64,000 nucleotides of DNA from Pyropia yezoensis (Eukaryota > Rhodophyta > Bangiophyceae > Bangiales > Bangiaceae). Positions 1 to 64,000 of the stretch are shown here, in pieces (positions within the stretch are counted from its first letter, which is position 1; each line of letters opens with the position of its first letter). The notes beneath the pieces were generated by a model. It ran no database searches, was not told the DNA's origin, and saw only the letters and a list, made by a program, of their open reading frames with translations. The translations under genes were made by a program, and so were the position numbers. The stretch spans positions 30,835,751 to 30,899,750 of the forward strand of contig CM020619.1 in assembly GCA_009829735.1 (NCBI GenBank), read 5' to 3'.

Positions 1-1440
1 GAAAAGTGCGAGATTCCCTGGCGGCCACTTCTCATCTATCGATTGCTGGGCTCCCAACGGTCCCAGGCTGGATGGGATGAGCGACTTTTGACATGTTCTA
101 TTGTACATTAAGATTTAGATCATACTTTTTTCGGAGCTTGAGCGACAAAGCCATGGACAGCCACACAATGGCTGGACTCGAGTGGGAGGCCACTTTTTTA
201 GATCCGCCCAATTTCTCTCTTAGCGGATTGTCTGACGACTGTCGTCGCCGTCGTCGGCGCGACCTGGCGAATCCGCGTCGGTGGCCGTGCCGACGGCGGC
301 GATGGTGGCGACGGTGGCGGCGGCGGCTGTGGCAACCGTAGCGGTGACGGTGACGCCTCGCTGTCATGATGATGGCCGTCCGCGGTGGTGGCGCCGGTGT
401 GTGTCAGGACCGAAGGTGGTGCTGGGTGTGTCTCGATGGCGGCGGTGGGCATCCCTGGTGGCGCAGGTGGGGGGCGACTGCATCGGCTGCGGCGGGGGGC
501 GTGCATGTCGACGGTGGCGGTGTGAGTCCGCTTCTGTCGGTGTGGAGGTGGGCGGTGGGGTGGACAACGGCGGTGGTGTGATCAGAGTGGGCGGGGGGGG
601 GGGGGGATCGCTGCGATGGTGACAGGGGGGGTGGGGGGGACAGTGACCATGGTGGTGTTACTGGTCCGGGGGGTGAGAGTGGGGATGTCGCCGTGGTGTT
701 GTGTGACAGGATTGGACCGTGGTGGCGGTGGTGCAAGCGGCTGAGGCGAGGAGGTGACGGCAAAGGCAGCAGGAGGTGCTTGTGTTTCCCGATGTGGAGG
801 GGCGGTTCGTATGTCTAGTGGCTTGCTGACGCGGCAGTGGGTGCAGTGCGGGGGACCGTGAGGGTGGCGGTGGTGGACTCCACAGCGGTGATGGTAATGT
901 GCTCGCCGGCGGTGTCTGTGGTGGGACCGCTGGCGGCAATCGTACATACAGAGCGGCTGTTTTTCGTCACTCTGCCGTCGTCTTTTCCGCGCAGCAACCA
1001 GGTACCGCTATTTGGCGAAGTGGAATGGACTCCGATTGTGTCTTCACATGCATGCGATGCCATCCTCTGTTTTTGTAGCGCGTTTCAGGAGCGTGGTAGC
1101 ACGCACAGGGCGGTACATCGTCGGGATTGTTTCGCATCTCCGCATGCAAGCCATCCAATGCTGATAACCTGAAATCAAGTAGTCCCCCTCTCTTGCAGCA
1201 GAGCTCTCTGATGTGGAGCTCTGCTGGAAGAGGAACCAGATGAGAAAAGATCGAGGGTATCCCCGGAAAAATACGGGCGTTCGAGACGCCAGCACAACAC
1301 CTCCGGGCCCATCTCACAAGCTGTGCATAAGGGGATCGCTGCGGGACACTCTCGCGTCCACGTTCGAAGTTAGGAGTTGAAAGCTGCAGTCTGCTTGCTG
1401 CACGGGGCATCTTCTCATCCGTCTACCTATATGGAATCGT
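1..1440. other. Intergenic, G/T-rich low-complexity block
   Basis: I see no defensible gene here. About 240-910 is dominated by GGTGG, GGCGG and GTGGTGG runs on the plus strand, so every frame is open for long stretches on both strands and gives biased Gly/Val/Arg or Pro/Arg/His peptides. These have no domain motif. From 910 to 1440 the composition is ordinary and nothing is recognised. Confidence 0.6.
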
Positions 1441-4343
1441 CATTAGCAAATAAAATCGACTCTGGGTGGCAAAATGACAGTGTAAAGCGTTTCCGACCGG
1501 AGAGACACTCGGTGGCCTCCGCAGCCCCCTACTAGTAGGAGCCGTACAACGCGTGAACTTTTAAGAAGTGACCGACCGCAGGCCACGTTTTTTATTCAAA
1601 AGGTGACGACCGCATTCCTCGTCATCTCTGAGAGGCTCATTCTCGTAGTGTCAAAAACGCTTGTGTTGCACCTGCTGGAAACAATGAAAAACAAAATGCT
1701 AGCGAGACCTTTCTAAAAAGGATCAGCGAACATGAGGTCGCCACGTGTGATCCGGGCCCCGTCAATATGAAGTGCCATGCTCAACAATTTTATCTACGAC
1801 ATGTGCTATCCTATCTGAGGAAAAAACCAACCAAAACTCAACAGCGAAAATGCTTTTTGGCGCGACGAGGGGTGGAGTGGCCTGTGCGCGTGCCATGTAG
1901 GTGGGCATGGGAGGAGGTTGGCGGCGGCGACGGCGGGGAGGATAAATCCTCCCGCGAAAGCTCCTCGCGCCTGCTTTACCGCTCGCGGGCGCCCCTCGCG
2001 GGCGGGCCGTCTCTCTGCGCCTCGGCGGGGCAGATGACCCCGCTGGTGTGCCGCCCCGCCGACTGAGGTGGGGCGGCGGCGGCGGTCACCATGTGCGCGG
2101 ATGCGCGGCCGCCTGCCCGGTACGCACGCGTCCCACGTGGCGCGTCGTCGGCGCCGCCGCCGCCGCCCACGCTGCTGTCGTAGGCCATGGTGTGGAGGAT
2201 CATCCATGCTCAGTGCGGCGGCGGCAGGACAACGAGTTGGGCCGCGTGCGAGCTCGGCGCCCGTTGCCGCGTCACCAGAAGGCGGTCCACCTCCACCGTG
2301 GGGGGTCACGTAGCCGTCACCAGCCAACATCACTGCCGTCGTTGCCGACGCGCTCGCTGCCGTCGGCGCTGCCATTCCTTTTTAAGTATGACGTGGACGC
2401 GACGAGCCCATTTGTGTTCGCCGACCCATGCCGCTGAGGCAGCCTGCAAGCACGCTCTCGTAGCTGTCCTGCAGACTCCATCGACCCGGACAAGACGGTC
2501 ACACCAAGAGAAATCATTTGGGAGGATTGAAGTAAAGTGTGTTTCACCACTTAATACCTCTGGGAGAGAGGCAACTTTGAACCACCGTATCTTTGCTCTT
2601 GAGCACGCTACGGCGCCGAATTATACTTCATTCTGAAACTGACGTCATTGGCAGCTCTTTTGAGCTGCGTTTTGTGTCCCGTACGTGCCACATGAGGGTA
2701 AAACCAGCCTATGGCGGCCAAATAGGTGTAATGATCTCGGTACACATTGTGCTTTAGTTCGCCGTAACGGCCTGGGTCCGCCCGGAACTGAGGTGACGTG
2801 GTCTCTATTTGTGTACAGAGTCCTGGAAAAAGCTTATTTTTTGGTGTAGGGGTCATCATGGCTGTTTTCGAAGCACATACAGTGTGCTTCACGTACGTCG
2901 TACGTTGCCTGTTCCATGCGCAAATGCTGAAGGGCCCGGGTTCTGTATCTCTCTGAGTTCTGTCTGTCTGAGTATACTGCGGGGAGGGGCTACCTTGTCA
3001 CACCGTGATCCAGTGCCGCTTCATTGGCCGCCTTTTCTGAACGCGTGATCCGTGTCACTGGACACCTGCCCGCGCGACGACAGCATTCGACACCCACCCT
3101 CATCCACCATCACTTCCGCGTCCCCCACGGCGTGCAGCGTCTTGTATTCAAACATTGCGATGTCATGCACGTTGAGATATCTTCCGCTTTTGCTTCAGTG
3201 ATGGTATACATTGGAAGAGAAGAAGCCAAAGAGTCATGAGCCACCGGAGTGGAGAGGAACAAGCACAATCTCAGTTGGTCACGGTGAGCATGCATGGGTA
3301 GGGGCTTGTCAGTAGGCAACAGCAGGAAAGAGGCGTGGGCGGGCACGCAGCCGAAAACGCGATGATCGACGCTGTCCCAAACGACTCCTTCACCGCTGGA
3401 AGCAGCTCACAAAGCGTACCACTGGAACAGAGGTTGTCGCTAAACCCATCACCACCGGGTGCAAATGAACGCACAGTCTCGCGGCGATGGTGGACGAGTA
3501 GCACGAAAGGGAGCGCGGATGAGCTGCGTGACGGCGCACGCCTTGATCGGACGCGGTGGCGAGGGGCTTCTCGTTGGCGCTGGCTTGTCACATCGGCGTG
3601 CGCGCGGTCGCTTCTTGACCAAAATTGATGTGAAACCCCTATTGAAAGTAGGCCCCCTGTCAAGCTTGGATTTGAGGGAGCCGCATGCCCTCTGCAAGAG
3701 AGAGCAGGGCAAGGAGAGAAAATGCAGCCCGTCTGCGAGAGAAGGAGATGTACGCGTAGCAAGCACTGAGTAGACGTCTCTGAAAAACGACCTCTGTTCT
3801 TTTCCGTACCGGAGGCAAATACGCGGAGTTCCTACGAAGTCTGAAGAAGAGAGCTATGCCACACACAGAATGGTGTGTTCTTCTTCGTAGGTATTAAAGC
3901 GTGAAAACGCTTTAGGGTAGCCCGCACAGCAAGACGAAGAACGGCGTAAATCGGCGCCCTCCCCCTCGGCAGTGAGGCTGGTGCTGCCGTGGCCGGGGTC
4001 AACTTCGTGGTGTTTAGCCGGGGTGAGCGGGGAGGGTCACTGAGGCGGCCAGGCCACCGTAATAAATGTATGGTCGTAAGGTCAACGGGGAGGCTCTGCG
4101 GCTGCCACTTTCTTTTGGTGTTGGGTCCGAGTGGGGCGACGGCGCCGAGGCGGCGTGGCGGCGGCCGCCCCTGCCATTTGTCATCATTCATTTCGGGCTC
4201 ACGGAGGAAGGAAAACACCTCCGCAGCCCGCTGCTCTCTGATTCACTTCATCGTAAAGACCAGAGAGGGAGGGTGCGTAAGATGACGACGAGTTAGTTCA
4301 AAAAAACAAAACAATAAATATGTGCATTCTTCGAACTGGTCAA
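1441..4343. other. Intergenic; one GC-rich island of uncertain coding status
   Basis: I recognise no gene. A GC-rich island at about 1870-2400 resembles the oxidoreductase gene downstream in composition, and open frames run through it on both strands (for example minus-strand frames starting near 2375 and 2203). Their peptides are low-complexity Ala/Arg/Gly/Pro without a recognisable domain. It could be a 5' exon of an unrecognised gene or simply GC-rich spacer. The rest has short overlapping open frames only. Confidence 0.5.
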
Positions 4344-4443
4344 GGGGTTGTAGCTCAGTGGTAGAGTGCGCGCTTCGCATGTCTGTCTCGTGGGTGCGCG
4401 AGGTCCAGGGATCGATGAGCAGTCGATCGCCCCTGCTGCTCCA
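4344..4443 (+). tRNA. tRNA-Ala(CGC) with an anticodon-loop intron and a probable T-loop intron
   Basis: The cloverleaf can be built by hand. Acceptor 4344-4350 pairs with 4436-4442 and includes the alanine identity pair G3:U70, with one U:U mismatch at 6:67. The D-arm follows. Anticodon stem 4369-4373 (CGCGC) pairs with 4396-4400 (GCGCG), with loop bases TTCGCA and anticodon CGC at 4376-4378. T-stem 4406-4410 (CAGGG) pairs with 4431-4435 (CCCTG), and the discriminator is A4443. Two extra segments break the standard length. About 15 nt (4380-4394) sit at the canonical 37/38 intron site. About 13 nt (4417-4429) sit in the T-loop, which would otherwise read ATCGATC. The T-loop extra can pair with the loop to extend the T-arm. 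Intron-containing T-loops are known from red algae. The alternatives are a decayed tRNA gene or a tRNA-derived repeat. The 3' end matches the primer sites of both retroelement families in this window. Confidence 0.8.
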
Positions 4444-5722
4444 TCTTGTTTTTGTCAGCGCAAAGGGGGGAGCAGCTGGCCAACGGAAAGAGGCGCAGGG
4501 TGGTCCAAGACCTGGTCCACGGACAGTTAAGAGGGGCCCTTTCTGACCTTCTGGGATTCAACCAGATATCAAGGCCCGGTGTCCGCTTTCAAGTCTTTGC
4601 GTCCACTCTGGTTGGATCTGCAATTCAATTCTCACGTATGATTGGATGCACGCCTCACTGTCGACATTCGTCTGTTCGCGTATGAAGCAAGCTCGTTCAC
4701 AAGCTCGAACTAACCATGTGGAGGGCCCTTTCCCAGGTCGGCACCGCTCTGGGGTCTGGCGGCGGTGAACACTTTTGTGCGAGTGCTCTGAGAAAGAAAG
4801 GAACACCATGTGAACTTGTTCTGCTCCGACTGCAATGCGACCAAGAAAGGAAGACACTATTTGGTCGGTCGCGGCGAAGAGAGATGCAGCCGATCTCTGG
4901 CCCTCTTGGACCGCCGTCTCCTCGGTGGAGTCACACACTGGAACATCGGCCTTATTCTCCCGCAGACGACCGTCCCCCAGCTTCGTGGCTCTTCTCGCAC
5001 CCGGTGCACTCCTGCGCCCTCGCATCGTCATCCGCCATTGGATAGAGGAGGAGTGCCGTGGAAAGGGGGGGATGTGTCACAGTGGTGTATGTGGTGTTTC
5101 GGTGCGACCATGTGGTGATGGGGCACCATGTCAGCATAATGAGAAGGTGGGTGAAGGGTGGTGCACCAGTGGTGGAAGCTGCTCGCGAGTGGCGCGTGCA
5201 CCTCGTGCGCCGCGGATCAATTTGCCAAAATCGAAGTCGCATGTGCAGCCTCCGTCGGCCATCGCGCTTCATGGAGCACTGCAGCATGCATCCTGGCCGT
5301 GGCGATAATTGGCGACGCCGCGCGACGCCGCGAGACCCCGTGAAACGTCCAAAAGCGACACCGCGCGACACCGTGAAACATCCCAAACGTCGTCTCAGCC
5401 ACTGCGCGGCCGTCACGTGAAGCTTGAAACATGTGTAAAGCATCCGACCCAGAAGGCAGATATGAACTGGCCGTCAGAGCAAGTCGGCCCCGTTCTTCCC
5501 GCAATTCTCTGTGTGTGCGCGCAAAAGTTCTGTTACGGCGCTGGTTTTTATGAAAGCGTCCAACATGAAACGCCGCGTCCCGTCAAGCTGAGGTGCGTTT
5601 TCTGGACAGCTGACACCGCCATCTCACGCTAGTCCCAACGTCATCACAGGGCGATCTTCTCCTCTCTTTCCCCCGCTGCATCACGTCCTCCCCCCCCACT
5701 CCCCCCCCCCGTTCAACTCACT
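4444..5722. other. Intergenic; short direct repeats and a C-rich tract before the oxidoreductase gene
   Basis: No gene is recognised. At about 5305-5395 the motifs GCGACGCC/GCGACACC and GTGAAACGTCC/GTGAAACATCC recur as a small imperfect direct repeat. From about 5690 the strand becomes almost pure C (5690-5768) just ahead of the oxidoreductase reading frame. That tract could be a promoter element or an error-prone homopolymer region hiding the true start. Confidence 0.5.
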
Positions 5723-5775
5723 ATGCCGGCGTCCTCCCCCCCCCCCATCCCCCCGCCCCCCCCGTCCGCCCGCAC

Positions 5776-7680
5776 GTGGTCATTGTCGGTGGCGGCTTTG
5801 CCAGCACCGCCGCCGCACGCGCCCTCCACCCTCACACCCACCCCCGCTCGCCGCGGCCGCCCGCGCTGCGGGTGACCCACCTCGTTGGGGGGGGGTTTGA
5901 GTACTGGCCCGCCACCCACGAGGCGCTGGGGGCCGGCGCGGGCGCGACGCCCGCCGCGACGGGGCGGCACCTGCTGCCGCCGCCGCCACCGCCATCGCCG
6001 CCACCGCTGCTGCCGTCTGTGGGCGGTGGGGGAGCAGCGGACGACGACGCCCCATTTTTGGTGCTGCCCGCCGTCGCGACAGGCCTGACAACCGACGCCG
6101 TGACGGTTGTCCCTGCTGTCAGCTGGGGAGACCCCGACGGCGTTTCACGGCGCGATGATGACTGCAGCGGCGGCAGCTGCGGCGGTCTGCCGTCCCGCAT
6201 CCCCTACACCTACCTGCTGATTGCCACGGGCGCCGCGCAGGCCGCTCCCATCCACCCCGCGGACGGCGTTCTCTCCTCCCTGCCCCAGCGGGCGGCGCAG
6301 CTTGCCGCCGCCGCCGTCCGTGCCGCGACCGCCCGGCGGGTGTTGGTCGTTGGCGGGGGGGCCGTCGGCGTGGAGGTGGCCGCCGCTGTCGTGGCGGCGG
6401 CAGCGGGGGCGGCACCAGCGGCGGCACCCGCGGTGGCGGCGACGGTGACGGCGACGTCGACGGCGGCCGCGTCGGCACCGGCGGGGGCTGGGGGGCGGCA
6501 ACGGCCGGGACGGGGGCAGGCGCGGTGCGGGGGAGGGGCGGCGGCGGGGGCGCCCCCCCACCTCCTCAGCCACCCCGACCGCCGGCGGCGGCCGGTGGTG
6601 ACGCTCGCTGCCCGTGGCGGGCGGCTGCTCCCCCGCCTGCCCCCCGCCGCGGGCGCGTACGCGGCGGCGGCGCTGCGGGCGGCGGGGGTCGACGTGCGGC
6701 TGGGGGAGGGCGTGTCGCTGGCATCGGGGAGGGGTGCGGCCGCCGGGGTGTACCGCCTGGGGGGGGAAGTGTGGGTGGATGCCGCTGCGGGTACCGTTGG
6801 GAGTGGGGGGCACAGCCCGGGGGGAGGGGGAGCTGCCCCCTCCCCTGCCAAACGGGGTGGCGATGACCGTGATGCCGACAGCGGTGACGGTGGTGACGGC
6901 AGCGACGTCGTGCTCCTCTGCACCGGGGGGGTGCCCGACACGGCGTGGGCGGCGGCCGTCCTAGGCGGTCGCGGCGCCGCCCTGCGCGTGCACCCCGACC
7001 TCCGCGTCGTCGGCGCCGACCGCGTGTACGCGGCGGGCGACGTGGTGGGGGGCATTACTGGCGATGCGGGTGGAGGGGGAGTGGTGGCCGCCGACCAGGC
7101 CACCGCCCCTGCCTACGAGCGGACCGCCTACGCGGCGGTGTCGACGGGCACGCTCGCGGCGCGCAACATTGTGGCGGCCGCCGCGGCCACTCCTCCCACC
7201 CCCTCCTCTACCTCATCGTCTGTGGGGGCCTGTCGACAGCCGGTGGCGGGCTGTGGCACCTACCCCGCGGACGCATTCCCGTTCGGCCGGTTCCCGCTGC
7301 TGAGCATCGTCTCCACGGGCCCGCGCGACGCAGTCGCCGTGGCGGGGCACGTTGTCGTTGCGACGGGGTGGGTGGCGGCGGCCGCCAAGGCGGCCATCCG
7401 CTGGTTGGCGGTGGGGGGGGTGGCGGAGCAGCCGCCGCCGCCGCCGCCGCGGCCGTCGCCGCTGGTGGTCGGGCGAGGAAGGGGGAGTCGCGGCGCTTGG
7501 GGGCGCTGGCGCTGGCGCTGGCGCCTGTTTATGGCTGCCGAGGCGGTGTCGTGTGGGGCGGTCAACGCGGCGGCCGCCACAGTGGCCGCTTTTAGTGGGG
7601 GGGGCGCACCGCCCCGGCCGTGCGGTGACGCACGCCCCGCGGCGGTGGCCACGCATGCAGGGTTGAGAGACTGTAACTGA
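5776..7680 (+). CDS. FAD-dependent pyridine-nucleotide oxidoreductase, AIFM2/FSP1 or NDH-2 type
   Basis: The product is a two-dinucleotide-binding-domain flavoprotein that would pass electrons from NAD(P)H to a quinone or similar acceptor. Counting from 5776, residues 2-10 hold the FAD-binding glycine motif (VIVGGGFAS), about 145-152 the YLLIATGA segment, about 188-203 the second, NAD(P)H-binding Rossmann motif (VLVVGGGAVGVEVA), about 378 an LLCTGG strand and about 416 the YAAGDVV motif that closes the FAD site. The 634 residues exceed the usual 370-400 because of long Ala, Gly and Pro inserts (about 70-90, 205-245, 330-365). The start is uncertain. Frame 5776 opens on GTG already inside the first strand, and the nearest ATG (5723) is out of frame across a poly-C tract, so a homopolymer miscount or an upstream exon is likely. 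I infer no membrane segment or targeting peptide. The subfamily is not settled. Confidence 0.78.
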   Translation: MVIVGGGFASTAAARALHPHTHPRSPRPPALRVTHLVGGGFEYWPATHEALGAGAGATPAATGRHLLPPPPPPSPPPLLPSVGGGGAADDDAPFLVLPAVATGLTTDAVTVVPAVSWGDPDGVSRRDDDCSGGSCGGLPSRIPYTYLLIATGAAQAAPIHPADGVLSSLPQRAAQLAAAAVRAATARRVLVVGGGAVGVEVAAAVVAAAAGAAPAAAPAVAATVTATSTAAASAPAGAGGRQRPGRGQARCGGGAAAGAPPHLLSHPDRRRRPVVTLAARGGRLLPRLPPAAGAYAAAALRAAGVDVRLGEGVSLASGRGAAAGVYRLGGEVWVDAAAGTVGSGGHSPGGGGAAPSPAKRGGDDRDADSGDGGDGSDVVLLCTGGVPDTAWAAAVLGGRGAALRVHPDLRVVGADRVYAAGDVVGGITGDAGGGGVVAADQATAPAYERTAYAAVSTGTLAARNIVAAAAATPPTPSSTSSSVGACRQPVAGCGTYPADAFPFGRFPLLSIVSTGPRDAVAVAGHVVVATGWVAAAAKAAIRWLAVGGVAEQPPPPPPRPSPLVVGRGRGSRGAWGRWRWRWRLFMAAEAVSCGAVNAAAATVAAFSGGGAPPRPCGDARPAAVATHAGLRDCN

Positions 7681-9023
7681 TCGTATGAGGAAATGTGCCC
7701 CATGGATACGATGGCGAAGGCAACCAAAAAATTCGTGCCTGTCTGACAAAAGTGCAGACAGCTTCCTGCGGCGCGAGACAGCCTCTGCCGTAGCGGCAGG
7801 CTGCGACGCCGCCAGTGCGAGTCGCAACATGGTGGCAGCTACAAGGCCGACAGCGAGCGACGTGGTGCAGAGCGCCGGGCGGCCGCCAGGGGTGCAAGGC
7901 AGCAGAGGCGGCACAGAGAACGACGGCCCCGGTCGAAGAAGACAACGGCGACGCCGGTCGAGGAAGATGAAAATACCACGGTCACTTCCAGGAGGCCGTG
8001 CCGGTGAGAGTGCAGTGATGCAGAGGTGTGGTACATAGGAACCAGCTGCGAAGTGCAGCGGCAGGGCGCTGCCCAGCTGCACAAGACTCGACGACGGAGT
8101 CGGTCGACGACCAACAGATGGTGACACGAGAGCGGTGACTGACAGCCCTCTCTGACGGAGTTACCACCATGTTAGACATCGATTCCGTGTCCTTATGATA
8201 GGCGCACCGGGAGTGCATCTAGACGATTGATAAGAAGCGGACTGCCGACTGACGGCGATGACAAGGATGTCTCTGCGAGGCATGTCGCGTGTTGAAGGGC
8301 CCTAGCCGGGCCCCCCGCCGGCGATGGCCGCCGTGCATAGCACTGACGAGGGCACATTCAGAAACAGCGCGGCATTCACCACCTACCAATATAACGGCGC
8401 GGTCGAGCACCACGCGTTGCGATGAGTGACGTTCGGCCGCCATCAACGGTTGCGGAGCGGCAGAGGTGCGGTGCCCGTACTCCGACTCACGGCACCCATT
8501 GCAGCGCGGCCATCTGGCCTCGCGGTCGTTGCAGGGCTGCCTCACCCCCCCAGACCTAGCGCTGCTTGTTGGGGCCAAGCACCCGACCACGACGATGGTT
8601 CGGTCCTCTATTCTTTCACCGCGGACACTGCCGAGGGACCCCACGGGAGCGCGGATTACTGCCGAGGAAACTGCAGCAGGACTATGAAAGCAACAGAAAA
8701 CTCAGGGAAACAAGACAAGACACCGCGCAGTGGGGTCTAAAGAGGGACCACCGATTTCTTGCATTCCGGGTGTCTTCCTCTTGCGCAGGATTTTGCAACC
8801 CTCCCTCAGTGGTTGAAAAACGTCGATTTTGAGGACTACATTTCCTTTACGCTTCCAGATGCAAGTTGCACAAGCCCGCATGGATGGTGCTTGTCTGCGC
8901 CGGAAGCGCACGACCCTCAGCTTCCTTGTGGTATCGACAGAACAACTCGCGAGCTTGGAAGCGCTCCCTGAAGAGGAATGGAAAAAGTTACATCTGGGAT
9001 CTGTTCTGCACAGCAAGCACTGC
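7681..9023. other. Intergenic; nothing recognised
   Basis: Downstream of the oxidoreductase stop there are only short, overlapping open frames on both strands with no motif I recognise. A long minus-strand frame (about 7213-8127) is partly the mirror of the oxidoreductase gene and has no independent support. Confidence 0.5.
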
Positions 9024-9385
9024 TGTAGCAATATGGATGACCGTATTGTGACCCTAATACAGGGGGACTACTTCTAACCCTTAAGTTTCAATTTGGGAGT
9101 CCGTATTGGTCACGGTATCGGTAAGTTACGTATGACCAGAGGGACTTGCATCTTGGGGTGGAGGGTAGTTAGTAGTGTCTCCGCGGGTTTATAACGAAGG
9201 GGCCGGCGGCGAATCCACCGCCGGCCATGGTAGAACAACAAACCCCTCCCATTTGGGCTCCCATCTTGGTCCCGTGGCTTGCGCTCCAAGGACAGCAACC
9301 TTGGCCTCCCGGTGACGTTGGTGCCGATCCCCCTTGGTGAGTGTTCCCTGAGAGTGGACGTTCAGCGGTTCCCTATTGTGCTACA
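9024..9385 (+). repeat. Solo LTR of retrotransposon family B
   Basis: This 362-bp copy begins TGTAGCAATATGG and ends GTGCTACA, matching the LTRs at 40974, 51433, 36670 and 57884. It is flanked by the perfect 5-bp target duplication ACTGC (9019-9023 and 9386-9390). No internal sequence is attached, so it is the product of LTR-LTR recombination. A TATAA-like box (about 9187-9196) precedes an 8-bp perfect hairpin (GCCGGCGG at 9202-9209 with CCGCCGGC at 9218-9225). Confidence 0.93.
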
Positions 9386-10434
9386 ACTGCACCCACAAGC
9401 AACGGACGATGCAGGTAGGGCGCCCCCAGAGCAGGAACAAAAATCTCCCAGCATTCCGTTTGGAACTGCGACCAGTCATATGTTCTCAATCGTGACAGCG
9501 GTGTCATCCGGGCCGTTCTATTGTACACTAGAGGAGAAAGAGTAAGGATCAGTCTCGGGAGATTTTTCGCTTGTGCTGAAAAGCACGGCCGACCTCGGTT
9601 GTCCTCCTGTTGTGCCCTGCAAGAAGTTGCGCTGCGCAGCAATCTCAGGAATCTTTCTTGCGCCCGCGATGCGAACTCAGCTTCGCTAAAAGCAAGGTGT
9701 CGGGCCAGGACCCCGCTTGCGCGTGGTCCTGGGTTGAGCCCCACTGCGCCGGGAAACCATCCGCAGCAGACAAGAAGGTTATCCATCATGGGGACCAAGG
9801 CCCCTCCGTTACACGCCGACCGCCATGCGCACCTCTGCGCGCGCCACCGACGACGCAACGTAGCTCCGCCAGACCAGCTCGGACATGAGGATACCGGCCG
9901 CACACGCGGGCTTGCCGCCCTTGACAACCGTCGAGCGCAATTGCTCGGCCACTCTGAGCGAGAAAATCTTCTCCGCTCCCCATTGGTCCGTTTCTTGACG
10001 GCACTAAAGGGACCAATGAGGAGCCCGGAATCCTTGGTGACCCGCTTTCTCGTTCAAATGTGCCGTTAGGGCCTTTTCTTCACGGCCGGACCGACATGCT
10101 CTCACGGCAAAGTCAAAAACCTGCGTTCTTGAGCCCGTAGAGGCTGGTTTTGGAATGCTGACCTCTTAAAGTTCCTCAGCTTTCCCCCCGCCCTCACAGG
10201 CCCATCCAGTGGGGGGGGGGGGGAAACTGTGCCTCTTCGCCGCGTCATGTGTGCAAGGCCCCACAGGACTGACTGTAGGGAGACGTGGTGGTCGGTCGGC
10301 AGATCGACTTGGCCGTGGCGACCCCCCCCCCCAGAATGCCCTCCGAGCATGGCTGGTCACCGTCGCTGAGAAGGCTGCCTGGGGGGGTGGGTGTGCATGG
10401 CGCCTCCCCCTGCCGGGCCGGTTCATTGGGGTCA
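9386..10434. other. Intergenic; nothing recognised
   Basis: The sequence is unique as far as I can see, with no RNA or protein motif. Plus and minus frames of 180 codons or so overlap at about 9373-10069, but their peptides show no domain and look like chance reading frames in GC-rich DNA. Confidence 0.5.
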
Positions 10435-13400
10435 GGTTCATAGCCCGACCCCCGCTCAGGAGCATGTTTTCTTATCATTTTGAGCATACTGGGGTGGTGT
10501 CCCATGTAGCTCAAGTCATATCAGAAAACACTCTCTCGGAGGGGTCTGCTTCATAGTGCCGAATCCTAGAGGAGAGCATGTTTTGGTATGTGTTTTGACA
10601 GTCATACATGTCATGGCCGAGGGATGGGGGGTGAGCTTCATAGCGCAACCCTTTCTTAGGAGCATGTTTTCATAGCATATTGAACGCACTGGGGTGGTCT
10701 CCCATGTAGCTCGCTCTCTCGGCTCAGGACCTTCCTTTCGGGACACTTTTCGATGGGTACCTTTGGGGTGGGCATGTTCTGGCATATGAAGCATTGGTCA
10801 CGAGGCTCGTAGCCCGTATACATACCAAAACAGTCATCATATGTCTTTCTGGCGGGGGACGGTAGTCTTACCTTGCCTTTACCTGGAGCATGTATTTCGT
10901 ACGATACCGGACGGCCAGCGCCGCTGTCCAGTCGTCAGCCGTACTTCATATGCGCGTTTCCTGCTTGGAACGTTTGACATGGAAGGGCATCATATCAGAA
11001 GCATGTTTTTTTATCTGAGCATGTAGGTTGGCAGGCTCTTCAGTCGTCTACCTGTGTAAATGCACTTCGAAGGAACCTTTTGGTATTGAACGGCTTCTGC
11101 CCAGACATTATCGTGAGCTTGTTCTCGCTCGATGGTACGCTGGTTGCTGCGGTGTTTCCCACAGCAGACGCATTTCTAGGGCAGGAGCCCTCTCTGCAGA
11201 TGGGCAGATCTGCAGAAAGGGGTTCCCCTTCATGACGCAGTTCAATGGCTGGGTAAACGGAGTGCTATCCAGCAGCCTCAAACCTCTTGGGGATGTACAC
11301 CCATACCAGCATTGTTTGTTGAGAGGGGTCGGCTCTACGAGTGGGTCCCTATACTGCGACCGCATTCAGATACGTAGACGGTCTGTACCCAAACTGCCCT
11401 ATTGGCTGATTGTCCTTCGTCCCTCGTGCGCACGCGTCGCTGGCTGAATGGGCTTGTTCTTGTGGAGTGCCGCGTTTATCAAAGAATCGGTCTGCATACA
11501 GCGACCTCACCTGTGTATTGCCGGCTGAATGGGCTTTTCCTTATGGAGCGCCGTACTCTTCCAAGAATCGGTTTCTATACAGCGACCTCATTAACATACA
11601 AGGCCCCCTTTTCTATAGACTTGCCATTTGGCTGATTGTCGTGACGGTCGCTGCCTCTTCGGAGTTCTGTGTAGACGAGTCGCCCTCTGAGTGTGCCTGT
11701 CCTTACGGAGTGCCCGTGTCTTCTATGACCGGGTCCCCCATGCAGCGACCTCACTCAGAATCAAATGGAACCGTGGTGGAGAACCATGCAGACAGGCCGC
11801 CGTCTGAATGGACAAGTACTACGTGGGGAATCGTGTGAAAGTAGGAGGCATATGGTGTATGGACCCGTTGGGCCTTGCCTGTGCTATCTTCTCGAGTCAA
11901 CCGGTCCTCGACTCCTCTTTTCGCGACAGCAAGCTCTTGAGTTTGTCGTGGGTCAGGACGCTGTGGTATCAGTTTGTCTGTAGTGTGGGCTTCCATCAGA
12001 ACAGCACACGTCGTCTCGGTATATGACATTGCTGCTTCATGGTCCCGAGTTTGGTAGTATGGTTCCATGTCGGTCCGCTCACCTCCCATTCATAATGTCT
12101 TTCATATCATCCGCACAGTATGTCTTGTCAGGATAGCATTCTGTATGGCAGTCGACAGACCAGGCCCTATGCCGCAGCAGTCTTTGATTATTTGGCGAGC
12201 GCATATATCCCTCAATGTGTTCATAGCTGTTATGGATCTTGAGTGAGGTGTGCCAGAAAGATACGCCACCAGTCTCTGGAAAGGTGCTTGTAGTATGAGA
12301 AGAGTTCATGTATGAAGAGCACATTCTTTTCTCTTATGACGGTACCGCGGGAACGGGCTGCTCGCATTATGCTTGTCAGGTGTCCAAGGTGCATGTAGGA
12401 TTGCTGAACCCACTGATACGGTCATGAGAATGGTCATATGGTGAGGTTCACTTCTCCATCGCTTTGTTTGTGTTCGATGTTTGGGTGGCTTCGGCCGCAT
12501 GGAAATCTCGGTCTGTACCTCATCAGGGAGGGTTTCCATGTGAGCAATCTCTCTAGTCGAACACACACCCATGGGCGTCCCGCTAGGCAAAATGTAGCTC
12601 TCGATCCGACAAAGCCTGCGGAGTGTTTTTCCGTGTGGCGTGAAAGGGGTCATACTGGATGTCTTCCTTTTGGACACCAGTCTGTTGGTATCTACGCATA
12701 CCATCTAGAGGGAGCAAAGAAAAGGCATGCAAGTGTCACAACAACAGAAAGGCCTTCCTGCTACTGTGTGTCCTTCTTGATGACCACGGGGGAGTACAAA
12801 GAGACATTTTAAAGGGATTCTTCTCCACAAGGCGGTGCTCTCGCGCAAAGGTGTTGCTCTGCACGCATCTTTATGATGATAGTTGCTCGCTCCTATGCGT
12901 CCACTTGTGAAAATACCTTCTCTCTTTGTCTGTTTCTATGACGCCCCTTCTGCTTTGCCATAGAGCATACTCAGGTACAGAAAGTGCTGTGACTTCCTTG
13001 GCCTTCTGCCAGAGAAATAGCCTGGTACTATAGAGAAATCTTTCTGGGCGCCGCCGCCCAGTGGAGAGTTCTTCACAGGCTCTGGAGTGTGTGTATGCCT
13101 ATGATCATCATAGCTCATGTGCACGCGCGGAAAAGCATCGACGTGGGATGGGGAAGAACACCATTCTGAGTGGGACAGTTCTTACTCTGCTTCCCTTGGT
13201 TGACGCTGTATGGGAATCGCTTTGCCTTGGGGGTACACCTTCCATTCCATGACAAAGCATTCGATCTATGCCCCGAACGTCATTCTACTTGAAGAGTCCA
13301 AAACTTGTCTGAGTGCGAGGCGAAGGCAGTCCTTTATTTATGCGGGGTCCGCCCTCACACTGTAGTCGGCACAGTCCCTTGTTTAGGGACTGCGCATGCG

Positions 13401-13823
13401 CAGCTCAATCTTCAACTGGAGAGGAAAAAACAAAACACAAGTTTGACACTCACATACTTGTTTTTTAGGACATTGATCTGTCAGCTGCCTCGCGGTGGTT
13501 GGCATTACGCCCCAAGCGGGGGGGGGAAAAACAATGAGTATGATTGATAAAAACCAGTGGGGAAAAAAGCGCGCTGTCGCACACGCTTGGTCACGGCCTC
13601 CAGTCGACGGCCCTCACTGGACCCCCCTGCGACTCCTGTTCGCTTTTGACAAGACACATCTGCGATATGGAAGAAATGCATGAGCAATTGTGCCGCAGCA
13701 ACAGCGGACGCGTAGCGATATGCATCCCTATTGTTTGTGACTTGGTACAAGAACGCGTGCCGGGAGACGGATTGCCCTTTGACTTTTCCTCCCGGGCCGC
13801 CGCTCTACCCTTGACGTAACTAT
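10435..13823. repeat. Putative rDNA spacer/ETS upstream of the SSU gene, with degenerate subrepeats
   Basis: Two blocks of imperfect direct repeats are visible. Around 10435-10720 a unit of about 200 bp recurs: AGGAGCATGTTTTC followed by ACTGGGGTGGT and CCCATGTAGCTC at 10455 and again at 10658, with weaker echoes near 10880. Around 11310-11830 a unit of roughly 80-150 bp recurs, carrying CTGAATGGGCTT, GAGTGCCG and ACAGCGACCTCA or close variants (11441, 11523, about 11690). Their position directly upstream of SSU rRNA suggests intergenic spacer or external transcribed spacer. No protein gene is supported. About 11840-13823 shows nothing further. Confidence 0.55.
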
Positions 13824-14391
13824 TTACCTGGTAGATCCTGCCAGCAGTCATATGCTTGAATCAAAGACTAAGCCATGCATGTCTGAGTATAAACATTAAT
13901 AAACTGGTGCAACTGCGAATGGCTCATTAAAACAGTTATAGTTCCTTTGGCAACAAGACTACTTGGATAACCGTGGTAATTCTAGAGCTAGTACATGCCT
14001 CAACGCCCGACATACGAAGGGTGGTATTTATTGGATAAAAAACCATTGTTATCTTTCCGGAGCGCTTTGAGATGACTCACAAGAACTTTTCGGATTGCAT
14101 GGCTTCGTGCTGGCGACTCCACACCCAAATGTCTGCCCTATCAACTTTCGATGGAAGAGTATTGGTCTACCATGGTTTGGACGGGTGACGGGGAATTAGG
14201 GTTCGATTCCGAAGAGGGAGCCTGAGAAATGGCTACAACATCCAAGGGAGGAAGCAGGCGCGCAAGTTACCCAATCCCGACTCGGGGAGGTAGTGACAAA
14301 AAATAACAATAGAAGGCCCTTTAAGTCTTCCAATTGGAATTAGAACAATGTAAAATCCCTCATCCAGGATCCATTGGAGGGCAAGTCTGGT

Positions 14392-14901
14392 GAACACATG
14401 CATCAAAGCCCTCAAAAAAGAAAACCAGCGCCAGACGTCTCTTTCTGGAAGCAATCCATGCATGGGTTTGTTCCTCTCTGCATGGCCGTGTTGAAGGCGA
14501 GTAGACAAACGATGGGAAACCCGGCTTGGAACAGCAAACAACCACAGAGCCCCCATCACACACTTTTAAATCGCCAGGGAGTGCCCGCGAGGATTATCGC
14601 GCTCCACCGAGAGGTGAGAGCGAGCAATACCTCAGGACGCAGCAGTGTACGTCGTGGTACATGGATAGCAAAAACGTCAAGGATAGAGTTGATCCGCAGG
14701 GAAGCGCGAGTGCCGGCATGTGCCGTCTTATGATGAGCGCACACAGGAAAGGAGAACCTTCAGAGACTGTAATGAAGTGTGCGCAAGCTTAAGGGAGAGT
14801 CCAATCCACTGGGAAACCAGGTCCACAGCAGTAACGGGATGATGTTCGCCCCAGAGGACTGTGGAAGGCACCACCCAAGAGGGTGATGTCGGGTAGCAAT
14901 A
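14392..14901 (+). other. Group I intron in SSU rRNA at site 516
   Basis: This 510-bp segment separates GGCAAGTCTGGT from GCCAGCAGCCGCGG, that is, it follows E. coli position 516. Group I core elements occur in order: P-like (14568-14583), Q-like GATCCGCAGGGAAGC (14691-14705), R-like TTCAGAGACTGTAATG (14759-14774) and S-like AAGGGAGAGTCC (14791-14802), with GACT/AGTC available for P7. It has no homing-endonuclease ORF. The last base is ambiguous by one nucleotide. Site 516 introns are common in red algae and fungi. Confidence 0.82.
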
Positions 14902-16138
14902 GCCAGCAGCCGCGGTAATTCCAGCTCCAATAGCGTATATTAAAGTTGATGCAGTCAAAATGCTCGCAGTCGGACCTCGGAGCGCCCCCAGAGGCCGGGC
15001 TTTTGCCTTGTTGCCAGTGGGAGTTTGTCTCCTTTTGTCTGGACGCGGTGTGTGGGGACTTGACTGTCTCTGCGCGTTTACCTGCGGGTCGCCCATTTAC
15101 TGTGAAGAAAGTAAAGTGTTCAAAGCAGGCCAATCCCTGGAATATGTGAGCATGGAATGATAGAATCGGACTTGGGCTCTATTTTGTTGGTTTCCAGTGA
15201 CCAAGTTATAATTAAAAGGGAGGGTTGGGGGCATTCGTATTTCATTGTCAGAGGTGAATTTCTTGGATGAATGGAAGACGCACAACTACGAAAGCATCTG
15301 CCAAGGATGTTTTCATTGATCAAGAACGAAAGTTAGGGGATCAAAGACGATCAGACACCGTCGTAGTCTTAACCATAAACGATGCCGACTGGGCATTGGC
15401 GGGCGCACTTTTATATGACTCCGTCAGCACCCTTAGGGAAACTAAAGTCCTTGGGTTCTGGAAGGAGTATGGTCGCAAGGCTGAAGCTGAAAGAAATCGA
15501 CGGAAGGGCACCACCAGGACTGGAGACTGCGGCTTAATTAGACTCAACACGGGAAAACTTACCAGGTCCTGGCAGAAGAATGATTGACAGACTGAAAGCT
15601 CTTACTTGATTTTTTGGTTGGTGGTGCATGGCCGTTCTTAGTTGGTGGAGTCAACTTGCTGGTTAGTTCCGTTAACGATCGAGACCTCGTCCTGCTGAGT
15701 AGGTGCGCGCATTCCAGCACTGCGTTCTTACCTTTTTAGAGGGACTGTGCGCGTCTTGCGTATGGAAGATTGAGGGAATAAGAAGTCTGTGATGCACTAA
15801 GATGTTCTGGGCCGCACGCGCGCTACGCTGATGAATTCAACGAGTTGCATTTGATAGTCCTGGGTCGGAAGGCTCGGGTAATCTTTCGAAAATGCATCGT
15901 GCTGGGGATAGATCATTGCAGTTATTGATTTTCAACGACGAATTCCTTGTAGGCGCAGGTCATCAGCCTGCGCCGAATACGTCCCTGCCTTTTGTACACA
16001 CCGCCCGTCGCTCCTACCAATTGATTGGTCCGATGAAATGTCCGGATCGCGGCTAGTGTGATGGATTCGTCCAGAGCTGTAGCCGTGACAAGCTCATTTA
16101 TTCTTATCACTTAGAGGAAGAAGAAGTCGTAACAAGGC

Positions 16139-16638
16139 TTCCGTATTTTGTGGATGGGCACTCATGGCGTTCTTTTCGCCATCAGGATGTCCCCTTCCGT
16201 AGGAGAACGTACAGGAAGCCTTTGCGGCCCGAAAGGGTGCACAGTGCGTGTCTACAAATACTGATTCTGTGGTCAACGCAAGCAGCGGTTCTTGTCACGG
16301 AACTGCTGCGACTTTCGCAAATTGCGGAAGACCCTGAAGTAAACAAGCACCGCGGCTTAACGTGAACGCGTCAGGTGCAGCAGTCGGGGTAGCGCCCTGG
16401 CGGATGGTAATAGCTTGGTTGAATGGCACAATGGGCTAGCCGCAGCCAAGCCCCTAAGGTCGTTCGTGGCTATGGGGAAGGTTCACAGACTGTAAGGGAA
16501 GGGGTTTCTTCTACAAAAGAAGAAAAGAAGAAGATTAAGAGACAGTCGGTCCTCTGCGAGAGCAGTGTCGCAAGTGAGGAAGGCACCCATGAAAAGTGGG
16601 CGCTGGAGAGCCTCGTGAGCCCGATCAAGGGTGGGAAG
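16139..16638 (+). other. Group I intron in SSU rRNA at site 1506
   Basis: The intron begins just after GTAACAAGG (16137). Core elements are clear: P AAATTGCGGAAGACCC (16319-16334), Q GCCGCAGCCAAGCCCC (about 16439-16454), R GGTTCACAGACTGTAAGG (16480-16497) and S AAGAGACAGTCGG (about 16537-16549). A perfect hairpin ATGGCG/CGCCAT lies near 16164-16182. The 3' boundary is inferred from a G followed by TTTTCCG at 16639, right before the truncated LTR of A1. There is no ORF inside. Confidence 0.75.
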
Positions 16639-16648
16639 TTTTCCGATA

Positions 16649-16780
16649 AGTGGGGGGATTGCTCCGAAAGAGGGACGGAGTGTGTGCGACTTGCACTTCT
16701 TCCGGTTCCCCCGACACGGGAGGCAGCCCTTGTGCAACGCCCCAACTTGGGTGCCGTGTGTGCATGTGGTTTTTTCCACA
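16649..16780 (+). repeat. A1 5' LTR, truncated
   Basis: This is the last 132 bp of a 469-bp LTR ending in TTCCACA. It matches the 3' part of the A2 5' LTR (it shares the GGATTGCTCCGAAAG variant). The left edge is an abrupt switch from rDNA/intron sequence to LTR position about 338. Confidence 0.88.
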
Positions 16781-16782
16781 TT

Positions 16783-16800
16783 TGGTGGAGCAGCAGGGGA
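16783..16800 (+). other. Primer-binding site for tRNA-Ala (A1)
   Basis: TGGTGGAGCAGCAGGGGA lies 2 bp after the LTR. The first 17 bases are complementary to CCA plus bases 4443-4430 of the tRNA-Ala gene at 4344-4443. The 18th base (A) pairs with tRNA position 59 only if the T-loop insert is removed. Confidence 0.88.
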
Positions 16801-16899
16801 CAGAGGTAAACTTTACCTCCGGGTGCACCCGGGTGTAGGGGGCCCTCTGTCTCAGAGGAACGGTGGACTTGGACCGTGTCATACGGATCGTCAGCCAAC

Positions 16900-18846
16900 A
16901 TGGCTAGCTCGGACCCCCCGTCGTCTGGGGAGAACACGGGTGACGCACGTACTTCAGTGCCTTTGAATACTGGTGAGACACAGGTGGGTTTACCTGGGGT
17001 CGCAGAGGGACCAGAGGTCCCTCAAGCCAGCAGGACGGGAAGTGCGGGCGGGCAACAGGCCACCCCGACTCAGTCGGGAGTTCACTCGGGTGACACTTCT
17101 GATGTGGGTGGGCCGAAGTCTGGCCACCGTGTGGTATACTCAACGGGAACGTCCCAAGGGGTGAGGACTGTCCCCGCGGGTTCCACTCGGGTTGGAGCTA
17201 ACTTTGGCTTGGAGCCGTCGCCAACTAGGCTTTCGGAGGACGGCGGACCTCTGTTGGTCGGCGATGGGCTCGCGCCCATGCCCCCGGTTGAGACCCCTGA
17301 GGAACGTGGTTACCCCTCAGGCGGACTCCCGGAGGCGGACCGAGACTCAACTGGAGTCGTCAATCCACTCCTCGCGGAAACTGTCCGTCGGGAGGCGACC
17401 AATGTGTTGCGGCAGACTTTGCCGGACCTGGTGGTCACGATGACGAATACTATTCTGAATCAGATTGTGGCGAGTTTGCCAGATGGCCTTAATGTCCAGA
17501 CCGGATTGGGGCTTTCGAGCCCGCAGGCGCAGGGGGAATCTCCCCTGACGCCTATTCCGGGTCGCCCCGAACAGGGGGGGACCCCTGTGACTCCCAACGT
17601 GGGAGCCGCACCATTCTCGGTGGGGCGTACGCCCTTCACGGGGGAGCTCCCCTCGGAAACGCCGGCGGCTACACCAAGCTCGCCGTACCAGACTACAGGC
17701 GCTGAGGGTCAACTTACCCCAGTGCCACAGCGGCTGTTCCCTCAACGTGAGGTGCCGCCCATGATCCAGGTAGCCAACCCGGTCTACCAGAGGATCTTTG
17801 ACTGTGGGACCTACGCCCTCCACAACAAGTCGGTGGCGTATGGTCCTGACCAGGCCCGAGCCATGGGCCGTGCCAAGAAGAATGCACTTCATTCTTTTGG
17901 GCACAAAGCGGAGTGGGATGGAACTCCCCCCCTCCGTGTCTTTGAGTTCCTACGTCGTTTCACAAAAGCCTGTGACGACAATGCCATAAGTGAAGGCATG
18001 GCGTTTGACATGCTACAGGAGTTTACGAAGGGCGACCTACGGACAGAACTTATGTCCGTCATGCCCAGCTCCTCAAGTGGAAGCGCTGGTGAGGTGACGT
18101 CCTATTTGGAGCTCGTCAACTGGTTGTTGAGAGCCATGGTTGATGAGGCAGCGTTGGCTTCTCAAGTCGAGGAGTTTACGCAAGCCCATCAGGAAGAGGC
18201 GGAGGACGAGTTGTTCTTTGCGGAGCGAGTCCGTAAACTCAACAATCTTTGTGGGTTTCTTCATCCACAAGCTGTGGTGAAGAGTCGGTTTGTGGAGGGA
18301 CTCCATTGGTCAGTCCGGATGGAGCCCCGGGAGCATATCACTGCCCGGGCGACCCTGGCCGAATTGGCCAGGTTCTCTTACCGCAGAGGTGAGGCCTACC
18401 GCAAGTTGCGGGAGGAACAACGCCAGGAGCGTCAGGCCGAGTTGGCCAAGGAACGGGAGCAGGCGCGCTAGGCCAGAGAGTTGATAGAGGCACGCCGAAT
18501 CCGCAAGGAGAGGGTGGTAGCTGCCGTGGGAACTTCCCAGGGTATCCCTTCGTCTTCCCCAGTTGGGAAGACCCCTCCGGGAACTGACAATCGGTGTTGG
18601 AACTGCAACTCCGATGGGCACTGGGCATATGATTGCCCCAAGTTGAGTAAACGCATCCAACAACTTGTTAGGAATGCGAGTAAGAAGTCGGCTACGAACG
18701 AAGTACGTTCACGCCGCGAGGGTGGGTCTCGAGCGGTGGTGGCGGTCGCCACACCCTCGGCGGAGGGGGCGGACACGTCGTCCTCGGACTCGTCGTCTTC
18801 CTCCCCGCCCTCAGATTCGGACGCCAAGTCGACGGGAAACGAATGA
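16900..18846 (+). pseudogene. A1 gag, interrupted by one in-frame stop
   Basis: Gag would form the particle that packages element RNA in the cytoplasm. The frame opens at ATG 16900 (an in-frame GTG 24 bases earlier is not needed). The first 300 codons are Pro/Thr/Gly-rich and variable. Then comes a conserved helical capsid-like region (about 17800-18330), a Glu/Arg/Gln-rich coiled segment (about 18390-18520) and one zinc knuckle C-X2-C-X4-H-X4-C (about 18596-18640). TAG at 18469-18471 replaces the CAG present in A2, separating the knuckle from the capsid region. A Ser/Asp-rich tail ends at TGA 18844-18846, overlapping the pol frame. The slippery heptamer G GGA AAC sits at 18834-18840. Confidence 0.88.
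18834..18840 (+). promoter_or_regulatory. Putative -1 ribosomal frameshift site, gag-pol (A1)
   Basis: In the gag frame the codons read ACG GGA AAC GAA TGA, so G GGA AAC fits the X XXY YYZ rule. A -1 slip leads directly into the pol frame. Six bases downstream, CCGTT (18847) can pair with AACGG (18875-18879). The heptamer is conserved in A2 (33562-33568) and in family B (43732-43738, 55481-55487). Confidence 0.72.
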
Positions 18847-21800
18847 CCGTTGGGGCTGGTCGTCCGAAGCTCACAACGGCAGCCTCGGCCAAGTGGGCCA
18901 GGAGGACGAACCAACCGTGCCGGATACTGCGGCGACCTAACGGAGTCCGCCCACCTCGGGTAGGACTCCCCAAGAACGTAAAACCACGTCGGGTCATCGC
19001 GGTGCTGACGGGTGAGAACTTCCAGGTGGCTGGACGGGTGCAACTTGCCCCCGGCCGTGCCTGTTGTGCCCGTATCGTACTTGATACAGGGTCAAGAGCC
19101 TCCTTGATACGCAAGTCGCTATTACCCAAGGAGATGAAGCTCCAACGCTGGAGGTCTAAGGCCCACCATATGATTGACATCAATGGTGGGGTACTTCCCA
19201 TCGTTGGTGCCGTGACCCTACCAACTAGGTTGGGGACCCATGAGGTCGACGTAACCTATGGAGTAGTTGAGAATATATCGGTACCCCTGCTTCTGGGTAC
19301 CCCTTATGTTGTTACACAAGTGCCTTTGATTCGTGGCCATGAGTATTGGGTCAGGTTGATGAATGGGGAAACCATCCCCATTCTTGGTAAGGGAAAGTCT
19401 GTGGCTCCTGTGACAGTCTCACAGTCGAATCCTGTTTGTTCTGTGATGGAAGGGTTTACTGCTACCCTGCGTTTAGCCCGTAAAGTCACGTTGCCCCCCA
19501 ACTCGGTGGCGCACGTTGACGTTGTAACTGATTATACGGAGAACGGGTTTGTGCATCCTTACCCCCGTCTTGCTTGCAAGCACAAAGTGCATGTTGCCCT
19601 TGGCACGATGGACTCCAAAGCCGGAGTCCCGTGGAGGATACAGGTGATGAACCTGAGCTCGTCGCGCCAGTTCTTCAAGTCGGGAGCCAAGTTCGGCTAT
19701 ATCGACCAACACGAGGGACCGGTAGTAGCGGTCACCCTCAACGCGGGCGCAAGTAGCGACCCGAAGTCCGGAAAGGAGAAGCATCAAGCCAAGTCGGCCG
19801 CCTCTCCTCGACCCCATGTGAACATGGAGGGTGTCCCACCCAGGTTGAGGGTTCAAGTTGAACGCCTCTTGGACCAATATCACAAGTTGTGGGATGGTCA
19901 ATTGGGACTCATGAGAGCTACCCAACACCGGATCGAGTTGAAGCCCGGTGCACCCCCTATGCGCCATCAACCGTGTAGGGGAGGACCCCGTTCGAGGGCC
20001 CTCGTTAAGGAGCAAGTTGCTCGCATGGAGGCCCTCGACGTGATCGAGGCCAGCAACGCCGAGTGGGCGAGTCCGGTGGTTATCGTCCCCAAAGTTGATG
20101 GGACCCCCCGGGTTTGTATCGACTACCGTAAGCTCAACGAGAGCACGGTGAAGGACAGTTATCCCCTACCTAGGACGGATGACTGTCTGGGCTCTCTGGG
20201 GGAGGCAAACGTGTTCTCTACCCTGGACTGTAACGCGGGGTACTGGCAAATTCCCATTGCCCCGGAGGACAGGCATAAAACTACCTTTACCTGTCACTGT
20301 GGTACCTACCAGTGCAAGCGTCTACCGTTTGGTCTGTGTAACGCGCCGGCAACTTGCCAGCGCGCTATGGACATGATTCTGGCCGGAGTACGGTGGCAGA
20401 TCTGTCTTGTGTACCTAGACGATATTATTGTGTTCTCCCGAAGTCCGGAGGAACACATTGGCCATCTTGGCCAGGTGTTCAAGCTACTTGCTGACGCCGG
20501 TGTGTCACTGAAGGCGAGTAAGTGCCACCTCTTTACTCAAGAGGTGGAATACTTGGGACATGTTGTCCGTCCGGGGCGTCTCAGTGTCAACGAGAAGAAC
20601 TTGAGGGCCATCCGTAAGGCTCAGTACCCCCGGACCCAGACCCAGAGGAGGAGCTTCCTCGGGATGTGTAACGTGTACCGACGTTTCACCAAGGGCTTCG
20701 CCAAGGTTGCGAAGCCGTTGAATGAGTTAGTGAGCTCAACGCTACCGAAGAACCTGCCTCCCCCAAGTCGGGTGGACAGGAATCCTTTGAGACTCTTCGG
20801 GACCTTCTGCTGAAGCCCCCCATCTTGGCTATTCCCAGGTTGGGAGGCCACTACATCCTGGATGTGGACGCTAGCTCCGACCAACTTGGTTGTGTGTTGC
20901 TTCAGCAGCAGCCGGACAAGGAGTACTTGCCGGTGGGATACTTCAGTAAGGGGCTGAGCTCGGCCGAGAAGAACTACGGAGTCACCGAGTTGGAGGGACT
21001 CGCAGTGGTGGGGGCGGTGACATCACTTCGTCACTACCTGGAGGGTGAGAAGCTCCTCATCCGCTGTGACCACCGCGCGTTGCAGTTCATCTTCAAGACG
21101 GACTGTACGAACACTCGTCTCAATCGGTGGAGGGTCCGACTGGCACCCTTCAACTTTGATATTGAGTACCAACCTGGCAGGCAACATGCCCTTGCCGACG
21201 GCCTCTCTCGGGTACCTACCGAGGGGCTGGACACTAACCCAGTCGATGAGGACATCCCCATCGTGGGGGTAGTCACGCGCTCGGGTCAGGCGTTGAACCC
21301 CGAGGCGCCAGGGAACAAGAAGTACTTGCCCCTGTCCCTGGACGAGGTGGTGAAGGCCCAGGCCGAGGATCCCTTCTGCAAGTCGCAGAGGGATACACTG
21401 GATACAGTGGCGGAGACGCGGTTCTTTCTGGGAGACGATGGCCTCCTCATGAGGGGGGGGGGTAGTCCTGGGGACTGAACAACTTGTCGTCCCCGCATCC
21501 CTCAAGGACAGTATCCTTGAGAGGGAGCACAACGCTCCCACGGGTGAACACCTGGGGTCTAGTAAACTGTACCAGACCCTGAGGACCAGATACTACTGGC
21601 CGTCCATGGTGGTGGACATCTACAGTTGGGTGGCTGCCTGCACAAGTTGTGCACAGAACCGTCTGATGGAACGGCGGCCTACTACGGCTATGCTATTGTT
21701 CCCGGCCAAGGAGCCCTTCGCCGCGTTGGCGATGGACATCCTTGGGCCACTGCCAGTGACCGAGGAGGGCAACCAGTACATCCTGGTCATCTGTGACCGC

Positions 21801-22826
21801 TTCACGAAACGTACGCGAGCTATCCCACTGGCAGAGATCACGGCCATGTCGGTCGTGTCAGCCTTCCTAGATCACTGGGTTGCCGCGTATGGCATCCCAG
21901 ATAGTACACTATCGGACAGTGGACCGCAATTAGCGTCTGTACTGTTTCAGGGAGTGCTGGATATGTTGGGGGTGCGGGCAAACTATGCCATCCCCTACCA
22001 CCCACAAACTAATGGGCAGGTGGAGCGCTTCAACAAAACTATTGTTAGGCAGCTGCGCCACTATGTGAGTGAGCACGTGAGGACGTGGGACCAATACATT
22101 TCTATCCTTACTACTGCCTACAATTCGCAGGTTCACTCATCTACAGGGGAAGTACCCCTCGCTTTCGTGAACCCTCGTCGTGTGCGGTCTATTGCCGTGC
22201 GGCGGTCGCTCCCAACTGGGGAGGATAGTGGCAGTACGCCTACTCCTACTGAGAGTAAGGCGGAGTTCGCTGCTAGGCTGGAACACCTCATCCCTAAAGT
22301 CAGGGCTGAGATGGACAAAGCACAAAAGCGCTACAAGCGTACCTTTGACAAAAAGGTGCGCAACGCTAAGTATGTCCCCGAACAGGGTGACTGGGTGCTG
22401 GTTCACTCACACACCCCAACTTGGGGTAAGTTGGTATTCCGGACGAAGGGGCCGTACCAGGTCCTTCGTACAGATGGGCTGCGCTTCACCATCGAAAGTG
22501 ACGATGGGGTCCGCACAGTGAACGGACCGGACGTGGTCAAAGTTGCACCACCGCCTGCAGGCGACCCAGCTTGGGCGCGTGCTTTGGAAGCGTGGCGCCT
22601 CCCCTCACTGCCTGCGGCGAAACAGGGCCCGCAGGAGTACGTGTTCGATAAGTTCATCGACCACGGATGGGATGAGGACACTGACCGCCTCATGTTGAGG
22701 GTGCGTTGGTTTGGCTACAAAGCCAAGGATGATACGTGGGAGTATGTGGAGGACCTTCGTGCTGAACAGGTCCGGGCATACTGTGCCCGGAATGAGATAG
22801 ACCCTAACAGCCCTCCCTCAACGTGA
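18843..22826 (+). pseudogene. A1 pol polyprotein (PR-RT-RH-IN-chromodomain), frameshifted
   Basis: The domain order is that of Ty3/gypsy. An aspartic protease (DTGS at about 19083) comes first, then reverse transcriptase with YLDD at about 20416 and an RNase H domain (DVDASSD at about 20865, then YFSKGL). Integrase follows with an H-H-C-C finger (about 21518-21660), D at MDILG (about 21735), D at SDSG (about 21915) and E at GQVERF (about 22020), then a GPY motif (about 22452) and a chromodomain (about 22637-22760, ending in YVEDL). Two breaks are visible. A one-base deletion near 20775 shifts out of the RT frame. A ten-G run at 21453-21462 puts RNase H and integrase in different frames. A2 and A3 share the ten-G run but not the deletion. 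An RT residue is also altered (TCQRAMD instead of TFQRAMD). Confidence 0.93.
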
Positions 22827-22937
22827 AGGAGGGACGAGCAACAGTGCCAAGAGAGTGCTTCAAGTCGAAGTGGTACGCAGAGTGGCGTTTAACTACAGCC
22901 CTAACCCTCATACTCTCATAACAAAGGCAGCTGCCAA

Positions 22938-25052
22938 CTAGGCACGCATGCTAGACTCTCCCACTCCACGGCCCTCGCCCTCACGTGGAGGCGAGCGGCG
23001 AGACCCACGCCGATAACGGTCTCCACTCGTTGGAAGGGGCGGCGGCTCCAAGTCGGAACCGTCGCGCCCTTCACGGTCGCGCAAGTGGCGCCGACCGTGG
23101 CTACTCTTCTGCCTGGTCTTGCGCGCAAGTTTGCGACGCAGAAGCTGGACAGAATCCGTCTCCGACGAGGTAGAGGACTCCGAGACGGAGTAAGACAACT
23201 CGTCTTCCGACACGGAGGGAGAGCGCCGCGAGTGTCGGCGACGACGGCGAGGAGGCGAGTATGCCCGGCTCGCGCGACGTTTGCCACGCCCAAGTGGGGC
23301 TGGCTGGGGCAGAATAGCCCCAATGCGAGCCAACTCGGCCGTCATAAACTCCGCCACCGACTCGCAACTCGCGGTCGCCACTGCAGTACGAACGCGCTCC
23401 TCAAGTTAAGGAGTCTCGGAAGTTTGAAGGGTTGCGGTCGACGCGGCCAACCAGGAAATGGTGCGCACCAACACGGTGATCATCATCTCTGAGGTTAGAG
23501 GCGTGGGCGGTAACACCAACTTGGGGTATACCGTCAGGAGGGTGGCCCCCAAGTTGGGGGACACCGGGGTGGACGACTCAACGGCCACGCTAATCGGGAT
23601 GTTCCCGTGAGGCTGGAAAGGAACAGGAGGAAGCGGAGGGGCACGCCGACGTGGCGGTACCCGGGTGTAACTGCGACCCCGACTTGGGGCCCCCGCAGTG
23701 GGTTGAGTCCTGTGGTCATCATAGGACGGCACGGCCATAACTATGGGCTTGTCCGGGGGTGGCGCAGTGTGGCGATCCACCCCCGGGACATACGGGTAGT
23801 CCCCGATGCCCAACCCCTCTCGTAGGACCACACGGCCGTCGTGAAGTTCACGAGCGACCCACACGAACTGGCGAAGCGCGCTATCGTCCTTGGGCCCACG
23901 AGTGGGGCGGCGCAACTTGTGCTCGATGCTCTCCCACTCGATAAACTTGTGGAGGCGGAGCATCTCCTCAAGTAGAGTGAGTTGTCCTAATGAGCACCTC
24001 TCAGCAACTAGCCGAGGGGTGAGCTGTTCCAAACCTTGGATGAGCCGGAGGGGGAGATGCCAGAGCATCCCCCGCCGCTGAACACAAGACACCCAGGTCG
24101 ACATGACCTCGAGGAGCCACTGGGTGGCCAACATGGCCCACACCAGGTGATGAGGGCCAGCCGTCAACATGACAGAGCCGAAGTGGTCAAGCAACCGTGG
24201 CAGCAATGCCGGGAACCCGTAGTGGAGCTCAACTTGAGGCCACCACTCGGGCTTCTTCGGATAGTACTGCTCCTTACTGGCAGCAGACTGCTGAGGAAAC
24301 TCAAGATGAGCCGGGGTCACCAAGTAGGGACCTCGCCGGAAATCCGTCTCCATCCGCACATCAATGTGATGAGTGTGCAGATCGGCCTCGTGAAGGTACG
24401 GGGGGCGAGTTGCCACCGCGTCCCAAGTAAAGGTCGGCAAGTCGCCGGGACCCGGGATAGTTCCCCCGCGGTCCACCAAGGCCTTGGCCCGCTGTACGTC
24501 GTCGACCTCCTCATCGTCCAGGAAGGCAAACTGGTCCGTCCTGAAGCCGGCAGGGAACCCGACCCTACGGGGATACTTCTCCCGTAGGCGGTCCCATACC
24601 CGACCCATCGCTGCGCCAAGTCGGCCACAGCAAAGAACAGTCAACCCCTCCTCATATAGAGGCCAAGCGGGGTAAATCCACCGCCCCAAGGCCTCACGCG
24701 GGACAACTTGTCCCGCCTCCGGGGGAGATCCCGCCGTCAACCCAAAGCCGGGTGACGCGGGAGTCCCATCCCCCGGAGCGATCGCGGAGCCCCCGCTGGA
24801 AGTCCCGGTGGGCGCTGCACCGTAGGAGGTGTCCTCCATACGTTCGTCGAGAGAGTCCGTCTCCACCCCCGGGGTCGCCATGGCTCTCCCCAAGTTGGGG
24901 AGAGACGCCCTGGCTACAGCGGCACGAGACCCGCCTCGAGTTGAGGGGGACTCGGATCGTGGGTATACGGGTGGCCTCCCCAGCGTGGGGCGGCCCAGTG
25001 GAAGGTGAAGGGGAGGTGGTGGTGATGGTGAAGTGCGAACCGGGGAGAGCAA
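22938..25052 (-). pseudogene. A1 antisense ORF (aORF-A), one internal stop
   Basis: I do not recognise the function. It reads opposite to gag-pol and converges on pol, with its stop 110 bp from the pol stop. The start at 25052 (MLSPV) is supported by the same start in A2 and A3. The frame runs 548 codons to TAA at 23406-23408, then continues open to 22938 (about 147 codons from the next ATG). In A3 the stop codon is CAA, so the intact protein would be about 704 residues. Visible parts are a Ser/Pro-rich N-terminus, a Trp- and Arg-rich central core (with FGSV, WHLP and LLEEMLRLHKF segments), a Pro-rich linker, and a basic RS-rich tail (SPPRRRRRHSRRSPS) suggesting nuclear or RNA association. 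The core resembles the family B antisense ORF. No envelope features (signal peptide or transmembrane helix) are seen. Confidence 0.82.
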
Positions 25053-25201
25053 GCTGCCGAGTGGGCAAGCTTGAGGAGAGGGGCGGTCAACGTGACCGCC
25101 TCCACATCCGCGTTACGTACTCAAGGGGGGACAGCAAGTCGCGCCCCGAACGCCGAGACGTGCGTTTACGCACCCCCTCACAGGGCCGACCGGGTCGGTC
25201 G

Positions 25202-25219
25202 GAACTGAGGAGAGGGGAG
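25202..25219 (+). other. Polypurine tract of A1
   Basis: The purine-rich sequence GAACTGAGGAGAGGGGAG directly abuts the 3' LTR start TGTGGCAG at 25220. It is the expected plus-strand primer and fixes the LTR boundary. The same tract precedes the LTR in A2 (27182-27199, minus strand) and A3 (62930-62947). Confidence 0.82.
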
Positions 25220-25688
25220 TGTGGCAGTATTGACCCCCAGGTACGGAGGCAACACGTGCCATGCAAGGGGCGGCAGGCCACTAGCCTGATCCGTTCCTCC
25301 CCCTGCATTTGGGTCCATATTCCCTAAGTTTGGGATAGTTAGCTTAGTAGTAAATCCAACTTGGATTTCAGGGTTTTCTGCATTTATCGTATTGAATTTT
25401 CGTGTGGCCCGGTGGGCAGGTGCTGGGGTGGGAGATTCTGAGTGGCGAGATTCTGAGGGGACCCTGGGGGGATAAGGGGAGGGACAGCGGGGCTTGGCCC
25501 TGCGTCCCCGTCCCGACCAAGAAACTGTTGGACCACACACCATCCTTTTGTTTGTCCGTGGGGGGTTTGCCCCACAACAGGGACAGAGTGCGTGCGACTT
25601 GCACTTCTTCCGGTTCCCTCGACACAGGAGGCAGCCCTTGTACACCGCCCCAACTTGGGTGCCGTGTGTGTAAGTGGTTTTTGCTACA
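25220..25688 (+). repeat. A1 3' LTR
   Basis: The LTR is 469 bp, starting TGTGGCAG and ending TTTGCTACA. It differs from the A2 3' LTR at roughly ten positions, far fewer than separate the two LTRs of A2 (about 40), which points to homogenisation of the inner ends of the A1/A2 inverted repeat. Confidence 0.9.
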
Positions 25689-26093
25689 CAGAGGAGAGCT
25701 CGGGCGGCTGTGCCCTTCTCCTGCCTCCCGTTCCTTGGGTGTCGGTGCCGGCGTCGGCCGCCACGGCGGAGGCGGATCGAGTTCCCCCAGCTTTAGCGTC
25801 GCGCCCGGTCGAGACCCCCCCGGCGGGTCTCCCGGAGATGCTTCTTGGGCAGGATCCTCTGGCGGGCCGGCGCTACTCTACGGTGGTCGGCAACGCCAGC
25901 GCGGCCCAGTGCCAGCAGGATTGCCTGGTCATCTGGCGCAAGGAACTCCAGCGCGGAGTCCTGACGGAGATGGACAAGACTCGTCTCCATGCGGCAGACC
26001 AGATGCGCCTGGCTCAAGACCGCTCCCAGAGCTTTTCGGGTTCCTCTTGGGTTGCTCGCCTGGAAGATCTCCCCTTCGCGCTGGTGCTGGATC
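25689..26093. other. Unidentified 0.4-kb segment between A1 and the LSU fragment
   Basis: A plus-strand frame is open from inside the LTR through this segment to 26182. The non-LTR part has a varied composition (including a stretch around GRRYSTVVGN and WRKELQRG), but I recognise no family. On the minus strand it continues directly from LSU rRNA sequence. It may be an LSU expansion or insert, a fragment of another element, or filler DNA. Confidence 0.4.
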
Positions 26094-26712
26094 TACCCTC
26101 GACCCAGCGTCGCGTGTCTGCGTTCGTTCTCCGGTGGCACCCCCACGCCCTTCTACTGATTGAGGCTTCGTATTTACCCTAACGGCGACGCCTCGGTCCC
26201 CCGCTTAAGCGCCATCCATTTTCAGGGCTGATCCTCTGTCTTCGCCCTCCTCAGGAATAGGTCACCATCTTTCGGGTCCCATCATACTCGCTCTGCCTCA
26301 CGAACCACCCCTAAGGGATCGGGGTCCAGTGATGGTGCCCCCCGGTATAAGAGGAGAGTTCTTACCAAGCAGCAGCGCAGAGTCACCGTTCACTTTCATT
26401 GTGCGTTCGAGTTTTAACCACCCAAACAGTCGCGAGTATGTTAGACTCCTTGGTTTGGGTTTCAGGACGGGGTGGAGAAGGCCATTTTGACAGCACCCTC
26501 TCAGGACAAGTCGCGGATCCCTCGGCCGGGGTGCAAGGTAGAAAGGAGTAGAGGCGGGGAAGAAATCCCTCAACCACCTTCCCGATGACACTCGCCCCCG
26601 GCCGGCGCTGCCCCGGGAACCAAAACGCTACGGTGCAACATGACAGGCACTTGGGGATCTGGCCCCATAATCACTGACCTCCTTCGCTTCACTCTTAACG
26701 GGGTCAAGTCCT
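26094..26712 (-). rRNA. Large-subunit (28S) rRNA fragment, internally deleted, probable pseudogene
   Basis: On the minus strand the sequence aligns by eye to LSU rRNA. From 26712 it starts near the conserved GTTGAAAGGGAAGCG site (here altered) and passes through the D2 expansion. It then contains ACCAAGGAGTCTAACA (about 26450-26435), AATGAAAGTGAACG (about 26401-26388) and GACCCGAAAGATGGTGA (about 26278-26262). At about 26235 it jumps to GCCCTGAAAATGGATGGCGC, which in normal LSU lies roughly 450 nt further on. The match fades near 26094. Both ends are bounded by other sequence (the A2 LTR at 26713). The fragment is inverted relative to the SSU gene and cannot make a complete LSU. Confidence 0.85.
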
Positions 26713-27181
26713 TGTGGCAAAAACCACATGCACACACGGCACCCAAGTTGGGGCGGTGTGCAAGGGCTGCCTCCCGTGTCGGGGGAACCGGAAGAAGTGC
26801 ACGTCGCACACACTCTGCCCCTGTTGTGGGGCAAACCCCCCACGGACAAACAAAAGGATGGTGTGTGGTCCAACAGTTTCTTGGTCGGGACGGGGACGCA
26901 GGGCCAAGCCCCGCTGTCCCTCCCCTTATCCCCCCAGGGTCCCCTCAGAATCTCGCCACTCAGAATCTCCCACCCCAGCACCTGCCCACCGGGCCACACG
27001 AAAATTCAATACGATAAATGCAGAAAACCCTGAAATCCAAGTTGGATTTACTACTAAGCTAACTATCCCAAACTTAGGGAATATGGACCCAAATGCAGGG
27101 GGAGGAACGGATCAGGCTAGTGGCCTGCCGCCCCTTGCATGGCACGTGTTGCCCCCGTACCTGGGGGTCAATACTGCCACA
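26713..27181 (-). repeat. A2 3' LTR
   Basis: The 469-bp LTR has perfect 7-bp terminal inverted sequences TGTGGCA...TGCCACA (reads the same from both ends in outline). The polypurine tract complement CTCCCCTCTCCTCAGTTC follows at 27182. Confidence 0.9.
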
Positions 27182-27348
27182 CTCCCCTCTCCTCAGTTCC
27201 GACCGACCCGGTCGGCCCTGTGAGGGGGTGCGTAAACGCACGTCTCGGCGTTCGGGGCGCGACTTGCTGTCCCCCCTTGAGTACGTAACGCGGATGTGGA
27301 GGCGGTCACGTTGACCGCCCCTCTCCTCAAGCTTGCCCACTCGGCAGC

Positions 27349-29463
27349 TTGCTCTCCCCGGTTCGCACTTCACCATCACCACCACCTCCCCTTCACCTTC
27401 CACTGGGCCGCCCCACGCTGGGGAGGACACCCGTATACCCACGATCCGAGTCCCCCTCAACTCGAGGCGGGTCTCGTGCCGCTGTAGCCAGGGCGTCTCT
27501 CCCCAACTTGGGGAGAGCCATGGCGACCCCGGGGGTGGAGACGGACTCTCTCGACGAACGTATGGAGGACACCTCCTACGGTGCAGCGCCCACCGGGACT
27601 TCCAGCGGGGGCTCCGCGATCGCTCCGGGGGATGGGACTCCCGCGTCACCCGGCTTTGGGTTGACGGCGGGATCTCCCCCGGAGGCGGGACAAGTTGTCC
27701 CGCGTGAGGCCTTGGGGCGGTGGATTTACCCCGCTTGGCCTCTATATGAGGAGGGGTTGACTGTTCTTTGCTGTGGCCGACTTGGCGCAGCGATGGGTCG
27801 GGTATGGGACCGCCTACGGGAGAAGTATCCCCGTAGGGTCGGGTTCCCTGCCGGCTTCAGGACGGACCAGTTTGCCTTCCTGGACGATGAGGAGGTCGAC
27901 GACGTACAGCGGGCCAAGGCCTTGGTGGACCGCGGGGGAACTATCCCGGGTCCCGGCGACTTGCCGACCTTTACTTGGGACGCGGTGGCAACTCGCCCCC
28001 CGTACCTTCACGAGGCCGATCTGCACACTCATCACATTGATGTGCGGATGGAGACGGATTTCCGGCGAGGTCCCTACTTGGTGACCCCGGCTCATCTTGA
28101 GTTTCCTCAGCAGTCTGCTGCCAGTAAGGAGCAGTACTATCCGAAGAAGCCCGAGTGGTGGCCTCAAGTTGAGCTCCCCTACGGGTTCCCGGCATTGCTG
28201 CCACGGTTGCTTGACCACTTCGGCTCTGTCATGTTGACGGCTGGCCCTCATCACCTGGTGTGGGCCATGTTGGCCACCCAGTGGCTCCTCGAGGTCATGT
28301 CGACCTGGGTGTCTTGTGTTCAGCGGCGGGGGATGCTCTGGCATCTCCCCCTCCGGCTCATCCAAGGTTTGGAACAGCTCACCCCTCGGCTAGTTGCTGA
28401 GAGGTGCTCATTAGGACAACTCACTCTACTTGAGGAGATGCTCCGCCTCCACAAGTTTATCGAGTGGGAGAGCATCGAGCACAAGTTGCGCCGCCCCACT
28501 CGTGGGCCCAAGGACGATAGCGCGCTTCGCCAGTTCGTGTGGGTCGCTCGTGAACTTCACGACGGCCGTGTGGTCCTACGAGAGGGGTTGGGCATCGGGG
28601 ACTACCCGTATGTCCCGAGGGTGGATCGCCACACTGCGCCACCCCCGGACAAGCCCATAGTTATGGCCGTGCCGTCCTATGATGACCACAGGACTCAACC
28701 CACTGCGGGGGCCCCAAGTCGGGGTCGCAGTTACACCCGGGTACCGCCACGTCGGCGTGCCCCTCCGCTTCATCCTGTTCCTTTCCAGCCTCACGGGAAC
28801 ATCCCGATTAGCGTGGCCGTTGAGTCGTCCACCCCGGTGTCCCCCAACTTGGGGGCCACCCTCCTGACGGTATACCCCAAGTTGGTGTTACCGCCCACGC
28901 CTCTAACCTCAGAGATGATGATCACCGTGTTGGTGCGCACCATTTCCTGGTTGGCCGCGTCGACCGCAACCCTTCAAACTTCCGAGACTCCTTAACTTGA
29001 GGAGCGCGTTCGTACTGCAGTGGCGACCGCGAGTTGCGAGTCGGTGGCGGAGTTTATGACGGCCGAGTTGGCTCGCATTGGGGCTATTCTGCCCCAGCCA
29101 GCCCCACTTGGGCGTGGCAAACGTCGCGCGAGCCGGGCATACTCGCCTCCTCGCCGTCGTCGCCGACACTCGCGGCGCTCTCCCTCCGTGTCGGAAGACG
29201 AGTTGTCTTACTCCGTCTCGGAGTCCTCGACTCCGTCAGAGTCGGAGTCGGTCCGGCGTCTGCGTCGCCAACTTGCGCGCAAGACCAGGCAGAAGAGCAG
29301 CCGCGGTCGTCGCCACTTGCGCGACCGTGAGGGGCGCGACAGTTTCGACTTGGAGCCGCCGGCCACTCCGACTGGTGGGGAGCGTTATCGCCAGGGGTCT
29401 CGCCGCTCGCCTCCACGTGAGGGCGAGGGCCGTGGAGTTGGAGAGTCTAGCATGCATGCCTAG
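27349..29463 (+). pseudogene. A2 antisense ORF (aORF-A), one internal stop
   Basis: This is the counterpart of the A1 antisense ORF. From ATG 27349 it runs 548 codons to TAA 28993-28995 (CAA in A3), then stays open from the next base to 29463. Over the first 548 residues it differs from A1 at only about four positions. In the RS-rich tail after about 29230 the two copies diverge abruptly (many substitutions in 70 residues). The shared stop codon is therefore best explained by conversion between the arms, not by independent mutation. The central core has the FGSV, WHLP and LLEEMLRLHKF segments. Function is unknown. Confidence 0.82.
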
Positions 29464-29574
29464 TTGGCAGCTGCCTTTGTTGTGAGAGTGTGTGGACTAG
29501 GGCTGTAGTTGAAAGCCACTCTGCGTACCACTTCGATTTGAAGCACTCTCTTGGCACTGTTACTCAGCCTTCTC

Positions 29575-32500
29575 TCACATTGAGGGAGGGCTGTTAGGGT
29601 CTATCTCATTCCGGGCACAGTATGCCCGGACCTTTTCAGCGGGAAGGTCCTCCACATATTCCCACGTATCATCCTTGGCTTTGTAGCCGAACCAACGCAC
29701 CCTCAACATGAGGCGGTCAGTGTCCTCATCCCATCCGTGGTCGATGAACTTATCGAACACGTACTCCTGCGGGCCCTATTTGGCCGCATGCAGTGAGCGG
29801 AGGCGCCACGCTTCCAAAGCACGCGCCCAAGCTGGGTCGCCTACAGGCGGTGGTGCAACTTTGACCACGTCCTGTCCGTTCACTGTGCGGACCCCATCGT
29901 CACTTTCGATGGTGAAGCGCCGCCCATCTGTACGAAGGACCTGGTACGGCCCCTTCGTCCGGAATACCAACTTACTCCCAGTTGGGGTGTGTGAGTGGAC
30001 CAATACCCAGTCACCCTGCTCGGGGACATGCTAGGCGTTGCGCACCTTTTTGTCAAAGGTACGCTTGTAGCGCTTTTGTGCTTTGTCCATCTCAGCCCTG
30101 ACTTTAGGGATGAGTTTTTTTAGCCTAGCAGCGAACTCCGCCTAACTCTAAGTGGGAGAAGGTGTCCTGCCATCGGCCTTTCTAGTTGGGAGCGGCCGCC
30201 TTACGGCAATAGACCGCACGCGACGGGGGGTCACAAAGGCGAGGGGTACTTCCCCGGTAGATGAGTGAACCTGCGCATTGTAGGCAGTGGTACGAATAGA
30301 AATGTACTGGTCCCACGTTTTCACGTGCTCACTCACGTAGTGGCGCAGCTGCCGAACAACAGTTTTGTTGAAGCGCTCCACCTGCCCATTAGTTTGTGGG
30401 TGGTAGGGGGTGGCATAGTCTGCCCGCACCCCCAACATATCCAGCACTCCCTGAAACAGTACAGACGCTAATTGCGGTCCACTGTCCGATAGTGTACTGT
30501 CCGGAATGCCATACGCGGCAACCCAGTGATCTAGGAAGGCTGACACGACCGACATGGCCGTGATCTCTGCCAGTGGGATAGCTCGCGTACGTTTCGTGAT
30601 GCGGTCACCGATAACCAGGAGGTACTGGTTGGCCTCCTCGATCACTGGCGGTGGCCCAAGGATGTCCATCACCAACGCGGCAAAGGGCTCCTTGGCCGGG
30701 AACAATAGCATAGCCGTAGTAGGCCGCCGTTCCATCAGACGGTTCTGTGCACAACTTGTGCAGGCAGCCACCCAACTGTAGATGTCCACCACCATGGACG
30801 GCCAGTAGTATCTGGTCCTCAGGGTCTGGTACAGTTTACTAGACCCCAGGTGTTCACCCGTGGGAGCGTTGTGCTCCCTCTCAAGGATACTGTCCTTGAG
30901 GGATGCGGGGACGACAAGTTGTTCAGTCCCCAGGACTACCCCCCCCCCTCATGAGGAGGCCATCGTCTCCCAGAAAGAACCGCGTCTCCGCCACTGTATC
31001 CAGTGTATCCCTCTGCGACTTGCAGAAGGGATCCTCGGCCTGGGCCTTCACCACCTCGTCCAGGGACAGGGGCAAGTACTTCTTGTTCCCTGGCGCCTCG
31101 GGGTTCAACGCCTGACCCGAGCGCGTGACCACCCCCACGATGGGGATGTCATCATCGACTGAGTTAGTGTCCATCCCCTCGGTAGGTACCCGAGAGAGGC
31201 CGTCGGCAAGGGCATGTTGCCTGCCAGGTTGGTACTCAATATCAAAGTTGAAGGGTGCCAGTCGGACCCTCCACCGGTTGAGAGGAGTGTTCGCACAGTC
31301 CGTCTTAAAGATGAACTGCAACGCGCGGTGGTCACAGCGGATGAGGAACTTCTCACCCTCTAGGTATTGACGAAGTGACGTCACCGCCCACACCACTGCG
31401 AGTTCTTCCAACTCGGTGACTCCGTAGTTCTTCTCGGCCGAGCTCAGCCCCTTACTGAAGTATCCCACCGGCAAGTACTCCTTGTCCGGCTGCTGCTGAA
31501 GCAACACACAACCAAGTTGGTCGTAGCTAGCGTCCACATCCAGGATGTAGTGGCCTCCCAACCTGGGAATAGCCAGGATACGGGGCTTCAGCAGAAGGTC
31601 ACGAAGAGTCTCGAAGGATTCCTGCTCCACCCGACTTGGGGGAGGCAGGTTCTTCGGTAGCGTTGAGCTCACTAACTCATTCAACGGCTTCGCCACCTTG
31701 GCGAAGCCCTTGGTGAAACGTCGGTACACGTTACACATCCCGAGGAAGCTCCTCCTCTGGGTCTGGGTCCGGGGGTACTGAGCCTTACGGATGGCCCTCA
31801 AGTTCTACTCGTTGACACTGAGACGCCCCGGACGGACAACATGTCCCAAGTATTCCACCTCTTGAGTGAAGAGGTGGCACTTACTCGCCTTCAGTGACAC
31901 ACCGGCGTCAGCAAGTAGCTTGAACACCTGGCCAAGATGGCCAATGTGTTCCTCCGGACTTCGGGAGAACACGATAATATCGTCTAGGTACACAAGACAG
32001 ATCTGCCACCGTACTCCGGCCAGAATCATGTCCATGGCGCGCTGGAAAGTTGCCGGCGCGTTACACTGGCCAAACGGTAGACGCTTGCACTGGTAGGTAC
32101 CACAGTGACAGGTAAAAGTAGCTTTATGCCTGTCCTCCGGGGCATTGGGAATTTGCCAATACTTCCCCTTACAGTCTAGGGTAGAGAACACGTTTGCCTC
32201 CCCCAGAGAGTCCAAACAGTCGTCCATCCTAGGCAGGGGATAACTGTCCTTCACCGTGCTCTCGTTGGGCTTACGGTAGTCGATACAAACCCGGGGGGTC
32301 CCATCAACTTTGGGGACGATAACCACCGGACTTGCCCTCTCGGCGTTACTGGCCTCGATCACATCGAGGGCCTCCATGCGAGCAACTTGCTCCTTAACGA
32401 GGGCCCTTCAACGGAGTCCTCCCCTATACGGTTGTTGGCGTATAGGGGGTGCACCGGGCTTCAACTCGATCCGGTGTTGGGTGGCTCTCATGAGTCCCAA

Positions 32501-33560
32501 TTGACCATCCCACAACTTGTGATATTGGTCCAAGAGGCGTTCAACTTGAACCCTCAACCTGGGTGGGACACCCTCCATGTTCACATGAGGTCGAGGAGAG
32601 GCGGCCGACTTGGCTTGATGCTTCTCCTTTCCGGACTTCGGGTCGCTACTTGCGCCCGCGTTGAGGGTGACCGCTACTACCGGTCCCTCGTGTTGGTCGA
32701 TATAGCCGAACTTGGCTCCCGACTTGAAGAACTGGGGCGACGAGCTCAGGTTCATAACCTGGATCCTCCACGGGACTCCGGCTTTGGAGTCCATCGTGCC
32801 AAGGGCAACATGCACTTTGTGCTTGCAAGCAAGACGGGGGTAAGGATGCACAAACCCGTTCTCCGTATAATCAGTTACAACGTCAACGTGCGCCACCGAG
32901 TTGGGGGGCAACGTGACTTTACGGGCTAAACGCAGGGTAGCAGTAAACCCTTCCATCACAGAACAAACAGGCTTCGACTGTGAGACTGTCACAGGAGCCA
33001 CAGACTTTCCCTTACCAAGAATGGGGATGGTTTCCCCATTCATCAACCTGACCCAATACTCATGGCCACGAATCAAAGGCACTTGTGTAACAACATAAGG
33101 GGTACCCAGAAGCAGGGGTACCGATATATTCTCAACTACTCCATAGGTTACGTCGACCTCATGGGTCCCTAACCTAGTTGGTAGGGTCACGGCACCAACG
33201 ATGGGAAGTACCCCACCATTGATGTCAATCATATGGTGGGCCTTAGACCTCCAGCGTTGGAGCTTCATCTCCTTGGGTAATAGCGACTTGCGTATCAAGG
33301 AGGCTCTTGACCCTGTATCAAGTACGATACGGGCACAACAGGCACGGCCGGGGGCAAGTTGCACCCGTCCAGCCACCTGGAAGTTCTCACCCGTCAGCAC
33401 CGCGATGATCCGACGTGGTTTTACGTTCTTGGGGAGTCCTACCCGAGGTGGGCGGACTCCGTTAGGTCGCCGCAGTATCCGGCACGGTTGGTTCGTCCTC
33501 TTGACCCACTTGGCCGAGGCTGCCGTTGTGAGCTTCGGACGACCAGCTCCAACGGTCGCT
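29575..33560 (-). pseudogene. A2 pol, multiply broken
   Basis: Reading right to left, protease (DTGSRASLI, near 33320) and the start of RT are in one frame to about 32408. A shift follows and RT with YLDD continues from 32377 to a TAG at about 31803-31805 (AAG in A1). RNase H runs 31801 to 30923, ending at the ten-C run 30939-30948 (ten G on the coding strand). Integrase with the D, D, E motifs occupies 30795-30148 and the chromodomain 29760-29575, with further stops between them. RT has CKGKYWQIPN where A1 has CNAGYWQIPI. The integrase region resembles A3 more than A1, while the antisense ORF resembles A1, so the copy is a mosaic. Confidence 0.9.
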
Positions 33561-35503
33561 CGTTTCCCGCCGACTTGGCGTCCGAATCTGAGGACGAAGG
33601 GGAAGACGTCGAGTCCGAGGACGGCGTGTCCGCCCCCTCCGCCGAGGGTGTGGCGACCGCCACCACCGGTCGAGACCCACCCTCGCGGCGTGCACGTACT
33701 TCGTTCGTAACCGACTTCTTACTGGCAATCCTAACAAGTTGTTGGATGCGTTTACTCAACTTGGGGCAATCATATGCCCAGTGCCCATCGGAGTTGCAGT
33801 TCCAACACCGATTGTCAGTTCCCGGAGGGGTCTTCCCAACTGGGGAAGACGAAGGGATACCCTGGGAAGTTCCCACGGCAGCTACCACCCTCTCCTTGCG
33901 GATTCGGCGTGCCTCTATCAACTCTCTGGCCTGGCGCGCCTCCTCCCGTTCCTTGGCCAACTCGGCCTGACGCTCCTGGCGTTGTTCCTCCCGCAACTTG
34001 CGGTAGGCCTCGCCTCTGCGGTAGGCGAACCTAGCCAACTCGGCCAGGGTCGGCCGGGGAGTGTGATGCTCCCGGGTCTCTATCCGGACTGACCAATGGA
34101 GTCCCTCCACAAACCGACTCTTCACCACAGCTTGTGGATGAAGAAACCCACAAAGATTGTTGAGTTTACGGACTCGCTCCGCAAAGGACAACTCGTCCTC
34201 CGCCTCTTCCTGATGGGCTTGCGTAAACTCCTCGACTTGAGAAGCCAACGCCGCTTCATCAACCATGGCTCTCAACAACCAGTTGACGAGCTCCAAATAG
34301 GACGCCACCTCACCAGCGCTTCCACTTGAGGAGCTGGGCATAACGGACATAAGTTCTGTCCGTAGGTCGCCCTTCGTAAACTCCTGTAGCATGTCAAACG
34401 CCATGCCTTCACTTATGGCATTGTCGTCACAGGCTTTTGTGAAACGACGTAGGAACTCAAAGACACGGAGGGGGGGAGTTCCATCCCACTCCGCTTTGTG
34501 CCCAAAAGAATGAAGTGCATTCTTCTTGGCGCGGCCCATGGCTCGGGCCTGGTCAGGACCATACGCCACCGACTTGTTGTGGAGGGCGTAGGTCTCACAA
34601 TCAAAGATCCTCTGGTAGACCGGGTTGGCTACCTGGGTCTTGGGCGGCACCTCACGTTGAGGGAACAGCCGCTGTGGCACTGGGGTAAGTTGACCCTCAG
34701 CGCCTGTAGTCTGGCGCGGCGCGCTTGGTGTACCCGCTGGCGTTTCCGGGGGGAACTCCCCCATGAAGGGTATACGCCTCACCGAGTATGGTGTAGCTCC
34801 CTCGTTGGGAGTCAAAGGGGTCGCCCCCGGCTCGGGGCGAACCGAGACAGGCGTGAAGAGGGATTCCATCTGCGTGTGCGGGCTCGAAAGCCCCAAATTC
34901 GGTCTGAACATTAAGGCCATCTGGCAAACTCGCCACAATCTGATTCAGAATAGTATTCGTCATCGTGACCACCAGGTCCGGCAAAGTCTGCCGCAACACA
35001 TTGGTCGCCTCCCGACGGACAGTTTCCGCGAGGAGTGGATTGTCGACTCCAGTTGAGTCTCGGTCCGCCTCCGGGAGTCCACCTGAGGGGTAACCACGTT
35101 CCTCAGGGGTCTCAACCGGGGGCATGGGCGGGAGGCCATCGCCGACCAACGGAGGTCTGCCGTCCCCCGAAAGCCTAGTTGGCGACGGCTCCAAGCCAAA
35201 TTTGTCTCCAACCCGAGTGGAACCCGCGGGGACAGTCGTCACCTCTTGGGACGTTCCCGTTCAGTGTACCACACGGTGACCAGACTTCGGCCCACCCACA
35301 TCCGAAGTGTCACCCGAGCGAACTCCCGACTGAGTCGGGGTGGCCTGTTGCTCGCCCGTACTCCCAGTTCTGGTGGCTTGAGGGACCTCTGGTCCCTCTG
35401 CGACCCCAGGTACACCTACCTGTGGTTCACCAGTATTCGAAGGCACTGAAGTACGTGCGTCACCCGTGTTCTCCCCAGACGACGGGGGGTCCGAGCTAGC
35501 CAT
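33439..35503 (-). pseudogene. A2 gag, frameshifted in the N-terminal half
   Basis: The start ATG (35503) and first 80 or so residues match A1 gag (MASSDPPSSGENTGDART). Frame breaks near 35260 and 34900 split the Pro/Thr-rich N-terminal half. From 34938 a single frame covers the capsid-like region, the coiled Glu/Arg/Gln segment, the zinc knuckle C-X2-C-X4-H-X4-C (about 33820-33780) and the Ser/Asp-rich tail. The codon that is TAG in A1 is CAG here. The terminal stop at the frameshift site is lost (GAGCGA instead of GAATGA), so the frame runs on to 33439. The slippery heptamer is still present at 33562-33568. Confidence 0.86.
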
Positions 35504-35603
35504 GTTGGCTGACGATCCGTATGACACGGTCCAAGTCCACCGTTCCTCTGAGACAGAGGGCCCCCTACACCCGGGTGCACCCGGAGGGAAAGTTTACCTC
35601 TAT

Positions 35604-35620
35604 CCCCTGCTGCTCCTCAA
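35604..35620 (-). other. Primer-binding site of A2 (two mismatches)
   Basis: On the minus strand the site reads TTGAGGAGCAGCAGGGG, two differences from the tRNA-Ala complement seen in A1 and B. It begins 2 bp after the 5' LTR. Confidence 0.8.
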
Positions 35621-35622
35621 AA

Positions 35623-36091
35623 TGTGGCGAAAACCTCTCGCACACGCGACACCCAAGCTCGGGCGGTGCACAAGGGCTGCCTCCCGTGTCGGGGGAACCG
35701 GAAGAAGTGCAAGTCGCACACACTCCGTCCCTCTTTCGGAGCAATCCCCCCACTGACAAACAAGAAAATGGTGTGTGGGCCAACAGTTTCTTGGTCGGGA
35801 GGGGGAAGCAAGGCCAAGCCCCGCTGTCGCTCCCCTTATCCCCCCAGGGTCCCCTCAGAATCTCGCCACTCAGAATCTCCCACCCCAGCACCTGCCCACC
35901 GGGCCACACGAAAATTCAATACGATAAATGCAACCAACCCTCAAATCCACGTTGGATTTACTACTAAGCTAACTATCCCAGACTTAAGAAATATGGACCC
36001 AAATGCAGGGGGAGGAACGGGTCAGGCTAGTGGCCTGCCGCCTCTTGCATGGCACGTGTTGCCTCTTTACCTGGGGGTCAATACTGCCACA
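35623..36091 (-). repeat. A2 5' LTR
   Basis: The 469-bp LTR shares the GGATTGCTCCGAAAG variant with the A1 5' LTR and differs from its own 3' LTR at about 40 positions by eye. Confidence 0.9.
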
Positions 36092-36669
36092 CCCGGTTGA
36101 GACCCCTAAGGATTGTGGTTTCCCCTCAGGTGGACTCCCGGAGGCTGACCGAGACTCAACCGGAGTCGAAAACCGTCTCCTGGCAAAAACTGTCCGTCGG
36201 GTGGCGACCGATGTGATGCAGCAGGCTTTTCCGGAGCTGGTGGTCACCATGACGAATACCACTTTGAATCATTTTTGCGAGTTTGCAACATGGTCTCCAT
36301 GTCCAGGCCGGAGTGGGGCTCTCGTGCCCGCAGACGCAAGCAAAGTCCCATTGCCTTGGAGGACAGGCATGAAACAACCTTTACCAGTCACTGTGGTACC
36401 TACCAGTGCAAACGACTACCGTTTGGACTCTGCAACGCGCCGGCAACTTTCCAGCGCGCCATGGACATGATTCTGGCGGGAGTAAGGTGGCAGATCTGTC
36501 TTGTGTACCTCGACAATATCATCGTGTTCTCCCGAACTCCGGAGGAACACATTGACCGTCTTGGTCAGGTGTTCATGCTACTTGCTGATGCCGGTGTATC
36601 TATAAAGGTAGGCAAGCGCCACCTCTTCACTTAAGATGTGGAGTACTTGGGACATGTTGTCCGTCCGGG
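36092..36669 (+). pseudogene. A3 left part: gag remnant fused to RT by deletion
   Basis: This stretch reads as family A in plus orientation. Bases 36092-36340 match the N-terminal half of A gag (the A1 region starting at about 17283). At about 36345 the sequence jumps to the reverse transcriptase (A1 about 20250) and continues through TFQRAMDMIL, a YLDN motif (YLDD in the others) and EEHI to GHVVRPG. It stops at 36669, where B2 is inserted after the target CCGGG. The RT continues at 58247. The 5' LTR and start of gag are missing at the A2 junction. Confidence 0.85.
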
Positions 36670-37032
36670 TGTAGCACAATAGGTATCCGTCGCACGTCCA
36701 CTCTCAGGGAACACTCACCAAGGGGGATCGGCACCAACGCCACCGGGAGGCCAAGGTTGCTGTCCTCGGAGCGCAAGCCACGGGACCAAGATGGGAGCCC
36801 AAATGGGAGGGGTTTGTTGTTCTACCTTGGCCGGCGGTGGATTCGCCGCCGGCCCCCACGTTATAAACCCTCGGAGACACTACTAACTACCCTCCACCCC
36901 AAGATGCAAGTCCCTCTGGTCATACGTAACTTATAGAAACCGTGACCAGTACGAACTATCAAATTGAAAGTTAAGGGTTAGAAGTAGTCCCCTTAATATT
37001 AGGGTTAAAATACGGCCAACCATATTGCTACA
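36670..37032 (-). repeat. B2 3' LTR
   Basis: The 363-bp LTR reads TGTAGCACAATAGG at its left end and ATATTGCTACA at its right end. On the minus strand it is preceded by the purine tract CTAAGGGGGGGATA (window 37033-37046 complement). Confidence 0.93.
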
Positions 37033-37623
37033 TATCCCCCCCTTAGATTCGGCCCGTCCTCGGGTCGAGTTGCATTCGGGTTACCGAATGTAAGTGGGTC
37101 GCGTGACCGTTTACCAGTCGGGTGGGGCTTTGCGCCCCGTCGCGACAGACACCCCTTTTCGAGGTTGTCTGAGGGGGGTGCCCCCCTTTGTGTGGTACAC
37201 ACACGATCCGTTTTCCGGACCGTTAAATTCCCGATGCGGGTTTCTGTTCACGACCCCCCTTTCCGAAGGGTGGTGCAAGCGGATCCGCCACCAGGTGTCT
37301 GGTGGTAGGGGAGCCCCTCTCGTGTTACCGAGTGAATAGGGGCGGCCGCTCTTGCTTTTCGCGGGGGCGGTTTCGGGGTGAACCCCTCTTGGTTGCCCTG
37401 TACGGGGGTGTGGCCCCGGCCCGCCCAGGTGCCTCGGTGGAGCCCGTTCGTAGCCTCGTGGAGCGCGGGTCGACCCGCGCGCCTGCGGCGCTTCTCATGG
37501 CCGTTTGTGGTCATAAGCGCGGGTGCCCGCGCTTCCCTGGCTCGTCCCGGTTGTCCCACCGTACCGGGTCGTAGCCGGCCTCGGCGTTTCTGCAAGGGGC
37601 ACCCCTGCCACCCCGGTTGCACC

Positions 37624-39930
37624 ATGTCGGACCCCCAGGTACCCGGGGGCGAGGACGACCTCCTGCCTGAAGAGGGGGAAGAGGTGATGGTGGACGACGT
37701 TCCCGTCTCCGCCACCGCCGCCGAGTGCTTCCTAGCGAGCTCGTCGGAGGACGAGGACGACCGGGTGACCGTTCGTGTGGCCCCGGACGGCGCGCCGGGC
37801 GGGTTGTCGTCCGTGTGTAGCGGCACGACGGCTCCGTCGGGTGGCGGACAACCGCGTGCAGCGGTGGCTTCTACCGCTTCTCCTCCGGCGGCCCGGATGG
37901 CTTCTGTCGCCGGTACCGGCGTGGCTCTACCTCAAGACGGTGTCGCCGGCGTGGCGGATGGTGGTGTTGGCACCCCGTCCAGTCCGGCGGGTCCAGACGG
38001 CGCGGGTGCCCGCCCGGTTGGTTAGTCCGCTGCTGCGGGTAGCGGGTCTACCCGTGCTGCCCCCGTGGTACCCACGTCGGGTCCGGGTGGCGGCGTCGCT
38101 CTGCCCGCGGTGCCGCTGACGCGTGATGGTCAAGAGGTATCTACCCCGATGGCAGTGGACTTCGGGAGTTACTCCGGGCGGGCGCCCGCACTTCTTCTTC
38201 CTCCTCGGCCTCGGGCACCGCCGGCAACGGCCCATGTGCCGGTGGGGCATCCCCCGGCGCCCCCTATTCTTCCTGGTCCTGCCCGGGTTGCCCCGTTGGG
38301 TGGCGGCGTCGTCGTGGCGGCGGGTCAACCCGCCATGTCGATGTTCGACTTGGTGGCTCGGGTTCGAGGCCTGACTGTGCAGGAGTCGATGGAGTCCGCT
38401 GGGCGGATGTGGGTGGACTTCCACCTGCCCCATCCCCGTGGAGAATCCTCCCGGCGCGTCAGGGTGGACCCGAGTTGGGAGCGGGAGTTGGTGCGGCTGG
38501 TCAACCAGCCGAACGCGGTGCGAGTGGAACACCATTGGATCCTGAGTCAGCCGGACGACCGGCATGCGCAGCTCTGGCGCACTCGGGTGGGACGGGGTGA
38601 GGTCTACCTCGACCCCGCCTTCGGGGTATGCGACCTGATTGCCCCCGCGTTGCCGCGGGAGATTGACTACCCGGCTAGTGCTCGGGGGATTGCGGCGGCG
38701 GCGGAGCCGGTTGCGTTTGGAGAGACGGTGGGCAGTACCGGTCGGTATCCCGACTTCGATTATTACCCGGGGGTATCCCCGTATCTGTCGTTGACGGCTC
38801 CCTACCCGCCTATGGCGGGTTTGAAGTCGGCGTCGAGCTGGCGACGTAACCATGGTGTCATGGCGGATGCGTTTCGCACGGATATAACGTGTGCGTTGCA
38901 GACCGGCAACGGTCGTGCGCCGGTATACACTCCCGTGCGCCCACCGCTATGGCAGGAGGGGTGGGAACCCGCCCCTGCTTTCCGGTTTGACACCGGCTCC
39001 TGTCTCCGATACTTCGGGAGTGTGTTGGCCTCCCGGCCGGTCCACCCGTTGCAGGGTACCTTCACCCTTGAGGTTACCCTCGGGCAGGCGTCCTCCTTCT
39101 TGCTGTCCGTCCGCCGGCAGGGGCGCCTGTTTCATCTTCCGACGGGTGTCCGTCGGCACATCGCGCAGTTGGGCGTGGGCCTGACAGCTGCCAAGACCGG
39201 GTTGGCCCGGGAGTTCAAGGCCCTGCTGGCTGTTCACGATGCCGTGAACTGGGCTGGGGTGTTGGCCCTTCCCCCGTACCGGGACCCGCAGGCTGGGGCT
39301 TCCCCATTGCCTCGTCACTCGATGCGTATCCGGCGTACTCAGCCGGGTGAGCCTCGTTGCCATGGGTGGGCGTCCACCGAGGCCGTTCCTGACCTGGGTA
39401 TTCCCATGGTTATCCATGACCCTCTTCAGGTCCTTGCCCCGTGGATCGGTAACCCGATACCGGCGGCGGTTGGCCGTCGTCCCCGAGAGTGGGGCTCTGT
39501 GGGTGGGGAGCGTGAGGTGTCCCGTCGTCGGGCGGAGCCCCGCCGTGGTTACGGTGGAGCCCCTTCGGTAGGGTCCTACCGAGCCTCGTATCAGGTGCCA
39601 CCGGCTCCGGTGGTAGCCGTGTCGGCTCCTGTGGCTCCTCTGGCTGCGCCAGTGTCACCTTCCGCCCCTGTCCTACATGACGGGGGTCCCCGTCTCTGGT
39701 ATGAGGGCGTTGACGCCCTTCTTGCCCGCGCAATGCGGGAGGGTCTCTCTGTTAGCTGGGGGGATATCCCCCCAGGTGCTGCGCTGGTTGGGTCAGCGCG
39801 TTGCGTCGGTGGTGTGCTTGACCGCCTCCAGAAAGCTCTGGAGGACGTGGAGGCTGGCCGCAGCACCCTCGTCCAGCTATGCACCGAGGTCACTCGGGTG
39901 ATTGACTGTCGTGAGATTGCCGACCGGTGA
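37624..39930 (+). pseudogene. B2 antisense ORF (aORF-B), one internal stop
   Basis: This is the counterpart of the B1 antisense ORF, opposite to B2 gag-pol. An ATG at 37624 gives MSDPQV, matching MSYPQV in B1. The same frame is also open and similar upstream to about 37378. TAG at 38023-38025 interrupts it, after which 38065-39930 is uninterrupted. The N-terminal part is acidic and Ser/Pro-rich. The core (about 38330-39290) is conserved with B1 almost residue for residue, including VEHHWILSQPDD, PYLSLTAPYPP, YFGSV and FHLP segments, and the C-terminus repeats a LWYEGVDAL segment. Function is unknown. Confidence 0.82.
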
Positions 39931-40303
39931 AGCACGGAGGTATACGCGCTTACGCGTGAGTGGCCTCCCTCGGGCAGTGGGTCTACCCACTGAGGAGCGC
40001 TATTGTTAGTGCGGGAGAGGGCCCCGGTGACCCTTATGGTGGCCGGGTAGTAGTGAGTATAAACTTATCCCATTTGGGGGCATTGCTTGCCTCTGTTTGC
40101 TGCCCTGGGGAGTACCCCTTCTGGCTCAGCGGTGCCTTGCCTCCCGTCCAACTTCTTCCGGTTGGTTCATGCTTGGGGAGGTCATCCTCCCTCACTTTGT
40201 GTCTTGGCTTGGGGAGGTCATCCCCCCGTGTAAGCCCCCTAGTTACTTCGATATTGTCGAAGTTAGCCTTTACCTTTAAGTTAACTTATTAAGGTTCAGG
40301 CTT

Positions 40304-40433
40304 TACTTAGTTACCTAAGCTTGACTCTACTTAGTTACCTAAGCCTGGTTCGACTTAGAAACCTAAGTCTGATTTGACTTAGAAACCTAAGTCTGCCGTA
40401 ACCATGTCACACCCTACTTAGTAGGTATAAGCC
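40304..40433. repeat. Cluster of short palindromes between pol and antisense ORF (B2)
   Basis: At least four near-palindromes of the form ACTTAG-(T/A)(T/A)AC-CTAAGY occur at about 18-21 bp intervals, followed by CTACTTAGTAGG. They lie between the converging ends of pol and the antisense ORF. The cluster is conserved in B1 (47966-48086). Confidence 0.75.
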
Positions 40434-40471
40434 TCACCCCCCAACAGCCGAAGTCGGTATCGGTTGGGTTG

Positions 40472-40973
40472 TTACAGTAGGCGTCGTCGCCTCATGTAAG
40501 GCATGAGGAATTGGCGGGGTATATTTGCCGCCTGTTCCCAGGTGGGTGAGTCGTATCCGACCCACATAACCTTGACGTACCGGGGTCCTGGTGGGTCCGG
40601 GTCGGTGTGTCCGACCACGCTCTCTACTTAGTATGGAATCCCATCCGGTCCCACCGGGTCATCTGACCGGTGGGTTGTAAGAGCTTCATGTAGCAACCCA
40701 GCCGGTACCGGCTGAGGCTGTTCCGGCATTGGAGCAGGTGTGACATCATTCACACTGATGCGTTGGATCTCCGTATCGGAGTGTAAGATAACAGAGTGGT
40801 CATCTCTGTGGAGAATCTGGTACGGTCCCTTGACCGGTTGCATAAGCTTGTTCCCCCGGAACTTCTGGTGTCTGATGTAGACCCAGTCACCTGTCATCAG
40901 GGTAGTGTTGCGCACCCGTTGTCGGGCGTCAAAGTTCTTCTTGTATCGAAGTTGTGTTCTGTCAAGGGCACCC
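40472..40973 (-). pseudogene. B2 pol, C-terminal piece (integrase tail and chromodomain)
   Basis: This is the downstream part of B2 pol, cut off by B1. It resumes at ALDRTQLRYK with the GPY motif (VKGPYQIL) and continues into the chromodomain-like end (VMWVGYDSPTW) and the stop at 40472-40474. A TAA at about 40628-40630 replaces the CAA of B1 within IPYQVES. Confidence 0.88.
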
Positions 40974-41336
40974 TGTAGCAATATGGTTGTCCGTATTGTG
41001 ACCCTAATATCAGGGGGGCTACTTCAAACCCTTAACTTTCAATTTGATAGTTCGTACTGGTCACGGTATCTATAAGTTACGTATGACCAGAGGGACTTGC
41101 ATCTTGGGGTGGAGGGTAGTTAGTAGTGTCTCCGAGGGTTTATAACGAGGGGGCCGGTGGCGAATCCACCGCCGGCCAAGGTAGAACAACAAACCCCTCC
41201 CATTTGGGCTCCCATCTTGGTCCCGTGGCTTGCGCTCCAAGGACAGCAACCTTGGCCTCCCGGTGACGTTGGTGCCGATCCCCCTTGGTGAGTGTTCCCT
41301 GAGAGTGGACGTGCGACGGATTCCTATTGTGCTACA
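40974..41336 (+). repeat. B1 5' LTR
   Basis: The 363-bp LTR runs TGTAGCAATATGG to GTGCTACA. A TATAA-like box in GGTTTATAACG (about 41138-41148) is followed by a stem of GCCGGTGG with CCGCCGGC, which keeps pairing through one G:U. Confidence 0.94.
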
Positions 41337-41337
41337 T

Positions 41338-41355
41338 TGGTGGAGCAGCAGGGGA
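41338..41355 (+). other. Primer-binding site for tRNA-Ala (B1)
   Basis: TGGTGGAGCAGCAGGGGA starts 1 bp after the LTR and equals the A1 site over 18 bases. It is complementary to the 3' end of the tRNA-Ala gene at 4344-4443 plus CCA. B2 has the same site at 57865-57882 on the minus strand. Confidence 0.9.
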
Positions 41356-41560
41356 CGGGTTTCCGTCACCCGTGTGGTGACGCCGTCTTCGCCCCTGGCA
41401 CACGGATAGGGATCTGGTCCTTTTCTTGTACTCGTGGTGTTGCGACCTGATCGATTGTGTTGAGTTTTTACCTTTGACTGTGATCTACTGTACTCTCCCC
41501 AATCTACCCCCTCGCTCTCTTGTTCGTGGTGATTGATACGTCGGTTGACTGATTGTGACC

Positions 41561-43744
41561 ATGTCTACCCAAGAGACGGGGAACGTTCAAGATGACGGAT
41601 CGGCGTCGACGCCGACCCCGGAGGTGACTACGGGAACCGGGATCGGGAACCCGATCGATAACATTGAGACGCCAATGCTTTCCGGTGCCGGATCGACGTT
41701 TGGCACGGCTCGGACGGCAGGAGGCGGGGGCCCGCCTCAACTGTCGTCGACCGACCTCACTCCGCCGCCTCCTTCACCAGGGGATTCCCTGATGGCATCA
41801 TTGGCCCGCATCGAGGCCCGGTTTTCCGGGCTCGACGCCCGTCAAGATCGGACGGAGGACGCAATGGCAGTGTTGATGTCAACACGGCACACGACGGGAC
41901 CCCGTCGTGTTCCTCCCACACCGGTACGGTTCGAACCGGCCGGACTACTTTCGGAGTCCACCAGGGTCAACCCCGGTGTTGCTACTCCTGAACAACCCCC
42001 GGACACAATGGGGTATGGGTCCGACTCGTCGGCAGAGTTGGAACGGAGTCACACGGAGCGATACGCTCGGAGCACCCGAAGCGGACTCCGCGGACACGAC
42101 CCGGCGGATACGTACGCCGGGGGAGAGTCGGTTATTGGGGGAGGAGGTACCCTCTCGCAGTACCCCCACGACGAAGGAGGCCAGGCAACTCGGGTTCCCG
42201 AGGTGCCGACGCCTGAAGTACCATCTTCAGTGGTGGAAGCTATGACCGCGCAGGTAACTGCGAGCCTACTGAAGCGGATGGAGTCCGATGAGTTCGCTCA
42301 TCAACTGGCTAAGCGACTGGATATCCAGGACGCTGACACGGAGATCGTCAACGAGGTCTTCCGGTCGGTTCTTACTCCGGAACGTTATCGTTTGGAGGAC
42401 CGCTCTACCACCGTATCGGAATCGATGCGTAATACGTCGCATCGGGCGATCCGCTCTATGCAGACCCTTATGAAGGGAGTCCCTATGTTCGGGGGGCCGA
42501 ACGGACGCCCGTTGGCAGTCATCGGCTTCTTGACCAGCTTCAAGGCAGCCGCAGACAAGGCGCTCGTTAACGAGGGGCTGGCCCTGGAGATCCTCCCGTT
42601 CTTTGTTGATGAACGGGTGCGAGGCATCCTTCGCCAGGCATCCCCGATGCCGGGAATGAGGGTCGCGGCCACCCCCATGGATTACCGTGGGATATTGAAG
42701 GAGCTGCTTAGCAGCTACCTCAGTGAGGACAAGTGCGGGGACCACTATCGGGCCCTTCGCACTGCCACCGCCCAGTCCTGGGAGGATGAGGAGATGTTTG
42801 GACGCCGGATCCAAGAGCTCGACTACGAGCTGGGGAAGCTCCTCGGAGAAGGGGAGCTACGGGCCATCCTGTTCGCAGGAGTACCCAACTACGTGCGGAT
42901 ATCCGCACGGGGCGCCAACACGGCACGGACGAACTTCAGTCGACTGATGCATATGTGCAAGTCCCTAGTGGACGCTAACCGGGTTCTACACCCGGAGTGT
43001 GCCTTGGCCCCGAAGCCCAAGGGTGAGGGAGGCAAGCCCAGTCTTACCCCGCTACCGAGGCAAGAGAAGGTGGAACGTAAGGCCGCACCAGTACTGGTGG
43101 CGACCGAACATACCCCTATTGGTGAGGGTGACCCTCTAGTCGACCAACAGGGCCACCTGTTGCTACCGGCGACGCCGGTGATTGATGAACATGGTACGGT
43201 AGCGTACATCGCCCCGGCTGGAACCCAGTTCCAGGTCAACGAAGGAACGGGACGGCGCGTCCCGTATGTGCGGACTACGGGGTACTCCCCGGTGACGGGT
43301 AACCCTCACCAACCCTTGCCAACATGGGCGGTGCGCACGGAGGCACCCCCGCAGATTGCGGGCCGACCCAACCGGTTGGGGGAGTCCATGTTCCGGTTGA
43401 CCCAAGGACCCAAGGCCTACCAGGGAGCAGGCACTCGGGCGCCCGAGGGAGGCAACCGTAGCTACGGGGCTACCCCGATGCGACCTCAAGGGGGGACCGG
43501 CACGTCCGGATGTATGTTGTGTGGGGATCCCCAGCACTGGGTGTCTTCCTGCCCACTCATCCCCGAGGAGTCTCGGCGGGCAGCGGCGCAACGCAAGGCA
43601 TCCACCGGGGGGTATCCCCCCCGAGCACCCGGACCCGCACCGGGTAGGCAGCCAGCTCCAGGTGGAGTACTGGCCGTCGAGGGGGCACCTCCTCAGCCGG
43701 ATGTCCCGGCGGACAGCACCCTACCAAGGGCGGGAAACGAGTAA
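41561..43744 (+). CDS. B1 Gag
   Basis: This is the structural protein of the element particle, 727 residues from ATG 41561 (an in-frame GTG six bases upstream is not needed). The start is supported by B2 (57658). The N-terminal 200 residues are Thr/Pro/Ser-rich. A capsid-like helical region follows (about residues 220-480, with RPLAVIGFLTSFKAA and DKCGDHYRALR segments). A linker leads to one zinc knuckle C-X2-C-X4-H-X4-C at about 649-664 (CMLCGDPQHWVSSC), expected to bind element RNA. The ORF ends at TAA 43742-43744, with the slippery heptamer G GGA AAC two codons earlier. B2 has two stops in this gene. Confidence 0.92.
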   Translation: MSTQETGNVQDDGSASTPTPEVTTGTGIGNPIDNIETPMLSGAGSTFGTARTAGGGGPPQLSSTDLTPPPPSPGDSLMASLARIEARFSGLDARQDRTEDAMAVLMSTRHTTGPRRVPPTPVRFEPAGLLSESTRVNPGVATPEQPPDTMGYGSDSSAELERSHTERYARSTRSGLRGHDPADTYAGGESVIGGGGTLSQYPHDEGGQATRVPEVPTPEVPSSVVEAMTAQVTASLLKRMESDEFAHQLAKRLDIQDADTEIVNEVFRSVLTPERYRLEDRSTTVSESMRNTSHRAIRSMQTLMKGVPMFGGPNGRPLAVIGFLTSFKAAADKALVNEGLALEILPFFVDERVRGILRQASPMPGMRVAATPMDYRGILKELLSSYLSEDKCGDHYRALRTATAQSWEDEEMFGRRIQELDYELGKLLGEGELRAILFAGVPNYVRISARGANTARTNFSRLMHMCKSLVDANRVLHPECALAPKPKGEGGKPSLTPLPRQEKVERKAAPVLVATEHTPIGEGDPLVDQQGHLLLPATPVIDEHGTVAYIAPAGTQFQVNEGTGRRVPYVRTTGYSPVTGNPHQPLPTWAVRTEAPPQIAGRPNRLGESMFRLTQGPKAYQGAGTRAPEGGNRSYGATPMRPQGGTGTSGCMLCGDPQHWVSSCPLIPEESRRAAAQRKASTGGYPPRAPGPAPGRQPAPGGVLAVEGAPPQPDVPADSTLPRAGNE
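43732..43738 (+). promoter_or_regulatory. Putative -1 ribosomal frameshift site, gag-pol (B1)
   Basis: The gag codons read GCG GGA AAC GAG TAA, so G GGA AAC is in the frame required for a -1 slip. The -1 frame is open from 43648 through the gag stop into pol. TGACC (43752-43756) can pair with GGTCA (about 43771-43775). The spacing to that stem is longer than usual, so the stimulatory structure is uncertain. Confidence 0.7.
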
Positions 43745-46700
43745 GAGGAAGGATGACCGGGGGGCGCTGGGGTCACCCAAGCAAGCCACCCCTGAGTACC
43801 GCGGGGAAAGCCCCACGGAGAGCGCGGTTGAGCCGACGCCGCATCAACCCCCGGGTACACCTTCCGGCCCCGACGACACGGCGTCAGGGGATTGATGACC
43901 AACCTCCAAGGTTGGGAGGAGAGGACGGGAAGCCCCTTCACGTTGAACCAGACAAGGGCCCTGTTCAGGATGCCCGAGCTACACCGGATATCGGTGTAGG
44001 ACATGTGTTGTTTACCTTGGAGAACTTCAAGGTATCAGCCACACTGGGGGTTGACCCCCAGTCGACACGATCGTACTACCCTGTACTGGACACAGGGGCT
44101 GGACCCAACCTTATCCGGAAGGATACCCTCCCGGACAAGTGGCTTCCACGAGTCAGAGTGACTCGGGGACCCACCATCAAGGACGCGAATGGTCGACTCA
44201 TTCGTACGACCGCAGCGATGTCGCTGCAGGTTACCATCGGGGATCTCACCACGGAAGTTGACTTCCTGGTATGTGAAACGCTATCGGTGCCCTGCATACT
44301 GGGGTGCACCTTCATCAACGTTCACGTTGATGCAATCCGGCCAGGCCGGAGGACCGTCGAGCTTCAAGAAGCCGACGGGACGAAGCGAGGACACACGGCT
44401 ATCGTCAGGGACCTGACGCTACAAGGAAGCCACGTTAACGTGGCTGAGGTGTACGCAAGCGTCGAGCCGAAGACACTTCGGTTGGCCAAGCGAACTCGCT
44501 TTGAGCCGTTGTCAGAGACAGTCCTCCCGGTTAACTGCGACCTCGCAGGCATCTGCAGAGTCCAGTCCAACCTACGGACGTACAAGCGCCATGGGTTGAC
44601 CATGGCCAACGGTCTCATAGACCTCCCAGCAAAGGGGTCGTCCCTCCTAGTGATGGCGAACTACCGCCGTAAGGCAGTCACCCTCCCGAAGGGATCTATC
44701 CTCGGGATTGCCGAACTCTACGAAGGAGATATCCTTACCCCTGATAAAGAAGGTCAAGTGGAACCACTTGAAGTACTGGCGGTCGCCGAGACCACCGAGC
44801 GGCAGCAACCCGATGACGGGAAGCCTAACCCATCGGCGGCTCCGGCGGACCTGCCGCCAAAGGACCAAGAGGCCTTGAAGGCACTGGCCGAGGCTGACCT
44901 CGACCACGTTCCCCCTTCGGTAGCCGAAGGGGTACGACGGATGCTAAGAAAGCATGACGTTATGTGGACAGGCGGGGCCTTGGGTACCATTGGGGCAACC
45001 CAACATCGTATAGACCTGGTACCAGGCGCACGACCCGCCCGCTCACAACCGCACCGAGCGGGACCTATGCAACGAGAGATCGTTGATGGAGAAGTGAAGA
45101 GGATGAGTGAAGCTAAGGTGATCCGACCTTCGATGTCGGAATGGGGTGCCCCAGTCGTTATTGTGCCGAAGAAGGATCAAACCCCTCGGTTTTGCATCGA
45201 TTATCGACGCCTCAACTTGGTTACCAAGAAGGACTCATACCCTTTACCAAGGATGGATGAATGCATCGACTCCCTGGGGGAGGCTACGGTGTTTACCACC
45301 ATCGACTGCAATGCCGGATACTGGCAGATCCCGGTGGCGGACGAGGATATCCCCAAGACGGCATTCGTCTGTCACAGTGGAGTGTACGAGTTCCTAAGGA
45401 TGCCCTTCGGATTGTCCAACGCCCCCGCTACATTCCAGCGGGCTATCGACATCATACTGTCGGGGGTGAAGTGGCGTAACTGCCTAGTGTACCTCGATGA
45501 CGTCATCGTCTTCTCGCGTAACATGGATGACCATGTACAACATGTTGACGAGGTACTCACCCTCTTGAGGAACGCCGGGGTAACCCTGCGTCTGAAGAAG
45601 TGCGCCTTCATCCAGCAGACGGTCGAATATCTGGGCCACCAGATAACCCCCGGTAAACTAGGGGTACTCGAAGCCAATACCCGGGCACTCCGGGATGCCC
45701 GGTTCCCTAACACCCAGACGCAGCTCAAGAGCTTCCTGGGAATGTGCAATGTATACCGACGGTTCGTCAAGGACTTCGCTCGGATAGCTAAACCGTTAAC
45801 GGTTCTTACGAGCAGTACCTTACCCAAGGTACTCCAACCCCCTTCGCCTAGCGAAGAGGAGGCATTCGAGTCGCTGAAGCGAGCCCTACTAGCCCCACCC
45901 GTCCTTGCGTTACCGCATAGACGGGGTACCTTCGTCATCGATGTCGATGCGTGTGATACACAAGTGGGATGCACCCTGTTACAGGGAGAGACGTTGATCG
46001 GTACCGATAACGTTATCCCGGACCTACGTCCGGTAGGGTACTTCAGCCGGACACTCAACCCAGCTGAGCGTAACTATAGTGCCACCGAGCGTGAGTGCCT
46101 CGGAGTTATATGGGCAGTGCAACTGCTCCGCCCATACCTGGAGGGCTCTAGGTTCATCGTGAGGTCCGACCACGAACCCCTACGATGGCTCCTCAACCTT
46201 GGTGACAAGGATTCCGATAGCCATGGGAGGCTAGCCCGATGGAGGCTGAAGATGGCCGAGCACGACTACCGCACGGTGTATAAGGCTGGGTCAACCCACC
46301 ACCTCGGAGTCGCGTTGTGTCGACTCGACACCCCGAGCGGGGATACCCGCCCGGTGGACGAGGACATCCCGGTGGTACCGGTGTGCATGGTAGGTAATGC
46401 TACCCAGGGTATGGCTGACCATACCATGGCACACCTTGCGTGCCCATTGACCCTCGCGGACTTCCGCGAGGCACAGGCCAACGACGATGACTGTAGACGT
46501 CATCGTGCTAACCTCCTGGCCGGTACGGCCGGCATCTTCTCCGAGAACGAAGACGGACTCATATTCCGGCGGGCACCCGCCGATGGACGACATCAAGTCG
46601 TGGTTCCCGTGTCCTTACGGCAAGCCGTCATGGAACGAGAACATGAGAACCCTACAGCCGGACACCCGGGGGGTTCACGTATGTTCGCAGCAATGCGAAG

Positions 46701-47919
46701 GTTCTTCTACTGGCCAGCAATGGCCGTCGACGTGGTCGACCACGTAAAGGGATGCCACCCCTGTGCACGTAACCGCATGAGTCTGCATAGGCAGGCGTCT
46801 GCCATGAAACTGTTCCCACCTGATGGGCCCAACGAGCAGGTCGCTATCGACATACTCGGGCCACTTCCGGTAACGGAAGAAGGGAACAGGTACATCCTGG
46901 TCATGTCTGACCGATTCACCAAGCTGTCACGAGCGGCAGCCATCCCGAATGATACGGCATACACGATTATGAACGCAGTGGTTGACCACTGGATCAGTGC
47001 ATACGGAGTCATGAAGCAACTCCTCTCCGATAACGGAGCAAACCTTACGTCGGCATTCTGCACTAAGGTCCTGGGCATGTTCGGTATCGAACCACGTCGG
47101 GCATCCGACTACCACCCGCAGTCCAACGGGCAGGTGGAGCGGTTCAACCGCACCATCGTCAAGATGCTACAGTGCTACGTGGCAGAGCACACGAACACTT
47201 GGGACAGGCTTCTGTCCGTACTCACCCTGGCATACAATGCCAGGCCACATCGGAGTACCACCATCGCCCCACTGGAATGGGTCATGCCACTAGGCGTCGG
47301 TAACCTGACGCTGCCGCCAGGCAGGTGCACTCGGTATGATACACCGAAGGGCCGACCCGCCGAACGCATCCACCTAGCTTGGTTGGCCAAGCTATCGTGG
47401 ATGATTCCTAAGCTCAAGGGTGCCCTTGACAGAACACAACTTCGATACAAGAGGAACTTCGACGCCCGACTACGGGTGCGCAACGCAACCCTGGTAACAG
47501 GTGACTGGGTCTATATCAGACACCAGAAGTTCCGAGGGAACAAGCTTATGCAACCGGTCAAGGGACCGTACCAGATCCTCCACAGAGATGACCACTCTGT
47601 TATCTTACACTCCGATACGGAGATCCAACGCATCAGTATGAATGATGTCACACCTGCTCCGAAGCCGGAACAGCCTCAGCCGGTACCGGCTGGGTTGCTA
47701 CATGAAGCTCTTACAACCCACCGGTCGGATGACCCGGTGGGACCGGATGGGATTCCATACCAAGTAGAGAGCGTGGTCGGACACACCGACCCGGACATAC
47801 CAGGACCCTGGTACGTCAAGGTTATGTGGGTCGGATACGACTCACCCACCTGGGATCAGGCGGCGAATATACCCCGCCAACTACTCATGCCTTACATGAG
47901 GCGACGACGCCTACTGTAA
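43739..47919 (+). CDS. B1 Pol polyprotein (PR-RT-RH-IN-chromodomain)
   Basis: This is an intact polyprotein for replication and integration, probably made as Gag-Pol by -1 frameshift. An ATG at 43753 would give 1388 residues. Counting from that ATG, aspartic protease DTGAG is at about 112. Reverse transcriptase has YLDD at about 578, preceded by FCIDYRRLN and PFGLSNAPATFQRA. RNase H is at about 728 (VIDVDACD) with DHEPLRWLL. The integrase H-H-C-C finger is at about 963-1005, with catalytic D at about 1032 (IDILGPLP), D at about 1093 (SDNGAN) and E at about 1126 (GQVERF). GPY is at about 1270 and a chromodomain at about 1335-1385 (YVKVMWVGYDSPTW). A chromodomain suggests targeting to modified chromatin, and insertion into other elements fits that. 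The domains place it in the chromovirus branch of Ty3/gypsy. Confidence 0.96.
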
Positions 47920-47965
47920 CAACCCAACCGACACCGACTTCGGCTGTTGGGGGGTGAGGCTTATA

Positions 47966-48086
47966 CCTACTAAGTAGGGTGTGACATGGTTAAAGCAGAC
48001 TTAGGTTTCTAAGTCAAATCAGACTTAGGTTTCTAAGTCGAACCAGGCTTAGGTAACTAAGTAGAGCTAAGCTTAGGTAACTAAGT
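47966..48086. repeat. Cluster of short palindromes between pol and antisense ORF (B1)
   Basis: CCTACTAAGTAGG (47967-47979) is followed by GACTTAGGTTTCTAAGTC twice (47998-48015 and 48022-48039) and by GCTTAGGTAACTAAGT-type units (about 48047-48062 and 48071-48086). The units lie about 24 bp apart in the gap between pol and the converging antisense ORF. They may end both transcripts or bind a protein. Confidence 0.78.
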
Positions 48087-48399
48087 AAAACCTGAACCTT
48101 AAAAAGGTAACTTAAAGGTAAAGGCTAACTCCGATAATATCGAAGTAACTAGGAGGCTTACACGGGAGGATGACCTCCCAAAGCCAAGACACAAAGTGAG
48201 GGAGGATAACCTCCCCAAGCATGAACCAACCGGAAGAAGTAGGACGGGAGGCAAGGCACCACTGAGCCAGAAGGGGTACTCCCCAGGGCAGCAAACAGAG
48301 GCAAGCAATGCCCCCAGCGGGGGATGAGTTTATACTCACTACTACCCGGCTACCATAAGGGTTGCCGGGGCCCTCTCCCTCACAAACAAATAGCACTCC
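48087..48399. other. Spacer between palindromes and antisense ORF in B1
   Basis: About 310 bp, conserved in B2 (about 39931-40300), with TTAACTTAAAGG-type AT-rich sequence and repeated AGCCAAGACACAAAGTGAGGG-like and TGACCTCCC/TAACCTCCC segments. No ORF is supported. It is probably the 3' untranslated region of the antisense transcript. Confidence 0.5.
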
Positions 48400-51129
48400 T
48401 CAGTGGGTAGACCCACTGCCCGAGGGAGGCCACTCACGCGTAAGCGCGTATACCTCCGTGCTCCACCGGTCGGCAATGTCACGACGGTCGACCACCCGAG
48501 TAACCTCGGTGCATAGCTGGACGAGGGTGCTGCGGCCAGCCTCCACGTCCTCCAGAGCTTTCTGGAGGCGGTCCAGCACGCCACCAAAGCAACGCGCTGA
48601 CCCAACCAGCGCAGCACCTGGGGGGATATCCCCCCAGCTAACAGAGAGACCCCCACGCATTGCGCGGGTAACAAGGGCGTCAACGCCTTCATACCAGAGA
48701 CGGGGACCCCCGTCATGTAGGACAGGGGCGGGAGGTGACACTGGCGCAGCCAGAGGAGCCACAGGAGCCGACACGGCTACCACCGGAGCCGGTGGCACCT
48801 GATACGAGGCCCGGTAGGACCCTACCGAAGGGGCTCCACCGTAACCACGGCGGGGCTCCGCCCGACGACGGGACACCTCACGCTCCCCACCCACAGAGCC
48901 CCACTCTCGGGGACGACGGCCAACCGCCGCCGGCATCGGGTTACCTAACCACGGAGCAAGGACCTGAAGAGGGTCATGGATAACCATGGGAATACCCAGG
49001 TCAGGAACGGCCTCGGTGGACGCCCACCCATGGCAACTAGGCTCACCCGGCTGAGTACGCCGGACACGCAACGAGTGACGAGGCAAGGGGGAAGCCCCAG
49101 CCTGCGGGTCCCGGTACGGGGGAAGGGCCAACACCCCAGCCCAGTTCACGGCATCGTGAACAGCCAGCAGGGCCTTGAACTCCCGGGCCAACCCGGTCTT
49201 GGCAGCTGTCAGGCCCACGCCCAACTGCGCGATGTGCCGACGGACACCCGTCGGAAGATGAAACAGGCGCCCCTGCCGGCGGACGGACAGCAAGAAGGAG
49301 GACGCCTGCCCGAGGGTAACCTCAAGGGTGAAGGTACCCTGCAGCGGGTGGACCGGCCGGGAGGCCAACACACTCCCGAAGTATCGGAGGCAGGAGCCGG
49401 TGTCAAACCGGAAAGCAGGGGCGGGTTCCCACCCCTCCTGCCATAGCGGCGGGCGCACGGGAGTGTATACCGGCGCACGACCGTTGCCGGTCTGCAACGC
49501 ACACGTTATATCCGTGCGAAACGCATCCGCCATGACACCATGGTTACGTCGCCAGCTCGACGCCGACTTCAAACCCGCCATAGGCGGGTAGGGAGCCGTC
49601 AACGACAGATACGGGGATACCCCCGGGTAATAATCGAAGTCGGGATACCGACCGGTACTGCCCACCGTCTCTCCAAACGCAACCGGCTCCGCCGCCGCCG
49701 CAATCCCCCGAGCACTAGCCGGGTAGTCAATCTCCCGCGGCAACGCGGGGGCAATCAAGTCGCAGACCCCGAAGTTGGGGTCGAGGTAGACCTCACCCCG
49801 TCCCACCCGGGTGCGCCAGAGCTGCGCATGCCGGTCGTCCGGCTGACTCAGGATCCAATGGTGTTCCACCCGGACCGCGTTCGGCTGGTTGACCAGCCGC
49901 ACCAACTCCCGCTCCCAGCACGGGTCCACCTTGACGCGCCGGGAGGATTCTCCACGGGGATGCACCAGGTGGAAGTCCACCCGCATACGCCCATCGGACT
50001 CCATCGACTCTTGCACCGTGAGGCCTCTAACCCGAGCCACCAAGTCGGACACCGACATGGCGGGTTGACCCGCCGCCACGGCGACGCCGCCACCCAACGG
50101 GGCAACCCGGGCAGGACCAGGAAGAATCGGGGGCGCCGGGGGACGCACCACCGGCAGAGGGGCCGACGTCGGAGATGGACGAGGCCGAGGAGGAAGAAGA
50201 AGGGCGGGCGCCCGCCCGGAGTAACTCCCGGTGTCAACCGCCATGGGAGAAGGAGCGTCTTGACCTCTCGACACCCGCGGCACCGCAGGTACGGCACCGG
50301 CGCCGGCACCACCCGTCGGCGTAGCCCCCGCCTCGGAAGGGGAAGGCACTTGGACAGCCTCCGGAGCCGGAGCCCCGGCCGTGCGGACACCCGCACCGTC
50401 TTGACCCGCCGCACCGGGTGTCGCACCGCCACCACCACCCGCGTCAACGTCGGGACCGCCTCGAGGAGTCACCGCCCGGACACCCGGACCACCTTGACCA
50501 GCCGGAGTCGGCTGCGGGTCGCGACCTCCGCCGCAGGGCGGACCATCTTGGGGTACCTGCGGTGAGCCGGCACCGGCACCAGGCCCCATCCGGGCAGCCG
50601 GCAGAGAGGGGGTAGAAGCCGCCACGCGCGGTTGACCGCCGGGTTGACCTCCGGCCGACGGCACCGTCGTGCCGCTGCACACGGACGACAGTCCTCCGGC
50701 CGACAGACGGACGGACACCGCAGGCCCGTCGTCGTCAGACGAGCTCACCCCGTAACGCGCGGCGTCGGGACCGACAGGCGCGTCGTCCTCCATCTCCTCC
50801 CCGATCAGGAGGTCTTCCTCCTCTTCAAGCACCTGGGGATAGGACATGATAACGGGTGCGGAGTCCCCCGCGCCCACAAGCCGTCGACGGCTACAACCCG
50901 GTACAGTGGGATAACCGGGACGAGCCAGGGAAGCGCGGACACCCGCGCTTATGACCACAAACGGCCACGAGAAGCGCCGCAGGCACGCGGGTCGACCCGC
51001 GCCCCACGGGGCTACGACCGCGCTCCACCCAGGCACCTGGGCGGGACGGGGCCACACCCACACACGGGGTAAGTAAGGGGGGTCACCCCCAACCGCCCCC
51101 ACGCAACGCGGGCAGCCCCCGCCCCCCAC
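48400..51129 (-). CDS. B1 antisense ORF (aORF-B), intact, unknown function
   Basis: I do not recognise this family. The ORF converges on pol and is uninterrupted for 909 codons from 51129. An ATG at 50847 (MSYPQV) aligns with the B2 start at 37624 and is a likely alternative, giving 815 residues. N-terminal third: acidic stretch (EEEEDL), then Gly/Pro/Ala-rich low complexity. Middle and C-terminal parts: a folded-looking core with FDLVARVRGLTVQES, VEHHWILSQPDD, YYPGVSPYLSL, LRYFGSV, RRQGRLFHLP and FKALLAVHDAVNW segments, then a Pro-rich linker and a short C-terminal LWYEGVDALV helix region. The FGSV and HLP part aligns with the family A antisense ORF at the same relative place. No signal peptide or membrane helix is apparent, so an envelope role is unlikely. 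Transcription from near the 3' LTR is inferred. Confidence 0.82.
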   Translation of the reverse strand: MGGGGCPRCVGAVGGDPPYLPRVWVWPRPAQVPGWSAVVAPWGAGRPACLRRFSWPFVVISAGVRASLARPGYPTVPGCSRRRLVGAGDSAPVIMSYPQVLEEEEDLLIGEEMEDDAPVGPDAARYGVSSSDDDGPAVSVRLSAGGLSSVCSGTTVPSAGGQPGGQPRVAASTPSLPAARMGPGAGAGSPQVPQDGPPCGGGRDPQPTPAGQGGPGVRAVTPRGGPDVDAGGGGGATPGAAGQDGAGVRTAGAPAPEAVQVPSPSEAGATPTGGAGAGAVPAVPRVSRGQDAPSPMAVDTGSYSGRAPALLLPPRPRPSPTSAPLPVVRPPAPPILPGPARVAPLGGGVAVAAGQPAMSVSDLVARVRGLTVQESMESDGRMRVDFHLVHPRGESSRRVKVDPCWERELVRLVNQPNAVRVEHHWILSQPDDRHAQLWRTRVGRGEVYLDPNFGVCDLIAPALPREIDYPASARGIAAAAEPVAFGETVGSTGRYPDFDYYPGVSPYLSLTAPYPPMAGLKSASSWRRNHGVMADAFRTDITCALQTGNGRAPVYTPVRPPLWQEGWEPAPAFRFDTGSCLRYFGSVLASRPVHPLQGTFTLEVTLGQASSFLLSVRRQGRLFHLPTGVRRHIAQLGVGLTAAKTGLAREFKALLAVHDAVNWAGVLALPPYRDPQAGASPLPRHSLRVRRTQPGEPSCHGWASTEAVPDLGIPMVIHDPLQVLAPWLGNPMPAAVGRRPREWGSVGGEREVSRRRAEPRRGYGGAPSVGSYRASYQVPPAPVVAVSAPVAPLAAPVSPPAPVLHDGGPRLWYEGVDALVTRAMRGGLSVSWGDIPPGAALVGSARCFGGVLDRLQKALEDVEAGRSTLVQLCTEVTRVVDRRDIADRWSTEVYALTREWPPSGSGSTH

Positions 51130-51419
51130 TCAATCGTCCACACGAGAGGGGCCCCCCTACCACCAGGCACCTGGTGGCGGATCCGCTTGCACCACCCCTC
51201 GGAAAGGGGGGTCGTGAACAAGAACCCGCATCGGGAAATTAACGGTCCGGAAAACGGATCGTGTGTGTACCACACAAAGGGGGGCACCCCCCTCGGACAA
51301 CCTCGAAAAGGGGTGTCTGTCGCGACGGGGCGCAAAGCCCCACCCGACGGGTAAACAGTCACGCGACCCACTTACATTCGGTAACCCGAATGCAACTCGA
51401 CCCGAGGACGGGCCGAATC

Positions 51420-51432
51420 TAAGGGGGGGATA
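51420..51432 (+). other. Polypurine tract of B1
   Basis: TAAGGGGGGGATA immediately precedes the 3' LTR start TGTAGCA. The same tract precedes the B2 3' LTR on the minus strand. Confidence 0.75.
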
Positions 51433-51795
51433 TGTAGCAATATGGTTGTCCGTATTGTGACCCTAATATCAGGGGGGCTACTTCTAACCCTTAACTTTCA
51501 ATTTGATAGTTCGTACTGGTCACGGTATCTATAAGTTACGTATGACCAGAGGGACTTGCATCTTGGGGTGGAGGGTAGTTAGTAGTGTCTCCGAGGGTTT
51601 ATAACGAGGGGGCCGGTGGCGAATCCACCGCCGGCCAAGGTAGAACAACAAACCCCTCCCATTTGGGCTCCCATCTTGGTCCCGTGGCTTGCGCTCCAAG
51701 GACAGCAACCTTGGCCTCCCGGTGACGTTGGTGCCTATCCCCCTTGGTGAGTGTTCCCTGAGAGTGGACGTGCGACGGATTCCTATTGTGCTACA
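51433..51795 (+). repeat. B1 3' LTR
   Basis: The 363-bp LTR differs from the 5' LTR at two sites by eye (CTTCTAACC vs CTTCAAACC, and GTGCCTATC vs GTGCCGATC). It is followed by the target duplication CACCC. Confidence 0.95.
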
Positions 51796-54700
51796 CACCC
51801 TTGAGCTTCGGTATCATCCATGATAGCTTGGCCAACCAAGCTAGGTGTATACGTTCGGCCGGTTGGCCCTTCGGTGTATCATACCGAGTGCACCTGCCGG
51901 GTGGCAGCGTCAGATTACCGACGCCCATCGGCGTGACCCACTCCAGTGGGGCGATGTTGGTACTCCGATGTGGCCTGGCATTGTATGCCAGGGTGAGTAC
52001 GGACAGAAGCCTGTCCCAAGTGTTCGTGTGCTCGGCCACGTAGCACTGTAGCATCTGAACGATGGTACGGTTGAACCGCTCCACCTGCCCGTAGGTTTGC
52101 GGGTCGTAGTCGGATGCCCGACGTGGTTCAATACCGAAGATGCCCAGGACCTTAGTGCAGAATGCAGACGTAAGGTTTGCTCCGTTGTCGGAGAGGAGTT
52201 GCTTCATGACTCCGTATGCACTGATCCAGTGGTCAACCACTGCGTTCATGATGGTGTATGCCGTATCATTCGGGATGGCTGCCGCTCGCGACAGCTTAGT
52301 GAAGCGGTCAGACATGACCAGGATGTACCTGTTCCCTTCTTCCGTTACCGGAAGTGGCCCGAGTATGTCGATAGCGACTTGCTCGTTGGGCCCATCGGGT
52401 GGGAATAGCTTCATGGCAGACGCCTGCCTATGCAGACTCATGCGGTTACGTGCACAGGGGTGGCATCCCTTTACGTGGTCGACCACGTCGACGGCCATTG
52501 CTGGCCAGTAGAAGAACCTTCGCATTGCTGCGAACATACGTGAACCCCCCGGGTGTCCGGCTGTAGGGTTCTCGTGTTCTCGTTCCATGACGGCTTGCCG
52601 TAAGGACACGGGAACCACGACTTGATGTCGTCCATCGGCGGGTGCCCGCCGGTATATGAGTCCGACTTCATTCTCGGAGAAGATGCCGGCTGTACCGGCC
52701 AGGAGGTTGGCGCGATGGCGTCTACAGTCGTAGTCATTGGCTTGTGCCTCGCGGAAGTCCGCGAGAGTCAGTGGGCATGCTCGGTGTGCCATGGTATGGT
52801 CAACCATACCTTGGGTGGCGTTACCCACCAGGCAGACCGGTACCACCGGGATGTCCTCGTCCACCGGGCGGGTATCCCCGCTCGGGGTGTCGAGTCGAGA
52901 CAGCCCGTCTCCGAGGTGGTGGGCTGACCCAGCCTTATACACGGTGCGGTAGTCGTGCTCGGCCATCTTTAGCCTCCATCGGGCTAGCCTCCCATGGCTA
53001 TCGAAAATCCTTGTCACCAAGGTTGAGGAGCCATCGTAGGGGTTCGTGGTCGGACCTCACGATGAACCTAGAGCCCTCCAGGTATGGGCGGAGCAGTTGC
53101 ACTGCCCATATAACTCCGAGGCACTCACGCTCGGTGGCACTATAGTTACGCTCAGCTGGGTTGAGTGTCCGGCTGAAGTATCCTACCGGACGTAGGTCCG
53201 GGATAACGTTATCGGTACCGATCATCGTCTCTCCCTGTAACAGGGTGCATCCCACTTGGGTGTCGCACGCATCGACATCGATGACGAAGGTACCCCGTCG
53301 GTGCGGTAACGCAAGGACGGGTGGGGATAGTAGGGCTCGCTTCAGCGACTCGAATGCCTCCTCTTCGCTAGGCGAAGGGGGTTGGAGTTCCTTGGGCAGG
53401 GTACTGCTCGTAAGAACCGTTAACGGTTTAGCTATCCGAGCGAAGTCCTTGACGAACCGTCGGTATACGTTGCACATTCCCAGGAAGCTCTTGAGCTGCG
53501 TCTGGGTGTTAGGGAACCGGGCATCCCGGAGTGCCCGGGTATTGGCTTCGAGTACCCCTAGTTTACCGGGGGTTATCTGGTGGCCCAGATACTCGACCGT
53601 CTGTTGGAAGAAGGCGCACTTCTTCAGACGCAGGGTTACCCCGGCGTTCCGCAAGAGGGTGAGTACCTCGTCAACATGTTGCACATGGTCATCCATGTTA
53701 CGCGAGAAGACGATGACGTCATCGAGGTACACTAGGCAGTTACGCCACTTCACCCCCGACAGTATAATGTCGATAGCGCGCTGGAATGTAGCGGGGGCGT
53801 TGGACAATCCGAAGGGCATCCTTAGGAACTCGTACACTCCACTGTGACAGACGAGTGCCGTCTTGGGGATATCCTCGTCCGCCACTGGGATCTGCCAGTA
53901 TCCGGCATTGCATTCGATGGTGGTAAACACCGTAGCTTCCCCCAGGGAGTCGATGCATTCATCCATCCTTGGTAAAGGGTATGAGTCTTCCTTGGTAACC
54001 AAGTTGAGGCGTCGATAATCGATGCAGAACCGAGGAGTTTGATCCTTCTTCGGTACGATGACGACTGCGGCACCCCACTCCGACATCGAAGGTCGTATCA
54101 CCTTCGCTTCGCTCATCCTCTTCACTTCTCCATCAACGATCTCTCGTTGCATAGGTCCCGCTCGGTGCGGTTGTGACCGGGCGGGTCGTGCGCCTGGTAC
54201 CAGGTCTATACGATGTTGGGTTGCCCCAATGGTACCCAAGGCTCCGCCTGTCCACATGACGTCATGCTTTCTTAGCATCTGTCGTACCCCTTCGGCTACC
54301 GAAGGGGGAACGTGGTCGAGGTCAGCCTCGGCCAGGGCCTTCAGTGCTTCTTGGTCCATTGGCGGAATGTCCGCCAGAGCCGCCGATGGGTTAGGCTTCC
54401 CGTCATCGGGTTGCTGTCGCTCGGTGGTCTCGGCGACCGCCAGCACCTCAAGTGGCTCCACTTGACCTTCCTTGTCAGGGGTAAGGATATCTCCTTCGTA
54501 GAGCTCGGCAATCCCGAGGACAGTTCCCTTCGGGAGGGTGACTGCCTTACGGCGATAGTTCGCCATCACTAGGAGGGACGACCCCTTTGCTGGGAGGTCT
54601 ATGAGACCGTTGGCCATGGTCAACTCATGGCGCTTGTACGTCCGCAGGTTGGACCGGACTCTGCAGATGCCTGCGAGGTCGCAGTTAACCGGGAGGACTG

Positions 54701-55466
54701 TCTCCGACAACGGCTCGAAGCGAGTTCGCTTGGCCAACCGAAGTGTCTTCGGCTCGACACTTGCGTACACCTCAGCCACGTTAACGTGGCTCCCTTGTAG
54801 CGTCAGGTCCCTGACGATAGCCGTGTGTCCTCGCTTCGTCCCGTCGGCTTCTTGAAGCTCGACGGTCCTCCGGCCTGGCCGGATTGCATCCACGTGAACG
54901 TTGATGAAGGTGCACCCCAGTATGCAGGGCACAGATAGGGTCTCACACACCAGGAAGTCAAGTTCCGTAGTGAGTTCCCCGATGGTAGCCCGCAGCGACA
55001 TCGCTGCGGTCGTACGAATGAGGCGACCATTCGCGTCCTTGATGGTGGGTCCCCGAGTCACTCTGACTCGCGGAAGCCACTTGTCCGGGAGGGTATCCTT
55101 CCGGATAAGGTTGGGTCCAGCCCCTGTATCTAATACAGGGTAGTACGATCGTGTCGACTGGGGGTCAACCCCCAGTGTGGCTGATACCTTGAAGTTCTCC
55201 AAGGTAAACAGCACATGTCCTACACCGATATCCGGTGTTCCTCGGGCATCCTGGACAGGGCCCTTGGCTGGTTCAACGTGACAGGGCATCCCGTCCTCTC
55301 CTCCCAACCTTGGAGGTTGGTCATCAATCCCCTGACGCCGTGTCGTCGGGGCCGGAAGGTGTACCCGGGGATTGATGCGGCGTCGGCTCAACCGCGCTCT
55401 CCGTGGGGCTTTCCCCGCGGTACTCCGGGGTGGCTTGCTTGGGTTACCCCAGCGCCCCCCGGTCAT
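51796..55466 (-). pseudogene. B2 pol, N-terminal and central piece
   Basis: Reading right to left: protease (DTGAG, near 55130), RT with YLDD (near 53733) and RNase H in one frame from 55466. A one-base insertion near 53005 (GATTTTCG instead of GATTCCG) then shifts the frame. RNase H end, zinc finger and integrase core continue from 53020 to 51791. There B1 interrupts after KLKG, and the rest lies at 40472-40973. RT has IECNAGYWQ where B1 has IDCNAGYWQ. Confidence 0.92.
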
Positions 55467-55474
55467 CCTTCCTC

Positions 55475-57658
55475 TTACTCGTTTCCCACCCTTGGTAGGG
55501 TGCTGTCCGCCGGGACATCCGGCTGAGGAGGTGCCCCCTCGACGGCCAGTACTCCACCTGGAGCTGGCTGCCTACCCGGTGCGGGTCCGGGTGCTCTAGC
55601 GGGATACCCCCCGGTGGATGCCTTGCGTTGCGCCGCTGCCCGCCGAGACTCCTCGGGGATGAGTGGGCAGGAAGACACCCAGTGCTGGGGATCCCCACAC
55701 AACATACATCCGGACGTGCCGGTCCCCCCTTGAGTTCGCATCGGGGTAGCCCCGTAGCTGCGGTTGCCTCCCTCGGGCGCCCGAGTGCCTGCTCTCTGGT
55801 AGACCTTGGGTCCTTGCGTCAACCGGAACATGGATTCCCCCAACCGGTTGGGTCGGCCCGCAATCTGCGGAGGTGCCTTCATACGTACTGCCCATGTTGG
55901 CAGGGGCTGGTGAGGGTTGCCCGTAACCGGGGCATACCCCGTAGTGCGCACATACGGGACGCGCCGTCCCGCTCCCTCGTTGACCTGGAACTGGGTCCCA
56001 GCCGGGGCGATGTACGCTACCGTACCGTGTTCATCAATCACTGGCGTAGCCGGTAACAACAGGTGGCCCTGTTGGTCAACTAGAGGTTCATCCTCGCCCG
56101 TAGGGGTATGTTCGGTCGCCACCAGTACTGGTGCGGCCTTACGTTCCACCTTCTCTTGCCTCGGTACCGGGGTGAGACTGGGCTTGCCTCCCACACCCTT
56201 GGGCTTTGCGGCCAGAGCACACTCCGGGTGTAGAACCCGGTAGGCGTCCCCTAGGGACTAGCACATATGCATCAGTCGACTGAAGTTCGTCCGGGCCGTA
56301 TTGGCTCCCTGTGCGGATATCCGCACGTAGTTGAGTACTCCTGCGAACAGGATGGCCCGTAGTTCCCCTTCTCAGAGGAGCTTCCCCAGCTCGTAGTCGA
56401 GCTCTTGAATCCGTCGTCCGAACATCTCCTCATCCTCCCAGCTCTGGGCGGTGGCAGTGCGCAGGGCCCGGCAGTGGTCCTCGCACTTGTCCTCACTGAG
56501 GTCACTGCTTAGCAGGTCCTTGAGGATCCCACGGTAGTCCATGGGGGTGGCCGCAACCCTCATTCCCGGCATCGGGGATGCCTGGCGAAGGATGCCTCGC
56601 ACCCGTTCATCAACAAAGAACGGGAGGATCTCCAGGGTCAGCCCCTCCTTGACGAGCGCCTTCCCTGCGGCTGCCTTGAAGCTAGTCAAGAAGCCGATGA
56701 CTGCCAACGGACGTCCGTTTGGGCCCCCGAACATAGGGACTCCCTTCATAAGGGTCTGCATAGAGCGGATCGCTCGGTGCGACGTATTACGCATCAATTC
56801 CGATACGGTGGTAGAGCGGTCCTCCAAACGATAACGTTCCGGAGTAAGAACCGACCGGAAGACCTCGTTGACGATCTTCTTGTCAGCGTCCTGGATATCC
56901 AGTCGCTTAGCCAGTTGATGAGCAAACTCATCGGACTCCATCCGCTTCAGTAGGCTCGCAGATACCTGCGCGGTCATAGCTTCCACCACTGACGGTGGTA
57001 CTTCAGGCGTCGGCACCTTGGGAACCCGAGCTGCCTGGCCTCTTTCGTCGTGGGGATACCGTGAGAGGGTACCCCCTCCCCCAATAACCGACTCTCCACC
57101 GGCGTAAGTATCCGCCGGGTCGTGTCCACGGAGTCCGCTTCGGGTGCTCCGAGCGTATTGCCCCGTGTGACTCCGTTCCAGCTCTGCCGACGAGTCGGAT
57201 CCATACCCCATTGTGTCCGGGAGCTGTCCAGGAGTAGCAACACCGGGGTTGACCCTGGTGGACTCCGAAAGTAGTCCGGCCGGTTCAATCCGTACCGGTG
57301 TGGGAGGAACACGACGAAGTCCCGTCGTGTGGCGTGTTGACATCAACACTGCCCTTGTGTCCTCCGTCCGATCTTGACGGGCGTCGAGCCCGGAAAACCG
57401 GGCCTCGATGCGGGCCAATGATGCCATCAGGGACTCCCCTGGTGAAGGAGGCGGCGAAGTGAGGTCGGTCGACGACAGTTGAGGCGGGCCCCCGCCTCCC
57501 GCCGTCCGAGCCGTGCCAAACGTCAATCCGGCACCGGAAAGTATTGGCGTCTCAATGTTGTCGATCGGGTTCCCGATCCCGGTTCCCGTAGTCACCTCCG
57601 GAGTCGGCGTCGACGCCGATCCGTCATCTTGAACGTTCCCCGTCTCTTGGGTAGACAT
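55475..57658 (-). pseudogene. B2 gag, two in-frame stops
   Basis: The start ATG at 57658 matches B1. The frame is open through the Thr/Pro-rich and capsid-like regions to a TGA at about 56372 (GGA in B1). A second stop, TAG near 56260 (AAG in B1), precedes the final open part 56194-55475. That part carries the zinc knuckle CMLCGDPQHWVSSC. The slippery heptamer is preserved at 55481-55487 (complement). Confidence 0.9.
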
Positions 57659-57864
57659 AGTCACAATCAGTCAACCGACGTAACAATCACCACGAATAAG
57701 AGAGCGAGGGGGTAGATTGGGGAGAGTAACAGTAGATCACAGTCAAAGGTAAAAACTCAACACGATCGATCAGGTCGCAACACCACGAGTACAAGAAAAG
57801 GACCGGATCCCTATCCGTGTGCCAGGGCCGAAGACGGCGTCACCACACGGGTGACGGAAACCCG

Positions 57865-57882
57865 TCCCCTGCTGCTCCACCA
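57865..57882 (-). other. Primer-binding site for tRNA-Ala (B2)
   Basis: The complement reads TGGTGGAGCAGCAGGGGA, identical to B1, 1 bp inside the 5' LTR. Confidence 0.9.
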
Positions 57883-57883
57883 A

Positions 57884-58246
57884 TGTAGCACAATAGGTAT
57901 CCGTCGCACGTCCACTCTCCGGGAACACTCACCAAGGGGGATCGGCACCAACGTCACCGGGAGGCCAAGGTTGCTGTCCTTGGAGCGCAAGCCACGGGAC
58001 CAAGATGGGAGCCCAAATGGGAGGGGTTTGTTGCTCTGCCTTGGCCGGCGGTGGATTCGCCGCCGGCCCCCACGTTATAAACCCTCGGAGACACTACTAA
58101 CTACCCTCCACCCCAAGATGCAAGTCCCTCTGGTCATACGTAACTTATAGATACCGTGACCAGTACGGACTCTCAAATTGAAAGCCAAGGATTAGAAGTA
58201 GCCCCCCTAATATTAGGGTTACAATACGGCCAACCATATTGCTACA
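57884..58246 (-). repeat. B2 5' LTR
   Basis: The 363-bp LTR differs at about 14 positions from its partner at 36670-37032. It is followed by the target duplication CCGGG and the continuation of A3. Confidence 0.94.
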
Positions 58247-60502
58247 CCGGGGCGCATCAGAATCAACGAGAAGAATTTGTAGGCTATCCGTAAGGCTCAG
58301 TACCCCCGGACCCAGACACAGATGAGGAGCTTCCTCAGGATGTGTAACGTGTACCGACGTTTCACAAAGGGCTTCGACAAGGTGGCAAAGCCGCTGAACC
58401 ATCTAGTCAACTTGACGCTGCCAAGAAGCCTGCCTCCCCCAAATCGGGTGGAGGAGGAGTCCTTTGAGACCCTTCCGGATCAGTTGCTGCAACCTCCCAC
58501 CTTGGCTACTCCCACGTTGGGAAGCCACCATGTCCTCGACCTGAATGCTAGCTACGACAAACGTGGTTGTGAACTGCTACAGCAACAGCCGAAAAGGAGT
58601 AATTGCCGGTGGGATCCTTCAGCAAGGGGCTGAACTCGGCCGAGCGAAACTATGGAGTCACGGAGTTGCAGGGACTCGCAGTGGTGTGGGCGGTGACGTC
58701 ACTTCGTCACTGCCTCGAGGGTGAGAAGTTCCTCATCCGCTGTGACCACCGCGCGTTGCAGTTCATCTTCAAGACGGATTGCACGAACACACGCCTGAAC
58801 AGGTGGAGGGTGCGACTGGCACCCTTCAACTTTGATATTGAGTACCGACCTGGCAGGCAACATGCCCTTACCGACGGCCTTTCTCGGGTACCTACCGAGG
58901 GGATGGACACTAACTCAGTCGATGATGACATCCCCATCGTGGGGGTAGTCACGCGCTCGGGTCAGGCGTTGAACCCCGAGGCGCCAGGGAACAAGAAGTA
59001 CTTGCCCCTGTCCCTGGACGAGGTGGTGAAGGCCCAGGCCGAGGATCCCTTCTGCAAGTCGCAGAGGGATACACTGGATACAGTGGCGGAGACGGGACTC
59101 TTTCTGGGAGACGATGGCCTCCTCATGAGGGGGGGGGGTAGTCCTGGGGACTGAACAACTTGTCGTCCCCGCATCCCTCAAGGACAGTATCCTTGAGAGG
59201 GAGCACAACGCTCCCACAGGTGGACACCTGGGGTCTAGTAAACTGTACCAGACCCTGAGGACCACGTACTACTGGCCGTCCATGGTGGTGGACATCTACA
59301 GTTGGGTGGCTGCCTGCACAAGTCGTGCACAGAACCGTCTGATGGAACGGCGGCCTACTACGGCTATGCTATTGTTTCCGGCCAAGGAGCCCTTTGCCGC
59401 GTTGGTGATGGACATCCTTGGGCCACTGCCAGTGACCGAGGAGGCCAACGAGTACCTCCTGGTTATCGGTGACCGCATCACGAAACGTACGCGAGCGATC
59501 CCACTGGCAGAGATCACGGCCATGTCGGTCGTGTCAGCCTTCCTAGATCACTGGGTTGCCGCGTATGGCATTCCGGACAGTACACTATCGGACAGTGGAC
59601 CGCAATTAGCGTCTGTACTGTTTCAGGGAGTGCTGGATATGTTGGGGGTGCGGGCAGACTATGCCACCCCCTACCACCCACAAACTAATGGGCAGGTGGA
59701 GCGCTTCAACAAAACTGTTGTTCGGCAGCTGCGCCACTACGTGAGTGAGCACGTGAAAACGTGGGACCAGTACATTTCTATTCGTACCACTGCCTACAAT
59801 TCGCAGGTTCACTCATCTACCGGGGAAGTACCCCTCGCCTTTGTGACCCCCCGTCGCGTGCGGTCTATTGCCGTAAGGCGGCCGCTCCCAACTAGAAAGG
59901 CCGATGGCAGTACACCTACTTCCACATAGAGTTGGGCGGAGTTCGCTGCTAGGCTAAAAAAACTCATCCCTAAAGTCAGGGCTGAGATGGACAAAGCGCA
60001 AAAGCGCTATAAGCGTACTTTTGACATGAAGGTGCGCAACGCCAAGCACGTCCCCGAGCAGGGTGACTGGGTACTGGCTAACTCACAAACCCCAACTGGG
60101 AGTAAGTTGGTGGTCCAGACGAAGGGGCCTTACGAGGTCCTTCGTGCAGATGGACGGCGGTTCAATATCGAGAGTGACGATGGGGTCCGCACAGTGAACG
60201 GACAGGACGTGGCAAAAGTTGCACCACCTCCTGCATAAGACCCGGCTTGGGCGCGTGCGTCGGAAGCGTGGCGCCTCACTTCACTGCATGCGGCCAAACA
60301 GGGCCCGCAGGAGTACGTGTTCGATAAGTTCATCGACCACGGATGGGATGAGGACACTGACCGCCTCATGTTGAGGGTGCGTTGGTTCGGCTACAAAGCC
60401 AAGGATGATACGTGGGAATATGTGGAGGACCTTCCCGCTGAGAAGGTCCGGGCATACTGTGCCCGGAATGAGATAGACCCTAACAGCCCCCCCTCAATGT
60501 GA
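58247..60502 (+). pseudogene. A3 pol, C-terminal half (RT end, RNase H, integrase, chromodomain)
   Basis: The RT connection region (58322-58600) is diverged from A1 and ends at a frame break near 58600. RNase H (58603-59154) keeps YFSK-like, CDHRALQF and PGRQHALTDGLSR segments and ends at the same ten-G run (59129-59138). Integrase (59282-59929) retains the D, D and E motifs; the CTSC of its zinc finger is CTSR here, a lost ligand. TAG near 59928, TAA near 60236 and lost frames separate the GPY region (60090-60235) from the chromodomain (60317-60502). Confidence 0.9.
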
Positions 60503-60613
60503 GAGAAGGCTGAGTAACAGTGCCAAGAGAGTGCTTCAAATCGAAGTGGTACGCAGAGTGGCTTTCAACTACAGCCCTAGTCCACACACTCTCACAACAA
60601 AGGCAGCTGCCAA

Positions 60614-62782
60614 CTAGGCATGCATGCTAGACTCTCCAACTCCACGGCCCTCGCCCTCACGTGGAGGCGAGCGGCGAGACCCACGCCGATAACGTTCCCT
60701 ACCCGATGGCGGGGGCGGCGGCTCCAAGTCGGAACCGTCGCGCCCCTCACGGTCGCGCAAGTGGCGACGACCGCGGCTACATTTCTGCTTGGTCTTGCGC
60801 GCAAGTTGGCGACGCAGACGCTGGACCGACTCTGTCTCCGACGGGGTAGAGGACTCCGAGACGGAATAAGACAACTCGTCTTCCGACACGGAGGGAGACC
60901 GCCGCAAGTGGCGGCGACGACGGCGAGGAGGCGAATATACCTGACTCACTTGACGCTTGCCACGTCCAAGTGGGTCTGGCTGGGGCACAATTGACCCAAT
61001 ACGAGCCAACTCGGTCGTCATAAACTCCGCCACCGACTCGCAACTCGCGGTCGCCACAACAGTACGAACGCGCTCCTTAAGTTGAGGAGTCTCGGAAACC
61101 TGAAGGGTTGCAGTCGACGCGGCCAACAAAGAAATGGTGCGCACGAACGTGGTGATCATCACCTCTGAAGTCGCGGGCGTGGCCGGAAAAACCGACTTGA
61201 TATAGACCGTCAGGAGGGTGGCCCCCAAGTTGGGGGACACCGGGGTGAACGACTCAATGGCAACGCTGATCGGGATGTCCCCGTGCGGTTGGAAAGGGAC
61301 AGGAGGAAGCGGAGGGGCTCGCCGAGTTGGCGGAGCCCGAGAGTAATTGCGACCCCTACTCGGGGCCCCCGCAGTGGGTTGAGTCATGTTGTCATCGTGA
61401 GAGGGCACGGCCATCAAGATGGCCTTGTCCGGGGGAAGCGCAGTGTGGCGATCCACCCCCGGGGCATACGGGTAGTCCCCAATGCCCAACCGCTCTCGGA
61501 GTTCCACACGGCCGTCGTGAAGCTCACGACCGACCCAGACGAACTGGCGAAGTGCGCCATCGTCCTTGGGCCCGCGGGAGAAGCAGCGCAACTTGTGCTC
61601 AATGCTCTCCCAAACGATGAGCTTATGAAGACGCAGCATCTCCTCAAGTAGAGTGAGTTGTCCTGATGAGCACCCCTCAGCAACTAGCTTAGGGCTGAGC
61701 TGTTCCAAATCTTGGATAAGCCGGGGGGCGAGATGCCAGAGCATCCCCCGCCGCTGAAAACAAGACACCCACGTCGACATGACCTGGTGGAGCCACTGGG
61801 TTGCCAACATGGCGAACAACAGGTGGTCCGGGCTGGCCGTCAACATGACGGAGCCGAAGTGACCGAGCAACCGTGGAAGTAAAGCCAGAAACCCGTAGGG
61901 GACCTCAACTTGAGGCCACCACTCGGACTTCTTAGGATAGTACTCCTCCTTGCTAGCAGCGGACTGCTGCGGAAACTCGAGTTGAGCCGCGGTCTCCAAG
62001 TAGGGAGCACAGCGGATTGCTGCGGAAACTCAAGTTGAGCCGAGGTCTCCAAGTAGAGACCTCGACGGAAGTCCTTCTCCATCCGCACATCAAAGTGATG
62101 AGTGTGCGGATCGACGTCGAGAAGGTACGGGGGGCGAGTTGCTACCGCGTCCCAAGTGAAGGCCGGCACGTCGGCGGTGCCCGGGATAGTACCCCCACAG
62201 TCCACCATGGCCTTGGCCCGCTGCACGTCCTCGACCTTGTCCTCATCCAGGAAGGCAAACTGGTCCGTCCTGAAGTCGGGAGGAAACCCGACCCTACGGG
62301 GATACTTCTCCCGTAGGCGGTCCCATACACGACTCATCGCTGTGCCAGTTCGTCCACAGCGGAGAACAGTCAAAACCCTCCTCATACAGAGGCCAAGCGG
62401 GGTAAAACCACCGCCCCAAGGCCTCCAGTGAAATATCGCGGCCCGTCTCCGGGAAAGATTCCGCCGCCAACCCAAAGCCGGGTAATGCGGGAGTCCCATC
62501 CCCCGGAGCGATCGCGGAGCCCCCGCCGGAAGTCCCGGCGGGCGCTGCATCATAGGACGTGTCCTTCATACGCCCGTCCAGAGAGTCAGTCTCCACCCCC
62601 GGAGTCACGGTGGCTCTCCCCAAGTGAGGGAGAGACGACCTGGTTGCAATTCCACGAGACCCACCTCGGGTTGAGGAGGGCTCGGATCGCGGGTAGATGG
62701 GTGGCCTCCCCAGCGTGGGGCAGCCCAGTGTAAGGTAAAGAGGATGTGTTGGTCGTGAAGAGGTGAGTACTGATAAGAGCAA
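60614..62782 (-). pseudogene. A3 antisense ORF (aORF-A), frameshifted; lacks the stop seen in A1 and A2
   Basis: Start ATG 62782 corresponds to 25052 in A1. The first part (62782-62294) ends at a shift near 62370, the middle is in another frame to about 61990, and 61999-60614 is one open frame through the core and RS-rich tail. A 53-bp tandem duplication (units starting 61958 and 62011) causes one of the shifts. Here the codon that is TAA in A1 and A2 is CAA, showing that the 548- and 147-residue pieces belong to one protein. Confidence 0.82.
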
Positions 62783-62947
62783 GCTGCCAAGTGGGCAAGC
62801 TTGAGGAGAGGGGCCGTCAACGTGACCGCCTCCACGTCCACGTGACGTACCAGGGGGACAGCAAGTCGCGGCCCCAACGCCGCGATGTGCGCTTCTACGC
62901 CCCCTCGCAGGGCTAATCCGGTTGGTCGGAACTGAGGAGAAGGGAGT

Positions 62948-63417
62948 GTGGCAGTATTAACCCCCAGGTAGGAGGGCAACACGTGCCATGCAAGAGGCGG
63001 CAGGCCACTAGCCTGACCCGTTCCTTCCCTTGCATTTGGGTCCCTACTCCCTAAGTTTGTCGGATAGTTAGCTTAGTAGTAAATCCAGCGTGGATTTGAA
63101 GGTTGGTTGCATTTATCGTATTGAATTTTCGTGTGGCCCGGTGGGCAGGTGCTGGGGTGGGAGATTCTGAGTGGCGAGATTCTGAGGGGACCCTGGGGGG
63201 ATAAGGGGAGCGACAGCGGGGCTTGGCCTTGCTTCCCCGTCCCGACCACGAAACTGTTGGCCCACACACCATTTTCTTGTTTGTCAGTGGGGGGATTCTT
63301 CCGAAAGAGGGACGGAGTGTGTGCGACTTGCACTTCTTCCGGTTCCCCCGACACGGGAGGCAGCCCTTGTGCACCGCCTTAACTTGGGTGTCGCGTGTGC
63401 GAGTGGTTTTTGCCACA
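62948..63417 (+). repeat. A3 3' LTR
   Basis: About 470 bp, TGTGGCAG to TTGCCACA, preceded by the purine tract at 62930-62947. It resembles the 5'-type LTR variant (TCCGAAAGAGGG) of A1 and A2. Confidence 0.9.
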
Positions 63418-63756
63418 GGTGCGTGGGCTTCAGTTGTCGCCAAGCCCAGAGGGAAGCGGCCCAGGCTGCTACTTTGCTTTGAGCTGTCCTGCGCGGCTCA
63501 CGCGTGGTCGTGCCGTCACGCCAATATCATCAACAGGCTTTGACGCGAGGAAGAAGGCTCTGGCAGCGCCATGCTGGGTCCAGTCGTGTTGGTGGCAGCG
63601 ACGAGCTGTCCAGCGAAGATAGCGAAGGGGAGAATGCGGCCGCAGAGTAACGTGCGGAAGTAGCCGCGGAAGACGCGGCGTTGTCGGTGAACCGAGCATT
63701 CAAACCGCGCCGTAGAGCCCGGAACATGTTTTACTGCCGTGGAAAAGTGCCCATGT
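63418..63756 (-). other. Non-repeat flank with a possible 5' coding exon
   Basis: The segment separates A3 from another family B LTR. On the minus strand, ATG at 63727 opens 65 codons beginning MFRALRRGLNARF, rich in Arg, Ser and Ala with few acidic residues, which looks like a mitochondrial presequence. No domain follows before the stop. It could be exon 1 of an interrupted gene or chance. I see no other gene. Confidence 0.3.
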
Positions 63757-64000
63757 TGTAGCAATATGGATGACCGTACTGCGACCCTCAGTTAGGGGGC
63801 ACTACTTCTGATCCTTAACTGTCAAGTAGGGAGTTCGTATTGGTCATGGTGTGTACGAGTTACGCTTGATCAGAGGGACTTGCCTCTTGGAGTGGAGAGT
63901 AGTTAGTGGTCTCCGTGGGTTTATAACGACGGGGCCGGCGGGGAATCCACTGCCGGCCGTGGTAGAACATCAAGCCCCTCCCAATTGAGCTTTCATGTTG
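63757..64000 (+). repeat. Family B LTR, diverged, cut by the window end
   Basis: It begins TGTAGCAATATGGATGACCG like the solo LTR at 9024 but carries many substitutions and small indels. The TATAA-like box and the GCCGGC stem are still visible near 63918-63957. Whether internal sequence follows is not visible. Confidence 0.88.

Follow-up and report, generated by a model that had tools for sequence, protein, structure and literature searches.

Antisense accessory genes of LTR retrotransposons have been described mostly in plant elements, and the available parts of the two papers that treat them assign them no function (PMC7264820, PMC11963269). These frames, termed aORF-3R, include those of the Retand lineage with a TRP28 domain (PF04195), gene23 of maize Grande, and the frame of rice RIRE2 (PMC11963269, PMC7264820), with the Grande antisense protein being described as nuclear and as having its own promoter (PMC7264820). 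An antisense ORF is also named for the fungal element Boty (PMC7264820), and HBZ of HTLV-1 and APH-2 of HTLV-2 are antisense retroelement genes whose products are nuclear regulators (PMC11963269). VANC proteins are the anti-silencing proteins of the Arabidopsis VANDAL transposons (PMC5735166). Among the titles listed in literature searches, none dealt with antisense ORFs in red algal elements.

The locus discussed here lies in a window of 64,000 nucleotides (the whole stretch of DNA that was analysed) from the red alga Pyropia yezoensis, or nori, which contains copies of two families of LTR elements, A and B. The B element is organized as follows:

40974-51795: B element, carrying an antisense gene of type N1-C1
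40974-41336, plus strand: 5' LTR
41555-43744, plus strand: gag, called by position, with only a sub-threshold zinc-knuckle match
43753-47919, plus strand: pol, with protease, RT, RNase H, and integrase
47920-48399: spacer, with four tandem 24-bp units and two GGGAGG-N4-CCTCCC palindromes
48400-51129, minus strand: stop-free antisense frame of 909 codons, type N1-C1
48400-50847, minus strand: likely CDS of the antisense gene, 815 aa, with the ATG at 50847 and a start motif
51433-51795, plus strand: 3' LTR

The first 300 nt of the LTR pair are identical, and the order of protease, RT, RNase H, and integrase, together with the LTRs, is that of Ty3/gypsy elements. The chromovirus label given to both families in the first-pass annotation proved weak, with the chromodomain of A scoring 20.8 bits in the ORF and 23.8 bits in its C-terminal piece against a Pfam cut-off of 25.1, and with B having no chromodomain match in Pfam; its view that A and B are well separated was borne out for gag and pol, with no BLASTP match between the gag proteins at E 0.05 and an identity of about 39% between the pol proteins.

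The algal antisense gene resembles the plant aORF-3R in its slot between pol and the 3' LTR, in its strand opposite gag-pol, and in a conservation like that of the other element proteins, as well as in its retention across species, in lacking envelope features and an assigned activity, and possibly in persisting in the majority of copies. It differs in its host, a red alga, in the absence of a TRP28 HMM match from the A and B proteins scanned, and in the two-cassette mosaic that the B gene appears to form, for which the available parts of PMC7264820 and PMC11963269 offer no parallel; Retand is described as a non-chromovirus lineage in the part of PMC11963269 available, whereas algal A has the weak chromodomain match. 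The likenesses to Boty (an antisense ORF between pol and the 3' LTR, outside plants), to HBZ and APH-2 (antisense genes of a retroelement), and to VANC (an element-encoded accessory protein whose tandem repeat targets, as partly described, resemble the B spacer repeats) are likenesses of description only, and VANDAL belongs to another transposon class. HBZ is smaller than the algal antisense protein. Endogenous retroviruses that are alike in other respects swap env, which sits between pol and the 3' LTR, as a module; unlike the gene in such envelope recombination, the algal one is antisense and is not an envelope.

Four further antisense frames are found in the window:

37624-39930, plus strand: older B copy, type N2-C1, one stop at codon 134
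22938-25052, minus strand: A copy 1, one stop inside, likely ATG at 24881
27349-29463, plus strand: A copy 2, one stop inside
60614-62782, minus strand: A copy 3, four stops in the N part, 471 codons open from 62029

The 909-codon minus-strand frame between pol and the 3' LTR of B, and the A frames in the same slot, are as first annotated; the accompanying statement that all long copies carry a long antisense ORF stands as to slot and strand and falls as to its being uninterrupted, which is true of only one of the five named window copies. In the two good A copies, 568 codons are open ahead of the single stop. At the family level the frame is open in both A and B despite the stops in the window copies: of the A copies scored with a 548-residue query, 75 of 79 are free of stops in the matched part, as are 47/50 of the scored B copies, although these are the best-scoring of 3354 (A) and 36776 (B) candidates and so biased toward intact ones. 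The ends of the frame are not those of the gene in B, where the likely start is the ATG at 50847, with the motif MSYPQV...EDLL...MED; comparison of antisense copies by eye revealed similar starts in the older B copy, in the diverged B locus L060, in P. vietnamensis gene models, and in A.

Between the two main B types, B1 (locus L051) and B2 (L048), differences at the first, second, and third codon positions number 156/125/279 over 840 codons, with a dN/dS of 0.35 (0.26 over the 306 codons of the core), and comparisons of the A locus L011 with the window's two good A copies, plus part of the third, give 0.20, 0.22, and 0.32, so that the ratio is below 1 in both families. Pooled position counts among young copies are 72/60/145 in B (seven B1 loci against L051) and 59/31/307 in A (13 loci against L011), and in DNA alignments the lengths of gaps within the gene are divisible by three. 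Overall the antisense gene has a dN/dS of 0.20-0.35, against 0.12-0.19 for pol, with the N module being weaker at 0.42-0.50 and residues 223-400 of the B1-L060 comparison reaching 0.70. By these comparisons the gene is under purifying selection, less strongly in its N part.

The A and B antisense proteins match each other in BLASTP with 54.3 bits (E 1.6e-11; best of 1000 shuffles, 32.7 bits) and as profiles in HHalign with E 6.5e-6 and a probability of 85%, while the reversed A control gave 26.9 bits and E 0.004 over 16 residues; the strong match is confined to the antisense/antisense frame pair. The part of B that aligns with A is:

49132-49767, minus strand: core, residues 455-666 of the B frame

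Within about 230 aligned columns, the segments first pointed out by eye (FGSV, R-G-x-L-x-HLP, and a helix ending near (I/N)W) are indeed collinear, and FGSV is shared without being invariant, reading FSSV in L048 and YGSV in P0002. It is almost certain, as far as sequence comparison goes, that the antisense frame is a real gene and that its A and B versions are homologous. The earlier suggestion of an ancestral extra gene is supported by this homology, by the dN/dS values, and by an antisense identity (24%) that is lower than that of pol (39%), a contrast more in keeping with a faster-evolving protein of old shared ancestry than with recent transfer; the two-cassette exchange in B means, however, that histories other than strictly vertical inheritance are also conceivable. 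An origin as a duplicated gag or pol was rejected, the antisense proteins having no BLASTP match to gag or pol proteins at E 0.05.

Several other accounts of the frame have to be weighed against this one. The frame might mark a non-coding RNA, antisense transcripts of plant elements being discussed in PMC7264820 as a possible input to double-stranded RNA control, or it might have opened by chance in GC-rich DNA; this is hardly credible and already contradicted, since the amino acids of the frame are under purifying selection when the overlapping sense ORF is not, close relatives of the protein occur among P. vietnamensis gene models (11 of 15 listed hits), and order-2 Markov resampling of 48001-51432 (n=300) produced no frame longer than 444 codons against the 909 observed. 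The frame is also no shadow of the sense strand: the five remaining frames of the B1-B2 alignment hold 7-27 stops per sequence and other frame pairs give no strong A-B match, and the 372-codon sense ORF at 49447-50565 has a dN/dS of 1.25 and four stops in L048, compared with 0.34 and none for the antisense frame over the same stretch. An envelope-like gene, for which the slot between pol and the 3' LTR would be the usual one, is practically untenable, being contradicted by the opposite strand and by best 19-residue hydropathies of 1.37 (B1), 1.23 (A), and 1.67 (B2, at residue 281 in the linker), in agreement with the earlier statement that envelope features are missing. That the A-B similarity goes back to an old transfer of a cassette between the lineages, rather than to vertical inheritance from a common element, draws some strength from the diverged gene versions that sit on nearly the same backbone within B; it is nevertheless quite unlikely in view of the identity of the antisense proteins lying under that of pol, and of the P0012-type family having diverged in both the antisense gene (~55%) and the C-terminal part of pol (77%), with no sign of late transfer.

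Searches of Pfam, PHROGs, and PDB sequences gave no convincing match to the antisense proteins, with the best E values of 0.014 (DUF6214, in two of 16 alignment members), 0.23, and 0.35 (colicin E3 chains); DUF6214 and colicin E3, as well as DUF7119 at E 0.18, were judged chance matches. TRP28 was not matched by hmmscan up to E 10 in five proteins and the 16 members of core alignment A5, a range in which the HMMER filters drop most matches above ~0.1; nor was it found in the alga's own genome, although control genomes gave none either, and the conserved-residue spacing named for it in the available part of PMC11963269 occurs in 0/19 proteins. A distant relation to TRP28 may nevertheless exist. 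AlphaFold models of the two cores are poor (mean pLDDT 41.3 and 34.7, from alignments A5 and A6), and their agreement in helix order over the shared core is not independent, both alignments having held both families. Without a convincing domain match or a reliable structure model, there is no direct pointer to molecular activity. Basic clusters are present in the B1 protein, and A has a basic, arginine/serine-rich tail; in the B2 frame the net charge is -3 and the basic clusters are weaker, so that nucleic-acid binding is not favoured.

Cassette exchange within the B antisense gene was missed in the first-pass annotation and is new here. It involves two modules:

50200-50847, minus strand: N module, an acidic start followed by a long P/G/A/S-rich linker
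48370-50190, minus strand: C module, with the conserved core, a linker, and C-terminal helices

In elements that are otherwise ~90-97% identical, either the N or the C part is a diverged version, namely N in the older window copy and L060 (59-85% identity in 100-nt bins) and C in eight B2 loci (65-83% in 150-nt bins). Between B1 and B2 (L048), dS is 0.72-0.73 in the C module, 0.16 in the N module, and 0.11 (998 codons) or 0.21 (358 codons) in pol, with the reverse being seen between B1 and L060 (N 0.73, C 0.13); across 40974-47422, taken as 42 bins of 150 nt, the older copy is on average 95% identical to B1 (minimum 87%). The three A copies compared have an even divergence profile. The B gene is thus very probably, to judge by these identities, a mosaic of two exchangeable cassettes with outer edges near the start and stop codons, resolved in two exchange events, the start-codon edge being seen in the older window copy alone and the stop-side edge lying further inside the gene in B2 locus L053. 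The B2 backbone comparison covers the LTR and sampled pol, so that the exchange may not be limited to the antisense gene.

The antisense gene is best regarded as an accessory gene that two Ty3/gypsy lineages carry in opposite orientation to gag-pol, its reading direction starting from the 3' side of the element. It is presumably transcribed, and its modules may have been shuffled by copy-choice while RNAs packaged together were being reverse-transcribed. Its protein would consist of an acidic, probably disordered arm, a helical core, a linker, C-terminal helices, and, in A, the basic SR-rich tail, and would act in trans in the nucleus on element expression or silencing; its main partner may be a host factor, because the modules change while the LTR and sampled pol remain nearly unchanged. 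By analogy, a trans-acting accessory protein such as that proposed for the Retand/Grande antisense ORFs, from a different protein family, is most likely. Accessory gene, module exchange, and trans-acting, nuclear, host-facing protein together form the explanation that we prefer, at just under an even chance, and nuclear, host-facing regulatory action taken by itself is a tentative proposal, slightly below that level. A more specific version, in which the halves of a two-part host-facing protein circulate between element lineages as cassettes, letting one backbone present different versions to the host in an antisense diversification system older than the A-B split, is unlikely. As to an arms race, dN/dS stays below 1 and the codons show no sign of one.

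The protein might instead belong to the particle as a structural component or chaperone, working with Gag in packaging, dimerisation, or transport of element RNA rather than regulating expression, with the many short perfect hairpins of the B spacer and coding regions as possible binding targets and the arginine/serine-rich tail of A as a fitting feature; this is unlikely, given that a Gag or RNA partner should co-vary with the modules while pol and LTR, the parts of the backbone covered in B2, hardly change, and given the net charge of B2. A VANC-type, sequence-specific DNA-binding anti-silencing factor, whose targets would be the palindromic repeats next to its own gene, is suggested by the spacer, since VANC targets, in the available part of PMC5735166, are often tandem repeats that vary between related elements, and each 24-bp spacer unit holds a CTTAG-N4-CTAAG palindrome, with eight matches in the window against 0.83 expected (all exact, though one mismatch was allowed) and a repeat number that differs among B copies. 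This too is improbable: B1 and B2 differ in their C modules and yet have the repeats in common, most spacer bins being 90-96% identical; the region from pol to the antisense stop in A measures ~110 nt; the motif was found neither in the A part of the window nor in 30 A loci, and had no exact match in L063, a P0012-type piece; and no known DNA-binding domain was found. Folded as RNA, the spacer scores better than its 100 shuffled versions (z -3.6 and -3.3), three of 49 hand-written pairs change on both sides, all in the diverged row L060, and Rfam gave no match up to E 0.1; the signal fits a DNA palindrome and an RNA hairpin alike.

A family without detectable relation to the plant ones that occupies this slot and orientation in red algal elements would point to a recurrent or very old solution, which invites a search for its function. 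With cassettes bounded close to the start and stop codons, swaps in nearly identical elements provide a natural comparison, in which copy number, silencing, or expression might be traced to one half of the protein or the other. The nori genome consists of nearly half repeats, among which LTR elements predominate (PMC7423979), and in it the effect of module type would be measurable with RNA and methylation data.

Local hairpins at the module junctions were considered and rejected as an explanation of the edges: inverted repeats do occur at 48345-48369 and 50202-50217, yet such repeats are dense throughout the B element, and their presence at the junctions carries no weight. Apart from the modules, a small leader patch at 51060-51140 also differs, and the spacer of L060 is diverged.

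The antisense genes of the two diverged Ty3/gypsy families of the window, A and B, lie between pol and the 3' LTR, and that of the young B element (40974-51795) is laid out as follows.

48400-51129, minus strand: antisense frame of 909 codons
48400-50847, minus strand: likely coding sequence
about 50200-50847: N module
about 48370-50190: C module

Several lines of evidence mark this frame as a protein-coding gene. Its 909 codons compare with at most 444 when the region is resampled 300 times under an order-2 Markov model, and in searches of the same genome the frame is free of stops in 47 of 50 scored B copies (the best-scoring of 36776 candidates) and, over the matched 548 residues, in 75 of 79 scored A copies (the best-scoring of 3354), most of which have frames of 724 codons. 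When a copy of the window element's own type, B1 (L051), is aligned over 840 codons with one of B2, the subfamily with a diverged C module (L048), the differences by codon position number 156, 125 and 279 and dN/dS is 0.35, with 7-27 stops per sequence in the remaining five frames; a ratio of 0.5 is also found in one other frame, as expected because the variable sites are third positions of that frame. Taken per 100 aligned codons, dN/dS goes from 0.74 in the first window, most of which precedes the ATG, through 0.51 and 0.48 to 0.25, 0.23, 0.25, 0.39 and 0.25 in the later ones. The N module is less constrained (0.42-0.50), residues 223-400 give 0.70 between B1 and L060, a B locus with the alternative N version, and A copies give 0.20-0.32 among themselves. 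A sense ORF overlapping the gene, 49447-50565, was rejected as a candidate, having a dN/dS of 1.25 and being broken in B2. Although the antisense frame is open from 51129, the ATG at 50847 opens the motif MSYPQV...EDLL...MED, and similar starts were seen by eye in the older window copy, L060 and models from Pyropia vietnamensis, with a looser likeness in the A protein (MATPGV...LDERMED).

The first-pass annotation had proposed a common core for the A and B proteins, and the B1 (L051) and A (L011) proteins match in BLASTP at 54.3 bits (E 1.6e-11, 230 aligned columns), a score that 1000 residue shuffles do not approach (top 32.7 bits). When four sequence pairs were each compared in all 36 frame pairs, only the two antisense frames matched strongly, the best of the other pairs having an E of 0.044, and HHalign matches the two profiles with 85% probability (E 6.5e-6). 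Values are weaker with other representatives (E 1e-7 and 3e-7), with B2 (8.5e-8 and 1.8e-6), with the P. vietnamensis model P0002 (4e-8) and with the partial model P0004 (0.001). Pol is about 39% identical between the families, and BLASTP finds no match between their gags. A further family, of the P0012 type, occurs without stops at two places in the genome at 99%; its 77% identity over the last 154 pol codons and roughly 55% in the antisense protein, relative to B1-type copies, imply that both diverge, the antisense protein faster. The joint alignment retrieved 15 proteins, and 11 of them are relatives from P. vietnamensis, predicted gene models that do not prove expression; P0002 is 50-53% identical to the genome copies across most of its length. 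Read by eye, another model, P0016 (MMPV_000838), passes from N-terminal sequence of a B-type antisense protein into sequence resembling an A-type gag, pointing to insertion of an A element into a B antisense gene in P. vietnamensis.

Repeat coordinates place the young B element inside an older B copy (36670-40973 and 51796-58246), itself hosted by an A copy, so that the nesting runs A, older B, young B; two further A copies, at about 16.6-25.7 and 26.7-35.8 kb, face each other in opposed orientation. Across the B copies the antisense gene is a mosaic. In 150-nt bins against the window element, seven B2 loci including L053 (L040 being profiled separately) have 87-97% identity in the C-terminal part of pol, fall to 65-83% from about 48370 to about 50180, and return to 82-99% from there as far as the LTR, a comparison that covers the element from pol to the LTR; in L053 the stop-side boundary of the diverged block is shifted slightly inward. 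Relative to B1, dS for L048 is 0.11 (998 codons, piece L062) and 0.21 (358 codons) in pol, 0.72-0.73 in the C module and 0.16 in the N module. The older window copy and L060 form the converse mosaic: in 100-nt bins the C module is 85-100% identical to the window element (dS 0.13 for L060) and the N module, from about 50200 to about 50880, 59-85% (dS 0.73 for L060), while the older copy averages 95% across 40974-47422 (minimum 87%, 42 bins). Exceptions are a leader patch at 51060-51140, lowered in the older copy and L048, and the L060 spacer at 48000-48300 (62-73%). With the diverged version in C for B2 and in N for the older copy and L060, the modules differ independently of each other. Their edges lie about 20-50 nt past the stop codon (L048, L043, L047), about 30-65 nt past the start codon (older copy only) and, internally, near 50175-50250. 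Among 31 profiled B loci, which were drawn by different queries and so give no frequencies, eight have the diverged C version and one (L060) the diverged N version. The A copies L011, L020 and L034 have an even profile of 90-98% against window copy 1 (200-nt bins).

As to function, neither Pfam nor PHROGs gave a convincing match, nor did PDB sequences (best E 0.35 and 1.5), and at HMM sensitivity the algal proteins have no match to TRP28. Structure models of both cores are poor, the top 19-residue hydropathy is 1.23-1.67, net charges are +11 (B1 frame), +14 (A) and -3 (B2), and the A protein has a tail rich in arginine and serine. The antisense protein of the plant element Grande is described in PMC7264820 as nuclear and with its own promoter. 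Because of the setting, the purifying selection and the plant parallels, we favour a trans-acting accessory protein that would work in the nucleus, and, since it is the modules that vary and the LTR and pol that are kept, its partner would be a host factor more than a target on the element.

The B spacer, which separates pol from the antisense stop, has as many as four 24-bp units containing CTTAG-N4-CTAAG, forming tandem palindrome arrays at 47992-48092 and 40304-40395 whose repeat number differs between copies. With one mismatch allowed the motif has eight matches in the window, all exact, against 0.83 expected; at least one exact match occurs in 27 of 63 loci, the 30 A loci among these 63 having none. 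The array could be a cis site for the antisense protein or another protein. A perfect 16-bp GC palindrome at 50202-50217, at the N/C junction, is a possible template-switch point, but palindromes of this kind are common in the B element.

Elsewhere in the genome, at C2:9880067-9892399, four matches stand at an exact spacing of 3489 bp, and three of these units (L044-L046) consist of the B antisense gene plus LTR, head to tail, without adjacent pol; their frame is open across 843 codons, although the genome search counts one TAG in the matched part of each of the three. Perfect short hairpins (arms of at least 7, loops of at most 8) were counted against 100 synonymous-codon permutations. Two non-element stretches of the window have no clear excess; within B gag and pol (41555-47919) there are 17 in gag against 2.4 +/- 1.5 and 30 in pol against 3.0 +/- 1.7, and the antisense gene has 11 against 2.4. 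Pieces of the older B copy (53001-57670) hold 19 against 1.8 and 6 against 1.2, and A pieces 3-6 against about 1.
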